A stretch of 64,000 bases of DNA from Ignavibacteriota bacterium (GTDB lineage: Bacteria; Bacteroidota; Ignavibacteria; Ignavibacteriales; Melioribacteraceae): contig JABFGH010000002.1 in NCBI GenBank assembly GCA_013112585.1, forward strand, positions 1-64,000, in the 5' to 3' direction. Under the pieces are notes generated by a model, which made no database searches, was not told where the DNA came from, and saw nothing but the letters and a program-made list of their open reading frames with translations. The translations under genes were made by a program, and so were the position numbers. Below, in pieces: positions 1 to 64,000 of the stretch (its first letter is position 1; each line of letters starts with the position of its first letter).

Positions 1-68
1 TCCCAGATGAACTCTCCTTCCGAACTTTTTATTTGTTCTCTTGCTAATATTCTACGACTTTTTCGCAT
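1..68 (-). CDS. N-terminus of an unknown protein, cut by the window edge
   Basis: An ATG on the minus strand at 66-68 opens a frame that stays open to base 1, giving 22 residues that begin MRKSRRILAREQIK and continue SSEGEFIW. A good Shine-Dalgarno (GAGGTGA) lies a few bases upstream of the ATG, which supports a real start. The product is basic at its N-terminus and shows no signal peptide. I do not recognise the family from so short a piece. Confidence 0.5.
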   Translation of the reverse strand, partial: MRKSRRILAREQIKSSEGEFIW

Positions 69-121
69 TGGTCACCTCTGTTGTTTTTGCTAATTTAACA
101 CTTTTGAGGCGACATTTGTCG

Positions 122-2548
122 TTATTTCATTAGCAGCATTTTCTTTGTATCGCTGAATTTACCTTCAACATTTATTGTGTAAAAATAAATGCCGCTTGGC
201 AAATTATGGGCATTGAATTCAACTTTGTGAACACCGGCTTCTAAATTTCCATTTATCAGTTCGGCAACTTTTTCACCCAATGTATTTATTAAATTAATTT
301 GAACATTACTTTTTTTAATTAGCGAAAACTTTATTGTTGTTGAGGGATTAAACGGATTAGGATAATTTTGTGCTAACTCAAATTTTGCCGGTACCGAAGT
401 TACAGATACAATATCTGAATACTTAAATTTCCCATCGGTATCAATTTGTTTCAATCTATAATTAAAATTATTTCCGCCGGTTAAACCATTATCAACAAAA
501 GTATATTGCTTCACGGAGTTTGAATTTCCATTACCATCCACAAAACCAATTTTTTGCCAGTTGCTTGATTCTGTAATTTTTCTCTCAATATCAAAACCGT
601 AGTTATTTATTTCAAGGGCAGTTATCCATTTTAACTTTATTCCAGTTTTACTTAAAGTTGCAGTAAATGAAGTTAGTTCAACAGGTAAAGCCGTATCATT
701 TGAAGCAGCGAGTGCATCTAGTTTACCAAACCCCCAAGTATTGTTAGGTAAAGTTCCAGTGCCTGAATTACTTGCTGAATTTGTAATTGCATCATATACT
801 TGCTGGGGTGCTGCCGATGGATTTTTATCTAAAAGAAGAGCAGCTGCACCGGCAGCCATTGGGCACGCCATGCTTGTTCCGGTCATCACATAATAATTGG
901 CACCGCCGGCACCGGTTGTTCCATCATTATCAATCCAACCGGAATTTGGGATTGTTAAAACATCTGTGTCCCTTACAGATATTATTGCTGAACCCGGCGC
1001 TGTAATGTTAGGCTTTACTATTCCGTTATTCACACGCGGTCCGCGGCTTGAATATGGAGCTATTCCATCAAGAACAAATGATGCCCCATACCAGTAGGGT
1101 CCCCCTCCGGTTGAGGAAACCCACAAATCTCTTGAAACATAAGAACCAACTGCAAAGCCATCATCAGCCGAAGCTGGTTGCCCAATGGTATAAAATGGAT
1201 CAGAGTTCACAAATGTAAGTTGAGGTGTTGTTTGTCTGTAAAAATAAATATGAAAAAATTGCGAGTTAGCTGAATTATTTACAACCTTTAAGTAATATGT
1301 TCCAGCTGGTACGGTATAGTAATACCACGAATATTTGGATTCAGTGCCTCTAGTGCTTTCCGTTGTAATGTTTTGTATAACATCAGTTGTGTATTTAACT
1401 TGAGAAGTATTGTAATACTCTAAAAATAAATCGTTATTTGTTCCTAAACCATCATACCAAACTAAATTAAATGAAAGTCCAGCAAAATTTTCTGCATTTA
1501 TAGCGATAAAACCAGTAGAACTGTTTGCTGCAACTGTCCCTGAGTAATGATGATCATCATCGCCAGAATTTCCTGCAGAGATAAAAAATGGAACTCCCTG
1601 ATTATAAACCCAGTCCACTTTTTGTTCTGTTGTTGAACTGCCGTCATGATAAGTGTACCAGCCTCCGTAACTCATAGTTAATATATCTGCATTATACATT
1701 GAAACACCTGCATCCATAGCGGCAATCATAGCTGCCGAGCTTGCCCCTCCGCTCGCATCCGAACCGATCTTTAAGAATAGTAAATCTGCATCAGGCGCGG
1801 CTCCTTTAAAAGGAGATGCACCATTGCCGTCATCAATTCTTCCAATTGAGTTTGTTCCGCGTGCTAAAACGGTTCCTGCAACATGGGTGCCATGACCGGT
1901 AACAGTGTTATTAACACCTGGGTCTATTGTAGGATAGGCAGAGTAATCCATTCTTTCAAATGCTGCCGGAAACTCATTCCCGTCATATCCCGGGTCAATA
2001 CCTGAATCAAGTACGCCTACTTTTATTCCGGTTCCGTCATAGCCGTCTGTCCAAACATTATTCACATTTATAGATGCTGTTGCGTTATTGTTATGAGGTT
2101 CATTTTCATATTCAGCAGTATCTATTTTTTTTATAAATGTTTTGGAAATAGTTTCTTGAAATTTTTCATAAGGAAGTAATGCGAGAAAGAACCCGAAGGG
2201 ATGATTTTTAAGTGGGGGAGTCCATGTTTCCAAATGGCATTCAACACCAATTTGTTCTAAAATATTAATTTCTTCCTCAGTCGGGTGTTCACTTAGGTAT
2301 ATTGCAACTATTTCACGGGATTTGCTTTTATCAATTAGTCCCTTTTCATAAAGGAATTTTTTTTGACTGAGTCGTTGAACTAACTTACCGCTGAGTACTT
2401 TATTTTGTGATTCTACGGGAATTGAAATCATAGCTTCAGCGGGGATAATCGGCAGATAATCTACTAAAGGTTGTTTTTCTTGTGCGGTTAAAACAGATAC
2501 ACAGATTACTACAATAATTACTGAAAAAAATTGGCGAATATTCTTCAT
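122..2548 (-). CDS. Secreted subtilisin-like (S8) serine protease with T9SS sorting domain
   Basis: An 808-residue exported protease. Residues 1-22 form a signal peptide ending near TAQ. A propeptide-like segment follows to about residue 150. The catalytic triad of family S8 is visible: Asp181 in VGVLDSGID, His222 in GHGTHVAGT and Ser559 in MTGTSMACP, with the oxyanion Asn327 in SAGNSG. Between about 350 and 440, inside the catalytic domain, sits a beta-rich PPC-like insertion. After the linker LPVELTSFTA (from 621) comes an Ig/FN3-like region, and residues 724-808 form a canonical type-A T9SS C-terminal domain with NYPNPFNPSTTI. The protein is therefore expected at the cell surface or released. 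The start has a strong GGAGG Shine-Dalgarno. The gene stands alone on the minus strand. Confidence 0.93.
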   Translation of the reverse strand: MKNIRQFFSVIIVVICVSVLTAQEKQPLVDYLPIIPAEAMISIPVESQNKVLSGKLVQRLSQKKFLYEKGLIDKSKSREIVAIYLSEHPTEEEINILEQIGVECHLETWTPPLKNHPFGFFLALLPYEKFQETISKTFIKKIDTAEYENEPHNNNATASINVNNVWTDGYDGTGIKVGVLDSGIDPGYDGNEFPAAFERMDYSAYPTIDPGVNNTVTGHGTHVAGTVLARGTNSIGRIDDGNGASPFKGAAPDADLLFLKIGSDASGGASSAAMIAAMDAGVSMYNADILTMSYGGWYTYHDGSSTTEQKVDWVYNQGVPFFISAGNSGDDDHHYSGTVAANSSTGFIAINAENFAGLSFNLVWYDGLGTNNDLFLEYYNTSQVKYTTDVIQNITTESTRGTESKYSWYYYTVPAGTYYLKVVNNSANSQFFHIYFYRQTTPQLTFVNSDPFYTIGQPASADDGFAVGSYVSRDLWVSSTGGGPYWYGASFVLDGIAPYSSRGPRVNNGIVKPNITAPGSAIISVRDTDVLTIPNSGWIDNDGTTGAGGANYYVMTGTSMACPMAAGAAALLLDKNPSAAPQQVYDAITNSASNSGTGTLPNNTWGFGKLDALAASNDTALPVELTSFTATLSKTGIKLKWITALEINNYGFDIERKITESSNWQKIGFVDGNGNSNSVKQYTFVDNGLTGGNNFNYRLKQIDTDGKFKYSDIVSVTSVPAKFELAQNYPNPFNPSTTIKFSLIKKSNVQINLINTLGEKVAELINGNLEAGVHKVEFNAHNLPSGIYFYTINVEGKFSDTKKMLLMK

Positions 2549-3002
2549 ATTGCCTCCAAGAATTATGGGTTGATCAATTGCTTATGTATATTAGAAACAA
2601 ATGGTATTTTATCTTTATGAACAGCACTCTTTAGAGAATAATACATAAATAATAAAATCAATTCAATTAAAAATTAGACTATATGTCTTATGCTGGTTTT
2701 TATTTTTTTTAATCAATTTGCTTGATACCCAAAAATTTCATTAAATTTATTTTATTAAGATATAAGTGTGCTAAAATACTTTAATTTTCTCATGGCTATT
2801 TAGCTTTTCTCAATAGTAGTAAGAAAAAATGTTTTAATGAGAGAAGGCATCCTTAAAAGTTCTTCAAAAAATTACTTAAATGAATATTTTAAGGGAAAAT
2901 TGTTTTCGGATGTGTTACAAAAAATTATCAGTAAAATGGCATAGTTCTTTCATTATCATTTATTACAGATATTTCTCGAATTTTTAGAAAGATTAAAATA
3001 AA

Positions 3003-3056
3003 ATGAAACTCAATTTTCAAATTATCAATATCATATTAGTTGGTAAAAACCATTAA
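3003..3056 (+). CDS. Possible leader peptide of the kor operon (17 aa)
   Basis: A short frame starts at ATG 3003 and encodes MKLNFQIINIILVGKNH. Seven of 17 residues are Ile, Leu or Val, clustered at positions 7-13. It ends three bases before a GC-rich hairpin with a T-rich tail (3060-3085), the usual spacing of a leader peptide and attenuator. The ribosome-binding site is weak (AAAG) and I found no alternative antiterminator pairing. The link to branched-chain 2-oxoacids is attractive because the next genes may be of the Vor type, but it is inference. Confidence 0.25.
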   Translation: MKLNFQIINIILVGKNH

Positions 3057-3059
3057 CCT

Positions 3060-3092
3060 AAGGCTGCATTTAATTTTGCAGCCTTTTCGATT
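3060..3092 (+). terminator. Hairpin with T-rich tail upstream of korD (terminator or attenuator)
   Basis: A perfect 9-bp stem (AAGGCTGCA at 3060-3068, TGCAGCCTT at 3077-3085) closes an 8-nt loop and is followed by TTTTCGATTTT-like sequence. It lies about 30 bases before korD with no longer plus-strand gene in front of it, so it would act within the kor leader transcript unless the promoter lies between it and the gene. Confidence 0.6.
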
Positions 3093-3116
3093 TTAAATAC
3101 AATATGAGGTTAGATT

Positions 3117-3404
3117 ATGGCAAAAGTTAAAGGCGATATTATTATTGACATCGAAAAATGTAAAGGATGTGAATTATGCATTGAAGCTTGTTCTCAAAAA
3201 TCACTTGAAACTTCACGGCAGGTAAATCAAAAGGGCTACTTATACATAGTTAAAATTGAAGACAACTGTACCGGGTGTACAAACTGTGCATTGGTTTGCC
3301 CTGAAGGAGCAATAACTGTTTATAGAAAAACAGATAAAAGCAAAAAGCAAGTAGCAAAAATAACTAACATAACTAAAGACACAACAGTAACGGTGAACGA
3401 ATGA
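3117..3404 (+). CDS. korD: 2-oxoacid:ferredoxin oxidoreductase, ferredoxin-like delta subunit
   Basis: A 95-residue protein with two complete CxxCxxCxxxC motifs: C15-C18-C21-C25 and C51-C54-C57-C61. It is predicted to bind two [4Fe-4S] clusters and to carry electrons from the TPP-bearing catalytic subunits to ferredoxin. The start follows a GAGGTT ribosome-binding site. The stop overlaps the korA start by 4 bases (ATGA), so translation is probably coupled. It is the first gene of korDABC. The substrate cannot be read from this subunit; 2-oxoglutarate or branched-chain 2-oxoacids are both possible. Confidence 0.9.
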   Translation: MAKVKGDIIIDIEKCKGCELCIEACSQKSLETSRQVNQKGYLYIVKIEDNCTGCTNCALVCPEGAITVYRKTDKSKKQVAKITNITKDTTVTVNE

Positions 3405-4471
3405 GTGAATTAAAATTAATGAAAGGGAACGAAGCATTAGCCGAAGCCGCAATTCGTGTGGGAGCCGATGCTTATTTTGGTTATCCGATTACTCCGCAAT
3501 CGGAAGTTTTGGAATATCTTAGTAGAGAAGCACATGCAAGAACCGGAATGGTTGTTCTGCAGGCAGAAAGTGAAGTTGCATCAATAAATATGGTTTATGG
3601 TGCTGCCGGCACAGGAAAAAAAGTATTTACTTCTTCCTCCAGCCCCGGTATGAGTTTAATGCAGGAAGGTATTTCATACATTGCCTGCGCTGAATTACCT
3701 TGCCTGCTTGTTAACGTAAACCGCGGCGGTCCGGGTCTCGGAACTATTCAACCCGGTCAAGGTGATTATTTTCAGTCGGTTAAAGGCGGCGGGCACGGTG
3801 ATTACAAAATGATTGTTCTTGCTCCATCAACCGTGCAGGAAATGGCTGATTTTGTAAAACTCGGATTTGAACTTGCATATAAATACCGCAATCCAATTTT
3901 AATTCTTACCGATGGCGCACTTGGTCAAATGATGGAAAAAGTTGAACTATTCTCTCAACAAGATAGAACTTTTGAAGACTTAGGTTGGAATATTATTGGC
4001 AGAAGCAATGGAAGAGACAGCAATGTTATTACCTCACTTCATCTTAAAGCCGATAAAATGGAAGAGATAAATATAAGGCTCCAGAAAAAATATAATGAAA
4101 TGAGAAAGAATGAAGTTAGATACGAAACTGTAAATTGCGATGATGCTGATTACATTATTGTTGCCTATGGACTTGTTGCACGTATCTGTCAAAAATCCGC
4201 TCAATTAGCAAGGGATAAAGGTCTTAAAGTTGGTGTAATAAGACCAATAACTTTATTTCCTTACCCCGAAGAAGTTATAAACAATTACGCCGATAAAGTA
4301 AAAGGCATGTTTGTAGTTGAGATGAATGCGGGACAAATGTTAGAAGATGTTAAACTTTCGGTAAACGGAAAAGTGCCTGTTGAATTTCATGGCAGAATGG
4401 GCGGAGTAGTTCCTCAGCCGGAAGAAATTTTAGAAAAGTTAGAAGAGAAATTATTAGGAGGTTCAAAATGA
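3401..4471 (+). CDS. korA: 2-oxoacid:ferredoxin oxidoreductase alpha subunit (KorA/VorB type)
   Basis: A 356-residue alpha subunit carrying the pyrimidine-binding and transketolase C-terminal-like domains. Features seen are MKGNEALAEAAIRVGAD at the N-terminus, GYPITPQSEV, the QAESEVASINMVYGAA segment that contacts the cofactor region, and the SSSPGMSLMQEG loop. It pairs with KorB to decarboxylate a 2-oxoacid oxidatively to an acyl-CoA, reducing ferredoxin. The sequence resembles proteins usually annotated VorB (3-methyl-2-oxobutanoate dehydrogenase) as well as KorA, so the substrate is uncertain. It overlaps korD and korB by 4 bases each. Confidence 0.92.
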   Translation: MSELKLMKGNEALAEAAIRVGADAYFGYPITPQSEVLEYLSREAHARTGMVVLQAESEVASINMVYGAAGTGKKVFTSSSSPGMSLMQEGISYIACAELPCLLVNVNRGGPGLGTIQPGQGDYFQSVKGGGHGDYKMIVLAPSTVQEMADFVKLGFELAYKYRNPILILTDGALGQMMEKVELFSQQDRTFEDLGWNIIGRSNGRDSNVITSLHLKADKMEEINIRLQKKYNEMRKNEVRYETVNCDDADYIIVAYGLVARICQKSAQLARDKGLKVGVIRPITLFPYPEEVINNYADKVKGMFVVEMNAGQMLEDVKLSVNGKVPVEFHGRMGGVVPQPEEILEKLEEKLLGGSK

Positions 4472-5295
4472 ATGAAAAAAGAATGTTAGATGACCAGCAT
4501 TTTGAACAGATGATTGAAGAAGAAAGTATTTGTACAACTGATAATAAAGTATATGAAGCCCCGCTTGATGCACTTTATGATACAGCAATGCATTACTGCC
4601 CCGGCTGCGGTCATGGTGTAGTTCATAGAATTCTTGCAGAAGTGATCGAGGAGATGGGAATTATTAAAGATATAATCGGTGTTGCTCCTGTAGGTTGTTC
4701 AGTTCTCGCTTATAATTATTTAAATATTGATATGTCGGAAGCAGCACACGGAAGAGCTTCTGCGGCAGCAACGGGAATTAAAAGAGTATTGCCGGAAAAA
4801 TATGTTTTTTCATATCAGGGTGACGGCGACTTGGCAGCTATAGGAACCGGGGAAACTATACACACTTGTAACCGCGGCGAAAATATTTTAATTCTTTTTA
4901 TTAACAACGGTATCTACGGAATGACAGGCGGTCAAATGGCGCCTACTACTTTACCTGGAATGAAATCAACAACTTCACCATTCGGCAGAGATGTAGAAAC
5001 AATGGGTGCTCCCTTAAAAATTACCGACTTAGTTGCTCAATTGCCCGGTACAGCTTACGTTACAAGGCAATCGGTGCATAAACCTGGTAATGTTCGTAAA
5101 ACAAAAAAAGCAATTCAAAAAGCGCTCGAGTATCAGAAAAACGGAGATGGCGGTACCTGCTTTGTCGAAGTAGTCTCAAATTGCCCTTCAAACTGGAAGA
5201 TGACTCCGGTACAATCAAACAAATGGATGGAAGAAAATATGCTTCCGTTTTACCCTTTAGGCGATTTGAAAAAACCAAATGGAAAGGAGAAATAA
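4468..5295 (+). CDS. korB: 2-oxoacid:ferredoxin oxidoreductase beta subunit, TPP-binding
   Basis: A 275-residue TPP-binding subunit. The CPGCGHG motif near residue 45 is typical of the family, and the GDGDLAAIG...NNGIYGMTGGQ stretch is the Mg/TPP-binding GDG-NN motif. Like other short beta subunits of this enzyme class it lacks a ferredoxin domain, which is supplied by KorD. The start ATG overlaps the korA stop, and a GGAGG ribosome-binding site lies in the end of korA. Confidence 0.93.
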   Translation: MNEKRMLDDQHFEQMIEEESICTTDNKVYEAPLDALYDTAMHYCPGCGHGVVHRILAEVIEEMGIIKDIIGVAPVGCSVLAYNYLNIDMSEAAHGRASAAATGIKRVLPEKYVFSYQGDGDLAAIGTGETIHTCNRGENILILFINNGIYGMTGGQMAPTTLPGMKSTTSPFGRDVETMGAPLKITDLVAQLPGTAYVTRQSVHKPGNVRKTKKAIQKALEYQKNGDGGTCFVEVVSNCPSNWKMTPVQSNKWMEENMLPFYPLGDLKKPNGKEK

Positions 5296-5296
5296 A

Positions 5297-5851
5297 ATGA
5301 ACGAAGAAATTATTATTGCTGGATTCGGCGGTCAAGGTGTTCTTTCTATGGGTATGATTTTATGCTATGCCGGAATGGTTGAAGAGAAAGAAGTTAGCTG
5401 GATGCCTTCATACGGACCCGAAATGCGCGGCGGAACCGCAAACTGTATTACAATTATTAGTGATTCAAAAATATCATCACCAATTATTTCTATGTTCGAT
5501 ACAGTTATTGCACTTAATCAGCCATCGGTTGATAAATTTGAAAGTGCAGTTAAACCGGGTGGATTGCTGATTTATGAGTCAACAAATGTTATTAATCCCC
5601 CTACAAGAAAGGATATTGAAATTATAGGAATTGAAGGTACTGCCGAAGCGGCTAAAATGGAAAATACTAAAGTACTTAATATGATAATGCTTGGAAGCTT
5701 TTTACAGAAAAAACCAATCATTTCTATTGATAATATTCTTAAAGGACTTACACAAGTTCTGCCCGAAAGATATCATCATTTACTGCCCTTAAATGAAAAA
5801 GCTTTGCGAAAAGGAATGGAACTTGTTGAAAGTGCGAAAGCTTCAGTATAG
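5297..5851 (+). CDS. korC: 2-oxoacid:ferredoxin oxidoreductase gamma subunit
   Basis: A 184-residue gamma subunit of the pyruvate/ketoisovalerate oxidoreductase family. The N-terminal IIIAGFGGQGVLSMG glycine-rich motif is diagnostic, and SYGPEMRGGTANC follows. I place the start at ATG 5297, one base after the korB stop, because an AAAGGAG ribosome-binding site lies directly upstream and the product then begins at MNEEIIIAG. An in-frame ATG at 5279 inside korB would add six residues with no benefit. It is the last gene of the kor operon and is followed by two hairpins. Confidence 0.92.
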   Translation: MNEEIIIAGFGGQGVLSMGMILCYAGMVEEKEVSWMPSYGPEMRGGTANCITIISDSKISSPIISMFDTVIALNQPSVDKFESAVKPGGLLIYESTNVINPPTRKDIEIIGIEGTAEAAKMENTKVLNMIMLGSFLQKKPIISIDNILKGLTQVLPERYHHLLPLNEKALRKGMELVESAKASV

Positions 5852-5882
5852 GTTAATTTTTGCTGATACAGTTTTATAACTC

Positions 5883-5914
5883 AATTGCCGCGACCTTAAA
5901 AGGCAGCGGCAATT
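5883..5914 (+). terminator. Hairpin after korC, likely terminator
   Basis: A perfect 9-bp GC-rich stem (AATTGCCGC at 5883-5891, GCGGCAATT at 5906-5914) lies about 30 bases after the korC stop. The following bases are AT-rich (TATATAT) but not a clean T-run, so the terminator role is probable rather than certain. Confidence 0.5.
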
Positions 5915-5960
5915 ATATATGGTTGTATAAGGTGAGTTAGTAACATAACCGTTTATTTAA

Positions 5961-5995
5961 GAAGCCCGTAATAATTTTTATTAATTACGGGCTTC
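5961..5995. terminator. Second hairpin after korC
   Basis: A perfect 12-bp stem (GAAGCCCGTAAT at 5961-5972, ATTACGGGCTTC at 5984-5995) with an 11-nt AT-rich loop. There is no T-run on either side. It may back up the first hairpin or protect the 3' end of the kor messenger. Confidence 0.45.
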
Positions 5996-6097
5996 ATTAT
6001 GTTAAGGAAAAATGATAAATTGAAAGTCCGTTTAATTTGCATTGTGCTATTTATAAAAAATATTTAGCTTAAATTATTACAAATAAAATATAATTGA

Positions 6098-8167
6098 ATG
6101 AAAAAAATATTATCGCTTATAACTATTGCTATTTTAACTCTATCATCAAATCTATCAGCACAACAAGAAAGATTTCAAAAAACTTTAGAAGACGATAACT
6201 CTAAATTTACAAATGTTGGAAACATTGCAATTACAATTACCAACTTTGGGGTTTATGGTCATGCCTTTAGCTTGTGGCCCCAACAGCCTAGTTGTGAATT
6301 TCCGATTGGCAGCGGTATTGAACACATATATGACGGCGGATTGTGGATTGGGGGCTTTAAGGCTGATGATAGTTTAAAGACAAATATCAGAGGACCTTTT
6401 GTTACAACTGCCGCAACTGACCCTGTAGATGGCGAAAATGGCGTTGAGTTTACAACAGCTCCATCTTCTGTTGTTAGAGAAAGATCATCTAAAATTGAAT
6501 CTGCTTTTTTTGATCCGGCTGCAATTTCGCACCAGGATTTTTTTATGGAGTTTACGGATACGAATAGAACTAGTTCAAATGGTGAATTGATTGTTGCTCA
6601 TAACCCCTACGGCGTTTCTGTAAGACAGGAAACTTATGCGTGGGACTTCCCTTTTGCAAACTTCTTTATAATTTTTAATTACTGGATTAAAAATGTTTCG
6701 AACAAATATTTAGATAGTGTTTACATCGGTTTGTGGACAGACACCGTTGTTCGAAATACAAATGTAACTTCACCACGAACAGGAACCTCCTTTTTTAATA
6801 AAGGGGGTAATGGTTATAATGATTCACTTTCATTAGGATACGAATTTGATGCAGCCGGGGATGTTGGTTTTACCGATAGTTACATTGGTATTCAAGTATT
6901 AGGCTCTGATAAAAATTATGATAGTACAAACTATACTACCTGGCAATATAGAAGTACAACCGACCCAAATTTATTTACTCCCCAAAACGATATAGCACGA
7001 TATAGAAAATTAGAAGGCTACTTCGGCGGTTCAAATAGATATGGGTACAATATCAATCCCGCTACTTTAAAACAACCTTCAAATAGATCAACAATGGTTT
7101 CAGCCGGTCCATTCGACCATTTAGCACCCGGTGATTCCGTAAACATTGTATTTGCAATTGTAGCAGCTAAAAAGTTTGGAACAGACCTGCCCAATTTAGA
7201 TACCGAAGAGCAGAAGAAAAATTTATACGACAATGCAGGCTGGGCAATTCGTGCATACAATGGCGAAGATAGAAACGGAAACGGAATTCTTGAACCCGAA
7301 GAAGATTTGGATGGTGACGGTAAAATTACAAGGTATATTCTTCCTTCACCGCCGCAAAACCCGAAAGTAAAAGTTGTTCCGGAAAGCCGGAAGGCTACAA
7401 TTTACTGGGATAAAAGGGCGGAAGATTCTATTGACCCAATTTCCGCAAAAAAAGATTTTGAAGGTTACAGAGTTTATAGAACTAATTCAGGATTCGATTT
7501 AACGGAATCTCAAGACTTAAATAAAGCTCTGATTAAGATGGCTGAATTTGACAGTCTTGGAAATGATGTTGGATACAATACGGGATTCTCGTTTGTTGAG
7601 ATGGATGAGCCGGTTGTTTTTCCTAACGATACAACAAAATATTATTATAAATATGAAGTGAATAACCTGCTTAACGGCTGGCAATATTTATTTAGTGTTA
7701 CTGCGTTTGATGAAGGTGATCCGGAAAATAACCTCGGCAGTCTCGAATCAGGTAAACTATCGGGAATAAATAGAATTTTACCCGGTACACCTGCGGTAGA
7801 AGAAGATGATGTTGAAGTTGGGGTTTATCCTAATCCATATTACGGAAATGCCTATTGGGACGGCAGTTCGGAACGGTTAAGAAAAATGTATTTCTTCAAT
7901 CTCCCTGCTAATTGCGAAATAACAATATATACATTATCCGGTGATATTGTTGACGTTATTGAACATAACAGTTCCAGCAACGGAAATGATTTAAGATGGT
8001 TCGAAACTTTCTCTCGCGAAGGAAACCAGATAATGGCAGGCGGTGAGCATGCATGGGATTTAATTACAAGAGACGACCAGGCAATTGCAACCGGATTATA
8101 TTTATTTACCGTTAAAAATCTAGACAGCGGAAACATTAAACGAGGAAAATTTTTAGTTATAAAATAA
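6098..8167 (+). CDS. Large secreted protein with EF-hand-like loop, FN3-like region and divergent C-terminal sorting-like domain
   Basis: A 689-residue exported protein of unknown function. Residues 1-21 are a signal peptide ending at LSAQQ. The main body is beta-rich with no family I recognise. At about 389-408 lies an Asp/Asn/Gly-rich loop pair (DRNGNGILEPEE then DLDGDGK) that looks calcium-binding. An FN3-like region follows to about 560. From about 572 the C-terminus (VYPNPYYGNAYW, then FFNLPANCEITIYTLSGD, ending GKFLVIK) resembles a T9SS sorting domain but lacks NPFNPSTTI. The same divergent type ends the 1187-aa protein at 51370. It is followed after 12 bases by the next secreted-protein gene. 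Confidence 0.75.
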   Translation: MKKILSLITIAILTLSSNLSAQQERFQKTLEDDNSKFTNVGNIAITITNFGVYGHAFSLWPQQPSCEFPIGSGIEHIYDGGLWIGGFKADDSLKTNIRGPFVTTAATDPVDGENGVEFTTAPSSVVRERSSKIESAFFDPAAISHQDFFMEFTDTNRTSSNGELIVAHNPYGVSVRQETYAWDFPFANFFIIFNYWIKNVSNKYLDSVYIGLWTDTVVRNTNVTSPRTGTSFFNKGGNGYNDSLSLGYEFDAAGDVGFTDSYIGIQVLGSDKNYDSTNYTTWQYRSTTDPNLFTPQNDIARYRKLEGYFGGSNRYGYNINPATLKQPSNRSTMVSAGPFDHLAPGDSVNIVFAIVAAKKFGTDLPNLDTEEQKKNLYDNAGWAIRAYNGEDRNGNGILEPEEDLDGDGKITRYILPSPPQNPKVKVVPESRKATIYWDKRAEDSIDPISAKKDFEGYRVYRTNSGFDLTESQDLNKALIKMAEFDSLGNDVGYNTGFSFVEMDEPVVFPNDTTKYYYKYEVNNLLNGWQYLFSVTAFDEGDPENNLGSLESGKLSGINRILPGTPAVEEDDVEVGVYPNPYYGNAYWDGSSERLRKMYFFNLPANCEITIYTLSGDIVDVIEHNSSSNGNDLRWFETFSREGNQIMAGGEHAWDLITRDDQAIATGLYLFTVKNLDSGNIKRGKFLVIK

Positions 8168-8179
8168 TAGGAGTTAAAA

Positions 8180-10294
8180 ATGAAGGCTAAATTACTAATA
8201 GCATTTTTATTAATTTTTTTATCGCAGACTTTTGCACAATATCCCGAAATAACAATTAAGGATATAAATTTTGTGCCTGACGATTCATTGCTTTTTTACG
8301 GTGCATTGAATAGTGAACCTCAACCGCCATTAGTTGGCGACACAGTTACGGTTGTCGGTGTTGTAATGTGCCCGCCGTATGAAGGTGCTAATCCCGATAG
8401 TATAGTTACACTCCATGCAGGAGCCCCTTCAATATATTTACAAGATACATCAATGACGGAATGGTCCGGCGTGCTGACCCGCTTTACCGGATCGCCAGTA
8501 CCAGCTGCTTATCAAGTTTTAGATTCGGGCTTCGTTATAAAAGCAACAGGAGTTGTAGTTGAATACTTTACAACTACAGAGTTGGACCTTATCGATTTTC
8601 AAGCTTCAGATATTATCGGACAAATGAAAAGACCTGAACCGGTTTTACTGCCGTTAGATTCATTGGTCGAGATTGGTACACCAAACCCGAATTACCTAGC
8701 CGAAAAATGGGAAGGCGTTTATGTAGAATTCAGAAACTTAACTGTAACAGGCTCCGCAATTGGTAATCAATCGTTTTATGTTCAGGATGAAAACGGTTCG
8801 CAAATGATTGTTTACACAACAGCTGATTGGTGGAGAAGAAAACCAAGCCCTCCTCTTCCGGGTACAAAGATTGATATGGTTAGAGGATATATTGCTAACA
8901 GAAATAATATCGCTCCCGATTGGTTTTTAATTAATCCTGTATTTGAAGAAGATATTGTATTCGGTGATGTCATTCCTCCGAATATTTTTAGTGTTCAAAG
9001 AGATATTGCAAATGTAACTTCGAGCAGTGATGTGGTTGTAACCGCTGTGGTTAACGATGCTGACGGCACAATTGATAATGCTAAACTTTATTACAGTGTT
9101 AATAGTGCTGCCGATATTGAACTTCCGATGACTTTTGCCGGTGACTCCAATTATACAGCAACTATACCTTCCGGTGCATACAATGATGGCGATTTAGTCA
9201 CTTACTATGTTGAAGCAACTGATAACGGTGCCGCAGTTAGCACTAATCCTGCTGATCCCGATGCCGGTAGATATTTCTTTAGAGTTCTTGATAATGGTTT
9301 AACAATTAGTGACGTACAATATACACCCTTTGAAAACGGTATTAGCGGTTATGACTCTTATACTGTAACGGTAAGCGGTATTGTTACTGCAGATACAACT
9401 GATATTGAAGGAGACGGAAGCAATACCGGTCCTCAAGTAGTTATTCAAGATGGTGCCGGACCTTGGAGCGCTATTCAATTGTTTGGTACAGAAGTACTTG
9501 ATTTAAGAAAAGGTGATGATGTTACTGTAACTGGAGTTGTTGATGAAAACTTTGGCGTAACAAGAATTGAAGATGTTGATGCCGCAAATCAACTGGTTAT
9601 TAATGGTACTGCTGCAGTACCGGAGCCAACACCCATAACTACCGATGTGATTGGAACAAGTTCAAGCGGAACTTTGCCTGCTGAATCTTATGAAAGTGTA
9701 TTAGTAAAATACACAGGATTAACCGTTGTAAATGAAAACGCCGATGGAACCCCCGGACCGGGTGGAAGTGGAAACAGCAACTTTGGCGAAATGCTTGTGG
9801 CTGATGCTTCCAATATTCAAACGAGAGTTGAATTACAGGATGGTACGCACAATTATCACAACTTCTGGGATGCAGCACTTGAAAATGAACCCAACAGAAT
9901 TACAACCGGAACAACTATAAGTGATTTAACCGGTATTATGTTTTATTCATTCGGTAACTATAAACTCGTTCCTCGTACAAATTCAGATTTTGGTGTTGTT
10001 GTTGACGTAAAAGATGAAGTTGTAATTCCGGAAGAATATTCCTTAGCACAAAATTATCCTAACCCGTTTAATCCATCTACTACAATTGAATATACAATGC
10101 CTGAAGCCGGGCTTGTTAAAATTGTAGTTTATAATGTTTTAGGTCAGGAAATTGTATCATTAGTTAACCAAATGAAATCTCAAGGTTCACACAAAGTTAC
10201 TTTTGATGCAAGCAATCTTCCATCAGGAATTTATTTTTACAAAATGGAAAGCAATAATTTTGTTCAAACTAAAAAGTTAATGCTCTTAAAATAA
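8180..10294 (+). CDS. Secreted multidomain protein with OB-fold-like domains and T9SS sorting domain
   Basis: A 704-residue exported protein. Residues 1-19 are a signal peptide (ending TFAQ). The body has OB-fold-like units, seen as VGDTVTVVGVV near the N-terminus and as SGIVTADTTD followed by DDVTVTGVVDENFG around 395-455, with an Ig/FN3-like domain between (about 275-365). Related units open the phospholipase-D-family protein at 16944. Residues 617-704 are a canonical T9SS type-A domain with NYPNPFNPSTTI and LPSGIYFYKM. No catalytic motif is visible; it may bind a surface polymer or nucleic acid, which is a guess from the OB-like units. A GGAG ribosome-binding site precedes the ATG. It follows the 689-aa protein gene by 12 bases. 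Confidence 0.8.
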   Translation: MKAKLLIAFLLIFLSQTFAQYPEITIKDINFVPDDSLLFYGALNSEPQPPLVGDTVTVVGVVMCPPYEGANPDSIVTLHAGAPSIYLQDTSMTEWSGVLTRFTGSPVPAAYQVLDSGFVIKATGVVVEYFTTTELDLIDFQASDIIGQMKRPEPVLLPLDSLVEIGTPNPNYLAEKWEGVYVEFRNLTVTGSAIGNQSFYVQDENGSQMIVYTTADWWRRKPSPPLPGTKIDMVRGYIANRNNIAPDWFLINPVFEEDIVFGDVIPPNIFSVQRDIANVTSSSDVVVTAVVNDADGTIDNAKLYYSVNSAADIELPMTFAGDSNYTATIPSGAYNDGDLVTYYVEATDNGAAVSTNPADPDAGRYFFRVLDNGLTISDVQYTPFENGISGYDSYTVTVSGIVTADTTDIEGDGSNTGPQVVIQDGAGPWSAIQLFGTEVLDLRKGDDVTVTGVVDENFGVTRIEDVDAANQLVINGTAAVPEPTPITTDVIGTSSSGTLPAESYESVLVKYTGLTVVNENADGTPGPGGSGNSNFGEMLVADASNIQTRVELQDGTHNYHNFWDAALENEPNRITTGTTISDLTGIMFYSFGNYKLVPRTNSDFGVVVDVKDEVVIPEEYSLAQNYPNPFNPSTTIEYTMPEAGLVKIVVYNVLGQEIVSLVNQMKSQGSHKVTFDASNLPSGIYFYKMESNNFVQTKKLMLLK

Positions 10295-10298
10295 TTGA

Positions 10299-10444
10299 AA
10301 CCGTTTGCCAAAGGCATTCCTTCGGAAGAGACGGTTATACTTTCTCAAAGCTGTTATTAACCCACGACTTTGGCATAGCCATCCCTTCGGGAAAGTCGTG
10401 GGTTAATGGAAATAAAAGTAAAGTCTTGAACGGTTTTAACCGTT
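10299..10444. repeat. REP-like three-hairpin element
   Basis: Three inverted repeats lie in 146 bases. The first has 6-bp arms AACCGT/ACGGTT at 10299-10304 and 10331-10336, with a small TTCC/GGAA inner stem. The second is perfect over 15 bp, with arms at 10357-10371 and 10392-10406 (core CCCACGACTTT). The third is AACGGTT/AACCGTT at 10429-10435 and 10438-10444. The CCTTCGG loop motif occurs in the first two. A related CCCACGA hairpin plus the downstream GGTTAATGGnAATAAA stretch recurs at 24.4-24.5 kb, so this is a repeat family rather than a simple terminator. Confidence 0.6.
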
Positions 10445-10485
10445 TATAGTTGAAGAAAATTATTTTTATAAATAAAGTTTACTTG

Positions 10486-12051
10486 ATGATAAAAATTAAA
10501 AGACTATTAAAACTATTTGCTCTCGTTACTTTAACAATAAGTATGTTATCGTGCGATGAGAAAACCAACGAACCGCTTGAAAATCAAGCTCCCGATACTT
10601 TTATGTTTTTGTATCCCGATTCAGGAGTATCTATTAGTCAGCAGAAAAGCAGGCTGAATGTTCATTGGTGGGGTGATGACCCTGACGGATTGGTTATCGG
10701 TTATTATTTTCAATGGGAAGGAATAGATGCAGGCTGGAATTTTACAACTAAAAATGACAGTTTATTTTCGCTGCCTATCGGAACTGTTGATACCAATTTT
10801 ACATTTAGAGTTATGGCTGTTGATAATAACGGTAACGGTGTTTATGATAATAGTGTTATGTGGAATGGAATTGATCTTGGTCCCGAACCCTTTATAGATA
10901 GGGATAATAACGGGGTTTATTCTAACGGTGAGGACTATTATGATATTGGGGCTATTGACCCAACTCCCGCAGAGCAAAACTTTCCAATCAGAAATTCACC
11001 TCCCGAAATTAGATGGAATGATTTAAGCGTTCTGCCTGCTTCATCATTTCCTGTAATAACTTTAGGCTGGGATGTATCTGACCTTGACGGAGATGAATCG
11101 GTTGTTGCAATAAATTTATCATTAAACGATACCAGTTCATTTGTAACTCTTGAAGGAAATGTGCGCTTGGTTTCATTGCGTTCACAAAATATTTTTAGCG
11201 CACAGCCAACTATGCAAATTTTGATTAATGGCTCTGAAACAAATATTGCTTCGGCAGAATTGCAAAATTTATTGCTCGATGCTAATAATAGAATTTATGT
11301 TCAGGCAGTTGATATCTCCGGTTCAAAATCACCCTTTGCCCCTTTACCCGATACAAGTCAAACTTGGTTTGTACGTAAACCTAAAGGTAAGTTTATTATT
11401 GTTGATGATTATCAAATAGCCGATGGTGCAGACGCATTTTATAATAATGTTTTTGATAATGTTCAAGGCGGTATGCTGGCAGGTAAATACGATGTGCTTG
11501 ATTTAGAAAACACAGTACTGCCTTATGAAAATGTAACATTTTTAGAGACTCTTAAATTATTTGATTATATCTACTGGTACTCCGGCAGCAGTCCTAATTT
11601 AGGATTGATAAATTTAGTTTCGCAAAAATATATTGATCAAGGCGGAAAAATAGCCTACTCAATGACATTTCAAGATTCATCCAGTTCATTTACAGTCGAT
11701 CTTCCTACACTGCAAAACTTTTTACCTATAGCAGAATTAGGGGAAGAACAACCGCTTAATTTTTTATTTTCCGGAGCTAATGTACTGAAGTCTAATACTG
11801 CCTCAACATATCCAAGTTTAAGAACTTCATCCACAATAAGTTTTGTTAGAACTTATGTTACTAATACTGTTATTGCCGAAGAAATTTATGACGTTACAAG
11901 TAATCAAATAAACGGCAATATTGCATTTTTAGATCTGGGTAAAAATTTATTTTTTATCGGACTACCTCTGCATCATTGTAATGGAATCTCAGGTTCTGTA
12001 GAAGAATTACTTGGAAAAATTTTATTTGAAGAATTTGGATTAACTCCATGA
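10486..12051 (+). CDS. Lipoprotein of surface module A, unknown function
   Basis: With the ATG at 10486 the product is 521 residues and starts MIKIKRLLKLF with a lipobox MLSC, so Cys23 would be lipidated. An in-frame TTG at 10450 would lengthen the signal to 35 residues and seems less likely. The N-terminal half is Ig/FN3-like and has Asp/Asn/Gly-rich loops (VDNNGNGVYD, DRDNNGVYSNGED) like those in other proteins of the module. The C-terminal 220 residues begin GKFIIVDDYQ and end in an alpha/beta pattern that suggests a glutamine-amidotransferase-like fold without an obvious catalytic Cys; this is tentative. The stop overlaps the start of the TonB receptor by 4 bases. Confidence 0.75.
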   Translation: MIKIKRLLKLFALVTLTISMLSCDEKTNEPLENQAPDTFMFLYPDSGVSISQQKSRLNVHWWGDDPDGLVIGYYFQWEGIDAGWNFTTKNDSLFSLPIGTVDTNFTFRVMAVDNNGNGVYDNSVMWNGIDLGPEPFIDRDNNGVYSNGEDYYDIGAIDPTPAEQNFPIRNSPPEIRWNDLSVLPASSFPVITLGWDVSDLDGDESVVAINLSLNDTSSFVTLEGNVRLVSLRSQNIFSAQPTMQILINGSETNIASAELQNLLLDANNRIYVQAVDISGSKSPFAPLPDTSQTWFVRKPKGKFIIVDDYQIADGADAFYNNVFDNVQGGMLAGKYDVLDLENTVLPYENVTFLETLKLFDYIYWYSGSSPNLGLINLVSQKYIDQGGKIAYSMTFQDSSSSFTVDLPTLQNFLPIAELGEEQPLNFLFSGANVLKSNTASTYPSLRTSSTISFVRTYVTNTVIAEEIYDVTSNQINGNIAFLDLGKNLFFIGLPLHHCNGISGSVEELLGKILFEEFGLTP

Positions 12052-14858
12052 AAAAAATCTATACAATACTAATTTTAATATTAACAAGTATTTCGGCAAT
12101 AGCTCAATCTACCGGATCTATACGTGGCGTTGTTACCGATGCTGCTGCCGGTGATCCTTTGCCAGGTGTTAATGTTATTCTCGAAGGTACATACTTTGGA
12201 GCCGCTACTGATTTTGAAGGCTCCTATCAAATAAGAGGTATAACTCCCGGTGAATACACTGTTAAAGTAACTCTAATCGGTTTCAAAACATTTAAGTTCA
12301 CGGGTATTGATATTGAACCGAATAAAACACTTGAGCTTGATGTTAAACTTGAAGAAACTGTTTTAACAATGGAGCAGGATGTAGTTGTGGTTGGCGACAG
12401 ACCGCTTGTTGATGTTGAAGAAACTCAAAGTAAAATTAGTATATCAAGAGAAGATGTTGAACTTGCTGTAATTGAAAATATTAGCGACCTGGTTTCTCAG
12501 CAAGCCGGTGTGGTTAAATCCGATAACGCAATTCACATACGCGGCGGAAGATCATACGAAAATGCTTTTCTGCTTGACGGTGTTTCTGTTCAAGACCCAT
12601 TAGCAGGTACCGGATTCGGACTTCAGTTAAGCGCAAACTCAATTGAAAAGGTTGAAGTGCTGACCGGAGGTTTTAATGCAGAATTCGGTCAGGCTACTTC
12701 GGGTATTGTTAATGTTAAAACCCGCGAGGGCGGCGAAAGGTATTCCGGTTCTTTAAGTTATAAGACAGATAATTTCGGCAGCACATCTTCACCGCATATT
12801 TTTAATATTGATATTCTTGAAGCAAATTTAAGCGGACCGGAACCAATAACCAGTTTTCTACTCCCTTCACTTGGAATTCAGATACCGGGTAAAATTAGTT
12901 TGTTCGGAAGTTTTTACGGCGGAATAAGTGACGGCATAACTCAAGGCTACTTTAAAACTACCGCTAAGCAGCTTTACTCATCAACTTTTCATGGTTCCCG
13001 CTTTGCACCCCGTGCAGAAAATAGCTGGTTCGGTCTCGGTAAAATTACTTACTCAATCAGCTCCACAATGAAATTAGTTTATTCCTACAATCAATCAGTT
13101 AGTATAAACCAAAACTCGCAATCATTACAATCGAATTTAGAGTATGTTGAACCGAGTCCCGGTTATCAGTATAACTTTCAAACAATATTAGATAACGCAA
13201 ATGTTTTTACACACAATAACCGATACAACACAATAAGCTGGACACACACACTAAACTCAAAAACATTTTATGAAATTAAGCTGAATCATTTCTTTTCAAC
13301 ATTAAGAGCAGATGCCAACGGCAAGTATTGGTGGGAGTATGAGGAAAGGGAAGACATAACAACATTCCCGATTGAATATTACAATACTACCGGCGATACA
13401 ATAGGTGTTATACCGGGAGATGGTTTCTGGGATGTTGGAAATCCTGATACATGGCGTGATCATTACATTGAAGAGTTTTCACTTAAAGGTGACTTAACTA
13501 GTTTCTTTGATGAGAAAAATAAATTTAAAGCCGGCTTCAATTTAGTCTTTCAGGAAATGCAGGTTATTGATATTTACCGCCCATGGATTGGCGAAATGGG
13601 ATTGAACAATGACATTTACAAAGTGAAGCCTGCCCGCGGTTCTTTTTATGCTCAAGATAATATTAACTTCAGCGGTATGATATTAAACTTTGGACTTCGT
13701 ACCGATTATTGGTTCCCCGGCAAATTTGTTGATGATGCTGTTAAAAACCCCGAAGTAGTTACGATACCGGATGAGATTAGGCAGCGTTATGAAGATGAAT
13801 CATTTACCTTTTTCGGTGATAGAAAATTTAAAGCCCGAATTAGTCCAAGGCTTGGAATATCCCACCCTGTAACTGATAACCAGGTTTTATTTTTCTCATA
13901 CGGGCATTTCAGCAAGTGGCCCCGTCCGCAATTTGTTTATGCAAAACTTAGTCCTTCAAACGCACAGTCTTCATTTCAGCGATTCGGAAATCCTAATCTT
14001 AAACCGGAAACAACTGTTGCTTATGAACTCGGTTTGAAAACACAGTTTTCGCAGAATGATGTACTTACCGTAACGGCATACTACAAAGATATTTTTGATT
14101 ATATAAGAACCAGAACAGCCAACATAACATCAGCCCGTTTTGCAAATCAGTCATTCATCACTTATGCAAATTTAGATTATGCTAAATCAAGAGGATTGGA
14201 AGTTGATTTTAGAAAACGAATAGGAAAATGGTTTAATAGCCAGTTCACATTTTCTTATGCAATTGTAACGGGTAAAAGTTCATCGGCTGATGAAGGAGTT
14301 TTAATTTTACGAGGTGATTTGGATGAATCGATAAAAGAAGATTTTTTATCATGGGATAGACCCGTTACCGCATCATTAAGTTTTAATTTTTATGTTGAGC
14401 CTGATAAACCACTTTTCGGGGTTCTGCCAGGTGTACTTGATGACATTAATTTTTATACAAGAATATTTTTTGAATCGGGTAAAAGATATACCCCTGCATT
14501 ACCGACCGGTAATTTTGATTTAGACGGCAGACCGGAATATATCTCCGATAGATCAAATCGAAATTCCGAGATAGGGGATAACTGGTTTTGGATTGATATG
14601 AATATTGAAAAATATTTCAAAATAGCCGGACTCAAATTTTCTCTGTTTATGGAAGTCAATAATTTATTGGATACAAAAAACAGTGCAATAATTAACCCGG
14701 TTACGGGTGAAGCTTATGAGTTGGGCGATCCAACACCTTCTTCATGGAACGATCCTAATTACCCCGATCTGCAGGCTCCTATTTCTCCTTTTCCCGATAA
14801 CCCTGCAAGATATTTAACAAGACGAAATATAAAATTTGGAGTAAGCTTAATATTTTAA
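12048..14858 (+). CDS. TonB-dependent outer-membrane receptor (module A)
   Basis: A 936-residue receptor. A signal peptide (1-19) is followed by a carboxypeptidase-regulatory-like domain at about 22-105 (GSIRGVVTDAAAGDPLPGVNV...DFEGSYQIRGITPGEYTV). A plug domain follows at about 110-225, with IHIRGGRSYENAFLLDGV and VEVLTGGFNAEFGQA. The rest is a long beta-barrel that ends in a terminal Phe (FGVSLIF). It is predicted to form a gated channel in the outer membrane, energised by TonB; the ligand cannot be read from sequence. It sits in a tight operon, overlapping the lipoprotein gene by 4 bases and separated by 2 bases from the PorV-like gene. That linkage suggests a role in assembling or presenting the secreted proteins rather than simple nutrient uptake (inference). 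Confidence 0.92.
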   Translation: MKKIYTILILILTSISAIAQSTGSIRGVVTDAAAGDPLPGVNVILEGTYFGAATDFEGSYQIRGITPGEYTVKVTLIGFKTFKFTGIDIEPNKTLELDVKLEETVLTMEQDVVVVGDRPLVDVEETQSKISISREDVELAVIENISDLVSQQAGVVKSDNAIHIRGGRSYENAFLLDGVSVQDPLAGTGFGLQLSANSIEKVEVLTGGFNAEFGQATSGIVNVKTREGGERYSGSLSYKTDNFGSTSSPHIFNIDILEANLSGPEPITSFLLPSLGIQIPGKISLFGSFYGGISDGITQGYFKTTAKQLYSSTFHGSRFAPRAENSWFGLGKITYSISSTMKLVYSYNQSVSINQNSQSLQSNLEYVEPSPGYQYNFQTILDNANVFTHNNRYNTISWTHTLNSKTFYEIKLNHFFSTLRADANGKYWWEYEEREDITTFPIEYYNTTGDTIGVIPGDGFWDVGNPDTWRDHYIEEFSLKGDLTSFFDEKNKFKAGFNLVFQEMQVIDIYRPWIGEMGLNNDIYKVKPARGSFYAQDNINFSGMILNFGLRTDYWFPGKFVDDAVKNPEVVTIPDEIRQRYEDESFTFFGDRKFKARISPRLGISHPVTDNQVLFFSYGHFSKWPRPQFVYAKLSPSNAQSSFQRFGNPNLKPETTVAYELGLKTQFSQNDVLTVTAYYKDIFDYIRTRTANITSARFANQSFITYANLDYAKSRGLEVDFRKRIGKWFNSQFTFSYAIVTGKSSSADEGVLILRGDLDESIKEDFLSWDRPVTASLSFNFYVEPDKPLFGVLPGVLDDINFYTRIFFESGKRYTPALPTGNFDLDGRPEYISDRSNRNSEIGDNWFWIDMNIEKYFKIAGLKFSLFMEVNNLLDTKNSAIINPVTGEAYELGDPTPSSWNDPNYPDLQAPISPFPDNPARYLTRRNIKFGVSLIF

Positions 14859-14860
14859 TT

Positions 14861-15844
14861 ATGAAAAAAATTATACTTATAATATTTCTGGGTCTGACGT
14901 TTTCGTCAACAATGCACGCACAGTCATTTCCTACTCTCGGCGGTCAGCGAGCCGGAATATCTACACTTCAATTTCTGAAGATAGGAGTAGGGGGGCGTGC
15001 GGCAGCTATGGGTGAATCTTTTATTGCAGTTGCCGATGATGCATCAGCGCTTTATTGGAACCCCGCCGGATTGGTTCAGAAAAAAGAAAATCAAATTATG
15101 TTTTCGCACAACGAATGGGTTGTGGATATCCAGCATGAATTTGCAGGCGCAGTTTATCATCTTGGTCCTAATGATGCTGTTGGACTTGCATTTACTTCAC
15201 TTCATATGGATAAGATGCCTGTTACCACAGAGGTTAATCCTTTTGGTACCGGAGAATATTTTACTTTCAGTGATATTGCCTTAGCAGTGACTTATTCAAA
15301 AAAAATGACTGAGCAATTTAGTTTCGGCGGTACAATTCGTTATGTTGAGGAGACATTAGATAAACTTAAAATGCGCGGAGTTATGGTTGACCTCGGAACT
15401 CTTTACTGGACAGGCTTGGGCACTACTCGATTTGCCGTTACGATTTCAAACTTTGGCAACGAGGTTGCCCCGGACGGTGAAGTTGTACTTTTCGGCAATA
15501 GGAAAAATTCCGACTGGCAGTCATTTTCGCCTCCTACACTTTTTAGAATTGGTTTTGCTTTTGAACCATATCAAACAGATTTACACAGAATTACCGCTTC
15601 GGCTCAATTGAACCACCCTAACGATAACAGTGAAAATGTTGTGACCGGATTTGAATATTCTTACAAGGAAGTATTCTTTTTTAGAGGCGGATATAAATTT
15701 AATGTTGAAGAACAAAATATTTCATTCGGAGCCGGACTAAAAGCACCTATCAGCATTGCAAATGTAATTTTTGATTATGCATTTTCAAATTTTGAGCGCT
15801 TAGGTTCTGCACACCGTTTTTCTTTGTTATTAGGATTATATTAA
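14861..15844 (+). CDS. PorV/PorQ-family outer-membrane protein (module A)
   Basis: A 327-residue beta-barrel protein with a signal peptide (1-20, ending MHAQ). The motif FLKIGVGGRAAAMGESFIAVADDASALYWNPAGL near residues 38-72 is the hallmark of the PorV/PorQ (UPF0164-like) family. Known PorV shuttles T9SS substrates to the attachment machinery; whether this copy does so is inferred from the T9SS-type neighbours. It ends FSLLLGLY, as expected for a barrel. It lies 2 bases after the TonB receptor gene and 1 base before the NHL lipoprotein gene. A paralogue is at 54992. Confidence 0.88.
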   Translation: MKKIILIIFLGLTFSSTMHAQSFPTLGGQRAGISTLQFLKIGVGGRAAAMGESFIAVADDASALYWNPAGLVQKKENQIMFSHNEWVVDIQHEFAGAVYHLGPNDAVGLAFTSLHMDKMPVTTEVNPFGTGEYFTFSDIALAVTYSKKMTEQFSFGGTIRYVEETLDKLKMRGVMVDLGTLYWTGLGTTRFAVTISNFGNEVAPDGEVVLFGNRKNSDWQSFSPPTLFRIGFAFEPYQTDLHRITASAQLNHPNDNSENVVTGFEYSYKEVFFFRGGYKFNVEEQNISFGAGLKAPISIANVIFDYAFSNFERLGSAHRFSLLLGLY

Positions 15845-15845
15845 A

Positions 15846-16931
15846 ATGATTAAAAAGTTTACTACATATCTTATTTTAGCAGCAATAATTTTTCTCTTTT
15901 CTTGTACCGATAAATTTGATCCTAATTTAGATGTTATGCCAACAGGGGGTACGGGAAATATAGGCGATACAGTTTATGTTCAGCTTTCGCCCGATTGGAC
16001 AGGATTTAATGAACCCAAAGATATGATAATTGGGAAAGATAATTTTCTTTATATCGCCGATACCGAAAATGATAGAGTTGTGATGATGGATATTTCAGGT
16101 GCGGTTATCGGTTCAATAAATATAAAGAAGCCCGTTGCAATTGAGCAGGATTACAGGCTTAATTTGATCGTATGCGGTAAATATGATTACACGAAAGATG
16201 GAATCACCACAACCTTTGGTGCTGTTTATAAATTAAACCTATTTGAAGTTGATCATGATATTACGGCTGCGGTGCCTAAGCTGATTTTACCCGACACGAC
16301 AAAACTTTCGGATTTATCAAGACCGAGCAGACAGTATACCGGTGTTTGCGTGTTTGCTGATAATTCATATTACATCGGCAGAACAGGTCCATCTAATTCA
16401 AGTGCCATTAGTCCCGATAACGCAATTATGCATTATCAAGTTTTAAAAGATTCTATCGGCAATCGTTACGATTCATTCAAAGAAATACTGCCTCGCTTTG
16501 AACCGCTTGGTACCGGCATAAGATCTACAAATGAAATTAGTTCCCTTACTTCATTCAACTTCCCTACACGTGATTTTATAGTAACTCTGGAAACCAACAG
16601 CTTTAAATCACAATGGCTTCAGTTTGTAAGAACGGCAGACTTTGAAGGTTATGAAACAAGAATTGAAGTTGGCAGAGAATTTATGCTTCCAAATAAATTT
16701 GGTAAGCCTGAAGATGCCGCAGTTGATAATGCCAATAATATTTACATTGCAGATTCACAAAAGGATAGCGTATTTATTTTTAATTCTTTCGGCGATGAAC
16801 TGCAGTCATTCGGCGGATCGGAATTATTCGATTCCCCGCATGCTGTTGCATTTTTTGATAAAACACTTTACGTGCTTGATACCAAAAACGACCGTATTGT
16901 TCGGTTTATTCTTTCCACAGAAATTGAATAG
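15846..16931 (+). CDS. Lipoprotein with NHL-type beta-propeller repeats
   Basis: A 361-residue protein with a lipoprotein signal ending at Cys20 (IIFLFSC). Repeated units such as EPKDMIIGKDNFLYIADTENDRVVMMD near 57-85, KPEDAAVDNANNIYIADSQKDSVFIFN near 285, and DSPHAVAFFDKTLYVLDTKNDRIVRF at the C-terminus are typical of NHL/six-bladed propellers. It probably sits on the outer membrane and makes protein or glycan contacts. It is tightly packed in the operon (1 base after the PorV-like gene, 12 bases before the PLD gene). Confidence 0.82.
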   Translation: MIKKFTTYLILAAIIFLFSCTDKFDPNLDVMPTGGTGNIGDTVYVQLSPDWTGFNEPKDMIIGKDNFLYIADTENDRVVMMDISGAVIGSINIKKPVAIEQDYRLNLIVCGKYDYTKDGITTTFGAVYKLNLFEVDHDITAAVPKLILPDTTKLSDLSRPSRQYTGVCVFADNSYYIGRTGPSNSSAISPDNAIMHYQVLKDSIGNRYDSFKEILPRFEPLGTGIRSTNEISSLTSFNFPTRDFIVTLETNSFKSQWLQFVRTADFEGYETRIEVGREFMLPNKFGKPEDAAVDNANNIYIADSQKDSVFIFNSFGDELQSFGGSELFDSPHAVAFFDKTLYVLDTKNDRIVRFILSTEIE

Positions 16932-16943
16932 GAAATTTTATTT

Positions 16944-19265
16944 ATGAAATTATTAAGAACCATTGCTCTTCTTTTAAGCAGTGCTGCAATATTGTTTGCC
17001 CAAACTTCGGAACCGATAGTTAATATTAGAACAAATGATTTAACCGGAATGCCGACCCGCCTGGGTGAAGTTGTAACTATAAGCGGGATTGTAACTGCAT
17101 CAAATCAATTCGGAAATTCGGGACCTGCGAATATTCAAGATATTACAGCCGGTATTTCAATTTATGGGAGCAGTTTTGCTAATGCTGTTTCTATTGGTGA
17201 TTCTGTAACAGTAACGGCAACCGTGGATCAATTCAATGGATTAACCCAGTTAAATATGACGATGGGCTCCCCCTCATTTACAAATCACGGTGCTGCTGTT
17301 GAAGAAGTTGATCCAACAATTGTAACGCTTTCGGATATACTAAATCAAGACTGGAACGGTACTGAATTAATTGAAGGGCTGCTGGTAAGGGTTAATAACG
17401 TTTCAATAAATGGGTCGGGTACTTTTTCCGGCTCGGCAAATTATACTATCACAGACCCAACCGGCTCACTTGATATGAGAATTGATAATGATGTAGCCTC
17501 AATAATTGGAACAGCCATTCCATCGGGAACTGTTGATTTAATTGGTGTCGTTGGTCAATATGATTTTGGTGTTCTTAATTCAGGTTACCAAATTTTACCA
17601 AGATTTATTGAGGATATTGTTACTGAAAATACACCTTTGATACTAACGCCGGTTGTGGCATCTAACGTTACTCCCAATTCATTTACGGTTTATTATAACA
17701 CATTACGAAATGGTGATTCAGAAGTAAGATACGGAGTTACTGCTGCACTGGAATTGGATACAATTAAAATTGCTGAAGATACAACGGTACATGTTATTCC
17801 AATTAGCGGATTGGAAGAACTTACAAAATATTATTACAAAGTTTATTCAACAAATGAAGTTGGAACAAGTGAGAGTGACATATTTTCTGTAACAACCGCG
17901 TCCTCAAATCCTTCTATCGGCGGTATTAATGTTTACTTTAACTATTCAGTTGATAACTCAGTTGCTATCCCCGGAAATGAAGCTCAGGGAAATATTGATT
18001 TTAGAGATAAGTTAATTGAAAGAATAAATGCAGCAACTTATTCAATTGATATGGCTGTTTATAGTTTTTTTGGATTGAACGATGTAGCGAACACGATTGT
18101 TGCCGCTAAGAATAGGGGAGTAAAAGTAAGGGTTGTATATGATGCAAGAAATGTACAGAGTTCAATGCAGATACTGCTCGATAATGGAATTCAAATGAGT
18201 CAGAGACCTAGCTGGCTTAATGGAATTATGCACAATAAATTTGCAATATTTGATGCACGTGACAGCGTAGCAACTAATGACTGGGTTTGGACTGGCTCAT
18301 GGAATTGGACATCATTGGAATTGAACTGGCGAAATAACATAGTTGAAATTAATGATCCTTCATTAGCCCAAACTTATCAGGAAGAATTTGAAGAAATGTG
18401 GGGAAGTGATACCGACACACCTAATTCCTCTAACGCAAAATTTGGATTTGAAAAAACTGATAATACTTCACATTCATTTTCTATCGGCGGAAGAGATGTT
18501 GGACTTTATTTTAGCCCGTCCGATCAAACTGAATCAAAAATTATCAACGCAATAGCTTCTGCAGATTCATCAATATATTTTGCACTGCTTGCGTTTACTA
18601 GTGATGGAATTTTTAACTCGATTGAACAGCGGCATAGTTTGGGTGTGACCGATATTCGTGGAATTATAACAGATGCAAATATTCAGGGATCGGAATTTGC
18701 AAACTTGCAAAACCTTTCCGGATCCGAAGTGTTTGATTTTAATTTTAGCGATAAACTGCATCATAAATATGGAATGGTTGATGCTCCTTATGCCTCTACC
18801 GATCCCACAGTTATTACAGGTTCGCATAATTGGTCTCGAGCTGCAAATGAAAGCAATGATGAAAACACATTAATTATTCATGATGTATATATTGCAAATC
18901 AGTATATGCAGGAATTTAAAAAGAGATACAATGAATTAGGCGGCACAACAGTTTTTAATATTCCGGTTTTAACCTCTGTTGATGATGATGCAATTATTCC
19001 AAGTAAATTGGTTTTAGAACAAAACTATCCTAATCCTTTTAATCCTGTTACAACAATAAGTTTTACATTACCTGCAAGTGAATATGTTGATCTATCAGTA
19101 TATAATTTACTCGGGCAGAAAGTTGCAGTGGTATATTCAGGGGTAGCAAATTCCGGTAAAACAGTTGTGGACTTTAACGCATCAGCATTAAGCAGCGGAA
19201 TTTATTTTTACACACTCTCAACACAAAGTGATTCATTCACTAAAAAATTAATGCTGTTGAAATAG
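16944..19265 (+). CDS. Secreted phospholipase-D-superfamily enzyme with OB-fold-like and FN3 domains and T9SS sorting domain
   Basis: A 773-residue exported enzyme. The signal peptide is 1-20. Residues about 25-225 hold two OB-fold-like units (GEVVTISGIVTAS, VDLIGVVGQYD). An FN3 domain spans about 233-320. Two PLD domains follow, each with an HxKx4D motif: H430-K432-D437, then GSWNW, and H606-K608-D613, then GSHNW. Both motifs are intact, so an active two-site enzyme is expected. The substrate could be nucleic acid or phospholipid; the OB-like units make a nuclease more likely (inference). Residues about 688-773 are a canonical T9SS domain (NYPNPFNPVTTI, SSGIYFYTL). It is the last gene of module A. 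Confidence 0.88.
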   Translation: MKLLRTIALLLSSAAILFAQTSEPIVNIRTNDLTGMPTRLGEVVTISGIVTASNQFGNSGPANIQDITAGISIYGSSFANAVSIGDSVTVTATVDQFNGLTQLNMTMGSPSFTNHGAAVEEVDPTIVTLSDILNQDWNGTELIEGLLVRVNNVSINGSGTFSGSANYTITDPTGSLDMRIDNDVASIIGTAIPSGTVDLIGVVGQYDFGVLNSGYQILPRFIEDIVTENTPLILTPVVASNVTPNSFTVYYNTLRNGDSEVRYGVTAALELDTIKIAEDTTVHVIPISGLEELTKYYYKVYSTNEVGTSESDIFSVTTASSNPSIGGINVYFNYSVDNSVAIPGNEAQGNIDFRDKLIERINAATYSIDMAVYSFFGLNDVANTIVAAKNRGVKVRVVYDARNVQSSMQILLDNGIQMSQRPSWLNGIMHNKFAIFDARDSVATNDWVWTGSWNWTSLELNWRNNIVEINDPSLAQTYQEEFEEMWGSDTDTPNSSNAKFGFEKTDNTSHSFSIGGRDVGLYFSPSDQTESKIINAIASADSSIYFALLAFTSDGIFNSIEQRHSLGVTDIRGIITDANIQGSEFANLQNLSGSEVFDFNFSDKLHHKYGMVDAPYASTDPTVITGSHNWSRAANESNDENTLIIHDVYIANQYMQEFKKRYNELGGTTVFNIPVLTSVDDDAIIPSKLVLEQNYPNPFNPVTTISFTLPASEYVDLSVYNLLGQKVAVVYSGVANSGKTVVDFNASALSSGIYFYTLSTQSDSFTKKLMLLK

Positions 19266-21008
<1,743 letters not shown>

Positions 21009-21013
21009 TAATT

Positions 21014-21424
21014 ATGGAAGAATTATTTATTGAAGTTGTGACTCCATCTAAAACTGCTTACAGTGGCAACATTAAATCTGTTACTGTGCCGGGAACCTTA
21101 GGAAACTTTCAAGTTCTGCATAATCACGCTCCAATTATGAGCTCTTTAGAAATTGGTATTGTAAAAATTGTTGATCCGGAAGGTAAAATTTTAGAGTATT
21201 GCACAAGCGGCGGTACAATAGAAGTCCTTAACAATAAAATTACAGTGCTTGCCGAAAGCTTTGAATCTCCCGATGAAATTGATACGCGACGTGCTGAAGA
21301 GTCTGAAAAGCGAGCGCGTGAACGATTGGCGAGGAAAAGTCAAACTGAGTTTGATTTGGACAGAGCAGAATTTGCATTGCATAGGTCGTTGAATCGACTG
21401 AAGTTTAAGAAGAAGTATTTATAA
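21014..21424 (+). CDS. atpC: F-type ATP synthase epsilon subunit
   Basis: A 136-residue epsilon subunit. The N-terminal beta-sandwich is clear (LFIEVVTPSKTAYSGNIKSVTVPG, then FQVLHNHAPIMSSL), and the C-terminal helical part (residues about 92-134) is Arg/Glu-rich. It regulates the rotor and couples F1 to F0. The gene lies 5 bases after atpD and is followed directly by a strong terminator. Confidence 0.95.
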   Translation: MEELFIEVVTPSKTAYSGNIKSVTVPGTLGNFQVLHNHAPIMSSLEIGIVKIVDPEGKILEYCTSGGTIEVLNNKITVLAESFESPDEIDTRRAEESEKRARERLARKSQTEFDLDRAEFALHRSLNRLKFKKKYL

Positions 21425-21428
21425 ATTG

Positions 21429-21462
21429 AAAGGCTGCTCAAATGGGCAGCCTTTTCTGTTTT
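21429..21462 (+). terminator. Rho-independent terminator of atpDC
   Basis: A 9-bp perfect stem (AAAGGCTGC at 21429-21437, GCAGCCTTT at 21446-21454) with an 8-nt loop, followed by TTCTGTTTTT. It begins five bases after the atpC stop. Confidence 0.9.
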
Positions 21463-21550
21463 TAAAAGCAAATCATAAGAAAAACCATTAGGAAAAATCT
21501 TGAAGGTTTGAAGAAGTCAAACTAAATTTTTAAAAATAACAATCGAATTA

Positions 21551-22183
21551 TCAAAATTCATTAACATACCCATCGCCGGCAATAATATCTCTTAGTGCTT
21601 CATTTGCATCTAAATATTTTTGTACTTTCTCATAGTGCTCAAGTAAATAGTTTATTCTTTCATGCTCACTTTGGTAATTTAGAATATTCTGCTGCTGCTT
21701 TAAGTTTAAGCCTGATTTTTCAGCAAGTTTAAATGACTTGAAATCAGTTTGATCTAAATTTTCCCAAAATGATTTGTCCAAATTAATTTCAGTTTTATCA
21801 AGTAGAAAAGTAAACTTATCCAGCACTTTTTGAAACATAAGATCATCCATCGAAGGTGAGATCGCATCATCAAAAGGAATCACTTCCGCTTCTAAATATC
21901 CTTCGGGGTGCATTTCTGTTGATAGAACTTTAAATCTTGCTCCTCCTTGAATCAATATATCCATGCTTCCGTTTTCGTATGTTTGCAGCGTTTTAACAAC
22001 CTTTACTCTGCAGCCTATGTTTGCAATTTCAAAATCAATTTTTGAGATCAAACCGAATTCTTCATTATGCTCAATACATCGCATTATCATTCGTTTGTAT
22101 CTTTCCTCAAAAATATGCAGCGGATATTTTGCTTCGGGAAACATCACTAGGTTAAGCGGAAATAGTGGTATTTTGGATTTCAT
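21551..22183 (-). CDS. Lon substrate-binding-domain (LON N-terminal) protein
   Basis: A 210-residue stand-alone protein of the LON substrate-binding family. The opening IPLFPLNLVMFPEAKYPLHIFEERYKRMI is characteristic, and GCRVKVVKTLQTYENGSMDILIQGGARFKVL fits the PUA-like fold. There is no AAA+ or protease domain. The C-terminal half is helical. Such proteins are thought to recruit or bind substrates, but their role is not established. It is separated from the superoxide dismutase gene by two hairpins and is probably a single-gene unit. Confidence 0.88.
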   Translation of the reverse strand: MKSKIPLFPLNLVMFPEAKYPLHIFEERYKRMIMRCIEHNEEFGLISKIDFEIANIGCRVKVVKTLQTYENGSMDILIQGGARFKVLSTEMHPEGYLEAEVIPFDDAISPSMDDLMFQKVLDKFTFLLDKTEINLDKSFWENLDQTDFKSFKLAEKSGLNLKQQQNILNYQSEHERINYLLEHYEKVQKYLDANEALRDIIAGDGYVNEF

Positions 22184-22226
22184 GGTTCAATAATTCCAAA
22201 TTTTGTTACTCAATAAAAAATAAAAA

Positions 22227-22260
22227 AATGCCTGAAAGTCAACACATACTTTCAGGCATT
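22227..22260. terminator. Strong hairpin upstream of the Lon-N gene, terminator-like
   Basis: A perfect 13-bp stem (AATGCCTGAAAGT at 22227-22239, ACTTTCAGGCATT at 22248-22260) with an 8-nt loop. On the minus strand it is followed by a long T-rich run, so it can stop any read-through from the superoxide dismutase operon into the Lon-N gene. Confidence 0.75.
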
Positions 22261-22284
22261 AAGAAATTTCCGGTGCTTCGATAC

Positions 22285-22301
22285 GTCCCGCTCTGCGGGA
22301 C
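22285..22301. repeat. Small GC-rich hairpin of REP type
   Basis: GTCCCGC/GCGGGAC with a TCT loop, flanked by CTTCGATAC and CTACTCAGCAACC. The flanks and compact stem resemble repeats scattered in Bacteroidota genomes; only one copy is in this window, so the call is tentative. Confidence 0.35.
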
Positions 22302-22353
22302 TACTCAGCAACCTATCGGGAATTTGAAGTCAATTAGATAATTTAATCAGTCC

Positions 22354-22386
22354 AAAAGCCCAACTTCTAAAAGAAGTTGGGCTTTT
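22354..22386 (-). terminator. Rho-independent terminator of the superoxide dismutase operon
   Basis: A perfect 15-bp stem with a 3-nt loop (arms 22354-22368 and 22372-22386, core AGCCCAACTTCT). It starts six bases past the end of the sod gene on the minus strand, and its arm ends in TTTT. Confidence 0.88.
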
Positions 22387-22392
22387 AAAACT

Positions 22393-23121
22393 TTATTTTA
22401 CTTCTTTAAATCTGCGTGCAACTTCATCCCAATTGATCACATTATAAAATGCGCTAACGTAGTCAGGTCTTCTGTTTTGATAATTTAAATAGTAGGCATG
22501 TTCCCAAACATCAATACCTAAAATTGGTGTACCGTGTACATCTGTTAAATCCATAAGAGGATTATCTTGATTTGGTGTTGATGTAACAACTAATTTACCG
22601 TCACTAACAACTAACCAAGCCCACCCTGAACCGAAGCGTGTAGCTGCAGCATCAGAAAATTGCTTCTTGAAATTATCAAATGAACCGAAAGTAGAATCGA
22701 TTGCATCAGCTAAATCGCCGGATGGATTTCCACCGCCGTTCGGACTCATCACGGTCCAGAATAATGAATGATTGTAATGACCGCCGCCGTTATTTCTAAC
22801 AGCAGTAGGGTATTTAGAAATATTCTTCATCAAATCTTCGAGTGATAAATTTTCCAGTTCTGTTCCTTCAACTGCTCCGTTTAAATTTGATACATATCCG
22901 GCATGGTGTTTACCATGGTGTATTTCCATTGTTCTTGCGTCAATATTTGGTTCTAATGCATTAAAGTCATAAGGCAGTTTTGGTAGTTCAAATTTAGCCA
23001 TTGTGTATTCACTCCTTTTTTTTGTTTTAAATAGTTCATTATTTGTAATTGCTTCAACCTTACTAAGTCCGCCTGCAATGGGCAATAAACCCATTGACAA
23101 TAAAAAGTTCCGTCTTTTCAT
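22393..23121 (-). CDS. sodA: Superoxide dismutase (Mn/Fe family) with optional Tat-type signal peptide
   Basis: A 242-residue form starts at 23121. It opens with a twin-arginine-like signal ([17 protein letters not shown]). A second ATG at 23001 (residue 41) gives a standard 202-residue cytosolic enzyme beginning [14 protein letters not shown]. Both starts have good ribosome-binding sites: GGAGG at 23121 and AAAGGAG at 23001. Metal ligands are His68, His118, Asp204 and His208. Gln185 in TPNQDNPL and GGGHYNHS point to the Mn type. The enzyme converts superoxide to peroxide and oxygen. It is the last gene of an Rrf2-led operon, 32 bases after the Fe-S carrier gene. Whether both forms are made is not known. 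Confidence 0.94.
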
Positions 23122-23153
23122 TACAATCCTCCATCAATCATAAATCATATTAT

Positions 23154-23507
23154 TTATACACCGAAAGACTCGCCGCATCCGCATGTTTTATTGGCATTGG
23201 GGTTGTTAAAAATAAAGCCTTTCCCATTTAAGCCGTCGCTGTAATCTAATTCCGTACCGGTTAAATAGAACAAACTTTTACCGTCAACAAAAAGTTTAAC
23301 ATCTTCATAATTAATAATTGTATCGCCATCTTTCTGTTCGCCGTCAAAACCAAGGTGATATGTCATGCCCGAACAGCCGCCTCCTTTTACGCCTATTCTT
23401 AAACCGTAATCATTGGGAATATCATTCTCAGCCATAATTTGTTTAATTTGGGCTGCTGCTTTTTCGGTAATTTTAATATCACTGCTTACATCTTGTAGTG
23501 AATTCAT
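23154..23507 (-). CDS. A-type iron-sulfur carrier (IscA/ErpA/SufA family)
   Basis: A 117-residue HesB-fold protein. The three cluster-binding cysteines are present: Cys45 in GGGCSGMTY, and Cys109 and Cys111 in TCGCGESF. Proteins of this family receive and hand on [2Fe-2S] or [4Fe-4S] clusters. I cannot tell which family member it is. It lies 4 bases after the unknown 106-aa gene and 32 bases before sodA, within an Rrf2-regulated operon. No other suf or isc genes are in the window. Confidence 0.92.
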   Translation of the reverse strand: MNSLQDVSSDIKITEKAAAQIKQIMAENDIPNDYGLRIGVKGGGCSGMTYHLGFDGEQKDGDTIINYEDVKLFVDGKSLFYLTGTELDYSDGLNGKGFIFNNPNANKTCGCGESFGV

Positions 23508-23511
23508 CTAA

Positions 23512-23832
23512 TTAACCTTCCTCTTTAATTTTTTCTTCTTCGTTTTCTATCTGCTTTTCTAAATGAAAATCTACACGCCATGAATTATTACTGATTTTTG
23601 TTAATTCATTATTATTTTCAAGTTGTTCAATTAAATCTTGGGCTAACTGCTCCGCCATCTTATAAGTAATGGGTTTTTCCTTGTATGCAAAGTAACTTGT
23701 TAGAGCAAATTGTATATCCCTAAAAAAAATATTTGAATTAAAAAATATTGGATATTTTTCATTCATAAATTTTAAGAATAACTCTTTTTCATCATAGAGA
23801 ATTTGGTGGGGACTGAATCCGTTGTTTTTCAT
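23512..23832 (-). CDS. Unknown 106-aa protein of the redox operon
   Basis: I do not recognise the family. The product is soluble and helix-rich with a Glu/Lys-rich tail (EKQIENEEEKIKEEG), and has no cysteines or signal peptide. The N-terminal half is aromatic (KYPIFFNSNIFFRDIQFALTSYFAYKE). It sits between the Rrf2 regulator (3 bases) and the A-type carrier (4 bases), so it must be co-expressed with them. A role in Fe-S or oxidative-stress physiology is inferred from position only. Confidence 0.75.
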   Translation of the reverse strand: MKNNGFSPHQILYDEKELFLKFMNEKYPIFFNSNIFFRDIQFALTSYFAYKEKPITYKMAEQLAQDLIEQLENNNELTKISNNSWRVDFHLEKQIENEEEKIKEEG

Positions 23833-23835
23833 TTT

Positions 23836-24246
23836 CTACTCAATTATTTCCATTAAAGTTGTTGATTTAAGTATTTCATTTATTTTATTCTGCATTTTAT
23901 TTAGCGGGTCTTTAATGCAGCAGTTTTCATATCTAGCACAATCATTTATTGTTGGATTTTCTACCATGCAGTCAGTCAACTGAATGCTTTGATCAACGGC
24001 TGCAATTAAATCTGTAATAAAAAGTTTATTTAATGAAACATCTAACAAGTAACCCCCTTTATTACCTTGTACTGATTTTATGATTCCATTTTTAACCAAT
24101 TTTTGAAGTATCTTCGCTAATAAATCATAAGGAATATTTTCATTCTCTGCAATTTCTCGTGCGGTTAAACTTCCCTTACTGCTGTTCTCGTTTATATATT
24201 TTATCGCGAGTAGTGAGTACTCGACTGATTTAGCTATTTTTAACAT
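23836..24246 (-). CDS. Rrf2-family transcriptional regulator with candidate Fe-S cysteines
   Basis: A 136-residue winged-helix regulator. The N-terminus (LKIAKSVEYSLLAIKYI) and the DNA-recognition region (LTAREIAENENIPYDLLAKILQKLVKNGIIKSVQGNKGGYLL) are typical of Rrf2. Cysteines at 93, 103, 109 and 110 lie in the loop where IscR and NsrR hold a cluster, so a redox- or Fe-S-sensing role is likely. It heads an operon with an unknown protein, an A-type carrier and sodA. Its own promoter overlaps a palindrome (24252-24272), suggesting autoregulation. There is no obvious Shine-Dalgarno before the ATG. Confidence 0.9.
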   Translation of the reverse strand: MLKIAKSVEYSLLAIKYINENSSKGSLTAREIAENENIPYDLLAKILQKLVKNGIIKSVQGNKGGYLLDVSLNKLFITDLIAAVDQSIQLTDCMVENPTINDCARYENCCIKDPLNKMQNKINEILKSTTLMEIIE

Positions 24247-24251
24247 TACAT

Positions 24252-24272
24252 ATACGACTAATTTTGTCGTAT
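24252..24272. promoter_or_regulatory. Palindromic operator at the start of the Rrf2 operon
   Basis: Perfect 7-bp arms ATACGAC (24252-24258) and GTCGTAT (24266-24272) flank a 7-bp AT-rich centre. Its core, GACTAATTTTGTC, differs at one position from the type-1 IscR core as I recall it (GACTRWWWYAGTC). The site touches the -10 element and covers the predicted start of transcription, so a bound regulator would block initiation. Confidence 0.7.
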
Positions 24273-24273
24273 T

Positions 24274-24302
24274 AAACTAATGAATCATTTTATTTTTGTC
24301 AA
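24274..24302 (-). promoter_or_regulatory. Sigma-70-like promoter of the Rrf2 redox operon
   Basis: On the minus strand TTGACA (24302-24297), a 17-base spacer and TAGTTT (24279-24274). The -35 is a perfect match and the spacing ideal; the -10 is weak. Transcription would begin near 24267, about 20 bases before the Rrf2 start codon. Confidence 0.6.
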
Positions 24303-24402
24303 GTAAATGAAAAACTAAATGTATATAAGGTTAGAACAAAAAAAATATATTTGAAAAATTATCGTTACAAGTATGGTCAATTTTGAAAAAATTATTTTAA
24401 AG

Positions 24403-24529
24403 TCGTTAAAACGATTATGTAAATTATTTGCTTTTTGCTTCTATCCCCACGATTGAAATCGTGGGTTAATGCGTTTTTCTACATTTAACACTGTCTCTTA
24501 AGCTCATGGTTAATGGTAATAAAGGAAAA
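24403..24529. repeat. REP-like element related to the one at 10.3-10.4 kb
   Basis: It contains TCGTT/AACGA at 24403-24414, a tight hairpin CCCACGATT/AATCGTGGG with a 2-nt loop at 24446-24465 followed by TTAATG, and a GGTTAATGGTAATAAA stretch from 24508. The first element resembles the AACGGTT/AACCGTT hairpin, the second the CCCACGA hairpin, and the third the flank at 10401-10422. The parts are the same, the order differs. Confidence 0.5.
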
Positions 24530-24559
24530 ATAAAAAAGCCCCGGTATTATTCGGGGCTT
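24530..24559 (-). terminator. Rho-independent terminator of the nuo operon
   Basis: An 8-bp stem (AAGCCCCG at 24536-24543, CGGGGCTT at 24552-24559) followed on the minus strand by TTTTATTTTT. It lies about 30 bases after the nuoN stop. Confidence 0.9.
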
Positions 24560-24591
24560 AAAAATTTCAAAAATTATAAGTAGTAAAAAAA

Positions 24592-26106
24592 CTACAATCC
24601 CAATATCTGAACACATCTTTTTGCAAAATCAACGACAGGTCCAAAGTATACACCGAAGATTAAAACCGGTGCCAGCATAAAAATAATAAAAATTATATTT
24701 GGTCGGATAACTGAAACTGTTTGAGTTTCTACAGTTGATTTGGTTAAGAACATATGTTTCAGAACTCTGATGTAGTAGTAGAGTGCAATCACTGTATTTA
24801 GTAAAGCTATAATTGCAACAGTAATCATTTGTGCATCAACAAGTGCAATAAATAGGTAAAGCTTTCCAATAAATCCGGCTGTAGGCGGCAGACCAATTAA
24901 GGCGACCATAAATAATGTAAGTGCCACACCGAGGAACGGGGAAGTGTAACCAAGTCCGTTATAATCGTCTATTTCTTCCGAACCGGTTTTATTTGCAATT
25001 AACATTACAATAAAAAATGCGCCGAGGTTCATAAATAAATAGAAGAAGAAATATATAAGTACTGCAACTAAACCTTGATTAGAAAGTACGGCTACACCCA
25101 GCAGCATATAACCGGCATGAGCAATACTTGAATATGCCAGCATTCTTTTAATATTATTCTGCCAAAGTGCCGTTAAATTGCCGAGTGTCATTGTAAGAAT
25201 TGAAACTAAAATTAATAATGAATGCCAATCAAACACACTTAATATTTCCCAATATCCTAAACTATCATCGGATGTAACAAATGCAGATTTTATAAACCTT
25301 ACAAGTAGTGCAAACCCGGCAGCCTTACTTGCAACTGAAAGGTAAGCTGTGATACTGATCGGTGCACCTTCGTAAACATCAGGTGTCCAAAAATGAAATG
25401 GTACAGAGGAAATTTTGTAACCTATACCGGCAAAAATGAGAATTGATGCGAAGGAAAGAGTTAAGTGATTAATTTGATGTGACGCCAGGAAAGTATTTAT
25501 TTCATACAGATTAGTAGTGCCTGATAGACCGTAAAATATTGAAATTCCGAATAACATTAATCCCGATGAAGTTGCACCGTAGATAAGATATTTTAATGAA
25601 GCTTCGCTGTTACGAGTGCGCAGTTTTGAAAAACCGGCTAAAACATAAGATGATAGTGATAGAAGTTCCAAGGCTACATAAATAAGTATTAGATCGGAAG
25701 CAGAAGAGAGGAAGAACATTCCTAAAATCATTCCGAAAATAAGAGCGTAATACTCGCCCAGGTTTTTTTCTGATTTTTTAATTTCATCGGAAACGTAAGA
25801 AAAGTAAACGAGAATAAATGAAGAAATAATAATTATCAATTTGAAGAAAGCGCCGAATGCATCTACGGTAACCATTCCTTTACGCGATAAATAAACATCG
25901 GAAAAGGGGAATGCGTAACCGGTATTGGTAACTTGAAGTATAACCTGAACACTTGCAATAATTAATCCGGCAAGGGCTAAAAAGGGAATTAAGGCTTTGT
26001 TCTTATCAAAAATTAAGTCCGCAACAACAATCAATAACAGAAAAACTGAGATAGTAATTTCCGGTTGAATCAGACTTAGCGATGAATAAAGATTTTCGTA
26101 ATTCAT
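24592..26106 (-). CDS. nuoN: NADH-quinone oxidoreductase (complex I) subunit N
   Basis: A 504-residue antiporter-like membrane subunit with about 14 transmembrane helices. Typical segments are YVALELLSLSSYVLAGF, VPFHFWTPDVYEGAP and KRMLAYSSIAHAGYMLLG, which hold the conserved Glu and Lys residues of the proton half-channels. It is the last gene of the eleven-gene nuo operon and lies 9 bases after nuoM. Confidence 0.96.
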   Translation of the reverse strand: MNYENLYSSLSLIQPEITISVFLLLIVVADLIFDKNKALIPFLALAGLIIASVQVILQVTNTGYAFPFSDVYLSRKGMVTVDAFGAFFKLIIIISSFILVYFSYVSDEIKKSEKNLGEYYALIFGMILGMFFLSSASDLILIYVALELLSLSSYVLAGFSKLRTRNSEASLKYLIYGATSSGLMLFGISIFYGLSGTTNLYEINTFLASHQINHLTLSFASILIFAGIGYKISSVPFHFWTPDVYEGAPISITAYLSVASKAAGFALLVRFIKSAFVTSDDSLGYWEILSVFDWHSLLILVSILTMTLGNLTALWQNNIKRMLAYSSIAHAGYMLLGVAVLSNQGLVAVLIYFFFYLFMNLGAFFIVMLIANKTGSEEIDDYNGLGYTSPFLGVALTLFMVALIGLPPTAGFIGKLYLFIALVDAQMITVAIIALLNTVIALYYYIRVLKHMFLTKSTVETQTVSVIRPNIIFIIFMLAPVLIFGVYFGPVVDFAKRCVQILGL

Positions 26107-26115
26107 ATTAACTTA

Positions 26116-27717
26116 TTATAACCCGCCGAGTGAAATGTTAGTAAAATTAGTTGACACAAAATCTACAAGAGTATTTACCGAAGTATTCATTACATCGAGC
26201 ATTAGTGAAGGATAAACGCCAAGCAGAATAATAATGATTGTTAATGGAATGAACATAATGTATTCTCTCATTTCAAGGTCCTGCAGACCTGACCACTTTT
26301 CATTCAGCTTTCCGAAGAAAACCCGCTGCATAGCCCAAAGCATGTAGCCTGCACCAAGTAAAATTCCAAGAGTAGAAATGATCGTTATAACACGAATACT
26401 TTCAACATGGAATGCACCAATAAAAACTAATGCCTCAGAAATGAATCCGCTTAAACTCGGCAGACCTATTGCGGCAAAGAAAGCTACTGTAACAAACCCG
26501 GTATATACCGGCATTTGCGAAGCTAAGCCGCCGAAATCATTAAGACCGCGTGTGTGTGCTCTGTCATATACAACACCTACAATAAGGAATAGCATAGCCG
26601 TGATTGTTCCGTGGTTAAACATTTGCAGAATTGCACCGTTTATTCCTGCTGTGGTTAATGATGCCATACCGAGCAGCACATAACCCATATGCGAAACTGA
26701 AGAATACGCAATAAGCTTTTTAAAATCTTTTTGTGCGAGAGCAACAAATGCACCGTAGATAATATTCACTGCCCCAAATAGAGCAATGTACCATGCGAGC
26801 TCTCTCGTAATGTCAGGGAAAATCGGGTAACTGATTCTTAAAATTCCGTAAGTACCCATTTTAAGAAGAACACCGGCAAGAATAACACTAATAGGTGTCG
26901 GAGCTTCAACGTGTGCATCGGGCAGCCATGTGTGGAAAGGGAACATCGGAATTTTGATAGCGAAGCCGATGAAGAGTGCAATGTAAGCCAGCATCCTCCA
27001 GTTATTCGGATTGAAAGGTGAAAGTATTCCATCCTGTGTATAGTTTGATTGATCCATCATTGTAAGGATGTTAAATGTAAATACTCTTTGACCATCGGGT
27101 AAAATTTCCATTGCCGAAAAGTAAAGACCAAGCATTACAATAAGAATAAAAATACTGCCGAGCAGTGTATATAGGAAAAACTTAATAGCAGCATACTCTT
27201 TACGAGGACCGCCCCAAATACCAATTAAAAAGTACATCGGAAGTAGCATCAATTCCCAGAAAACATAAAAGAGAAAGAAATCGAGAGAAACAAAAACTCC
27301 CATCATTCCCGTATCGAGAAGCAGGAACAATGCAAAATAACCTTTAAGTGATTTACTTATATTCCAAGAAGAGATACATGCAATAACTGAAATTATTGAA
27401 GTAAGCAGAACCATCGGCATGCTAATTCCGTCAACACCCATAAAGTAATCTATCTTTACGGTTCCAATCCATGATAATCCTTCGATATTAATCCATCGGA
27501 ATTTATCAATAAATTGAAATGAGCTTTCTTCAAAAATACCGCCGGCACTATAATTATAATTAGCCATTAGAATTACTGAGAGCACTAACTGAATTAATGT
27601 TGCTGCAAGTGCTGTAATTTTTATGTTCTGCACTTTTTCTTTCGGCAGAAATAAAATTACCAACATTCCAATTACCGGAATGAAGGTTATCAATGATATT
27701 ATTGGAAATCCTTCCAT
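26116..27717 (-). CDS. nuoM: NADH-quinone oxidoreductase (complex I) subunit M
   Basis: A 533-residue antiporter-like subunit with about 14 transmembrane helices. FFLFYVFWELMLLPMYFLIG carries the conserved Glu of TM5, PMFPFHTWLPDAHVEAPTP holds the TM7 region, and KKLIAYSSVSHMGYVLLG the TM8 Lys. It pumps protons as part of the membrane arm. It is separated from nuoL by a 104-base gap with an imperfect hairpin. Confidence 0.96.
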   Translation of the reverse strand: MEGFPIISLITFIPVIGMLVILFLPKEKVQNIKITALAATLIQLVLSVILMANYNYSAGGIFEESSFQFIDKFRWINIEGLSWIGTVKIDYFMGVDGISMPMVLLTSIISVIACISSWNISKSLKGYFALFLLLDTGMMGVFVSLDFFLFYVFWELMLLPMYFLIGIWGGPRKEYAAIKFFLYTLLGSIFILIVMLGLYFSAMEILPDGQRVFTFNILTMMDQSNYTQDGILSPFNPNNWRMLAYIALFIGFAIKIPMFPFHTWLPDAHVEAPTPISVILAGVLLKMGTYGILRISYPIFPDITRELAWYIALFGAVNIIYGAFVALAQKDFKKLIAYSSVSHMGYVLLGMASLTTAGINGAILQMFNHGTITAMLFLIVGVVYDRAHTRGLNDFGGLASQMPVYTGFVTVAFFAAIGLPSLSGFISEALVFIGAFHVESIRVITIISTLGILLGAGYMLWAMQRVFFGKLNEKWSGLQDLEMREYIMFIPLTIIIILLGVYPSLMLDVMNTSVNTLVDFVSTNFTNISLGGL

Positions 27718-27768
27718 ATAAATATAAACCTTAAATGATTATTTCAATTTCACTAACTTTTAATTTCC

Positions 27769-27802
27769 AAACCTCCAAGATTTTTAAAAACCTTGGGGGT
27801 TT
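27769..27802. repeat. Imperfect hairpin between nuoL and nuoM
   Basis: Eleven-base arms (AAACCTCCAAG at 27769-27779 and CTTGGGGGTTT at 27792-27802) pair with one mismatch. There is no T-run on the minus strand, so it is unlikely to end transcription. It could be a REP-type insertion or an RNA-processing site. It occupies the only sizeable gap in the operon. Confidence 0.5.
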
Positions 27803-27821
27803 ATATGAACATAATTAAATA

Positions 27822-29903
27822 TTAAAATGGTCTAAAGAAAAACATTAAAACCAGTAACGAGAAAACAACAAACACCACATAAGTCTGAACTTTACCTGTT
27901 TGAATTCTTCGCAGGCTCAAACCTAAAAAACCATTCAGCAAAGCAAAGAAATTAACAAGACCGTCAACAACGTAGGTATCGAACCAGCCGCTTAACATTG
28001 AAACAAATCGTCCGAGGGCTGCTGTTCCGTTAACTATTCCGTCAACAACATTGTAATCGAACCAGGCTAATATTTTGGCTGACTTATGTGTTCCGGCTAT
28101 AAACGATGCATCATAAAATTCATCGATGTACCATTTATTTAATGAAAATTTATAGAGCGAATTATATTTTGTTTTCAATTTTTCTGAATCAATTTTACCC
28201 CATACATACATCATGAATGCGATTAGAATTCCGATACCTGCGAGAACGAGGGAAAGTATCATAGCGGGGTAGTGTGCATGGTGAGCAGCATCGGTGTACA
28301 TTTGTGAATGTGTAATTTCACTTTGACCGGTTGCTGCATCTGATTTCATAAAATCAAAACGTACTTCATTAGGCACTACTTGTTCAGGGGTTCTAATCCA
28401 ATCCGATAAAACCCAGCCTGCTTCTGAATTAAAAGGATTGGGGGTATAAAAAATAAAAATTGATAATGCCGCTAAAGTTATCAGGGGTATAGTCATGGCT
28501 TTTGGCGATTCATGTGCATGATCAAACTTTTCTTGATTTCTTGGTTTACCGTGGAATGTTACCAGAACCAAACGGAACATATAGAAAGCAGTCATTAGTG
28601 CAACAGTAAAGCCGATTATCGGAAGCAGCCAATGCCCGGTCAAATTACCGAATGCAAGTGAACCGGCAAGAATTCCATCTTTACTTAAAAACCCTGAAAA
28701 TAGAGGAACGCCTGAAATTGCTAATGAAGAAATTAAAAATGTGTAATAAGTTATTGGAAGCTTCTTTTTCAATCCTCCCATCTCTCTAATGTCTTGCTCA
28801 TGATGCATTGCATGAATTACTGAGCCTGAACCGAGAAACAAACAAGCCTTGAAAAATGCATGTGTCATTAAATGGAAGAATGCAAAGGCATAAGCACCTA
28901 TACCAATTGATAAAACCATGTAGCCAAGCTGGCTAACGGTTGAATAAGCTAAAACTTTTTTGATATCATTTTGTGTAAGGGCAATTGTTGCGGATACTAA
29001 TGCGGTTATTGCTCCTATAACTGCAATTACCAGCATAGCATCGGCGGTAAGCATTACAAATATTCTAACTAATAAATATACACCGGCGGCAACCATTGTT
29101 GCTGCGTGTATTAATGCGCTAACGGGCGTGGGACCTTCCATAGCATCAGGCAGCCAAACGTGAAGAGGGAATTGGGCTGATTTACCTACGGCTCCCATAA
29201 ATATTAAAATGCCCGAAGCGGTTAACCATGCATAACTATCGAATGGTAAATTACCTACGGCTATCTGCGCATAAATTTCATCGAAGGTAAATGTATGATA
29301 ATTAGTGAATAAAATTAAAATACCAATCAGCATTCCAATATCACCAACACGGTTTACAAGAAAAGCCTTTTTACCTGCATCGGATGCAGAATCTTTTTCG
29401 TACCAGAAACCGATTAACAAATAAGAGGACAAGCCGACTAATTCCCAAAACATAAACATCATTAAAATGTTATGTGTTAGCACAATACCCAGCATAGAGA
29501 AGGTGAATATACCGAGATAAGCGAAATATCTTGTAAATCTTATATCGCCTTTCATGTATTCAATTGAATAAAGATGCACAAGAAAACTGATTAAGTTTAC
29601 GACAAAGAGCATCAGCACTGTAATGTTGTCAATCTTAATTCCTAAGTCTATACTGAATTCACCGATAAGCGGTGTAACACCGAAATCTATCCAGGTGAAT
29701 GCAAAAATTAAATCTTGATTGATATACGCGGTAAGCTTAAAGTATGCAATAAGTATCGAAATAATTAATGCGGCAAATAAAATTCCAACTTCAAACAAAT
29801 ATATTTTTTCAAATCGTTTACCAAAAAATATTAATACGGTAAAACCTATTAATGGTAAAAACAGGGTAATGATTGATAAACTTATTAGGCTCATTTCAGA
29901 CAT
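27822..29903 (-). CDS. nuoL: NADH-quinone oxidoreductase (complex I) subunit L
   Basis: A 693-residue subunit, about the usual length for NuoL including the long lateral helix. Conserved parts are MMFMFWELVGLSSYLLIGFWYEK, SAQFPLHVWLPDAMEGPTPVSALIHAATMV and KKVLAYSTVSQLGYMVLS. The C-terminal 120 residues form the amphipathic lateral helix and its anchor. It forms the distal proton channel. The gene lies 3 bases after nuoK. Confidence 0.97.
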   Translation of the reverse strand: MSEMSLISLSIITLFLPLIGFTVLIFFGKRFEKIYLFEVGILFAALIISILIAYFKLTAYINQDLIFAFTWIDFGVTPLIGEFSIDLGIKIDNITVLMLFVVNLISFLVHLYSIEYMKGDIRFTRYFAYLGIFTFSMLGIVLTHNILMMFMFWELVGLSSYLLIGFWYEKDSASDAGKKAFLVNRVGDIGMLIGILILFTNYHTFTFDEIYAQIAVGNLPFDSYAWLTASGILIFMGAVGKSAQFPLHVWLPDAMEGPTPVSALIHAATMVAAGVYLLVRIFVMLTADAMLVIAVIGAITALVSATIALTQNDIKKVLAYSTVSQLGYMVLSIGIGAYAFAFFHLMTHAFFKACLFLGSGSVIHAMHHEQDIREMGGLKKKLPITYYTFLISSLAISGVPLFSGFLSKDGILAGSLAFGNLTGHWLLPIIGFTVALMTAFYMFRLVLVTFHGKPRNQEKFDHAHESPKAMTIPLITLAALSIFIFYTPNPFNSEAGWVLSDWIRTPEQVVPNEVRFDFMKSDAATGQSEITHSQMYTDAAHHAHYPAMILSLVLAGIGILIAFMMYVWGKIDSEKLKTKYNSLYKFSLNKWYIDEFYDASFIAGTHKSAKILAWFDYNVVDGIVNGTAALGRFVSMLSGWFDTYVVDGLVNFFALLNGFLGLSLRRIQTGKVQTYVVFVVFSLLVLMFFFRPF

Positions 29904-29906
29904 AGG

Positions 29907-30215
29907 TTATTCTTTTAAGTTGTTAATTTCATCAACATTAACATTGCTGAATGTTTTATAAATATTTAAAACTATCGCCAGCGCAATTGCAGCTTCTGCG
30001 GCAGCAAGTATTATTACAAATAGAGCAATTACTTGTCCGCTTAAACCGAACCCGCCGAATTTGGAAAAAGCAACGAAATTAATATTTGCTGCATTCAGCA
30101 TAAGTTCAATTCCCATCAGCACAAGAATTGCATTTTTTCTCGTAACAATTGCAAAAACACCCATAGAAAAAAGTAGTGTGCTTACGACTAAAAAGTGAGT
30201 TAATTCAACCTGCAT
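29907..30215 (-). CDS. nuoK: NADH-quinone oxidoreductase (complex I) subunit K
   Basis: A 102-residue, three-helix subunit. The conserved Glu residues are in GIELMLNAANINFVAF and in AAAEAAIALAIVLNIY. It links the antiporter-like subunits to the quinone-site proteins. It sits 9 bases after nuoJ. Confidence 0.95.
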   Translation of the reverse strand: MQVELTHFLVVSTLLFSMGVFAIVTRKNAILVLMGIELMLNAANINFVAFSKFGGFGLSGQVIALFVIILAAAEAAIALAIVLNIYKTFSNVNVDEINNLKE

Positions 30216-30224
30216 AAAAGTTAT

Positions 30225-30722
30225 TTACTCCTTCTCTTTTCTCGCAACCGAAGCCGCGCCGATTAAAGCGACTAAAAGCAGCATGCCGAGCAATTCAAAA
30301 ATTAATACGTATTCAGTTAATAATAGTTTACCAATAGCATAAGTAGTTGTATCCATATTTTCCGAGGGCTGAGAATTCCAGCCGGTACGCAGCATCATTG
30401 AGGTTAAAGCACCGGCAAATAAGCCAACACCAATAATTGCCGGAACCACCTGCGTTGTTCCTGTTTTAATATCAACGTTGGTTATTTCGTTGGTCATCAT
30501 TACTCCAAAAATCATAAGAATTAAAATACCGCCCACATAAACCAGTAATTGTACAACGCCTAAAAAATCAGCGCCGAGTAAAACATAAATACCGGCAACG
30601 CCAAATAGTGTAAACATTAAACTAAATGCACTGTGAACAATATTTTTTGAAGTAACTGTTATAAATGCGCTTACTAAAACAAGTAAGGCAAATAAATAAA
30701 ATATTATATCATACAAACTCAT
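30225..30722 (-). CDS. nuoJ: NADH-quinone oxidoreductase (complex I) subunit J
   Basis: A 165-residue, five-helix subunit. The segment GADFLGVVQLLVYVGGILILMIFGVMM is the TM3 region with the pi-bulge, typical of NuoJ. The start overlaps the nuoI stop by 4 bases, so the two are probably translationally coupled. Confidence 0.95.
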   Translation of the reverse strand: MSLYDIIFYLFALLVLVSAFITVTSKNIVHSAFSLMFTLFGVAGIYVLLGADFLGVVQLLVYVGGILILMIFGVMMTNEITNVDIKTGTTQVVPAIIGVGLFAGALTSMMLRTGWNSQPSENMDTTTYAIGKLLLTEYVLIFELLGMLLLVALIGAASVARKEKE

Positions 30723-31348
30723 TCTTTATCCGGCTGTTCTTTATTATCAGCATTATCTGTTTTTGGTTCTTCTTTTGCTTTAGCTTCTTCTTCGGCTTTC
30801 TTTTTAGCAAGCTCTTCAGCTTTAGCTTTTGCAGCGGCAGCTTTTTTAGCTTCTTTTTCTGCCTGCATTTTTTCAAAGTTAGCATTCTTTTCTACAATTT
30901 CGCTCTCAGTTAAAGTAGCAAATTTATAATTCAAGTCTTCTCTTTCAAATTCCGAAAACTCATAAACATCCGTCATATAAATACATTCGGTAGGACAAGG
31001 GAAAACACATAACTGGCAGTAGCAGCATTTTGCAATATCAATATCAAACTTGGTAACCCACAATACTTTTTTCTTTCCGTTTGAGGTTTTGCCCAAATCT
31101 TCGGTTGGTAAAGATTTAACCGTATCAATTGTAATGCAGTTAACAGGACAAGCTCTTGCACATTGATCGCACCCAATGCAGTCATCCATATTAACATATA
31201 ACCTGTTTCTAACTCTGTCCGCCATAGGCAGCTTTACATCAGGATACTGAATTGTAACTGCCGGTTTAAACAAATGTTTGAAGGTAACTTTCATACCAAC
31301 AAGTATAGTCCATATTCCGTCGAATGAATTTTTTAAGTATTGTTTCAT
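30719..31348 (-). CDS. nuoI: NADH-quinone oxidoreductase (complex I) subunit I, with long charged tail
   Basis: A 209-residue ferredoxin-like subunit. Two 4Fe-4S motifs are intact (CIGCDQCARACP, from Cys57, and CCYCQLCVFPCP, near 103-114), binding clusters N6a and N6b. After about residue 150 an extra tail of some 55 residues is rich in Ala, Glu and Lys (KMQAEKEAKKAAAAKAKAEE, then a Lys/Glu run and DNKEQPDKE). Many NuoI proteins lack it. It may be a coiled coil or a disordered linker. In this operon there is no nuoE, nuoF or nuoG, so NuoI would be the outermost cluster subunit available. Confidence 0.95.
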   Translation of the reverse strand: MKQYLKNSFDGIWTILVGMKVTFKHLFKPAVTIQYPDVKLPMADRVRNRLYVNMDDCIGCDQCARACPVNCITIDTVKSLPTEDLGKTSNGKKKVLWVTKFDIDIAKCCYCQLCVFPCPTECIYMTDVYEFSEFEREDLNYKFATLTESEIVEKNANFEKMQAEKEAKKAAAAKAKAEELAKKKAEEEAKAKEEPKTDNADNKEQPDKE

Positions 31349-31353
31349 CTATT

Positions 31354-32424
31354 TTATATTAAAGATATTAAACCAATTATAATTAAGTTAACAAAAGCAT
31401 AAGGTATTAAATATTTCCAGCATACGGTCATAAGCTGATCAACTCTCAAACGAGGCAATGTCCATCGCAGCCAAATTTGAACGAGTACAAGTCCAACGCC
31501 TTTAACGGTAAACCAGAACAACTGTTCATATGGAATCAGCCATTCAACTCCAATTGTGTTGCCGAGATAACCTAACGGTGACTGATAGCCCCCTAAAAAT
31601 ATTGCAACTGCTATTGCCGATACCGCAAACATATTTGCATATTCAGCAAGGAAAAACATTGCGAATTTCATTCCTGAATATTCTGTATGATAACCGGCTA
31701 CTAACTCAGATTCCGCTTCGGGAATATCAAATGGTGTTCTATTTACTTCAGCAAGTGAGCTTATGTAAAATATAACAAACGCAACTACTGTAAATGGAAG
31801 TAAAAGTAATTGAACAAATCCATCGGCAGCTCCGCCGAATAAATTCCAGTTCCAAAAATATGCAGTCTGCTGAATGCTCATAGTATTAAGACTGAGAGTA
31901 CCGGTCAGCATAACTATTGAAAGCACAACTAATGCGGTAGGAATTTCGTAACTGATAATTTGTGCGGCTGAACGCATAGCACCGAGAAGCGAGTACTTAT
32001 TATTTGAAGCCCAGCCTGCCATTAAAATACCTGCTACCACTATGCTGGAGACGGCAATAATAAAAAATATTCCAACATCGGCGGCTGAACCGATAAATGC
32101 GCCTGAAAATGGAATTGCGGCAAAGACTGCATAACTGCCTGCAAACACCAGCACGGGTGCCATGTTAAAAAGTTTTTTATCGGTTGTGTCGGCAACAATA
32201 TCTTCCTTTTGAATAAGCTTAAGAATATCTGCAATAGTTTGAAGAATACCATGATAGCCCACCCGCATTGGTCCAAGCCTATCCTGCATGTGTGCCGATA
32301 CTTTTCTTTCGAGCAGCACGGCTATCAGCGCAAATGGAAGGATGAACAAAAATAAAGGCATGCATGCAGCAATAATCATTGCGATTATTTCACTGCCGAA
32401 TATGTCATATAAAAGTTCGTACAT
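31354..32424 (-). CDS. nuoH: NADH-quinone oxidoreductase (complex I) subunit H
   Basis: A 356-residue membrane subunit with about eight helices. LLERKVSAHMQDRLGPMRVG and RTPFDIPEAESELVAGYHTEYSG are the conserved quinone-channel loops. It couples quinone reduction to the proton pathway. It overlaps nuoD by one base, which puts it directly after nuoD where nuoEFG would stand in the 14-gene arrangement. Confidence 0.96.
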   Translation of the reverse strand: MYELLYDIFGSEIIAMIIAACMPLFLFILPFALIAVLLERKVSAHMQDRLGPMRVGYHGILQTIADILKLIQKEDIVADTTDKKLFNMAPVLVFAGSYAVFAAIPFSGAFIGSAADVGIFFIIAVSSIVVAGILMAGWASNNKYSLLGAMRSAAQIISYEIPTALVVLSIVMLTGTLSLNTMSIQQTAYFWNWNLFGGAADGFVQLLLLPFTVVAFVIFYISSLAEVNRTPFDIPEAESELVAGYHTEYSGMKFAMFFLAEYANMFAVSAIAVAIFLGGYQSPLGYLGNTIGVEWLIPYEQLFWFTVKGVGLVLVQIWLRWTLPRLRVDQLMTVCWKYLIPYAFVNLIIIGLISLI

Positions 32425-33539
32425 TATCTGTCAACTTCTCCTAATACAATATCAATGCTTCCTAAAATTGCAACGACATCGGATACAAGATGCCCTTTGC
32501 ATAGCTCGCCCATAATGGATAAACTTACAAATGAAGGAGCCCGTACTTTCATTCTAAACGGATTAACCGAGCCGTCGCTTATTATAAAATACCCAAGTTC
32601 ACCTCTTGGTGCTTCAACCCTGCCATAAACTGTACCTGCCGGAGGCTTAATCCTTTTAGGAATTGCTGATTGAACATCACCTTCAGGAATTTGCTCAATT
32701 GCCTGCTCAAGAATTTTCAAACTTTGCTCGAGTTCTAAAACCCTAACAAAGTATCTATCCCAGCAATCGCCAACTGTTCCCATTTTTCCTTCGCCTACAG
32801 GAACATCAAAATCAAATCTATCATAAATTGAATAGGGCTCGTCTTTTCTTAAATCAAATTTTAATCCGCTTGCTCTTAAGTTAGGTCCCGTCATTCCATA
32901 ATTGATTGCGGTATCTAACGGCATTACTCCAACATTAGCGGTTCTTTCAATAAAAATTTTATTGTATGATAAAAGTTCATTCAATTCAGCAATATGCGGT
33001 CTGTAATAATCAATAAACTCTTTTGTTAATCTTAAAAAATCGGGATGAAGATCATGCGAAACGCCGCCGACCCATATATAATTATAAAGGAGTCGAGCAC
33101 CGCAGGTCATTTCAAATAAATTTAGAATTTTTTCTCTATCAATAAATAAATAAAGGAAAGGTGTAAATGCGCCAAGGTCTAATCCGTAAGTACCAAGTGC
33201 AACCATGTGCGATGCAATTCTCTGAAGTTCACCCATAATAACGCGAATGTATTCCACTCTTTCGGGGACTTCAATACCGAGCAGTTTTTCAACAGTAACG
33301 GCGTAACCAAAATTATTATACATCGAAGCAACATAATCCATTCTGTCAGTATAAGGTACAACTTGCGGGTAGGTCATTGCTTCGGCGTGTTTTTCAAAAC
33401 ATCTGTGCAGGTAGCCTATATGAGGTTTTACATTTTTAATTATTTCCCCTTCGAGTTCAAGTTCTAACCTTAGCACACCGTGCGTAGATGGGTGCTGAGG
33501 ACCCATGTTTAATACCATTTCTTCAGTCTTTATTGCCAT
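32424..33539 (-). CDS. nuoD: NADH-quinone oxidoreductase (complex I) subunit D
   Basis: A 371-residue 49-kDa-type subunit related to the large subunit of NiFe hydrogenases. The N-terminus has [20 protein letters not shown], and the C-terminus ends [10 protein letters not shown]. It forms the quinone site with NuoB. It is separate from nuoC (3 bases), not fused. Confidence 0.96.
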
Positions 33540-33542
33540 AGC

Positions 33543-34076
33543 TTAATACGGTACCTTTATTCCTTGATAAAATTCAGGATTTTCATAATCCTTTCTTAAG
33601 GGAAAACTATTTTCATCCCAATCGTAAGGCATTAAAATTCTTCTTAAGTCGGGGTGATTTAAAAACTTTATTCCAATCATGTCATAAGCTTCACGTTCAT
33701 GCCAGTCGGCAGTTTTCCAAACTTTTTCCACCGATTCAATTTCGGGGTTATCTTTTGGGGCAGAAGCTTTTAGTGTTACTTTATGTTTAAGTGTAGTAGA
33801 ATAAAGATGATAGTAAACGCTCAATGTTCCCGGATCATCAATCTCGGTTTCATCTTCCTGCTTAATTTTTTTTGCATTATTATCATCAACTCCCGATAAA
33901 ACCATTAAACTATCAAATTGTAAATCGGCATCTAATCTTAAGTAGAAACCAATTTTATTTACATTAAGCGGATCAACAGAAATAATAGGCTCAACCGGCA
34001 GGTCTTCAATAATCTCAAAGTTATATTCGGTAAACTTCTCTTTTAGAGATTCAAAAATTTCTTTTGGTTGTTTCAT
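33543..34076 (-). CDS. nuoC: NADH-quinone oxidoreductase (complex I) subunit C
   Basis: A 177-residue 30-kDa-type subunit. [26 protein letters not shown] is the family signature near the C-terminus. It overlaps nuoB by 4 bases. Confidence 0.94.
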
Positions 34077-34576
34077 GCGGTATTCTTTACGAATGATTCG
34101 TTACGAATTTTTTCTTGTAATTTAAGTAGTCCTTCCAGCAATGCTTCCGGTCTGGGAGGGCAGCCCGGTACGTAAACATCAACCGGTATAACTCTATCAA
34201 CTCCTTTAAGAACGTGGTAGCCGTGTTCCCAATATGGTCCGCCGCAGTTTGCACAGCTTCCCATAGAAATAATATATTTCGGTTCCGGCATTTGTTCATA
34301 CAGGCGTTTAATTCTTGTTGCCATTTTTAATGTAACTGTTCCCGAAATAATAATTACATCAGCTTGACGCGGAGTGTTTCTCGGAATTACTCCAAACCTG
34401 TCAAAATCCCAATGGGATGCCGATGTAGCCATCATTTCAATTGCGCAGCAGGCTAAGCCAAAACCAAGCTGCCACAAGGATGAAAGCCTCGCCCAGTTCA
34501 TTAAATCATCGGCTTTTGCAATAACTATATTGCTGTCTGCAAACTGTATATCGTGTAAACCTTTCATTACTCTCAA
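34073..34576 (-). CDS. nuoB: NADH-quinone oxidoreductase (complex I) subunit B
   Basis: A 167-residue subunit that holds cluster N2. The cysteines are in [20 protein letters not shown] and [13 protein letters not shown]. It delivers electrons to quinone. It follows nuoA without a gap and overlaps nuoC. Confidence 0.95.
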
Positions 34577-35014
34577 CTAAATGGTTAATGATTCTTCTTT
34601 TAATTCTTCATTTTCAGCGGGTGGCTCATCATCTAAAATCGGGGGAATAGGTTTTGGTCTTTCCCATTCCAAATCTCCTTTACGCCATTCGTAAGCCATA
34701 CCGAGACCCAGAATAAGCAGAAATATTATTCCAACCATAAAACCGTAAAAGCCAAAATCTTGGTATGTTAAAGCCCAGGGAAACAACAGCACTACTTCTA
34801 CGTCAAAAATTAAAAAGATCAATGCAATAACATAAAAGCGTATGTTGAATTTAATCCAAGGTGAGCCTTCGGGGTTTTCACCGCACTCATATATTTTGAG
34901 TTTTTCTTTGGTAGGTCTAGCCGGTCTTATAAATTTTGCAACATATACGATTAATGGTACAAAAACTACCGCGAGGAGGATGAAAATAAAAATCTTTCCG
35001 AATTCTGTAAGCAT
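34577..35014 (-). CDS. nuoA: NADH-quinone oxidoreductase (complex I) subunit A
   Basis: A 145-residue, three-helix subunit. YECGENPEGSPWIKFNIRFY and FLIFDVEVVLLFPWA are diagnostic. The C-terminal tail (PPILDDEPPAENEELKEES) is longer and more acidic than in many homologues. It is the first gene of the operon and begins about 28 bases after a predicted transcription start. Confidence 0.94.
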   Translation of the reverse strand: MLTEFGKIFIFILLAVVFVPLIVYVAKFIRPARPTKEKLKIYECGENPEGSPWIKFNIRFYVIALIFLIFDVEVVLLFPWALTYQDFGFYGFMVGIIFLLILGLGMAYEWRKGDLEWERPKPIPPILDDEPPAENEELKEESLTI

Positions 35015-35048
35015 ATTATCTGAATAAGTTCCTAAAAAAGTTTTTCAA

Positions 35049-35077
35049 AAAATAATATAACTATACCATAATGTCAA
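35049..35077 (-). promoter_or_regulatory. Sigma-70-like promoter of the nuo operon
   Basis: On the minus strand TTGACA (35077-35072), a 17-base spacer and TATTTT (35054-35049). It is well placed for nuoA. The same TTGACA-N17-TATTTT pair occurs in front of the secreted protein at 46534. Confidence 0.65.
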
Positions 35078-35103
35078 TAATTCTTAGCATTGAATAGTTT
35101 ATT

Positions 35104-35132
35104 TTGAATATCATTTTTTATAAGTATAAAAA
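35104..35132 (+). promoter_or_regulatory. Possible promoter of the S9 peptidase gene
   Basis: TTGAAT (35104-35109), 17 bases, TAAAAA (35127-35132). The match to consensus is moderate and the sequence is AT-rich, so this could be chance. Confidence 0.3.
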
Positions 35133-35207
35133 AATATAAAATTAAGTGTGTTAGAATTACTATTTTTGAATTAAATAATAAAAATTATTGGAATTATAAT
35201 GTTAGTT

Positions 35208-37787
35208 ATGAAAAAACTTTTTTCTCTATTCATCTTCTTTTTTATCATTACAATTAATTTATTTGCCGAAGATGAAACAACCCCGGTTTATTTTACCGAG
35301 ATATTAAAATTAAATAGAATTGAAATACCGATACCTGCATTCAGCACTGATGATCAATACAAAGAAATATTAGAATTCGAAAACATCGATGTTCAAAATT
35401 TAATCCCCTCAGCATTTTCAGTTCCAGCAGAAATTGAAGAGGGCGGATTAGCCTGGTCAAAAGAAAAATTGGACGACGGAAGATTTGAGATGGAAACTGC
35501 CGGAATGAAAAAGTTTGCCCAGGTTCAATATTTTGCAAATTACATTTCAACCGATAGATGGCTAAAGGGTAAATTAAATATTAAAAGTTCGCATCTGCTT
35601 AAAGTATTTTTAGATGGTAAAGAGATTGGTAAAAAAACAATAGTTGAAACTGATGACAACGACGAAAGTTTACTACTAACCACCGACATAAAATTAGAAA
35701 CCGGAAAACATTTACTTGTAATAAAAACGGTGTACAACCCCGCTAATGATAATGATTGGTTTATTGAAGCCGGAATAGATATAAATGAAAAATTAACAAG
35801 TTCGATATCTATTAGCGTTGAGCCCCAAACATTTATGAATGTTGATATCCTGTTAGATAATCCAAAAGCAACCGGTGTTGCTATTTCGGCAGACGGCAGA
35901 TATTCTGCTGTAAGTATAACGAAACGAAATAAGTTGAAAGATGATGATGAATCGTGGCTGCAGATTTACAACTCACAGACAGGTAAATTGCTTAGTACAT
36001 ACCGCGGCGGTAATAGTATAAGCAGTATTAAATGGTCTCCGAAGGGCAATGTTTTTGGATACATAACAAAAAATAAGAATGACGGTTTTTTATGGATAGT
36101 AGATTTTGATGCAGGCAAATCAATGCCGGTGCTTGAAAACGAAAAACATCTCGGCAGCTTTGAATGGTCGCCGAGCGGTGATTATATTATTTATACAGCA
36201 ACAGAAAAAGGAAAAGCAAAAGATGCTGACCTGAAGCTATACACAAAGCCGCAGGATAGATACCCGGGCTACTTGAATAAATCTCAGCTCTACAAGTTAG
36301 AGATTAATACTAAAACAAAATTCCGACTTACGAACGGAGAGAATTCCTCCAATCTTAATTCAATTAGTAATGACGGCAGATGGCTTGTTTTTTCGCAAAG
36401 CAGCTATAACTTTGATGAGCGACCTTATCAATCAACCGAGTATTATTTGCTTGATATGCTTACAATGAAAATTGATACACTTGCAAATTTGAATTGGGGC
36501 GGCGAAGCGAAAATCTCCCCCGATGCTTCTCAATTACTAATACTTGCTGCTCCGTCATCTTTCGGTGAAGATGGAATAAATTTAAGTGAGGCAGTAATAC
36601 CTAATGATTTTGATACACAAGCTTACTTGCTGAATATTGCAACCCGAAGAGTTAAACCAATCACCAAGAATTTTAAACCGGCAATAAAAAGTGCTGCATG
36701 GTCTAATGATAATCATACAATATATTTTACCACTACCGATAAATCATTTAATCATCTTTATAAATACGAAACCAATAAGCGGATTTTTTCATTTATCGAT
36801 TTAGGCGTTGAGTACGTTAGAGATATTAGCTTTGCGAAAGATGTATCAGTTGCGCTGTTCACCGGCTCTAACAGTAATTATCCTCGAAAAGTATATTTTA
36901 AAGATTTACTTACCGGGGAACGAAAACTTATTGTTGATCCCGATGAAGAATCTAACCGGCACTTAAAGTTCGGCGAGGTGAAAAATTGGGTATTTAAATC
37001 GAAGCAGGGTAAGGAAATTTATGGTCGCGTTTATTATCCGCCTGATTTTTCTCCTTTCAAAAAATATCCAGCGATTGTTTACTTTTATGGGGGTACATCC
37101 CCTGTAACCCGAGAAATTTGGGGACGCTACCCCAAAAATATTTGGGCTGCAAACGGTTACATTGTTTATGTAATGCAGCCGAGCGGCACTTATGGTTTTG
37201 GTCAAGATTTTTCATCTATCCATGTTAATGATTGGGGTAAAGTTACTGCCGAAGAAATAATCGAGGGCACGGATGAATTTTTAAAAGCGCACAGATTTGT
37301 TGATAGAAAAAAGATTGGCTGCATTGGTGCTTCCTACGGCGGATTTATGACAATGAACTTAATAACCAAAACAGATATGTTCACAGCAGCAATTTCTCAT
37401 GCAGGTATTAGTGCTCTTACAAGTTATTGGGGCGAGGGTTTTTGGGGATACGAGTATAACTCAGTAGCCGCTGCAAATAGTTTTCCGTGGAATAGAAAAG
37501 ATATATATGTTGATCACAGTCCAATTTATAATGCGGATAAGATAAATACACCACTACTGCTTATTCATGGTGCGGTTGATACAAACGTACCTCCGGGTGA
37601 AAGTTATCAAATGTACACTGCGCTAAAACTGCTTAAAAAAGATGTGGAGCTTTTAACGGTCTCTGAACAAGATCACCACATAATGAAATATGAAAAAAGA
37701 AAAAAATGGACTAAAGCAATTATTGCATACTTTGATAAGTATTTAAAAAATCAGCCGGAGTGGTGGAATGATACTCTTGATAAATAA
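35208..37787 (+). CDS. Secreted S9-family (prolyl oligopeptidase/DPP-like) serine peptidase
   Basis: An exported peptidase of 859 residues from ATG 35208, or 862 from an upstream ATG at 35199; the shorter start gives the cleaner signal peptide (MKKLFSLFIFFFIITINLFA). A beta-propeller-like region follows, with WD-type units such as DGRYSAVSI and GNVFGYITK. The C-terminal alpha/beta-hydrolase domain has the triad (numbering from 35199): Ser712 in GASYGGF, Asp794 in GAVDTNV and His826 in EQDHHIM. It likely cleaves dipeptides or short peptides in the periplasm. It is divergent from the nuo operon. Confidence 0.92.
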   Translation: MKKLFSLFIFFFIITINLFAEDETTPVYFTEILKLNRIEIPIPAFSTDDQYKEILEFENIDVQNLIPSAFSVPAEIEEGGLAWSKEKLDDGRFEMETAGMKKFAQVQYFANYISTDRWLKGKLNIKSSHLLKVFLDGKEIGKKTIVETDDNDESLLLTTDIKLETGKHLLVIKTVYNPANDNDWFIEAGIDINEKLTSSISISVEPQTFMNVDILLDNPKATGVAISADGRYSAVSITKRNKLKDDDESWLQIYNSQTGKLLSTYRGGNSISSIKWSPKGNVFGYITKNKNDGFLWIVDFDAGKSMPVLENEKHLGSFEWSPSGDYIIYTATEKGKAKDADLKLYTKPQDRYPGYLNKSQLYKLEINTKTKFRLTNGENSSNLNSISNDGRWLVFSQSSYNFDERPYQSTEYYLLDMLTMKIDTLANLNWGGEAKISPDASQLLILAAPSSFGEDGINLSEAVIPNDFDTQAYLLNIATRRVKPITKNFKPAIKSAAWSNDNHTIYFTTTDKSFNHLYKYETNKRIFSFIDLGVEYVRDISFAKDVSVALFTGSNSNYPRKVYFKDLLTGERKLIVDPDEESNRHLKFGEVKNWVFKSKQGKEIYGRVYYPPDFSPFKKYPAIVYFYGGTSPVTREIWGRYPKNIWAANGYIVYVMQPSGTYGFGQDFSSIHVNDWGKVTAEEIIEGTDEFLKAHRFVDRKKIGCIGASYGGFMTMNLITKTDMFTAAISHAGISALTSYWGEGFWGYEYNSVAAANSFPWNRKDIYVDHSPIYNADKINTPLLLIHGAVDTNVPPGESYQMYTALKLLKKDVELLTVSEQDHHIMKYEKRKKWTKAIIAYFDKYLKNQPEWWNDTLDK

Positions 37788-37888
37788 AAGTTTGTATAAA
37801 TGAATCCGTTGCAAAACTCTCGTTTGTCATTGTTAATCCCTATTTTTTTATCGGGTGGAGTAATGCCCTTTAATGATGAGATTGCCAC

Positions 37889-37911
37889 ACTCCGATAAAG
37901 AGCATCGGAGT
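37889..37911. repeat. Small hairpin in the gap after the S9 peptidase
   Basis: ACTCCGAT/ATCGGAGT (37889-37896, 37904-37911) with flanks ATTGCCAC and TCGGAATGAC. It is of REP style and seen once here. The rest of the 201-base gap holds nothing I recognise. Confidence 0.35.
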
Positions 37912-37988
37912 TCGGAATGACTTTTAAATTATCTTGTAAAGGAATTTAAAAATTTGATCAATAACAATTCGGATCCTCTAAAATAATT

Positions 37989-39449
37989 ATGCTCAAAAAA
38001 ATTAAGGAACTTTCCAAAGACACTGCCATTTACGGCATCAGTACAATTATCGGCAGGTTCCTTGGTTTCCTTCTCGTTCCATTTTACACAAATGTTTTTA
38101 CTACTCAAGAGTTTGGGGTATATACTTATATATATACAATTCTTGCATTCCTTAATATTGCATACGTCTATGGAATGGATGCGGCATTCATGAAGTACTC
38201 CTCTGTTTCGGAAAAAGAAGAGAAGCGGAAAGCTTTTTCGACACCCTTCAATTTTTTATTGATCACCTCTCTTTCAATTTCAGCACTCCTTTTTGTTTTC
38301 AGAAGTCAGGCAGGATCATTTGCAAATCTGCCGGGTGAATATTTGCACTTAACTATTTATGTGATATTAATTTTACTGCTCGATTCAATTGCAATTGTAC
38401 CATTCGCAAATCTGCGTTTAGAAAAAAAAGCTAAAAAGTTTGCCGCAATTAGAATTGCAAATATTATTATAAATCTTGCACTCAACATAGTTTTAATTCT
38501 TGTTTATAAACTTGGTGTTGAGGCAATATTTATCAGCAATCTTATTGCCTCTGCATTTTCATTAATTGTTTTGTTGCCGGAGATTGTTAAAAATTATTTG
38601 GCAGTTATCGATCCGGAATTATTAAAACGAATGCTGAAATTTGCTCTGCCTTATTTGCCCGGCAGTCTTGCTGCAATGATGGTTCAAATGATTGACGTAC
38701 CGATTATGCGGGAACTAACAAATGACAGCACGGTTGGTATTTACCGTGCTAATTACAAACTCGGCATTTTTATGATGCTGTTTGTATCAATGTTCCAATT
38801 TGCATGGCAGCCCTTTTTTTTGGAGAACGCAAAAGAAAAAAACGCAAAAGAAATTTTTTCAAAGGTCTTCACATTATTTTTATTTGCAGGCGGACTCATC
38901 TGGCTGCTGCTTACACTTTTTATAGATAACATTGCGCAGATAGAATTAAGCGGGCGCACACTAATTGGAAGGGAATATTTAGAAGGCTTAATGATTGTTC
39001 CGCTAGTGTTACTTGGTTATTTATTTTACGGGTTATACATTAATTTTACCGCCGGAATTTATATTGAAGAAAAGACGAATTATTTTCCGATTGTAACGGG
39101 AACCGGTGCTGCAGTAAATATTTTAGCTAATCTTTTTCTAATTCCAATTTATGGAATAATGGGTGCAGCGATTGCAACTTTTGCCAGCTATTTTATTATG
39201 GCAGCCGGATTGTATTTTGTATCGCAAAAATTTTACCCAATTAAGTATGAATTTCGGAAAGTGATAGTAATTTTATTGGATATATTTTTCATCACCATCG
39301 GTTACTATTATTTCCTTTGGAATAATTCACTCAACTTCGCAACAAAAATTCTTCTTTTAGGGGCATTTTTCGCAATATTAATTTTATTTAGGGCGGTAAC
39401 TAAACAGGATTTTCAATCCGGTTTAAAAATTATTAGGAATAAAAATTAA
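37989..39449 (+). CDS. Oligosaccharide flippase (Wzx/MATE-like, polysaccharide biosynthesis protein)
   Basis: A 486-residue multi-helix protein. The N-terminal KELSKDTAIYGISTIIGRFLGFLLVPFYTN is typical of the polysaccharide flippase family, which moves lipid-linked sugars across the inner membrane. It has about 12-14 helices and a second repeat starting near residue 215 (FALPYLPGSLAAMMV). No glycosyltransferase genes flank it directly, so its sugar is unknown. dut follows after 67 bases. Confidence 0.88.
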   Translation: MLKKIKELSKDTAIYGISTIIGRFLGFLLVPFYTNVFTTQEFGVYTYIYTILAFLNIAYVYGMDAAFMKYSSVSEKEEKRKAFSTPFNFLLITSLSISALLFVFRSQAGSFANLPGEYLHLTIYVILILLLDSIAIVPFANLRLEKKAKKFAAIRIANIIINLALNIVLILVYKLGVEAIFISNLIASAFSLIVLLPEIVKNYLAVIDPELLKRMLKFALPYLPGSLAAMMVQMIDVPIMRELTNDSTVGIYRANYKLGIFMMLFVSMFQFAWQPFFLENAKEKNAKEIFSKVFTLFLFAGGLIWLLLTLFIDNIAQIELSGRTLIGREYLEGLMIVPLVLLGYLFYGLYINFTAGIYIEEKTNYFPIVTGTGAAVNILANLFLIPIYGIMGAAIATFASYFIMAAGLYFVSQKFYPIKYEFRKVIVILLDIFFITIGYYYFLWNNSLNFATKILLLGAFFAILILFRAVTKQDFQSGLKIIRNKN

Positions 39450-39516
39450 TTTTCTGTTAAATTAACTCTCCGATTAATAAATACTTCAGTTAATTTTTTC
39501 TTCAATTTTTGAGAAT

Positions 39517-39975
39517 ATGATGAACACACTTCAAATAAAAGTTAAAAGAATAGATGATAAATTTTCAGATATACCTTTGCCGGTTTATGCAACAGAAGAT
39601 AGCTCCGGGCTTGATGTAAGAGCCGCACTTGATGAACCGTTCACATTAAAGAAAGGAGAGATAAGTATGCTTCCCACAAATCTCTCTGTCGAAATTCCTA
39701 AGGGATATGAAATTCAAGTACGACCGAGAAGCGGGCTTGCGGCAAAGCATGGTGTTGGCGTTTTAAATTCACCGGGAACTATTGATGCGGATTATCGGGG
39801 TGAAATCAAAGTCATCCTTTTTAATTTTGGTAAGGAGGATTTTATTATTAATAGAGGCGAAAGAATTGCGCAATTAGTTTTTTCAAAAGTTTATAAAGCT
39901 GATTTTATTGAATCGGATAATTTAATTGAAACAGAAAGAGGTGCCGGCGGATTTGGACATACGGGAAGCAGCTGA
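39517..39975 (+). CDS. dut: dUTP diphosphatase
   Basis: A 152-residue trimeric-type dUTPase. All five motifs are present: DSSGLDVRA (motif I), PRSGLAAKHGV (II), PGTIDADYRGEI (III), RIAQLVF (IV) and ERGAGGFGHTG (V). It hydrolyses dUTP to dUMP and keeps uracil out of DNA. Two ATGs stand side by side at the start; the second would shorten the product by one residue. Confidence 0.96.
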   Translation: MMNTLQIKVKRIDDKFSDIPLPVYATEDSSGLDVRAALDEPFTLKKGEISMLPTNLSVEIPKGYEIQVRPRSGLAAKHGVGVLNSPGTIDADYRGEIKVILFNFGKEDFIINRGERIAQLVFSKVYKADFIESDNLIETERGAGGFGHTGSS

Positions 39976-40313
39976 GCTGCAAGAACCAAAAGTGCAAGCA
40001 CCAAATTTCAAATAACAAATAGCAAATAACAAATAGCAAATAACAAATAGCAAAATTCAAATAATAAATTAAATTAATCTTATAATCTTATAATCTTATA
40101 ATCTTATAATCTTGTAATTTGAAGTTTGTGTTTTATTTGATTAAAAGCTTTGCACGCAAAGTCGCGAAGCCGCAAAGAAATAAACTGAATTCTGGATTCT
40201 GGCTTCTGGCTTCTGATTTTTGTGATTTGATTTTTGGATTTTATTCCCTTAAAAAAGGGTAGTAAGTACTATAAATAAAAATTTTGCTTTAATTATTTTT
40301 ACACAGGAAAAAT
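39976..40313. repeat. Intergenic region of tandem repeats before dnaE
   Basis: Within 338 bases, a 14-bp unit AAATAACAAATAGC runs about three times (near 40008-40054), and an 8-bp unit AATCTTAT about five times (near 40077-40115). A stretch near 40145-40180 (TTGCACGCAAAGTCGCGAAGCC) and CTGGCTTCTGGCTTCT repeats near 40195-40215 follow. The first unit is the reverse complement of the repeat in front of atpD. I see no gene. Confidence 0.8.
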
Positions 40314-43300
40314 ATGGGAGATTTTGTTCATTTACATAACCATTCGCATTATAGTCTGCAGGATGGTGCATGTACAATTGACGGATTAGTTTCATCTGCA
40401 TTAAAATATGAGCAGCCCGCAGTTGCTCTTACCGATCACGGGGTGATGTACGGTATTTCGGAATTTACTAAAAAGGCAAAAGGCGCCGGCATTAAACCCA
40501 TTGTTGGAATGGAAGCCTACATTGTAATGGACGGCAGCCGACATGATAGAGGCAAGAAGGATACTATAAACGGTAAGAGGTATAGAAAATATAATCACTT
40601 AGTTTTATTGGCAAAAAATAGAAAGGGCTATGACAACCTAATTAAGCTTTCAACAATTGGTTTTACCGAAGGCTTTTATTACAAACCGAGAATTGATATT
40701 GAAGTTCTGCGTCAATATCACGAGGGGATCATCTGCACAACCGCTTGCCCGGCAGGACCAATATCATCATTATTAATTAATGATGAGTATGATAAAGCGA
40801 AAGAGAGAGCGGTACTTTTTCATGAAATTTTCGGAGATGATTTCTATCTCGAAATTCAAGATCATGGAATTGATGTTGAAAAGCCGGTGCTTAAAGGAAT
40901 GCCCAAACTTTCCAAGGAGTTGGGAATTAAATTAGTTGCTACAAACGATGTACATTATATCGAGCAGGAACATTCAATTTCTCACAATATTTTATTATTG
41001 CTTGGTGATAAAACAGGCACCGCCGATTATACTCAGCTTCGTTACGGTACGGATCAAGTTTATTTCAAATCTACAGAAGAGATGAAAGAACTTTTTACTA
41101 ACTATGATGGCGCACTTGAAAATACTTTAGAGATTGCCGACAAAATTAATTTTGATCTCGAATTTGAAAAATTTCACTATCCTAAGTTTCCAATTCCCAA
41201 GGAGAGCAAGGCAAAAACTCTTGATGAATATTTTGAAATGCTTGCCCGCGAAGGTTTAGAAAAAAGATTAGGCACAATAGATGAAGTTGCCGAAGAGCGT
41301 TTCAAATATGAAGTCGGCATTATTCAAAGTATGGGTTACTCGGGATATTTTTTGATCACCGCCGATTTTATTAATGCTGCAAAAGATCAGGGCATTCCGG
41401 TTGGACCGGGGCGGGGAAGTGCCGCGGGAAGTTTGGTTGCGTATGCTATGGGAATCACAAATGTTAATCCCCTTGAATATGATTTACTGTTTGAGCGGTT
41501 TCTGAATCCCGCAAGAAAATCAATGCCCGATATTGATGTTGATTTTGCTGACGATCAGCGCGGTGATGTTTATGAATACACAAAAAATAAATATGGCGAA
41601 GATTCGGTTTGTCAAATTATTACTTTCAACCGTCTATCATCAAAAGCAGTATTGCGTGATGTAGCAAGGGTTTTGAGAATTCCAATTCCACAAGTAAATA
41701 ATATCACAAAGTGGATACCCTCAAAATTCGGCAGGGTTTACACAATTGATCAGGCACTGAATGAAGTGAAAGAATTGAAATGGGTTAAAAAATCTGAAGA
41801 CCCGACAATTCATGAACTGATAAAACACTCGCGCATACTTGAAGGTATGAACCGCAACTCTTCAAAACATGCGGCAGGTGTGGTTATTACTCCGGGTGCA
41901 GTTAGTGATTTTGTGCCATTGGCAAAAGCAAACGACGGCGACCTTGTAACCCAGTACAACATGAAAGAACTGGATTCCGCAGGATTGTTAAAAATGGATT
42001 TCCTCGGTCTGCGGACATTAACAATTATTCGTGATACCGTTACCCTTGTTAAGCAAACCCGCGGTAAAGATGTTGATGTTGATGAAATTCCAATAGATGA
42101 TAAGAAGACTTACAAATTATTTGGTAAGGCAAATACCACGGCTGTGTTCCAGTTTGAATCTTCCCCGATGAAGGAATACTTAAAAAGATTAAAGCCTAAC
42201 AGTATTAAAGATTTAGCTGCGATGAATGCGTTGTATCGTCCCGGACCAATGGAATTTATTGATGATTTTATTGATCGAAAGCATGGACGAAAAAAGTTAA
42301 CCTATCTTCATCCGCTGCTGGAACCTATACTTAAAGAAACTTACGGCATTATAGTTTACCAGGAACAGGTAATACAAATAGCAAATAAAATTGCCGGAAT
42401 GAGTTTAGCGGAAGCTGATTTATTAAGAAGGGCAATGGGTAAGAAAGACCTTGATGCAATGGCGGAACAGCAGAAAAAATTTGTTGAGGGCGCGGTTAAA
42501 AATAATGTTCCTCAAAAAGCTGCCGAAGAAATATTTGTCGTTATTGATAAATTTGCAAACTATGGTTTTAATAAAAGTCACGCTGTTGCATATAGCATTG
42601 TTGCGTACCAAACAGCATACTTAAAGGCTCATTTTTTACCCGAATTTTTAGCAGCCAACCTTACGAATGAATTCGGTAATCCCGATAAAGTAACTATGCT
42701 GCTTGATGATGCACGTAAAATGAAAATAAAAATTCTTCCGCCGGATGTAAATAAACCATCGGTATATTTTAATGTTGAAGAGGGCAAAATAATTTTCGGA
42801 ATGGTTGCCATCAAAAATGTTGGTGTTAATGCGGTGGAAGAAATTAAAAGAGCACGCAAGGAATTAGATAGAGATTTCACCGGTATATATGATTTTTGTT
42901 CTAATGTGGATAATAGAATTGTAAACAAACGAGCACTGGAAGCCTTAGTAATGGCTGGTGCATTCGATAAAACTTCGGGTAAGCGTTCACAATGTTTTGA
43001 AGCAATTGAACATGCACTAAACTTCGGCAGTAAGGTTCAATCATCAACTGCAAGTGCAGCAGATAGTTTATTCGGAAGCGACCATGAAGATTTTCAAATT
43101 GTTGAACCGGAACTGCCCAACATCGCTCCCTGGAATGAAGAGTTAAAACTCGCTAAGGAACGGGAAGTTCTGGGAGTTTATTTAACAGATCACCCATTAA
43201 GAAAATATGAAGCTGAATATAAATCTTTTGCGCAGGTACATCTCGGGGAACCGGAAACTTTTAAAGATGAAAGTCAGGTTAAAGCTTGCGGGGTTGTAAC

Positions 43301-43766
43301 TGATGTAAAAACTAAACTTGATAGGTCCGGCAAGCAAATGGCATTTTTCAAATTGGATGACTTTTCCGGTTCGTGCGAGTGCTTAACTTTCTCGAAAATT
43401 TATGCGGAGTACGGCAAATACATTCAGCCCGAAAAATCGATATTGGTAAACGGCAGAATTGAAAGCAGCGGAGATGCTATTAAACTGCATGTCGAAGAAA
43501 TTATTCCCCTGGATGAAGCACGAAATAAATTAACCAAAAAATTAGCGCTTACTGTTTGTGAAAAAAAACATAATGAAAACACAATACATGAACTGAAGAA
43601 TTTGCTTGAACAAAATATGGGCAGCATACCAGTATTTATTGCATTGAAGAGTGAAAAAAGTTTCAGACAGTTTTACCTTGACTATAAAGTAAATTTAGAT
43701 GATGCGGCAATAAACGGATTAACAAAATTATTGGGTGAAGATTCATTAAAATTTATGTCAATATAA
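40314..43766 (+). CDS. dnaE: DNA polymerase III alpha subunit
   Basis: The 1150-residue replicative polymerase. Residues 1-270 are the PHP domain (HLHNHSHYSLQDG). The polymerase core contains the catalytic aspartates Asp406 and Asp408 in PDIDVDFAD and Asp562 in KMDFLGLRTL. The fingers, thumb and HhH region follow, then an OB-fold near 975-1060 (KACGVVTDVKTKLDRSGKQ). No 3'-5' exonuclease is fused, as expected for DnaE rather than PolC. The start has a weak CAGGAA ribosome-binding site. Confidence 0.98.
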   Translation: MGDFVHLHNHSHYSLQDGACTIDGLVSSALKYEQPAVALTDHGVMYGISEFTKKAKGAGIKPIVGMEAYIVMDGSRHDRGKKDTINGKRYRKYNHLVLLAKNRKGYDNLIKLSTIGFTEGFYYKPRIDIEVLRQYHEGIICTTACPAGPISSLLINDEYDKAKERAVLFHEIFGDDFYLEIQDHGIDVEKPVLKGMPKLSKELGIKLVATNDVHYIEQEHSISHNILLLLGDKTGTADYTQLRYGTDQVYFKSTEEMKELFTNYDGALENTLEIADKINFDLEFEKFHYPKFPIPKESKAKTLDEYFEMLAREGLEKRLGTIDEVAEERFKYEVGIIQSMGYSGYFLITADFINAAKDQGIPVGPGRGSAAGSLVAYAMGITNVNPLEYDLLFERFLNPARKSMPDIDVDFADDQRGDVYEYTKNKYGEDSVCQIITFNRLSSKAVLRDVARVLRIPIPQVNNITKWIPSKFGRVYTIDQALNEVKELKWVKKSEDPTIHELIKHSRILEGMNRNSSKHAAGVVITPGAVSDFVPLAKANDGDLVTQYNMKELDSAGLLKMDFLGLRTLTIIRDTVTLVKQTRGKDVDVDEIPIDDKKTYKLFGKANTTAVFQFESSPMKEYLKRLKPNSIKDLAAMNALYRPGPMEFIDDFIDRKHGRKKLTYLHPLLEPILKETYGIIVYQEQVIQIANKIAGMSLAEADLLRRAMGKKDLDAMAEQQKKFVEGAVKNNVPQKAAEEIFVVIDKFANYGFNKSHAVAYSIVAYQTAYLKAHFLPEFLAANLTNEFGNPDKVTMLLDDARKMKIKILPPDVNKPSVYFNVEEGKIIFGMVAIKNVGVNAVEEIKRARKELDRDFTGIYDFCSNVDNRIVNKRALEALVMAGAFDKTSGKRSQCFEAIEHALNFGSKVQSSTASAADSLFGSDHEDFQIVEPELPNIAPWNEELKLAKEREVLGVYLTDHPLRKYEAEYKSFAQVHLGEPETFKDESQVKACGVVTDVKTKLDRSGKQMAFFKLDDFSGSCECLTFSKIYAEYGKYIQPEKSILVNGRIESSGDAIKLHVEEIIPLDEARNKLTKKLALTVCEKKHNENTIHELKNLLEQNMGSIPVFIALKSEKSFRQFYLDYKVNLDDAAINGLTKLLGEDSLKFMSI

Positions 43767-43864
43767 GATTGTTCAAATCATACACTGTTAAAAGTGTAAT
43801 TTGTTTAAGCAATCAAATATTATTAAATTCATCGATTAAAATTTAAGAAATAATTAGGAATACA

Positions 43865-44689
43865 ATGGAAAAGAAATGGGCTTTAATATTAGGTGCTTCA
43901 AGCGGTTTCGGCGGTGCTTCTGCGGTAGCGTTAGCAAAAGCCGGTTACAGTATATTCGGCATTCACTTGGATAGACAAGTAACAATGCCTAAAGTAAAAC
44001 AAATAATAAAAAAAATTGAACGAGCCGGACAGCAGGCAGTATTCTTCAATATGAATGCAGCCGACCAATTGAAACGCAATGATGTATTAGATGAAATAAA
44101 AGAAAGATTTTCAACTAAAGACAAACCTGATATTGATGTTCTAATCCATTCACTGGCTTTTGGTGCACTTAAGCCGTACATAGCCAAAAATGCAAATGAT
44201 TGTATTTCCCAACAGCAGATGGTAATGACCCTTGATGTTATGGCGCATACATTAGTTTATTGGACACAGGGTTTAATCCAAAGAAATATGTTTATGCACG
44301 GCGGAAGAATATTTGCGCTTACAAGTGCAGGCTCACAAACAGTAATACCGCATTACGGTGCAGTATCAGCGGCAAAGGCAGCATTAGAAGCTCACATTCG
44401 CCAACTGGCAGTTGAACTTGGTCAGATGAAAATAACGTGTAATGCAATTATGGCTGGTGTAACCGATACACCTGCACTAAGAAAAATACCCGGAAACGAA
44501 AAAATGCGGACAGCGGCGAAAATGAAAAACCCTGGAGGCAGACTAACAACAGCCGAAGATGTAGCAAAAGTAATAGTGATGATGTGTAATTCAAATGCTG
44601 ATTGGATTTCAGGGAATGTGCTTGGAGTTGATGGCGGTGAGTACATTGTTAATTACATTGGCGATAAAGTTAGTCAACCAATAAAATAA
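43865..44689 (+). CDS. SDR-family reductase, enoyl-ACP-reductase-like
   Basis: A 274-residue short-chain dehydrogenase/reductase. The NAD(P) loop is LGASSGFGGASA. The active site reads Tyr164-x6-Lys171 (YGAVSAAK), the spacing of enoyl-ACP reductases FabI/FabL rather than YxxxK of classical SDRs, with Ser154 upstream. The C-terminal WISGNVLGVDGGEYI is SDR-like. It would reduce the double bond in fatty-acid elongation, with a FabL-like enzyme most likely; the substrate is inferred. It is followed 17 bases later by an acyl-CoA dehydrogenase. Confidence 0.8.
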   Translation: MEKKWALILGASSGFGGASAVALAKAGYSIFGIHLDRQVTMPKVKQIIKKIERAGQQAVFFNMNAADQLKRNDVLDEIKERFSTKDKPDIDVLIHSLAFGALKPYIAKNANDCISQQQMVMTLDVMAHTLVYWTQGLIQRNMFMHGGRIFALTSAGSQTVIPHYGAVSAAKAALEAHIRQLAVELGQMKITCNAIMAGVTDTPALRKIPGNEKMRTAAKMKNPGGRLTTAEDVAKVIVMMCNSNADWISGNVLGVDGGEYIVNYIGDKVSQPIK

Positions 44690-44706
44690 AAATAAGGTCG
44701 TAATCT

Positions 44707-45855
44707 ATGTTCGAGTTCAAATTTACTGAAGAGCAATTAATGCTTCGCGAAATGGTAAGAGATTTTGTTAATAGCGAAATAAAACCAATCGCATCTAAAA
44801 TTGATGAAGATGAAGAAATTCCAAAAGACTTAATAAAAAAGCTGGGTGAAAATGGTATTCTTGGCGTTGCATTTCCTGAAGAATACGGAGGTGCTGGTTT
44901 TGGTGAGGTAGGATATTGTTTATCGCAGGAAGAAATTGCCCGCGGATGTATGTCAACAGCTACAATGGTTGGTGCACATCAATCAATTGGCGCCAACACA
45001 ATTTACCTGGGCGGCAGCGAAGAACAAAAGCAAAAATATTTAGTACCGCTTGCATCGGGCGAAAAACTTGGCGCCTTCTGCTTAACAGAAGCACAAGCCG
45101 GCTCCGATTCATTTAACCTTAGAACAAAAGCTGATCTTGAAGGTGATGAGTGGGTGATAAACGGTGAAAAACTTTGGATAACAAATGGTTCAATTGCTGA
45201 TATCGTTTCTGTATTTGCAAGAACTGAAAAAGGAATAGCAGCATTTATTGTTGAGACCGACAATCCCGGATTTACAGCTGGTCCCCCGGAAAAGAAAATG
45301 GGAATAAGAGGGAGCAAAACAAATGCTATCACATTTGATAATGCTCGTATTCCGAAAGAAAATTTGATTGGACATGACGGCAGAGGATTTTTACTCGCGA
45401 TGAAAACATTGGATGCGGGAAGATTAGGGCTGGGTGCTGCATGTTTAGGCGCAGCAAAAGAATTGCTGGAACTGTCAACTCAATATGCAAAGCAGCGTAA
45501 ACAGTTTGATCAGGCAATTTCCCAATTCCAAGCAATACAGCACATGCTGGCAGAGATGGCTATTATTATTTATAATATGGAATCTATTGTTTATCGCACC
45601 GCGGTTGATTATGATCTGGGTAAAAAAATATCCACTCAATCGGCAATTGTAAAATATTATTGTTCAGAATCGTTAGATAAAATTGCAGACCTCGCAGTTC
45701 AAGTTCATGGCGGAATGGGGTATTCAAGAGAATTACCCATTGAAAGATTTTACAGAGATTCAAGAATTAATAAAATTTTTGAAGGTACTAATGAAATTCA
45801 AAAAGGAATAATAGCCCACGATATTTTAAAAAAGAATGGAAAAATTGTTTTATAA
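44707..45855 (+). CDS. Acyl-CoA dehydrogenase
   Basis: A 382-residue FAD enzyme of the acyl-CoA dehydrogenase family. Family features are FCLTEAQAGSD (FAD-binding), WITNGSIAD, and, near the C-terminus, YRDSRINKIFEGTNEIQKGI, which contains the catalytic base Glu. It oxidises acyl-CoA to enoyl-CoA and passes electrons to an electron-transfer flavoprotein. The chain-length preference is not readable. It sits between the SDR and thioredoxin genes. Confidence 0.94.
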   Translation: MFEFKFTEEQLMLREMVRDFVNSEIKPIASKIDEDEEIPKDLIKKLGENGILGVAFPEEYGGAGFGEVGYCLSQEEIARGCMSTATMVGAHQSIGANTIYLGGSEEQKQKYLVPLASGEKLGAFCLTEAQAGSDSFNLRTKADLEGDEWVINGEKLWITNGSIADIVSVFARTEKGIAAFIVETDNPGFTAGPPEKKMGIRGSKTNAITFDNARIPKENLIGHDGRGFLLAMKTLDAGRLGLGAACLGAAKELLELSTQYAKQRKQFDQAISQFQAIQHMLAEMAIIIYNMESIVYRTAVDYDLGKKISTQSAIVKYYCSESLDKIADLAVQVHGGMGYSRELPIERFYRDSRINKIFEGTNEIQKGIIAHDILKKNGKIVL

Positions 45856-45884
45856 TAGGTTTGAAAAAACGGAGGTAAATTCAA

Positions 45885-46208
45885 ATGAAACCAGTAACTA
45901 TAACAGATGATAATTTTGATACGGAAGTAACAAACTCTGATGTACCTGTACTTTTAGACTTTTGGGCTGCATGGTGCGGACCTTGTAGAATGATCGCCCC
46001 GATTGTTGAAGAACTAGCAGAAGAATATGACGGGAAAGTAAAAGTAGGCAAACTGGATGTAGATGATAATCAGCAGACAGCAATAAAATACGGTGTAAGA
46101 AGCATACCGACAGTTTTAATACTCGAAAAAGGAGAAGTAAAAGATACCATAATAGGAGCGGTTCCTAAGTCAATGTTCGTTGAAAAAATAGACGCAGTGT
46201 TAAATTAA
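45885..46208 (+). CDS. trxA: Thioredoxin
   Basis: A 107-residue thioredoxin with the active site FWAAWCGPCRMIAP and the cis-proline loop RSIPTVLI. It reduces protein disulfides. A GGAGG ribosome-binding site precedes the ATG. It is the last gene of the group before a terminator. Confidence 0.97.
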   Translation: MKPVTITDDNFDTEVTNSDVPVLLDFWAAWCGPCRMIAPIVEELAEEYDGKVKVGKLDVDDNQQTAIKYGVRSIPTVLILEKGEVKDTIIGAVPKSMFVEKIDAVLN

Positions 46209-46214
46209 TTCTAC

Positions 46215-46250
46215 GCTGAAAATGATTTATCATTTTCAGCTTTTTCTCTT
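46215..46250 (+). terminator. Rho-independent terminator after trxA
   Basis: A perfect 11-bp stem (GCTGAAAATGA at 46215-46225, TCATTTTCAGC at 46230-46240) with a 4-nt loop and a TTTTTCTCTTG tail. It begins seven bases after the stop. Confidence 0.93.
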
Positions 46251-46336
46251 GTTTAATTTATTTAATTATACTCTTTATTAACAAAAATTAACAGAACTAA
46301 TTTTCAGGCAAAAAAAAAGTATATTAAAAATCAGCC

Positions 46337-46365
46337 TTGACAAACAAAATACTTTGTACTATTTT
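46337..46365 (+). promoter_or_regulatory. Sigma-70-like promoter of the 46534 gene
   Basis: TTGACA (46337-46342), a 17-base spacer and TATTTT (46360-46365). It is the same pair of hexamers as the nuo promoter. Confidence 0.65.
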
Positions 46366-46533
46366 GAAATGTAATATGACAATAGTTTTATTTTTCAATA
46401 AATATAAGACGCATCAGTTATCAAAAAGTTTTTAACAAAATATTAACAAACAGAGGACAATCATTAAAAAAAATTTTTACAACATCTATCAACTTACCAC
46501 TAATTAACACTTAACAAATTAAGGAGAATATTT

Positions 46534-48339
46534 ATGTTTAAAAGACTAATTACCATTTTTATCCTTGCGATGTTTATCCCTGCTTTAATGTCTGCACAAG
46601 TCGCAGAGAAAGCTACCAAGATTGATCCAGCAAGTGAAAAAGAGATATCAACTTCAAAACATGTTGATGGTCCTAAGCATATAACAGCCGGTACTCAGTT
46701 ATTTTTTACTGACTATGATTATGCTGGCAATAACTCAATCCCTAACATGATTCAAATGTACGACTTTGACGCAAGCGGCAGCTTAGATGTATTTGCTGTT
46801 GGTATGAAAAGAATTGACGGCGGAACAAGAGGCAATAACTTTGTCGTTGGTTCCGATGGTACTTTTCTTGACTTTTTAGCAAGTGACCCTTCAGCTTATA
46901 CAGGATGGGGAACAATGCAGGTTCCAACTGTTGGTCCAGCATTAGGCAAAGCTTTAATTATGGGTCATGTTGGCGGAAATACAAGTTGGATGAATGTTGA
47001 TCTAACAACATTTGCTCCTGATGGACCTGACTCAGTTGTTGCAGGTAACTTCCCATCATTTGTTTATTTAGATGACGGTACAGTATTTGTCACTAACACA
47101 AATGGTCAGTTATATAAAACAACTGATATGGGTGTGACAAATCAAGATTGGGGTTCATTAGACCCTGCAGATCCGCTTATTACTGCTTATAACAGTGAAT
47201 ATCTATTAAAGAAATCACCAAACGGAATGTATATTTTCCATCCTTCTTGCTATGCAAGAGCAGGTGAAGGCGGTTTTGGCGGCGTTGGTAAAGATTCTGC
47301 CGATATGGCTACAATTAGTTATTCTACTGATTCAGGTGAAACCTGGACAATCGGTGAAATGATTGGAGAAGAAGGTTATACTCCTGTAGTTAACAGAACT
47401 GGTTATTTCCCATTATTTGAAAACTTCGGTCAGGTTAACGGCGGCGTTGATGATAATGGTGTTATGCACGTAACAATGAATGGTTACGGTTACTGGGATA
47501 ACGGTACAGATACTACTTTTGCATTCCCAGGTATTTACTGGAATAGTAGAGATAGAGAATGGAAAGCTTTTACAGATGAAGCTGTTGAACAAGGTATTTA
47601 TCTAGAAGCAGATACTTATGACAGACCTGGTAACGGTTTAGGTAATGCTTATCCATCAATTTCAATGACTGCTGATGGAATGAAGCTAATGATTATCTGG
47701 CAAGGTCCTGAATATACAGGTGCAGTTGGTACAAGCCCTGTTAATACTTGGACTCCAACAGGTACTGATCCTGTAGAACTTCACTATACTGACTTGTATT
47801 ATGTAACTTCAGGCGATGGCGGTGTTACATGGTCAGCACCTGAAAAAGTTCCTGGAGCAAGCGAACCTAACGTTCAGGAAACTTTCCCATATCCAAATCA
47901 GGAATTATTTGTTACAGGTACAGATGCTACTTTGCATTATGTTTATATGGTTGATGCAATTCCTGGTACTTCATTATTTGATGATAACAACAGTGCATCA
48001 AATGATTCATACTGGGCATATGATAACTTTACAGTTACAATTGCTACAGATATAAACGATAATGAGTTAGTAGTAAATGAATTTAAATTAGATCAAAATT
48101 ATCCTAACCCGTTTAACCCTAGCACAACTATTAGCTTTACACTTCCTGAAAGCGGAATGGTAAGCCTAAAAGTTTATGATGTACTAGGTAAAGAAGTTGC
48201 TACATTAGTAAACGAAGTAGTAAATAGTGGTCAGCATACAGTTGATTTCAACGCTGAAAATTTATCAACAGGTATTTATTTCTATGAATTATCTGCCGGT
48301 GAATTTGTTCAGACAAACAAAATGATGCTGATAAAATAA
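46534..48339 (+). CDS. Secreted beta-propeller-like protein with Asp-box repeats and T9SS domain
   Basis: A 601-residue exported protein. The signal peptide is 1-21. Asp-box motifs typical of sialidase/BNR propellers occur at about 264-272 (STDSGETW) and about 425-432 (SGDGGVTW). No sialidase catalytic residues are recognised, so it may be a non-catalytic propeller. Residues about 515-601 are a canonical T9SS sorting domain (NYPNPFNPSTTI). It has its own promoter and terminator, and its codon usage and strong ribosome-binding site (AAGGAG) suggest high expression. It precedes the module B receptor but is transcribed separately. Confidence 0.85.
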   Translation: MFKRLITIFILAMFIPALMSAQVAEKATKIDPASEKEISTSKHVDGPKHITAGTQLFFTDYDYAGNNSIPNMIQMYDFDASGSLDVFAVGMKRIDGGTRGNNFVVGSDGTFLDFLASDPSAYTGWGTMQVPTVGPALGKALIMGHVGGNTSWMNVDLTTFAPDGPDSVVAGNFPSFVYLDDGTVFVTNTNGQLYKTTDMGVTNQDWGSLDPADPLITAYNSEYLLKKSPNGMYIFHPSCYARAGEGGFGGVGKDSADMATISYSTDSGETWTIGEMIGEEGYTPVVNRTGYFPLFENFGQVNGGVDDNGVMHVTMNGYGYWDNGTDTTFAFPGIYWNSRDREWKAFTDEAVEQGIYLEADTYDRPGNGLGNAYPSISMTADGMKLMIIWQGPEYTGAVGTSPVNTWTPTGTDPVELHYTDLYYVTSGDGGVTWSAPEKVPGASEPNVQETFPYPNQELFVTGTDATLHYVYMVDAIPGTSLFDDNNSASNDSYWAYDNFTVTIATDINDNELVVNEFKLDQNYPNPFNPSTTISFTLPESGMVSLKVYDVLGKEVATLVNEVVNSGQHTVDFNAENLSTGIYFYELSAGEFVQTNKMMLIK

Positions 48340-48361
48340 TTTTTATCACTATGATAAACAT

Positions 48362-48399
48362 AGGCAGATTTTTCTTCTTGAGGAATCTGCCTTGTTTTT
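48362..48399 (+). terminator. Terminator after the 46534 gene
   Basis: A 9-bp stem (AGGCAGATT at 48362-48370, AATCTGCCT at 48384-48392) followed by TGTTTTTAAAA. It lies about 22 bases after the stop. Confidence 0.8.
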
Positions 48400-48419
48400 A
48401 AAAACTATAAAAAAAGTGT

Positions 48420-48470
48420 AGCAAACTGTCCCTGACTGGAAAATACCCCTCTTTTATGCGGGAGTTTGCT
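48420..48470 (+). ncRNA. Structured 5' leader hairpin before the module B TonB receptor
   Basis: AGCAAACT (48420-48427) pairs with AGTTTGCT (48463-48470), and CCC (48430-48432) with GGG (48460-48462), across a two-base bulge. The loop of about 27 bases contains a GG...CC inner pairing. It lies about 45 bases before the start codon. It is not a riboswitch class I recognise. Confidence 0.4.
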
Positions 48471-48515
48471 GCCGCAATAAAAATATAAATTTATCTTTAT
48501 TAAATTGGAGTTGTC

Positions 48516-51356
48516 ATGAAAAAGTTTATCACTTTTTCTACTGCATTATTAGTAATACTTCTTAGTAGCTCAATTTTTGCTCAGGTTGGTACCGGTAAAC
48601 TTGCCGGTAAAGTATTAGACCAAGATACAAAAGAGGCATTAATTGGCGCTAACGTTGTAATACTAAATTCCTCGATGGGAGCTGCAGCAGATTTAGACGG
48701 TAACTATTTTATTTTGAATATCACTCCCGGAACTTACGATGTTCAGTTTTCATACGTAGGTTACGGTAATAAAATATTACGTGATGTTAGAATTGTAGGC
48801 GGTGTTACAGTAGAACTTGATGTTGAGTTAACAGCCGGTCTGCAAATTGATGAAATTGTAGTTACTGATGAAAAATTCTTCGAAGAGAAATCAACTAATA
48901 CTGTTAAAGTTATTAGTTCAGATGAAATTCAAAAACTGCCTGTTAAGGGTGTAGCGAATGTTGCCTCATTACAAGCAGGTGTTGTAATTGCCGAAGGTAG
49001 CGGCGGTGAAGATGGAAACGCTACAATTAACGTGCGCGGAGGCAGAGGCGGTGAAGTTGCTTATATTATTGATGGCGTTCTGCAAAATGATGCCTTATTT
49101 GGCGGGAACAGTGCCCAGGTATCAGATGCCGCTATCGAACAGCTTTCATTTCAAGTTGGCGGATTTGAAGCTAAATATGGTCAGGCTCAGTCCGGAATTA
49201 TTTCTGTAACTACCAAATCTGGTTCCCCTAAGTATAATGTATTTACAGATTTATCAACTTCCGAATTCACTGATGATTACGGTTATAACTTATATACAGC
49301 ATCTTTTGATGGACCAATTATTCCGGGTACGGCAGGTCATACCTTTTTCTTCTTAGCCGAACGCGGCTGGTTTAAAGATGCCGATCCTAAAGCTGTTGGA
49401 TTAGTTATACCATCAGCAGGTATTGATAGACCTGATCTACCCAATAACAGCTCCGAAGTATGGAGATTTACCGGTAGGACACAGCATAATTTTGACCCTT
49501 TTACCTTGAGATTAGGTGCAAACATCAACACCAGAAAGTTTAGAAGTTATATTCACTCGTATGCTAAAAATAATTCTGCTCATAATCCAAGAATTGAAAG
49601 GGGCAACTATTCATTCAGTGCGCGATTAAGCCAAAACCTTTCTTCCAATTCTTTTTGGAATTTGAATGCCGGTTACAAAATTTATGAAAATGAACAAGGT
49701 GACGGTGTTTGGTTTAATGACTTAGAATCTTACGGTGATACTACTGCGAATGCTCCATTTTTAGCTTCACAAGGCAGTAGAGTGACCCTTGATGATGTTC
49801 AATTATTTTTTGGTGAGGGAAGAGTAAGTAATGGTTACTATCATACCAATAATGAAACTTTTAATGTTGATTTAGATTTTACATCACAAATTGATAACCA
49901 CTTATTGGAATTAGGCGGCGGATTTAATTACAATATCCTAAGGCACTATGTTTTAGGTCCTGCAAGAATTGCAATTGATAATGATACAAAATCTTTGGAA
50001 TCTCGTATTGCTAGTCAAAATCCTTTTTATTTTGGATGGGATATTTCCGGACAAGATAAAGCTGATAATGACGAAACTAAATTCTTAAACGGTCTTGATG
50101 TTCCCGTTTCAGTTAAACCTAAAAAGCCAATTATTGCTTATACTTATATTCAGGACAGATATGAGTTAAGTGACTTAGTAATTAACGTAGGTGTTCGCTT
50201 TGATTATTTCGACTCGAAAACTTTACAGCTTAAAGATGAAACTTTACCATTCGCCTTTGGCAATCCAGAGGTCTTTGATACTGAAGATTTTCAAGAAGCA
50301 GACCCTGAGTTTTTTATTTCACCTAGAATTGGTTTAGGTTTTCCTGTTACTTCATCAACTGTATTTCATGCTCAGTATGGTAAATTTATTCAGCAGCCTA
50401 CTTTAATTGATGCTGTAACATCGGTTAACGATCTTAACGGATTGGTTAAAGACGGTAATTTTGGCGTTAATACCGGTCAAGTTGAAAGTGAAGAAACCAC
50501 ACAGTATGAAATTGGTTTACGACAGATTCTTGGCGACAATCTTGGAGCTTTGAATATTACTGCCTTCTATAAAAATATAAAGGGACTGATCAATTACGAA
50601 ACTATTCGGTTTCAGAGATTCGAAGGAGGTCAGTTTGATAGATATTACAGACCTACTAACTCTGACTTTGGTACAATTAAAGGGTTAGCGGTATCACTGC
50701 AGCTAAGCAGAATAAGCTATTTTTCATTAAATGTTGATTATACTTATTCACTATCTGAAGGAACCGGTTCATCAACCAGTTCTGCTACAACCGCTGCATT
50801 TAGAAATGATAATGGTGAAACTCCAAAAGTAATCGCGCCTCTCGATTTCGATCAAAGGCATACAGGGGTTGCACAAATAAACTTTTTTGTTCCTGAAGGT
50901 GATTTAGGCTTTTTGGAATTGACATCTGTTAATCTTATTTATTCTTTTAATTCAGGAAGACCTTACACTCCTCTTGAAACACAAAACATTACACCCGGCG
51001 GAAGTTCAAACCTTGGTAATACCAGAGGGTATGTTAACTCAGCTTACGGACCCGGAACAAGCAGGTTGGATATGAAAGTTGAGAAATCAATAAAATTATC
51101 CAATAACTTGTTTATTACACCTTATGTTTGGGTTCAAAACTTGTTGAATACAGTAAATGCCGTTAATGTTTATAGAACTACCGGAAATCCATATACAACA
51201 GGATACCTTGCTACTGAAGAAGGAAAGTCAATAGCAGCCGGACGTGAAAATTATGCTTCAGATTATATGGCTCTGGAAAGAGATCCTTTTAACTTTGGTA
51301 TTCCAAGACAGATTAAATTAGGTTTAAGATTTAGATTCTCAAATATTAGTTTGTAA
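48516..51356 (+). CDS. TonB-dependent outer-membrane receptor (module B)
   Basis: A 946-residue receptor with a signal peptide (1-22), a carboxypeptidase-regulatory-like domain (about 25-110, KLAGKVLDQDTKEALIGANV), a plug (about 115-235, INVRGGRGGEVAYIIDGV, FEAKYGQAQSGI) and a beta-barrel ending RFRFSNISL. It is a paralogue of the receptor at 12048. The unusual last residue (Leu rather than Phe) may affect barrel assembly. It is 13 bases before the 1187-aa protein gene. Confidence 0.92.
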   Translation: MKKFITFSTALLVILLSSSIFAQVGTGKLAGKVLDQDTKEALIGANVVILNSSMGAAADLDGNYFILNITPGTYDVQFSYVGYGNKILRDVRIVGGVTVELDVELTAGLQIDEIVVTDEKFFEEKSTNTVKVISSDEIQKLPVKGVANVASLQAGVVIAEGSGGEDGNATINVRGGRGGEVAYIIDGVLQNDALFGGNSAQVSDAAIEQLSFQVGGFEAKYGQAQSGIISVTTKSGSPKYNVFTDLSTSEFTDDYGYNLYTASFDGPIIPGTAGHTFFFLAERGWFKDADPKAVGLVIPSAGIDRPDLPNNSSEVWRFTGRTQHNFDPFTLRLGANINTRKFRSYIHSYAKNNSAHNPRIERGNYSFSARLSQNLSSNSFWNLNAGYKIYENEQGDGVWFNDLESYGDTTANAPFLASQGSRVTLDDVQLFFGEGRVSNGYYHTNNETFNVDLDFTSQIDNHLLELGGGFNYNILRHYVLGPARIAIDNDTKSLESRIASQNPFYFGWDISGQDKADNDETKFLNGLDVPVSVKPKKPIIAYTYIQDRYELSDLVINVGVRFDYFDSKTLQLKDETLPFAFGNPEVFDTEDFQEADPEFFISPRIGLGFPVTSSTVFHAQYGKFIQQPTLIDAVTSVNDLNGLVKDGNFGVNTGQVESEETTQYEIGLRQILGDNLGALNITAFYKNIKGLINYETIRFQRFEGGQFDRYYRPTNSDFGTIKGLAVSLQLSRISYFSLNVDYTYSLSEGTGSSTSSATTAAFRNDNGETPKVIAPLDFDQRHTGVAQINFFVPEGDLGFLELTSVNLIYSFNSGRPYTPLETQNITPGGSSNLGNTRGYVNSAYGPGTSRLDMKVEKSIKLSNNLFITPYVWVQNLLNTVNAVNVYRTTGNPYTTGYLATEEGKSIAAGRENYASDYMALERDPFNFGIPRQIKLGLRFRFSNISL

Positions 51357-51369
51357 TTTTTAACAATAA

Positions 51370-54300
51370 ATGGCAGAAAAAATGAAACATAAAAAATTAT
51401 TCAAGATACAAAACATTATACTCCTGTCGTTATTGGTATTTATTTTTTCAATTGGTGTTTATGCCGAAGTAGAAAAAGGCGGCAGCACCAATGGATTTTA
51501 TAAAACCAATGAAACCGGTGAGTTTTTTGTTTTTGATATTAATAATCTCTTTTTACCCCTTGATAACAAAGGTGTAATTGCAGATGTTATTCCCGGGCAG
51601 GGATCTATTGCCGGCGGGAAATTGGGTGGAGATAACGGAACTGTATTTTTGTTCTCCTCCGGATTTTATTTGTCGGGCTATACAGATAAAAACAATGACG
51701 GTACGTTAGCGGAAAATGAAATGTGGGGTAACGGCGTATTGAGTGCCTCTCGTATTGAAGATTACCAGCCCGGTCCTTACGGGGTTAGTCAGGGTGATCC
51801 TAAAAATAAAGTATATACTGTAAGAGCACAAGATAAAGCATTCGGTCCTTCATGGCAGGATTGGAAGGATGCTGTTTCCATTGGTGCAGATTTTTACGAT
51901 GGCGACGGCGACGGCGTTTACAATCCTGTTGATAAAAATGGTGACGGTGCCTGGAATGTGAATGAAGACAGACCCGACCTTATTGGAGACGTTACTGCAT
52001 GGACAGTTTATAATGATGGTGTGCCTACTGCTTTAAGAAGATATACAGTTGAGCCGCAAGGTACTGAAATTCATCAAACCGTATTTGGTTTTCAGACCAA
52101 AACCGGTGCTGTGAGTAATATGATGTTTGTTAGATACAGATTAATTAATACAGGTGCTGTAGCTGATACATTTTATAATTGCTATTTCTCTGCAGCCGCT
52201 GATCCCGATCTTGGTGACCACTTAGATGATTTAGTAGGTTGCGATATCGATTTAAGTGCCGGATATGTTTACAATGGCTCAGCTGATGCCGATTTTGGTC
52301 CCAATCCACCTTGTTTCTTAATGGACTTTTTCCAGGGTCCTGTTGTGTACATACCCGGTGAAACCTTTGTTGATGCAAATGGAAATGGTTTATATGATGA
52401 AGGCGAGACAGCTTTAGATACAGCATTTAATGTAAACGGAAGGCAATTAGGAATAATTGAATACCCCGGAGCGACTAACAAACCATTAACTGCTATGACC
52501 CAATATATGCAGTCTCACCCATCTCACGGTGACCCTGATACTCACTTTGAGTTAAGAAATTATCTTCTTGGCGGCCGTGGGAAAAATGGTGATTCCCTTT
52601 ATGTAAGTAATTGGGAATTCGGTAATGGAGATGAATTATCTGATACAGCTCAAATAGATACAAGATATATGTACTCCGGTGATCCCGTTTTAGGTACCGG
52701 CTGGTTGAATACCAATCCTATTGATCAGAGACAAATGTCAAACACTGGTCCATTTAAATTAATTGTAGGTGAACCTCAGGATATAATCGTCGCTTACGTT
52801 GTTGGACGAGGTGATTCAGGACCAAATAGTGTTAACGTTGCTAAGGAATATAGTGCAGTTGCTCAATTAATTTTTGATAATAACTTTCCATCTCCTCCTC
52901 CTCCTCCTCCAATTCCTTATACCGTAAAAATGAATGAAGACTATATTGAAATAGATTTTGAAACAGCAGATAACTTAAATTATAATGCTGTTGATACAGT
53001 ATTTCAAATTGATAGAAAAACTCAAGGCTTTTTTATAAATGCGTATAGAACAAGCTCAACAGAAAATAGTATCAACGGTATTCAGAATAAAAAGCAAATT
53101 GCAGCTTTTTCTGTTGATAACTTTATCAATGACGTTTACGCGCTTTCTTCAAATGGCGGTGTTGATTTAGTCATGACTAAAAATGACGACCTTATTACCG
53201 GCGAGGACTTTTTAGATCCGGCAAAAGGCAGAGTTAGAGTAAGAATAACATCTAACCCATTTGAACCGGGAAGTCCGTTAACAAAAGGTGAAGAATTTTA
53301 TTTTCAATTAGGTTCGTTTACTCTTAATCATATACCTTTAGTGGGTTATCAGCCTGCTGATACTAACTTCGTATATGGTGACGTTGGTGATTATTATGAT
53401 CCTACAGGCGGCGCTTATAAAGAATGGCCGAGAGGCACCTTTAAGGTTGTGTTTGGATCAGATTTTTACTCACCTTCGGTTAGTGATGCTGCAGCTGAAA
53501 ATGCTACCGGTGCTACAGATGGTGAAGTAAAATATATAGTTGTTGATAAAACTCAATTGACAGGTGATAACTATTCAGTTGAATTCTTTCAAGATGATAC
53601 TTCAACTCTTTATTCAAACTTTTGGAAATTAACTAATCAAACTACCAATACTGTATTGATTGATTCATCGAAAAACTTCAACTTCAGTGATAAAGATATT
53701 TCCGGTACTGTAGTAGATGGTTTTGTTATGAGAGTAATGCCTATTGATCCAGGGTTAAAATCTCAATCTGAATTAACTGCAGGGTACCAGTCTGTTAACC
53801 CTACTTGGTTCGAGCCTTTTTCAAGAACAGGCTTAGGAGGAGTTTATTACGTAGGTACCGATATTGCGGCTGGAACTCCTTATGTAGGAAATCCATTAAC
53901 TAATATGGATTCGCAAAGATCTACAAAAATTTCTGTAGATAAATTAAGAAGAGTTGAACTTAGGTTCGGCGAAACATCTAAAGCTTACAGATATGTAAAT
54001 GGAATTGTTGGAACACCCTTTACAAGAGGAAAAACCTTTGCTTATGCAGAAGCTGTTGAAGCAGGTGATACAACAGGATCTAATTTTAAAAGATTAGGTG
54101 AGGGCTTTGTTGATGTGCCATTTTCGGCTTGGGTTGTTGATGAGCGATATGGAGAAGAATACCAGTTAGCTACAGGTTTTGTTGAAAGAACAGCCTTATT
54201 CGAAGGAATTCCGGATGGTATTTGGAATCCTACAAACGCAATAGAAAAAACATTAGAAACAATTTTAATTTTCAATTCTCCTTACGATGCTAACGGTGCA

Positions 54301-54933
54301 AATGTTATATATACCGGTGTTGCTGGCGATTGGGCTGACCTCATATCCGGTTATACTCTGCCTGCTGCTTCCGGTGCAACTGCCGAGGAGATTGAAATTG
54401 CAGCCTCGCCGTATTTTAATACTATGTATGTCGTTAATTTACCTGTAAGTGATATAAGACCTGAAGGAACATTCACTGCCGGTGATATTTTACCGATTGA
54501 ACTTTCAGAATATCCTTACACAGAAAAAGATATGTTTGAGTTTTCAACTTCGGAAGGCGGCTCATTATCCCAAACGGCTAAAAAAGAGTTATTCGAAAAA
54601 GTGAATGTATTCCCAAATCCGCTTTTTGCGCATAACCCTGCTACCAGTTACGATCCTAATCGTGCACCCGATGATGCTTTTGTTACTTTTTCAAATTTAC
54701 CCGATGAAGTAACAATTAAAATATATTCATTATCAGGTATTTTACTTAAAACTCTTAGAACAGAAGATAAAGATTCACCCGGTTCAACATTTTTACGCTG
54801 GGACCTTAAAAACGAAGCTGAATTAAGAGTAGCATCAGGAATGTATATTGCTATGGTAGAATCACCGGGATTTGGTCAAAAGATACTCAAATTGGCTATA
54901 ATCATGCCTCAAAAACAATTACAGAGGTTTTAA
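51370..54933 (+). CDS. Large secreted protein (1187 aa) with calcium-loop-like motifs and divergent C-terminal domain
   Basis: An exported protein of unknown function. The start at 51370 gives 1187 residues; a second ATG at 51382 (MKHKKLFKIQ) gives a cleaner signal peptide. Asp/Asn-rich loops occur near 106 (DKNNDGTLAENE), 176 (DGDGDGVYNPVDKNGDGAW) and 334 (DANGNGLYDEGE) and look calcium-binding. A proline run near 508-516 may be a hinge. From about 1077 the C-terminus (VFPNPLFAHNP, FSNLPDEVTIKIYSLSG, ASGMYIAMVESP) is like that of the 6098 protein and not a canonical T9SS domain. It lies between the TonB receptor and the PorV-like gene. Confidence 0.78.
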   Translation: MAEKMKHKKLFKIQNIILLSLLVFIFSIGVYAEVEKGGSTNGFYKTNETGEFFVFDINNLFLPLDNKGVIADVIPGQGSIAGGKLGGDNGTVFLFSSGFYLSGYTDKNNDGTLAENEMWGNGVLSASRIEDYQPGPYGVSQGDPKNKVYTVRAQDKAFGPSWQDWKDAVSIGADFYDGDGDGVYNPVDKNGDGAWNVNEDRPDLIGDVTAWTVYNDGVPTALRRYTVEPQGTEIHQTVFGFQTKTGAVSNMMFVRYRLINTGAVADTFYNCYFSAAADPDLGDHLDDLVGCDIDLSAGYVYNGSADADFGPNPPCFLMDFFQGPVVYIPGETFVDANGNGLYDEGETALDTAFNVNGRQLGIIEYPGATNKPLTAMTQYMQSHPSHGDPDTHFELRNYLLGGRGKNGDSLYVSNWEFGNGDELSDTAQIDTRYMYSGDPVLGTGWLNTNPIDQRQMSNTGPFKLIVGEPQDIIVAYVVGRGDSGPNSVNVAKEYSAVAQLIFDNNFPSPPPPPPIPYTVKMNEDYIEIDFETADNLNYNAVDTVFQIDRKTQGFFINAYRTSSTENSINGIQNKKQIAAFSVDNFINDVYALSSNGGVDLVMTKNDDLITGEDFLDPAKGRVRVRITSNPFEPGSPLTKGEEFYFQLGSFTLNHIPLVGYQPADTNFVYGDVGDYYDPTGGAYKEWPRGTFKVVFGSDFYSPSVSDAAAENATGATDGEVKYIVVDKTQLTGDNYSVEFFQDDTSTLYSNFWKLTNQTTNTVLIDSSKNFNFSDKDISGTVVDGFVMRVMPIDPGLKSQSELTAGYQSVNPTWFEPFSRTGLGGVYYVGTDIAAGTPYVGNPLTNMDSQRSTKISVDKLRRVELRFGETSKAYRYVNGIVGTPFTRGKTFAYAEAVEAGDTTGSNFKRLGEGFVDVPFSAWVVDERYGEEYQLATGFVERTALFEGIPDGIWNPTNAIEKTLETILIFNSPYDANGANVIYTGVAGDWADLISGYTLPAASGATAEEIEIAASPYFNTMYVVNLPVSDIRPEGTFTAGDILPIELSEYPYTEKDMFEFSTSEGGSLSQTAKKELFEKVNVFPNPLFAHNPATSYDPNRAPDDAFVTFSNLPDEVTIKIYSLSGILLKTLRTEDKDSPGSTFLRWDLKNEAELRVASGMYIAMVESPGFGQKILKLAIIMPQKQLQRF
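52890..52913 (+). repeat. Trinucleotide CCT repeat inside the 51370 gene
   Basis: TCT followed by five CCT codons and CCA encodes a proline run (PSPPPPPPIP). Its length changes would keep the frame. It probably forms a rigid linker between domains. Confidence 0.7.
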
Positions 54934-54991
54934 TAATGAGGAACAGATGTATATGTTCTTCTTTAACATAAAATTAATGGAGTATTAAAAA

Positions 54992-56011
54992 ATGAAACGG
55001 TTGTTAACAATATTTTTAATAGTACTGATAAATTCAGCCCTATTGTTTGCCGGTGATGCCTCTCGTAAAGGAACTACCGGAGCCGAGCAATTACTAATTC
55101 CGGTTGGTGCGCGCAGTATTGCTACTGCAGGCTCGTTCATCGCAAACGTTAGAGGTGTTGAATCAATATACTACAATCCTGCAGGGCTCGATTTCACTCA
55201 GAGATCGGAAGCTATGTTTGATTATATGGATTATATTGCCGATATAGATTTAGTTACGATTGCTGTCGGCGCAAACTTGGGTGATCTCGGAAGTTTTGGT
55301 TTTTCTTTTAGATCGATAAACTTTGGAGATATTCCCGTAACCACTAACTTGGCACCCGATGGTACCGGTTCTACTTTTTCGCCTGCTTTCTATGTGGCAG
55401 GTTTAACTTATTCAAAAGTAATTACCGATAGAGTATCAGCCGGTGTAAACTTTAAGTTAATTCATGAAGGTATTATGAATACCTCTGCTAATGCAATTGC
55501 GTTAGATTTTGGTGTTCAGTACCAGTTTAACCCAAATTTTTCATTGGGTGTTGTTGCAAAGAATATTGGGTCTAATATGCAGTATACCGGTCAAGACCTC
55601 CAGGTAAAATCAAACGTACCGAATACAAATCCCGGTAGTACACAAGGTGCATTTGAACCTGTTACTGACGATATTCAATTGCCTAGTTATTTTCAGTTAA
55701 GTTTTGCTTATATGTTTAATATGGATGAAGCAAATAACCTAATGCTTGGTGCTGCCTTTACAAACAATAATGCGTTTGAAGATAAAGCTAATTTAGGTTT
55801 GGAATATAACTGGTCAAATTCAATATTTATTCGCGGCGGTTATGACCTGCTGCTTGAAAACACAGATGAAAACATTTACGGCTTTACTGCCGGCGCGGGT
55901 GTAGAATATGAAATGAGCAATAACTTAGGTTTTGTTCTTGATTATGCTTACCGTGATGTACAAGAATTTAGTGCGAATCATGTATTTACAATGAAATTGA
56001 TTCTTAACTAA
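54992..56011 (+). CDS. PorV/PorQ-family outer-membrane protein (module B)
   Basis: A 339-residue beta-barrel protein with a signal peptide (ending LLFAG). LLIPVGARSIATAGSFIANVRGVESIYYNPAGLDF near 34-68 is the PorV/PorQ signature. It is a paralogue of the protein at 14861 and completes module B. It lies 58 bases after the 1187-aa protein gene and is followed by a terminator. Confidence 0.9.
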   Translation: MKRLLTIFLIVLINSALLFAGDASRKGTTGAEQLLIPVGARSIATAGSFIANVRGVESIYYNPAGLDFTQRSEAMFDYMDYIADIDLVTIAVGANLGDLGSFGFSFRSINFGDIPVTTNLAPDGTGSTFSPAFYVAGLTYSKVITDRVSAGVNFKLIHEGIMNTSANAIALDFGVQYQFNPNFSLGVVAKNIGSNMQYTGQDLQVKSNVPNTNPGSTQGAFEPVTDDIQLPSYFQLSFAYMFNMDEANNLMLGAAFTNNNAFEDKANLGLEYNWSNSIFIRGGYDLLLENTDENIYGFTAGAGVEYEMSNNLGFVLDYAYRDVQEFSANHVFTMKLILN

Positions 56012-56027
56012 ACTCTCCTTTTAATAG

Positions 56028-56064
56028 AAGCGTCTGTTGACTTTTCAACAGGCGCTTTTTTTAT
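56028..56064 (+). terminator. Rho-independent terminator of module B
   Basis: A 13-bp stem (AAGCGTCTGTTGA at 56028-56040, TCAACAGGCGCTT at 56045-56057) with one G-T pair and a 4-nt loop, followed by TTTTTTA. It follows the PorV-like gene. Confidence 0.93.
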
Positions 56065-56171
56065 ATTTTGGTTCATCAAAAAAATTCTATCCCTCATATT
56101 AGCCATTGAAAGTATCAAAAAAATATTTAACATTGATTTTGATATTTTATTAATAACAAAAAAATAACATT

Positions 56172-57542
56172 ATGAAAAAATACTTTATTGCATTTATTTT
56201 TATTTGCTCAATTACAGTTTTTGCTCAAGAAGATTTTAAGTTTGAGTTTGATTTTGCACAGTTCGGATATGATTCAACTTCCAACTATGTAGAGATATAT
56301 TATTCATTTCCGCAAAATGAATTAACACTACAAAATGAAAACGGAAGTACATTCGTTTCCGGCTTTCTCGAAATTTCAATTGAAGATACCGCAAACGCAA
56401 TTACAGTTGTGGATAATATTTGGAGAGTGAATAATCAAATTGACACTTCAAAAATAAATTCAACCTCACTTTTAGGGCAAATAGGATTTGTGGTTAAAAA
56501 GGGTGAATACGTTTGTAAAATAAAGGGTTTCGACAGCATCGATACGCTGAACTCAAAATCCTATAAAGAGGATATAGAGATCATTCCGTTAATTAAGAAA
56601 AGCCGCTACTCGATAAGTGATATACAACTTGCATCTAATATTAAAAGTGAAAATGCAAATCAGAATTCACTCTTCTATAAAAATACTATGGAAGTTACAC
56701 CTAACCCGATGACGTTTTACAGCGCAACGATGCCGGTGCTTTTTTATTACAGCGAGCTTTATAATCTTAATTTAGAAAAACCGAATGAAAAATTAGAAGT
56801 TCAAAAATTAGTTTATAACGGAAGCGGCAAACTGATTCATAAAAAATCAAAAATGATTTCGAGAGATAAAAAATCTATAGTTGAAGCCGGTGCAGTTAAT
56901 CTTTCAAAATATCCAACAGATTCATACACATTTGTGGTTGCTCTTGTAGATACTTCCGCTGAAGGCGGCGTAGCTTCATCAAAAAGATTGTTTCTGTATA
57001 ATCCTTCCGTAAAGCAGGAAGAGGATAAAACTGCTGAAAATTTAGGTTATATCGGAAGTGAATATGGTGTTCTTTCGGATGAAGATTGTGATATACGTTT
57101 TAAACAAGCAAAATATATAGCGTCTAATCAAGAGATTGAACAGTACGAAAGTTTGGATTCCCTTGATTCAAAAAGAAAATATCTTTATGAATTTTGGTTG
57201 AGGAGAGATACAAACCCTCAAACCGCTGTTAATGAGTTTAGAGAAGATTATTTAAAACGGGTGAAACTTGCAAATGACAGATATCGTACAATGAATAAAG
57301 ATGGTTATAGAACTGACCGCGGACGTGTGATGCTGGTTTATGGAATGCCCGACCAAATTGATAGATATCCAAATGAAACAAACTTAAAACCATATGAATT
57401 ATGGTCATACAATTCTATTGAGGGCGGTGTTGTTTTTGTCTTTGGTGATATAACCGGATTCTCTGATTACGAGCTTCTGCATTCAACGGCACGCGGAGAA
57501 ATTCAAGACCGTAATTGGCAAAGGAGAATTAGTGCCAATTAA
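56172..57542 (+). CDS. GWxTD-domain-like exported protein
   Basis: A 456-residue protein with a signal peptide (1-19, ending VFAQE). The C-terminal third contains YLYEFWLRRDTNPQTAVNEF and, at 378-382, GYRTDRGRVMLVYGMPDQID, which aligns with the GWxTD motif except that Tyr replaces Trp. GWxTD proteins occur in Chlorobi and relatives, and their function is not known. It precedes an acyltransferase by 5 bases and may be co-transcribed with it. Confidence 0.82.
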   Translation: MKKYFIAFIFICSITVFAQEDFKFEFDFAQFGYDSTSNYVEIYYSFPQNELTLQNENGSTFVSGFLEISIEDTANAITVVDNIWRVNNQIDTSKINSTSLLGQIGFVVKKGEYVCKIKGFDSIDTLNSKSYKEDIEIIPLIKKSRYSISDIQLASNIKSENANQNSLFYKNTMEVTPNPMTFYSATMPVLFYYSELYNLNLEKPNEKLEVQKLVYNGSGKLIHKKSKMISRDKKSIVEAGAVNLSKYPTDSYTFVVALVDTSAEGGVASSKRLFLYNPSVKQEEDKTAENLGYIGSEYGVLSDEDCDIRFKQAKYIASNQEIEQYESLDSLDSKRKYLYEFWLRRDTNPQTAVNEFREDYLKRVKLANDRYRTMNKDGYRTDRGRVMLVYGMPDQIDRYPNETNLKPYELWSYNSIEGGVVFVFGDITGFSDYELLHSTARGEIQDRNWQRRISAN

Positions 57543-57547
57543 AATTA

Positions 57548-58423
57548 ATGTTCAATAAAAATAAAATAGAATATTTTTTAATTTTAACGCTGATAAAAAT
57601 CATTCAGCTATTAGGCTTAAACGGCGCTAGAAAATTTGGAAATTTTTTAGCGTCGTTTTTTTATTATTTTATTCCTATCCGCAAATCCGTTGCTAAAAAA
57701 AATATTAAAGATGCATTTCCTTCAATTAATGAAAAACAAATTAATAAAATTGCTTTAGCCAGCTACAAAAATTTTTTCACCACCTTTATTGAACTTTTAC
57801 TTCTTCCAACCTTAAGTAAAAATAAACTGCATGCACTTGTAAAATGTGAAAGAATAAATCTTTTAAAAGAAAAATACGAAGCCGGAAACGGAGTGATTTT
57901 TTTAACAGGGCATTTTGGTAATTGGGAAATAGGTGCAGCATCTGTTGCATCCCAATTAAATATTCAAATGCACGTCCTAGCAAAAAATCAGCGCAACCCT
58001 TATGTTACAGATTTAGTAAACAGATACAGAGAGCATTTCGGCAACCGGGTAATTAAACTTGGACCATCAATCAGAGAAGTTTATAAATCAATTAAAGATG
58101 GAAAAATAGTTGGAGTTGTAGGCGATCAGCGGGGACCTAAGGAAGGTATAAGGGTTAAACTGTTTAACAAGGATACAGCAATATATCCCGGTACTGCATT
58201 AATTGCCTTAAAAACAAAAGTACCATTAATTACTGTTTTTGTTAAGCGGCTGGATGACGGTACATACGATGCAATTGTTGAAGAAATAGGTTTTGAAAAC
58301 TTACCGGAAAATGAAACTGAGAAAATTAAAGAATTGAATCAACGCTATATGAACATATTGGAAAAAAGAGTAACCGATGCGCCGGGGCAATGGTTTTGGC
58401 AGCATAAAATCTGGAAATATTAA
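57548..58423 (+). CDS. Lipid A-type acyltransferase (LpxL/HtrB family)
   Basis: A 291-residue membrane-associated acyltransferase. The catalytic Hx4E motif is in TGHFGNWEIG (His122, Glu127), and VVGDQRGPKEGIRV is the second conserved block. It would add a secondary acyl chain to lipid A or a similar lipid at the inner membrane. The presence of this gene and the GT9 gene supports an LPS-bearing outer membrane. Confidence 0.9.
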   Translation: MFNKNKIEYFLILTLIKIIQLLGLNGARKFGNFLASFFYYFIPIRKSVAKKNIKDAFPSINEKQINKIALASYKNFFTTFIELLLLPTLSKNKLHALVKCERINLLKEKYEAGNGVIFLTGHFGNWEIGAASVASQLNIQMHVLAKNQRNPYVTDLVNRYREHFGNRVIKLGPSIREVYKSIKDGKIVGVVGDQRGPKEGIRVKLFNKDTAIYPGTALIALKTKVPLITVFVKRLDDGTYDAIVEEIGFENLPENETEKIKELNQRYMNILEKRVTDAPGQWFWQHKIWKY

Positions 58424-58426
58424 TTG

Positions 58427-59440
58427 ATGGAAAGAATACTGATTATACAAACTGCGTTTTTGGGCGATGCAATTTTAACTCTGCCGATGCTGCAAAAATT
58501 ACGCGAACAGAAAAATGAGCGCAGCATTGATGTGATTTGCATACCTTCAACTTATGAAGTATTCGAGCACTCGCCATCAGTTGATAATACAATTGTTTTG
58601 TATAAAAGGGGAGAGCATAAATCACTATTCGGTTTATACAAATTTGCAAAGCAGCTTAAGAAAAATAATTATTCAAAAATCATTTCACCGCATAGGTCAT
58701 TCCGTTCATCACTTTTAACAGCTTTATTAAAAGTTAAGGATACAGTAGGTTTTGATAATGCATCTTTAAAATTTATATATAGAAAAACAATTCATTACAA
58801 AATTAAAGACCATGAAGTTCAAAGAAACTTAAAACTGATTGAAGCTGAAACAGAAGGGGAGAACTGGAAAATTTTACCCCGAATTAAAATTAAGGAAGAG
58901 CAGAAAAACAGTATTGATAGTGCACTTTCAGAACTGTCTATCAAAAAATTTATTGCAATAGCTCCCGGTTCGGTTTGGCAGACCAAGCAATATCCGCGGG
59001 AATTATTTATTGAGGTAATCAAACTTTTAAGGGGTAAAGGGGATAATATAGTATTGATCGGCGGCAAAGATGATGAGGAACTATGCGGAAGTATAACATC
59101 CGGATTTAATAGCGGTGTATTTTCATTTGCAGGTAAATTAAGTATTGTTGAATCGATTGAATTGCTTAAGCGGGCTGACGGTTTAATTTGCAATGACAGC
59201 GCACCGACTCATATGGCTATGTGTGCCGATATTCCGGTCTTAACAATTTACTGCTCCACTGTGCCGGAATTCGGGTTCTATCCATACAATACAAAATCGG
59301 ATTGGTTAAGCTATTCCGAGCTTGACTGCAAACCCTGCGGAATTCATGGGTATGATAAATGCCCGATAGGTACATTTGAATGTGCACATAAAATCGTTCC
59401 CCAAAAAGTAATTTCAGCGATTGAAGAATTAATCAATTAG
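58427..59440 (+). CDS. Glycosyltransferase family 9 (heptosyltransferase-like)
   Basis: A 337-residue GT9 enzyme from ATG 58427 (MERILIIQTAFLGDAILTLP); a TTG three bases upstream is less likely. Conserved parts are IAPGSVWQTKQYP, VLIGGKDDEELC and CNDSAPTHMAM, matching the ADP-heptose:LPS heptosyltransferase fold. It probably adds a core sugar to LPS. The sugar is not determined. It lies 3 bases after the acyltransferase gene. Confidence 0.9.
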   Translation: MERILIIQTAFLGDAILTLPMLQKLREQKNERSIDVICIPSTYEVFEHSPSVDNTIVLYKRGEHKSLFGLYKFAKQLKKNNYSKIISPHRSFRSSLLTALLKVKDTVGFDNASLKFIYRKTIHYKIKDHEVQRNLKLIEAETEGENWKILPRIKIKEEQKNSIDSALSELSIKKFIAIAPGSVWQTKQYPRELFIEVIKLLRGKGDNIVLIGGKDDEELCGSITSGFNSGVFSFAGKLSIVESIELLKRADGLICNDSAPTHMAMCADIPVLTIYCSTVPEFGFYPYNTKSDWLSYSELDCKPCGIHGYDKCPIGTFECAHKIVPQKVISAIEELIN

Positions 59441-59468
59441 CAAGAAATTCAGAAAATAAATATTTATA

Positions 59469-60332
59469 TTGATTCACAAAATTTTTGGATTAGTTATCGT
59501 GGATCTTAAAAAAATCTTAAAATCACCCATTTACATTACCCCTAATTTTCCTGTGGTAAAAACTAAAAACTATAAGTTCACACTTTTAGGAATGATAACG
59601 GGACTAGTAGTTTACTCGCTTGTATTATTCCTTCTATCAATTGCTCTCTTTGCATTTACACCATTAAAAAAAATGGTATTCTTTATCGAAAATCAAGAAC
59701 TGGAAGAGCAAGTTGAAAGAGTGAAGGAGTTAGAATCAAAAATTGTTTTTCTTACCCATGAATTAGAATCGATATCCTCGGAAAATAAACGGCTTAGATA
59801 TGCGGTAATTCTTGCGACCACAGATTCATTGGATTCAAACTCAGCAATTTATGATTCACTGCGAGAGGAGAAGTACAAAAATTTAAACATTGAAGGAAAC
59901 ATACTAACCGCCTTCCGTGGTTTTATAGATTTAATTTTCCGAGAAAAAAGTGAAAACGATGAAATCTATTTTCTTCGTCCTTCTTCCGGTTACATTATAA
60001 AGCATTACGATCCCCAAAAGGGTCATCTTGGAATTGATTTTGGAATTAAATCCGGTTCACCGGTTTATGCAGCATCGAGCGGAATAGTAATATTCTCGGA
60101 CTATGTAAGCGATGAAGGCAATATGATAATGATTCAGCACAAAAATGATTTTATAACAGTTTATAAACATTGTTCAGTATTAATGAAAAAAACAAGAGAG
60201 AAAGTAATTCAGGGTGAGTTGGTTGCCTTAAGCGGCAGTTCCGGTAAAGCATCAACCGGACCGCATCTTCACTTTGAAATATGGAAAAACGGCAACGCGG
60301 TAAATCCGAAAAATTTAATTATAAATAAATAA
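59469..60332 (+). CDS. M23-family metallopeptidase with membrane anchor and coiled coil
   Basis: A 287-residue membrane-anchored peptidase. A transmembrane helix (about 39-63) is followed by a coiled coil (about 74-112) and the LytM domain. The zinc ligands are His186 and Asp190 in GHLGIDFG, with His266 and His268 in GPHLHFEIW, so it is likely an active peptidoglycan hydrolase. The start is uncertain: TTG at 59469 or GTG at 59499, since no ATG fits. It is 13 bases before a bactofilin gene. Confidence 0.92.
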   Translation: MIHKIFGLVIVDLKKILKSPIYITPNFPVVKTKNYKFTLLGMITGLVVYSLVLFLLSIALFAFTPLKKMVFFIENQELEEQVERVKELESKIVFLTHELESISSENKRLRYAVILATTDSLDSNSAIYDSLREEKYKNLNIEGNILTAFRGFIDLIFREKSENDEIYFLRPSSGYIIKHYDPQKGHLGIDFGIKSGSPVYAASSGIVIFSDYVSDEGNMIMIQHKNDFITVYKHCSVLMKKTREKVIQGELVALSGSSGKASTGPHLHFEIWKNGNAVNPKNLIINK

Positions 60333-60345
60333 GAAAGGAAATATT

Positions 60346-60750
60346 ATGGGCGCATTAAGAAATGTAAACTCATCGGATGATGTAAGCATTTTAAGCAGCG
60401 GAGTAAAAATTGAAGGAAAAATTTATTGCGAAGGCAATGTTAGAATAGACGGTAAAGTTATCGGAGATGTTAACGTAAACGGAAATTTAACATTAGGCGA
60501 AAGCTCCGAAGTTCAAGGCGAAGCAAAAGGCAAAACGATTACCTTAAGCGGAAAACTTGAAGGTACTATCCGAGCTTCGGAAAAATTAATTTTAGATAGT
60601 AAAGCCAATTTAAAGGGAGACCTTTACGCAAGAATTCTTGTTGTTGAAGAAGGCGCTAAGTTTGAAGGTAAGAGCAATATGGGCAATACTCAAACGGGCG
60701 GCATTCAAGTGCCGAAAGCTGCACCAAGTAAACCAGAGAATGAAAAATAA
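60346..60750 (+). CDS. Bactofilin-family cytoskeletal protein
   Basis: A 134-residue protein with the bactofilin beta-helix (EGKIYCEGNVRIDGKVIGDVNV, followed by GESSEVQGEAKGKTI). It polymerises on the membrane and scaffolds cell-shape or wall enzymes. Pairing with an M23 peptidase is a known arrangement in shape-determining loci. It has an AAAGGA ribosome-binding site, and its stop overlaps the atpZ-like start by 11 bases. Confidence 0.93.
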   Translation: MGALRNVNSSDDVSILSSGVKIEGKIYCEGNVRIDGKVIGDVNVNGNLTLGESSEVQGEAKGKTITLSGKLEGTIRASEKLILDSKANLKGDLYARILVVEEGAKFEGKSNMGNTQTGGIQVPKAAPSKPENEK

Positions 60751-60991
60751 AAATTCCAATAAACTTATAGAATCATATAAAGAAGTTGGACCTTATTTAG
60801 GTCTGGGTACTCAATTAGCTGCAACAATAGTCTTAATGTTTTTTCTCGGCAGATGGTTAGATTCAAAATTTGAAACTCATCCAATACTAACAATTCTGCT
60901 TGCTTTTTTGGGAGGGTTTGCCGGGATTTACAATTTTATAAGAGCTGTACTAAATATTAACGAGAAGAAAAAAAGTGAAAAAAATTCTTAA
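60740..60991 (+). CDS. AtpZ/AtpI-family membrane protein
   Basis: An 83-residue, two-helix protein. The start at ATG 60740 gives MKNKNSNKLIESYKEVGPYLGLG, which matches the AtpZ family; a longer upstream frame would run through the bactofilin gene. GRWLDSKFETHPILTILLAFLGGFAGIYNFIRAV is the family core. These proteins are thought to assist c-ring assembly or ion supply to the ATP synthase. It overlaps both neighbours. Confidence 0.85.
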   Translation: MKNKNSNKLIESYKEVGPYLGLGTQLAATIVLMFFLGRWLDSKFETHPILTILLAFLGGFAGIYNFIRAVLNINEKKKSEKNS

Positions 60992-61367
60992 AACAGTTCT
61001 TATAATTTATTTACCATTTTATACCGCGGCAATTATCTTATTTCAGTTTCAAGTGATAAGCGAACTAGTTCTGGTTTCGGCAGTTTATGCCGGCTTGTTA
61101 AACATCATTAACTTTGCGGCAGCCTCTGCGGCATTTGTTTGGACTTTAAAAAAAGACAATAAAAAATTCTTGATATTTAATTTAGGAGGAATGGGAGTTC
61201 GACTCTTTTTTTTGCTTTCGGGCATATTTATTTTATTAAATTTCTTGAAAATTGATTTTTATGCCTTTATATTAGTATTCTTTGTTTTTTATTTTATTTT
61301 TCTTTTTGTGGAAGTTTACAACTTTCATAAAACCATGGAATCTGTTAAGAGAATTAAGAATATATGA
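60975..61367 (+). CDS. atpI: AtpI-like four-helix membrane protein
   Basis: A 130-residue protein starting at GTG 60975, overlapping the atpZ-like gene by 17 bases. It has four hydrophobic segments (LKTVLIIYLPFYTAAIILF, VLVSAVYAGLLNIINF, NLGGMGVRLFFLLSGIFILL, FVFYFIFLFVEVYNF). Its position before atpB and its helix pattern suggest the ATP synthase I subunit; sequence identity to AtpI is not obvious to me. Confidence 0.7.
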   Translation: MKKILKTVLIIYLPFYTAAIILFQFQVISELVLVSAVYAGLLNIINFAAASAAFVWTLKKDNKKFLIFNLGGMGVRLFFLLSGIFILLNFLKIDFYAFILVFFVFYFIFLFVEVYNFHKTMESVKRIKNI

Positions 61368-62209
61368 TATATAAAACTGCTGAAACTATTAAGGATACCC
61401 TTGCAGTAGCTGAAAAAACTGAGGATACAGGATGGATACTGAGTCATGTTTTAGATGGTAACTATTTTGATTTCGGTTTTTTTAAAATCCCGCTGCCTCA
61501 ATTTGAATTATTTGGAATTGACTTATCTATTACACGGCATGTAGCAGTAATGTGGCTTGCAGCGATTCTTCTAGTTCTCATATTTAGGTCTGTTTCAAAG
61601 GCATACTCAAAAAGCAAAGAACCAAGCGCACCAAAAGGTGTAGCAAATTTTATGGAAGTATTAATTGTTTTTGTTCGAGATGATATTGCAAAAACAACCA
61701 TAGGTAAGGGATACGAAAAATTCCTTCCCTATTTACTTACAGTGTTCTTTTTTATTCTTACATGTAATTTCTTGGGGTTAATTCCCGGAAGTGCAACCGC
61801 AACAAGCAATATTTCCGTAACAGCAACATTAGCAGTAATATCCTTTATAGTTATTCAAGCCGGCGGCATGATGAAAAATGGTGCTTTCGGATACTTCAAA
61901 GGATTAATACCTCATGGTATTCCTGTTTTTCTTTTACCAATTATGCTCGTTGTAGAACTTCTTGGATTATTCACCAAACCGTTCGCACTTGCAATTAGAT
62001 TATTTGCAAATTTGACTGCCGGTCACATTGTAATTGGGGCATTACTCGGGTTGATATTTATTCTTAAAACTTACTTTGTAATTCCCGTATCGGTATCGTT
62101 TGCCTTATTTATTTATCTATTAGAAATTTTAGTGGCTTTAATACAAGCATATATTTTCACAATGCTGTCCTCATTATTTATTGGGATGGCTGTACATCAA
62201 GAACATTAA
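61364..62209 (+). CDS. atpB: F-type ATP synthase subunit a
   Basis: A 281-residue F0 a subunit. The essential Arg lies in FALAIRLFANLTAGHIVIGALLG, and LLTVFFFILTCNFLGLIPG is the family's TM4 region. It forms the proton channel next to the c ring. It overlaps the atpI-like gene by 4 bases. Confidence 0.96.
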   Translation: MIYKTAETIKDTLAVAEKTEDTGWILSHVLDGNYFDFGFFKIPLPQFELFGIDLSITRHVAVMWLAAILLVLIFRSVSKAYSKSKEPSAPKGVANFMEVLIVFVRDDIAKTTIGKGYEKFLPYLLTVFFFILTCNFLGLIPGSATATSNISVTATLAVISFIVIQAGGMMKNGAFGYFKGLIPHGIPVFLLPIMLVVELLGLFTKPFALAIRLFANLTAGHIVIGALLGLIFILKTYFVIPVSVSFALFIYLLEILVALIQAYIFTMLSSLFIGMAVHQEH

Positions 62210-62237
62210 ACGAATATAATTCATATAGGAGGAATCA

Positions 62238-62456
62238 ATGGATTTCGCATTTTTAGCAGCAGGATTTGGAGCAGCATTAACAGTAATAGGCGGTGCTTTC
62301 GGTATTGGTAAATTAGCCAGTTCAGCAATGGAAGCAAGCGGTCGTCAGCCTGAAGCTGCAGGTGATATTAGAACATCAATGATTATTGCTGCGGCACTTA
62401 TTGAAGGTATTTCACTTTTCGCATTAGTAATTTGTATTCTGTTAGCTCTTAAGTAA
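62238..62456 (+). CDS. atpE: F-type ATP synthase subunit c
   Basis: A 72-residue hairpin protein. The ion-binding Glu56 sits in AALIEGISLFAL. The residues that mark Na+-binding c subunits (Gln in helix 1, Ser/Thr after the Glu) are missing: Gly follows the Glu and the first helix has no Gln. Proton coupling is therefore expected. GRQPE is the polar loop. A GGAGG ribosome-binding site precedes it. Confidence 0.96.
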   Translation: MDFAFLAAGFGAALTVIGGAFGIGKLASSAMEASGRQPEAAGDIRTSMIIAAALIEGISLFALVICILLALK

Positions 62457-62504
62457 AACTTGGCAGTTTAACTGCCGGTAATTTATAATTAAAGGAAAAG
62501 ATAA

Positions 62505-63047
62505 ATGTACGCTTTTTCAAAAATTGCGTTTGTTGCTTTTGCCTCCGGCGAAGTCGGCGGACCGCTTGATGTGAACCCCGGTTTAATAATTTGGACTGTG
62601 GTTACATTTGTAATTCTTCTATTTCTTTTGAAGAAACTTGCTTGGGGTCCAATACTAAAATCGCTTGGAGAAAGAGAAACTTTTATAAAAGATTCTCTTG
62701 AAAAAGCTGAACAAGCACAAACAGAAGCAGAAAAACTTTTAGAAGAAAACAAAGCTAATCTTGCTAAAGCCGAAGATGAGGCTCAGAAAGTGATAGCTCA
62801 GGGTAGAGAATATTCTGAAAAATTAAAAGACCAGATGCTTGAAGAGAGTAAGGCTGAAGCTAAAAAAATGATTGAGGATGCTAAGTCTGAAATTGAAGGC
62901 AAACAAAAAGAGGCTTTTAATCAATTTAAAGAACAAGTTGCTGATATTGCTGTTCAAGCCGCTGAAAAAATATTGCGGGAAAATCTGGATAGCGATACAC
63001 AGAAAAAAATTGTTCAGAAATATATAGATGATTTGTCGAAGAACTGA
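62505..63047 (+). CDS. atpF: F-type ATP synthase subunit b
   Basis: A 180-residue peripheral-stalk subunit with one N-terminal helix (LIIWTVVTFVILLFLLKKLAW) and a long charged coiled coil. The start with MYAFSKIAF follows AAAGGAAAAG. It lies 48 bases after atpE and 2 bases before atpH. Confidence 0.94.
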   Translation: MYAFSKIAFVAFASGEVGGPLDVNPGLIIWTVVTFVILLFLLKKLAWGPILKSLGERETFIKDSLEKAEQAQTEAEKLLEENKANLAKAEDEAQKVIAQGREYSEKLKDQMLEESKAEAKKMIEDAKSEIEGKQKEAFNQFKEQVADIAVQAAEKILRENLDSDTQKKIVQKYIDDLSKN

Positions 63048-63049
63048 GT

Positions 63050-63586
63050 ATGAGTAATTTTAATATTACATCCCGCTACGCAAAAGCGCTAATCGAGAAT
63101 TCTGAAGAAAAGAATATTTTTGAAAAAGTTTCTTCTGATGTTGAATTGATCTTTAATACTCTCAGTAAATCAAAAGAGCTGCGAGTTACAATGTCAAGCC
63201 CGGTTGTTAATTCGGAAAAGAAGATTGAGATATTAACGGAAATATTTTCAAATCATATTTCTCAAGAGACATTAAATTTTTTAACGCTCGTTGTAAATAA
63301 AAAACGGGAAGATTTACTCTTTGAAATTGTTGCGAGATTTATTGAGTTAAAAGATAAAAAACTTGGCTTGGTTAATGTCCATGTAAAAAGTGCTGTTGAC
63401 TTTGATGAATCACAAAAAGAAATAATGAAATCAAAACTTGCTGAATTTACTAATAAAAAAGTGAGAGCAAGTTTTGATACAGATGAATCTTTGATTGGCG
63501 GATTTTCAGCAAGGTTCGGAGACACAGTTTTAGATGGATCAGTAAAACAGCAATTAAAAAATTTAAAGAAGCAGCTTTTAGCTTAA
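63050..63586 (+). CDS. atpH: F-type ATP synthase delta subunit
   Basis: A 178-residue delta subunit. TSRYAKALIENSEEKN at the N-terminus and LIGGFSARFGDTVLDGSVKQQLKNLKKQL at the C-terminus are typical. It joins F1 to the peripheral stalk. Confidence 0.95.
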   Translation: MSNFNITSRYAKALIENSEEKNIFEKVSSDVELIFNTLSKSKELRVTMSSPVVNSEKKIEILTEIFSNHISQETLNFLTLVVNKKREDLLFEIVARFIELKDKKLGLVNVHVKSAVDFDESQKEIMKSKLAEFTNKKVRASFDTDESLIGGFSARFGDTVLDGSVKQQLKNLKKQLLA

Positions 63587-63628
63587 TTAAGAAAAATAAA
63601 TATTGAATAAATTTTTAGGGATTAAAAA

Positions 63629-64000
63629 ATGGCTGAAGTAAGACCGGATGAAGTATCATCAATATTACGTAAGCAATTATCAGGTTTTGATAGTGAAGTT
63701 GATATCTATGATGTGGGTACTGTGCTGCAAGTTGGTGACGGTATTGCAAGAGTTTACGGTTTATCGAATGTGATGGCGAGTGAGCTTTTAGAATTTCCAA
63801 ATGATGTAATTGGAATGGTACTTAATCTTGAAGAAGATAGCGTCGGCTGTGTACTTTTTGGTGAAAGCACGCTGGTAAAAGAAGGCGATACTGTAAAGAG
63901 GACTAAACGCGTTGCTTCTTTCCCTGTTGGAGATAAATTATTAGGCAGAGTTGTTGACCCGCTTGGAGAGCCATTTGACGGTAAAGGTGCCGTACAGTCT
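63629..64000 (+). CDS. atpA: F-type ATP synthase alpha subunit, N-terminal part
   Basis: The first 124 residues, cut by the window edge. [19 protein letters not shown], then [17 protein letters not shown] and [15 protein letters not shown], are unmistakable for AtpA. The P-loop lies beyond the window. It starts 42 bases after atpH; atpG presumably follows. Confidence 0.96.

Follow-up and report, generated by a model that had tools for sequence, protein, structure and literature searches.

A recurrent cassette of a TonB receptor, a T9SS-type cargo protein and a PorV-like barrel in an Ignavibacteriota genome: a candidate three-part surface receptor

The surface module at positions 6098–19265 of the window (the whole stretch of 64,000 nucleotides that was analysed), here called module A, belongs, with somewhat better than even confidence, to a set of ten cassettes in this genome, each of which would assemble a three-part surface receptor by means of T9SS export, a private barrel and a secreted protein, SEC (SEC1 in module A), as the outer part. 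In the mechanism that we propose, SEC would cross the envelope in two steps, by Sec and then through the T9SS translocon SprA; its C-terminal domain (CTD) would pass to a private PorV-family barrel, the product of a nearby gene, and stay uncut, as do those of PorU on PorV and of PorZ on PorQ. The barrel would hold SEC at the cell surface beside the co-encoded TonB receptor, and SEC would form the outer binding part or lid of this receptor, in the place that SusD takes on SusC. Precedents for this explanation occur in passages of PMC7463736, PMC11285876, PMC10202324 and PMC12618676. The inferences that SEC is T9SS-type cargo, that it forms a cognate pair with the PorV-like barrel and that the three genes are inherited together are well supported; more weakly, the SEC CTD might be retained after secretion, SEC might contact the receptor and the ligand might be a glycan or another polymer.

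The array of ORFs described in the first-pass annotation is real, its coordinates matching the ORF list (Table 1), and the spacing from 10486 to 19265 agrees with the description of five genes that overlap or lie at most 12 bases apart. The two further secreted proteins reported upstream are indeed encoded there, at 6098 and 8180, as a separate block 191 bases 5' of the five-gene run that starts at 10486. Because the gap between the blocks contains a strong hairpin, a single module A transcript is not certain, and transcription may be divided at this point. A dispersed repeat was rejected as an explanation of the hairpin, as two patterns matched only its own site among 194 loci covering part of the genome, and in a promoter and terminator scan the signals were no more numerous than in shuffled sequence (44 versus 51.4 and 5 versus 9.2). 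Among the nearest relatives (the top 80 of at least 566), the gene order of module A also occurs in Kryptonia, KSB1 and Neomarinimicrobiota records, and the PLD gene is present in only part of the loci. The claim of T9SS cargo held for the proteins encoded at 8180 and 16944, whose tails exceed the cut-off, but not in this form for SEC1, which reaches 13.3 bits on TIGR04183 against a cut-off of 23. The ExeM/NucH-like stretch of the 8180 protein comprises residues 436–605 and scores below the cut-off of that model. The cargo of the triad in module A is the product of the gene at 6098, not of the ordinary T9SS cargo genes at 8180 and 16944.

Table 1. Features of module A and of triad B in the window, with the distance from each module A gene to the next.
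Feature	Position	Strand	Distance to next gene	Remarks
SEC1, large secreted protein; proposed surface partner of the receptor	6098..8167	+	12 bases	Predicted beta-sandwich, FN3-like part, C-terminal PorZ/PorU-like T9SS-type CTD; below TIGR04183 cut-off
Secreted protein, ExeM/NucH-like stretch and ordinary type A T9SS tail	8180..10294	+	191 bases	Conserved in module A
Intergenic stretch with strong hairpin	10295..10485	+		z -4.65
Predicted lipoprotein, no family match	10486..12051	+	4-base overlap	Lipobox by eye; conserved in module A
TonB-dependent receptor, CarboxypepD_reg and Plug; in the SEC/PorV-pairing receptor clade	12048..14858	+	2 bases	Profile matches; L045 in tree
PorV-like FadL-family barrel; proposed dedicated SEC1 shuttle/holder	14861..15844	+	1 base	Profile and fold comparison
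NHL-repeat lipoprotein	15846..16931	+	12 bases	Lipobox by eye; NHL above cut-off; conserved directly 3' of the PorV-like gene in module A loci
Secreted PLD-like (NucT-like) enzyme, ordinary type A T9SS tail; accessory	16944..19265	+		Two PLDc_2 stretches
Ordinary T9SS cargo upstream of triad B	46534..48339	+		
Triad B TonB-dependent receptor	48516..51356	+		
Triad B SEC protein, PorZ/PorU-like CTD	51370..54933	+		
Triad B PorV-like barrel	54992..56011	+		

The SEC proteins share a common class of CTD, which is nearest to those of PorZ and PorU. In a profile search against solved structures (E up to 10), the closest matches of the SEC CTD were PorZ 5m11 (1.1e-6) and PorU 6za2 (0.013), the remainder being two FlgD sequences and one DSCAM, whereas ordinary cargo CTDs best match the T9SS substrate CTDs 8glj_D and 8glk_D (2–3e-4). 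The SEC CTD model was built from the ten SEC CTDs of the own genome, and its test on that genome is therefore not independent; the test on four genomes outside the model building is. There, 55 of 75 matches were used (the 20 weakest, below 35.2 bits, being left out) and 33 reached at least 60 bits, 32 of which precede a PorV-family gene: 28 lie 84–236 bases before the PorV-family match, one 1104 bases before it and three about 7 kb before it, as in module A, while one has no such gene. The 'retained' CTD class is not clean, because the CTD of the genome's own PorU reaches 51.1 with the cargo model against 33.7 with the SEC model, and cargo CTDs also match the PorU and PorZ models. At E 1, the NCBIfam PorU model is matched by 21 of 22 ordinary cargo CTDs and eight of ten SEC CTDs, and the PorZ model by seven of 22 and nine of ten, respectively; the separation of the classes is partly by construction, since the cargo set was picked by similarity to cargo tails. 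SEC1 itself matched neither model at E 1. Its residues from about 26 to 416 are predicted to form a beta-sandwich domain, which we take to be the fold named beta-supersandwich and which resembles the N-terminal domains of carbohydrate-active enzymes (GH116, GH94, GH65 and others; Z 14.5–19.3, r.m.s.d. 3.2–4.8, 231–290 aligned, among the 50 matches listed). Only the fold is shared, and no enzymatic activity is drawn from this match.

The PorV-like call for the protein encoded at 14861 was borne out by its match to the PorV/PorQ family model NF033709 (230.8 bits, cut-off 90); it falls below the PorV equivalog NF033710 (78.7 bits, cut-off 250) and the PorQ equivalog NF033711 (93.4 bits, cut-off 220). 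The true PorV of the genome (258.5 bits) is found at locus L061, where porU and porV adjoin, and its PorQ (267.2 bits) at C4:236668 (L067). The predicted structure of the PorV-like protein superimposes on PorV (8gl6_F, Z 34.9, r.m.s.d. 3.7, 286 aligned; 6h3i_F, Z 34.1, r.m.s.d. 3.1, 280 aligned), on FadL (3pgr, Z 30.8, r.m.s.d. 3.3, 269 aligned) and, more weakly than on PorV, on BamG (9n2d_B, Z 26.6, r.m.s.d. 3.1, 282 aligned), and the BamG model is absent from the matches of the protein at E 0.001.

A count of receptor/PorV pairs in related genomes, suggested in the first-pass annotation, found them to be common, against the rarity that would have refuted its reading. Of the PorV-family genes in five genomes, 37 of 66 have a Plug receptor gene upstream, on the same strand and no more than 8.5 kb away, where 1.8 would be expected: ten of 14 in the own genome (expected 0.37) and ten of 14, seven of 18, five of ten and five of ten in the others (expected 0.31, 0.45, 0.36 and 0.28). 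PorV-family matches were counted above the cut-off (one of the 66 only together with its neighbours) and Plug matches at E 0.001 (one being below the cut-off). The other 29 have no upstream Plug gene, and a strong SEC CTD is missing upstream of 20 of 52 PorV-family genes; each genome's true PorV falls in both groups. In nine of the ten own cassettes the order is receptor, SEC and PorV-like protein with gaps of -1 to 58 bases; module A is the tenth, with its SEC gene upstream of the receptor instead. The first-pass annotation had missed the third partner, SEC, and the second triad in the same window (48516–56011). Among 83 PorV-like ORFs in 80 loci, 36 are arranged as in the triad and 25 come straight after a receptor, fractions that describe the nearest relatives, the loci being the top 80 of at least 566. 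Seven PorV-like loci lack a directly adjoining receptor or SEC gene (L105, L106, L110, L112, L140, L153 and L155); all are in records labelled Bacteroidetes, Chitinophaga or Chitinophagales, and L112 has a receptor 3.5 kb downstream. The own genome also encodes one SEC-type protein without a PorV gene (L191). The distances of the partners correlate (0.67–0.75), which is a sign of shared inheritance and not of contact. Alignment A5 holds 50 sequences (49 of 79 full-length relatives and that of the window) and alignment A6 holds 19 (18 of 62 relatives and that of the window). Literature searches restricted to open-licence PMC papers listed no description of a receptor–SEC–PorV cassette, which is weak evidence of absence.

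The receptor encoded at 12048 was correctly called, with CarboxypepD_reg, Plug (PF07715, 48.3 bits) and barrel (PF00593, 96.1 bits) models all above their cut-offs. The ten paired receptors fall within one clade of 11 among 30 (support 96/92), the remaining member of which, L057, has no partners. All ten keep Plug and CarboxypepD_reg, and inspection of the N-terminal regions by eye revealed TonB-box-like stretches in nine. The reported absence of a classic SusD gene extends to the whole genome, with no match to PF07980, the only SusD model searched, and 43 of 51 genomes likewise have no PF07980 match. An ordinary SusC was rejected for the receptor on this ground and on its score of 81.1 bits on the SusC/RagA model TIGR04056, far below the cut-off of 368.25. 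The T9SS machinery is represented in the own genome by SprA (991.5 bits) and PorU (990.8 bits), and SprA exceeds the cut-off in 48 of 50 genomes having PorV-like loci, a sample taken from the genomes of the 80 loci and chosen to favour records not labelled Ignavibacteria; the exceptions are G013, with a 110-bit fragment, and G028, with a best match of 25 bits and PorU above the cut-off. A T9SS-independent reading was dropped on the basis of this count.

The first-pass annotation saw in module A a joint secretion or surface-display unit rather than one for nutrient uptake. A display role fits, given that SEC, usually present as the third partner, is secreted and carries a T9SS-like CTD, but the dismissal of nutrient uptake is unsupported, because the paired receptors all retain Plug and CarboxypepD_reg and nothing seen excludes transport. 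For a pure secretion or display unit, in which the receptor barrel or TonB energy would aid the export or localization of SEC with no import of a ligand, the frequency with which a secreted protein is linked to a shuttle-type barrel and a receptor can be cited, yet the retention of both domains, the TonB-box-like stretches and the availability of SprA as an exit channel make it decidedly unlikely. Very unlikely, in our view, is a pair of independent uptake channels under one regulator, with the TonB receptor serving one nutrient, the PorV-like protein acting as a FadL/TodX-type channel for hydrophobic compounds and SEC being an unrelated adhesin or enzyme. The fold that the barrel shares with FadL and TodX (Z about 30) agrees with such channels, as do Pfam UPF0164 above its cut-off and a match to the FadL-family model Toluene_X below its cut-off; the reading of the barrel as a hydrophobic channel is nevertheless set back by a profile far nearer to PorV (4.8e-34) than to TodX (6.1e-6) and by the 32 of 33 strong SEC CTD matches that go with a PorV-family gene, an association left unaccounted for if the barrel is a hydrophobic channel.

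The same 32 of 33 matches speak for a narrower unit, credible if unlikely, in which SEC would be an adhesin displayed by its cognate barrel, with the receptor next to them for regulatory or historical reasons. Many Plug genes lack a PorV (21 of 31 in the own genome), and SEC–PorV pairs occur without a receptor directly before them in L123 and with a receptor several genes upstream in L151 and L157. Against a neighbour of this kind stand the confinement of the paired receptors to a single clade and their co-divergence with both partners.

Beyond the three-part receptor proposed for module A, we tentatively suggest, with confidence somewhat short of even, a class of TonB receptor that has a T9SS product as its external subunit and in which a private PorV-type barrel would bring this subunit from the translocon and afterwards keep it, acting as a permanent docking pillar. 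If this is true, each of the five genomes would run five to twelve parallel shuttle lines, PorV would represent a set of diversified delivery barrels and not one recycled shuttle, and Ignavibacteria-type bacteria may complete surface receptors via a protein secretion system and not with the usual lipid-anchored lid. The cassettes might explain receptor function in the lineages that are rich in TonB receptors and have no SusD match, and the SEC CTD class provides a sequence handle for nameless surface proteins and 'PorV/PorQ family' genes of uncultured phyla. In passages of a 2023 review, how the PorZ CTD stays uncleaved is given as not known and cognate PorV-like barrels are suggested as protection (PMC10202324), and part of a 2025 paper describes type A CTDs as all recognized by PorV (PMC12618676); the natural SEC/PorV-like pairs make specificity and protection testable by pair swapping.

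As in SusCD and RagAB, a CarboxypepD_reg TonB receptor adjoins the gene for an external protein, but here the receptor lies far below the SusC/RagA cut-off, there is no SusD match and the external partner resembles T9SS cargo, not a lipoprotein. In BamG–BamH of the Bacteroidota BAM complex, as presented in parts of PMC12611786 and PMC12578637, a FadL-family barrel likewise keeps a surface protein in place above a larger one; in that system, however, the surface protein, BamH, is a lipoprotein and BamA forms the large barrel, and the fold match to BamG is weaker than that to PorV. Type B CTD cargo and its PorP/SprF shuttle are similar in that a cargo gene is followed directly by the gene for a private shuttle barrel, sometimes as part of a three-gene operon (parts of PMC12618676), whereas the present cassettes have a PorV-family barrel, a PorZ/PorU-like CTD and, as the extra gene, that of a TonB receptor in place of PorE. 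Compared with PorU–PorV and PorZ–PorQ, the PorV-like protein is below the PorV and PorQ cut-offs, SEC1 has no PorU or PorZ model match at E 1, five to 12 SEC/PorV-like pairs are found in each of the five genomes and most units include a TonB receptor; common to these systems and the cassettes is the arrangement, proposed here for SEC, of a surface protein that keeps its CTD and is held by a FadL-type PorV/PorQ barrel, and the PDB entries nearest to the SEC CTDs are those of PorZ and PorU.

Module A (6098–19265 of the window) comprises, in the ORF reading, seven genes on one strand. Five of them, from 10486 onwards, overlap or are spaced by 1–12 bases; the other two lie ahead of these as a separate block, at a distance of 191 bases. 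The gap between the two blocks (10295–10485) contains a very stable hairpin (z −4.65). Module A is followed directly by the ATP synthase genes atpD and likely atpC (19599–21424), with low-complexity direct repeats, recognized by eye, at 19270–19520 in the intervening space; atpD is also found downstream of module A in the related loci L082, L083, L084, L088, L090 and L091.

Genes of module A
Feature	Coordinates	Strand	Basis
SEC1, secreted	6098..8167	+	without family match
Secreted protein, type A T9SS tail	8180..10294	+	family-model search
Lipoprotein	10486..12051	+	lipobox judged by eye
TonB receptor	12048..14858	+	family-model search
PorV/PorQ-family barrel	14861..15844	+	family-model search
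NHL lipoprotein	15846..16931	+	family-model search
PLD-like enzyme, type A tail	16944..19265	+	family-model search

The genome containing the window (G000; 4.94 Mb, completeness 99.97%) has its nearest named relatives mainly among records of Ignavibacteria, Ignavibacteriales and Melioribacteraceae, and so most likely belongs to the Ignavibacteria itself. Module A was compared across the 27 loci of the nearest group (L081–L104 and L107–L109). The NHL gene lies immediately 3′ of the PorV-like gene in 25 of the 27, the exceptions being L098, which is cut, and L100, which has no NHL gene, and SEC1 occupies the equivalent place in 17 of the 18 loci with contigs reaching far enough upstream (L087 lacks it). 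The conserved loci include Kryptonium (L094), KSB1 (L103) and two Neomarinimicrobiota (L107 and L109); in L107 the NHL matches are weak (46–57 bits), and the second gene has the PLD protein as its best match, probably owing to shared end domains. The PLD gene is considered accessory because its downstream presence at more than 500 bits is confined to eight nearest-group loci, every one of them in an Ignavibacteria record or in a near record with a similar label.

The first-pass annotation had placed the TonB receptor and the PorV-like gene of module A in one operon-like array, and this arrangement proved to be far more general. With a pair defined as a PorV-family gene lying no more than 8.5 kb downstream of a Plug-domain gene of the same strand, ten of the 14 PorV-family genes above the cut-off in G000, which has 31 Plug matches, were paired (expected 0.37); four further genomes gave 10/14, 7/18, 5/10 and 5/10, so that 37 of 66 genes were paired across the five genomes versus 1.8 expected. 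The top-scoring PorV-family gene was unpaired in all five. In G000 it is the true PorV, adjoining PorU, and the other unpaired genes are PorQ, a PorV2-like gene at L072 (below the PorV2 model cut-off) and one of two at L071; the paired PorV-like genes therefore constitute a separate, expanded set. At L071 (6853–10394) a secreted protein with a PorU-like C-terminal domain (CTD) is followed by two PorV-family genes without a receptor and may represent a further cargo/shuttle set.

In nine of the ten paired loci of G000 the order is receptor, SEC (a large secreted protein with a PorZ/PorU-like CTD) and PorV-like gene, the spacing between neighbours ranging from −1 to 58 bases. One of these triads lies in the window (48516–56011), with a gene for ordinary T9SS cargo ahead of it; the SEC counterpart in module A is SEC1, placed upstream of the receptor. 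The 80 nearest loci of a public genome scan (the best 80 of at least 566 relatives) contain 83 PorV-like ORFs: 36 showed the triad order, 25 directly followed a receptor, nine followed SEC with no receptor immediately ahead (six of them cut by the contig start) and 13 fitted none of these arrangements. Among the 13, L085, L132 and L133 are at contig starts, in L093 a short ORF separates the receptor from PorV, and the others are L114, L120 and seven with neither partner directly adjacent (L105, L106, L110, L112, L140, L153 and L155), labelled Bacteroidetes, Chitinophaga or Chitinophagales; five of these seven have an NHL-like gene downstream. By record titles, the triad order extends beyond Ignavibacteria to Kryptonia (Chrysopegis, L138), Neomarinimicrobiota (L113), Calditrichota (L117), Zixiibacteriota (L125, L136, L158 and L159), GN15 (L148), Eisenbacteria (L143) and WOR-3 (L150).

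The SEC proteins carry a signal domain of their own. In leave-one-out profiles, the ten SEC CTDs of G000 scored 71–123 bits with the SEC model and 9–25 with the cargo model, and 22 ordinary cargo CTDs scored 59–143 with the cargo model and 8–39 with the SEC model; PorU (33.7 SEC/51.1 cargo) and two other CTD proteins (24.8/55.7 and 33.1/39.1) were intermediate. Against solved structures, the SEC profile reached PorZ (1.1e-6), PorU (0.013) and then FlgD proteins and one DSCAM, whereas the cargo profile was led by 8glj_D and 8glk_D, both T9SS cargo tails (2–3e-4), together with tails belonging to two enzymes or binding proteins, and reached PorU (0.0035), a gingipain tail (0.25) and PorZ (0.27) more weakly. 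Single-sequence NCBIfam scans at E 1 separated the classes less sharply (SEC: PorZ 9/10, TIGR04183 9/10, PorU 8/10; cargo: TIGR04183 22/22, PorU 21/22, PorZ 7/22). G000 has at least 150 type A T9SS tail matches, a figure that covers the 150 candidates scored out of 232.

With the SEC model, the ten SEC genes of G000 scored 111–141 bits, an eleventh protein 75 and the next 42. The eleventh (L191:4495–8694, contig C1; 1399 residues) has no adjoining PorV-family gene; comparable lone matches occur in G021 (1458 residues, 69 bits) and G047 (1441 residues, 58 bits). Among 33 matches of at least 60 bits in four other genomes, 28 have a PorV-family match 84–236 bases downstream, one at 1104 bases, three at about 7 kb, as in module A, and one has none; conversely, 32 of the 52 PorV-family genes above the cut-off there have such a CTD upstream. 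In the phylum sample (E 1e-15 or better), the SEC CTD was found in 17/17 genomes of the family (G000 included), 8/8 of the rest of the order, 35/36 of the rest of the class and 65/186 of other classes. In 17 of those 35 the single match is about as strong as the lone eleventh protein, and these genomes may therefore be without cassettes.

As for the secretion machinery, G000 encodes SprA (991.5 bits) and PorU, and SprA exceeded the cut-off in 48 of 50 genomes with PorV-like loci and PorU in 42 of 51. A search with the SusD model PF07980 gave no match in G000 and none in 43 of the 51 genomes searched. Two further PorU-like open frames of G000, C10:43861–48861 (1920 residues) and C22:60110–64753 (1783 residues), scored 239 and 206 bits, under the sortase cut-off of 420. 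Within the SprA survey, the genomes above the cut-off in the range G008–G036 (loci L107–L159; G013 and G028 excepted) include records labelled WOR-3, Hydrothermota, Eisenbacteria, Fermentibacteraceae/Sabulitectum, Zixiibacteriota and Neomarinimicrobiota, which go beyond the phyla named in the available text of PMC11285876.

In a tree of 30 of the 31 Plug matches of G000, the ten paired receptors fall within one clade of 11 (support 96/92), one member being partnerless, and the receptor, SEC and PorV-like distances of the ten triads correlate (Spearman 0.67–0.75, every correlation reaching the floor set by 1999 permutations). The correlation indicates joint inheritance of the three as a unit, not contact between them. 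As the likeliest mechanism, we infer that SEC would exit via SprA and that the PorV-like partner would grip it by its CTD and retain it, in the way that PorU is kept by PorV and PorZ by PorQ; the barrel would stand next to the receptor, with SEC covering the latter from outside. The strongest rival explanation is that SEC and the PorV-like barrel alone form the unit and that the receptor is a neighbour. The predicted PorV-like structure (mean pLDDT 90.7) best matches PorV in the T9SS translocon (8gl6_F, Z 34.9, r.m.s.d. 3.7, 286 aligned; 6h3i_F, Z 34.1, r.m.s.d. 3.1, 280 aligned), followed by FadL (3pgr, Z 30.8, r.m.s.d. 3.3, 269 aligned) and BamG (9n2d_B, Z 26.6, r.m.s.d. 3.1, 282 aligned). 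In the SEC1 model (mean pLDDT 77.9), residues ∼26–416 resemble N-terminal domains of carbohydrate-active enzymes (GH116, GH94, GH65 and others; Z 14.5–19.3), a predicted fold that allows a carbohydrate-binding role. The initial reading of module A was half right: the link that it drew to surface display by T9SS has good inferential support, and its exclusion of nutrient uptake is unsupported.

The triad is a variant of the already known T9SS cargo/shuttle pairing. In the available text of the sources, type B cargo genes commonly have a private PorP/SprF shuttle gene directly downstream (PMC12618676), the CTDs of PorZ and PorU stay on after secretion (PMC11285876), and protection of such CTDs from cleavage by cognate PorV-like barrels has been suggested in a review (PMC10202324). 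A precedent for the proposed placement of SEC is provided by the BAM complex, in which, as described in the available text, a FadL-type barrel holds a surface protein above a larger barrel (PMC12611786, PMC12578637).
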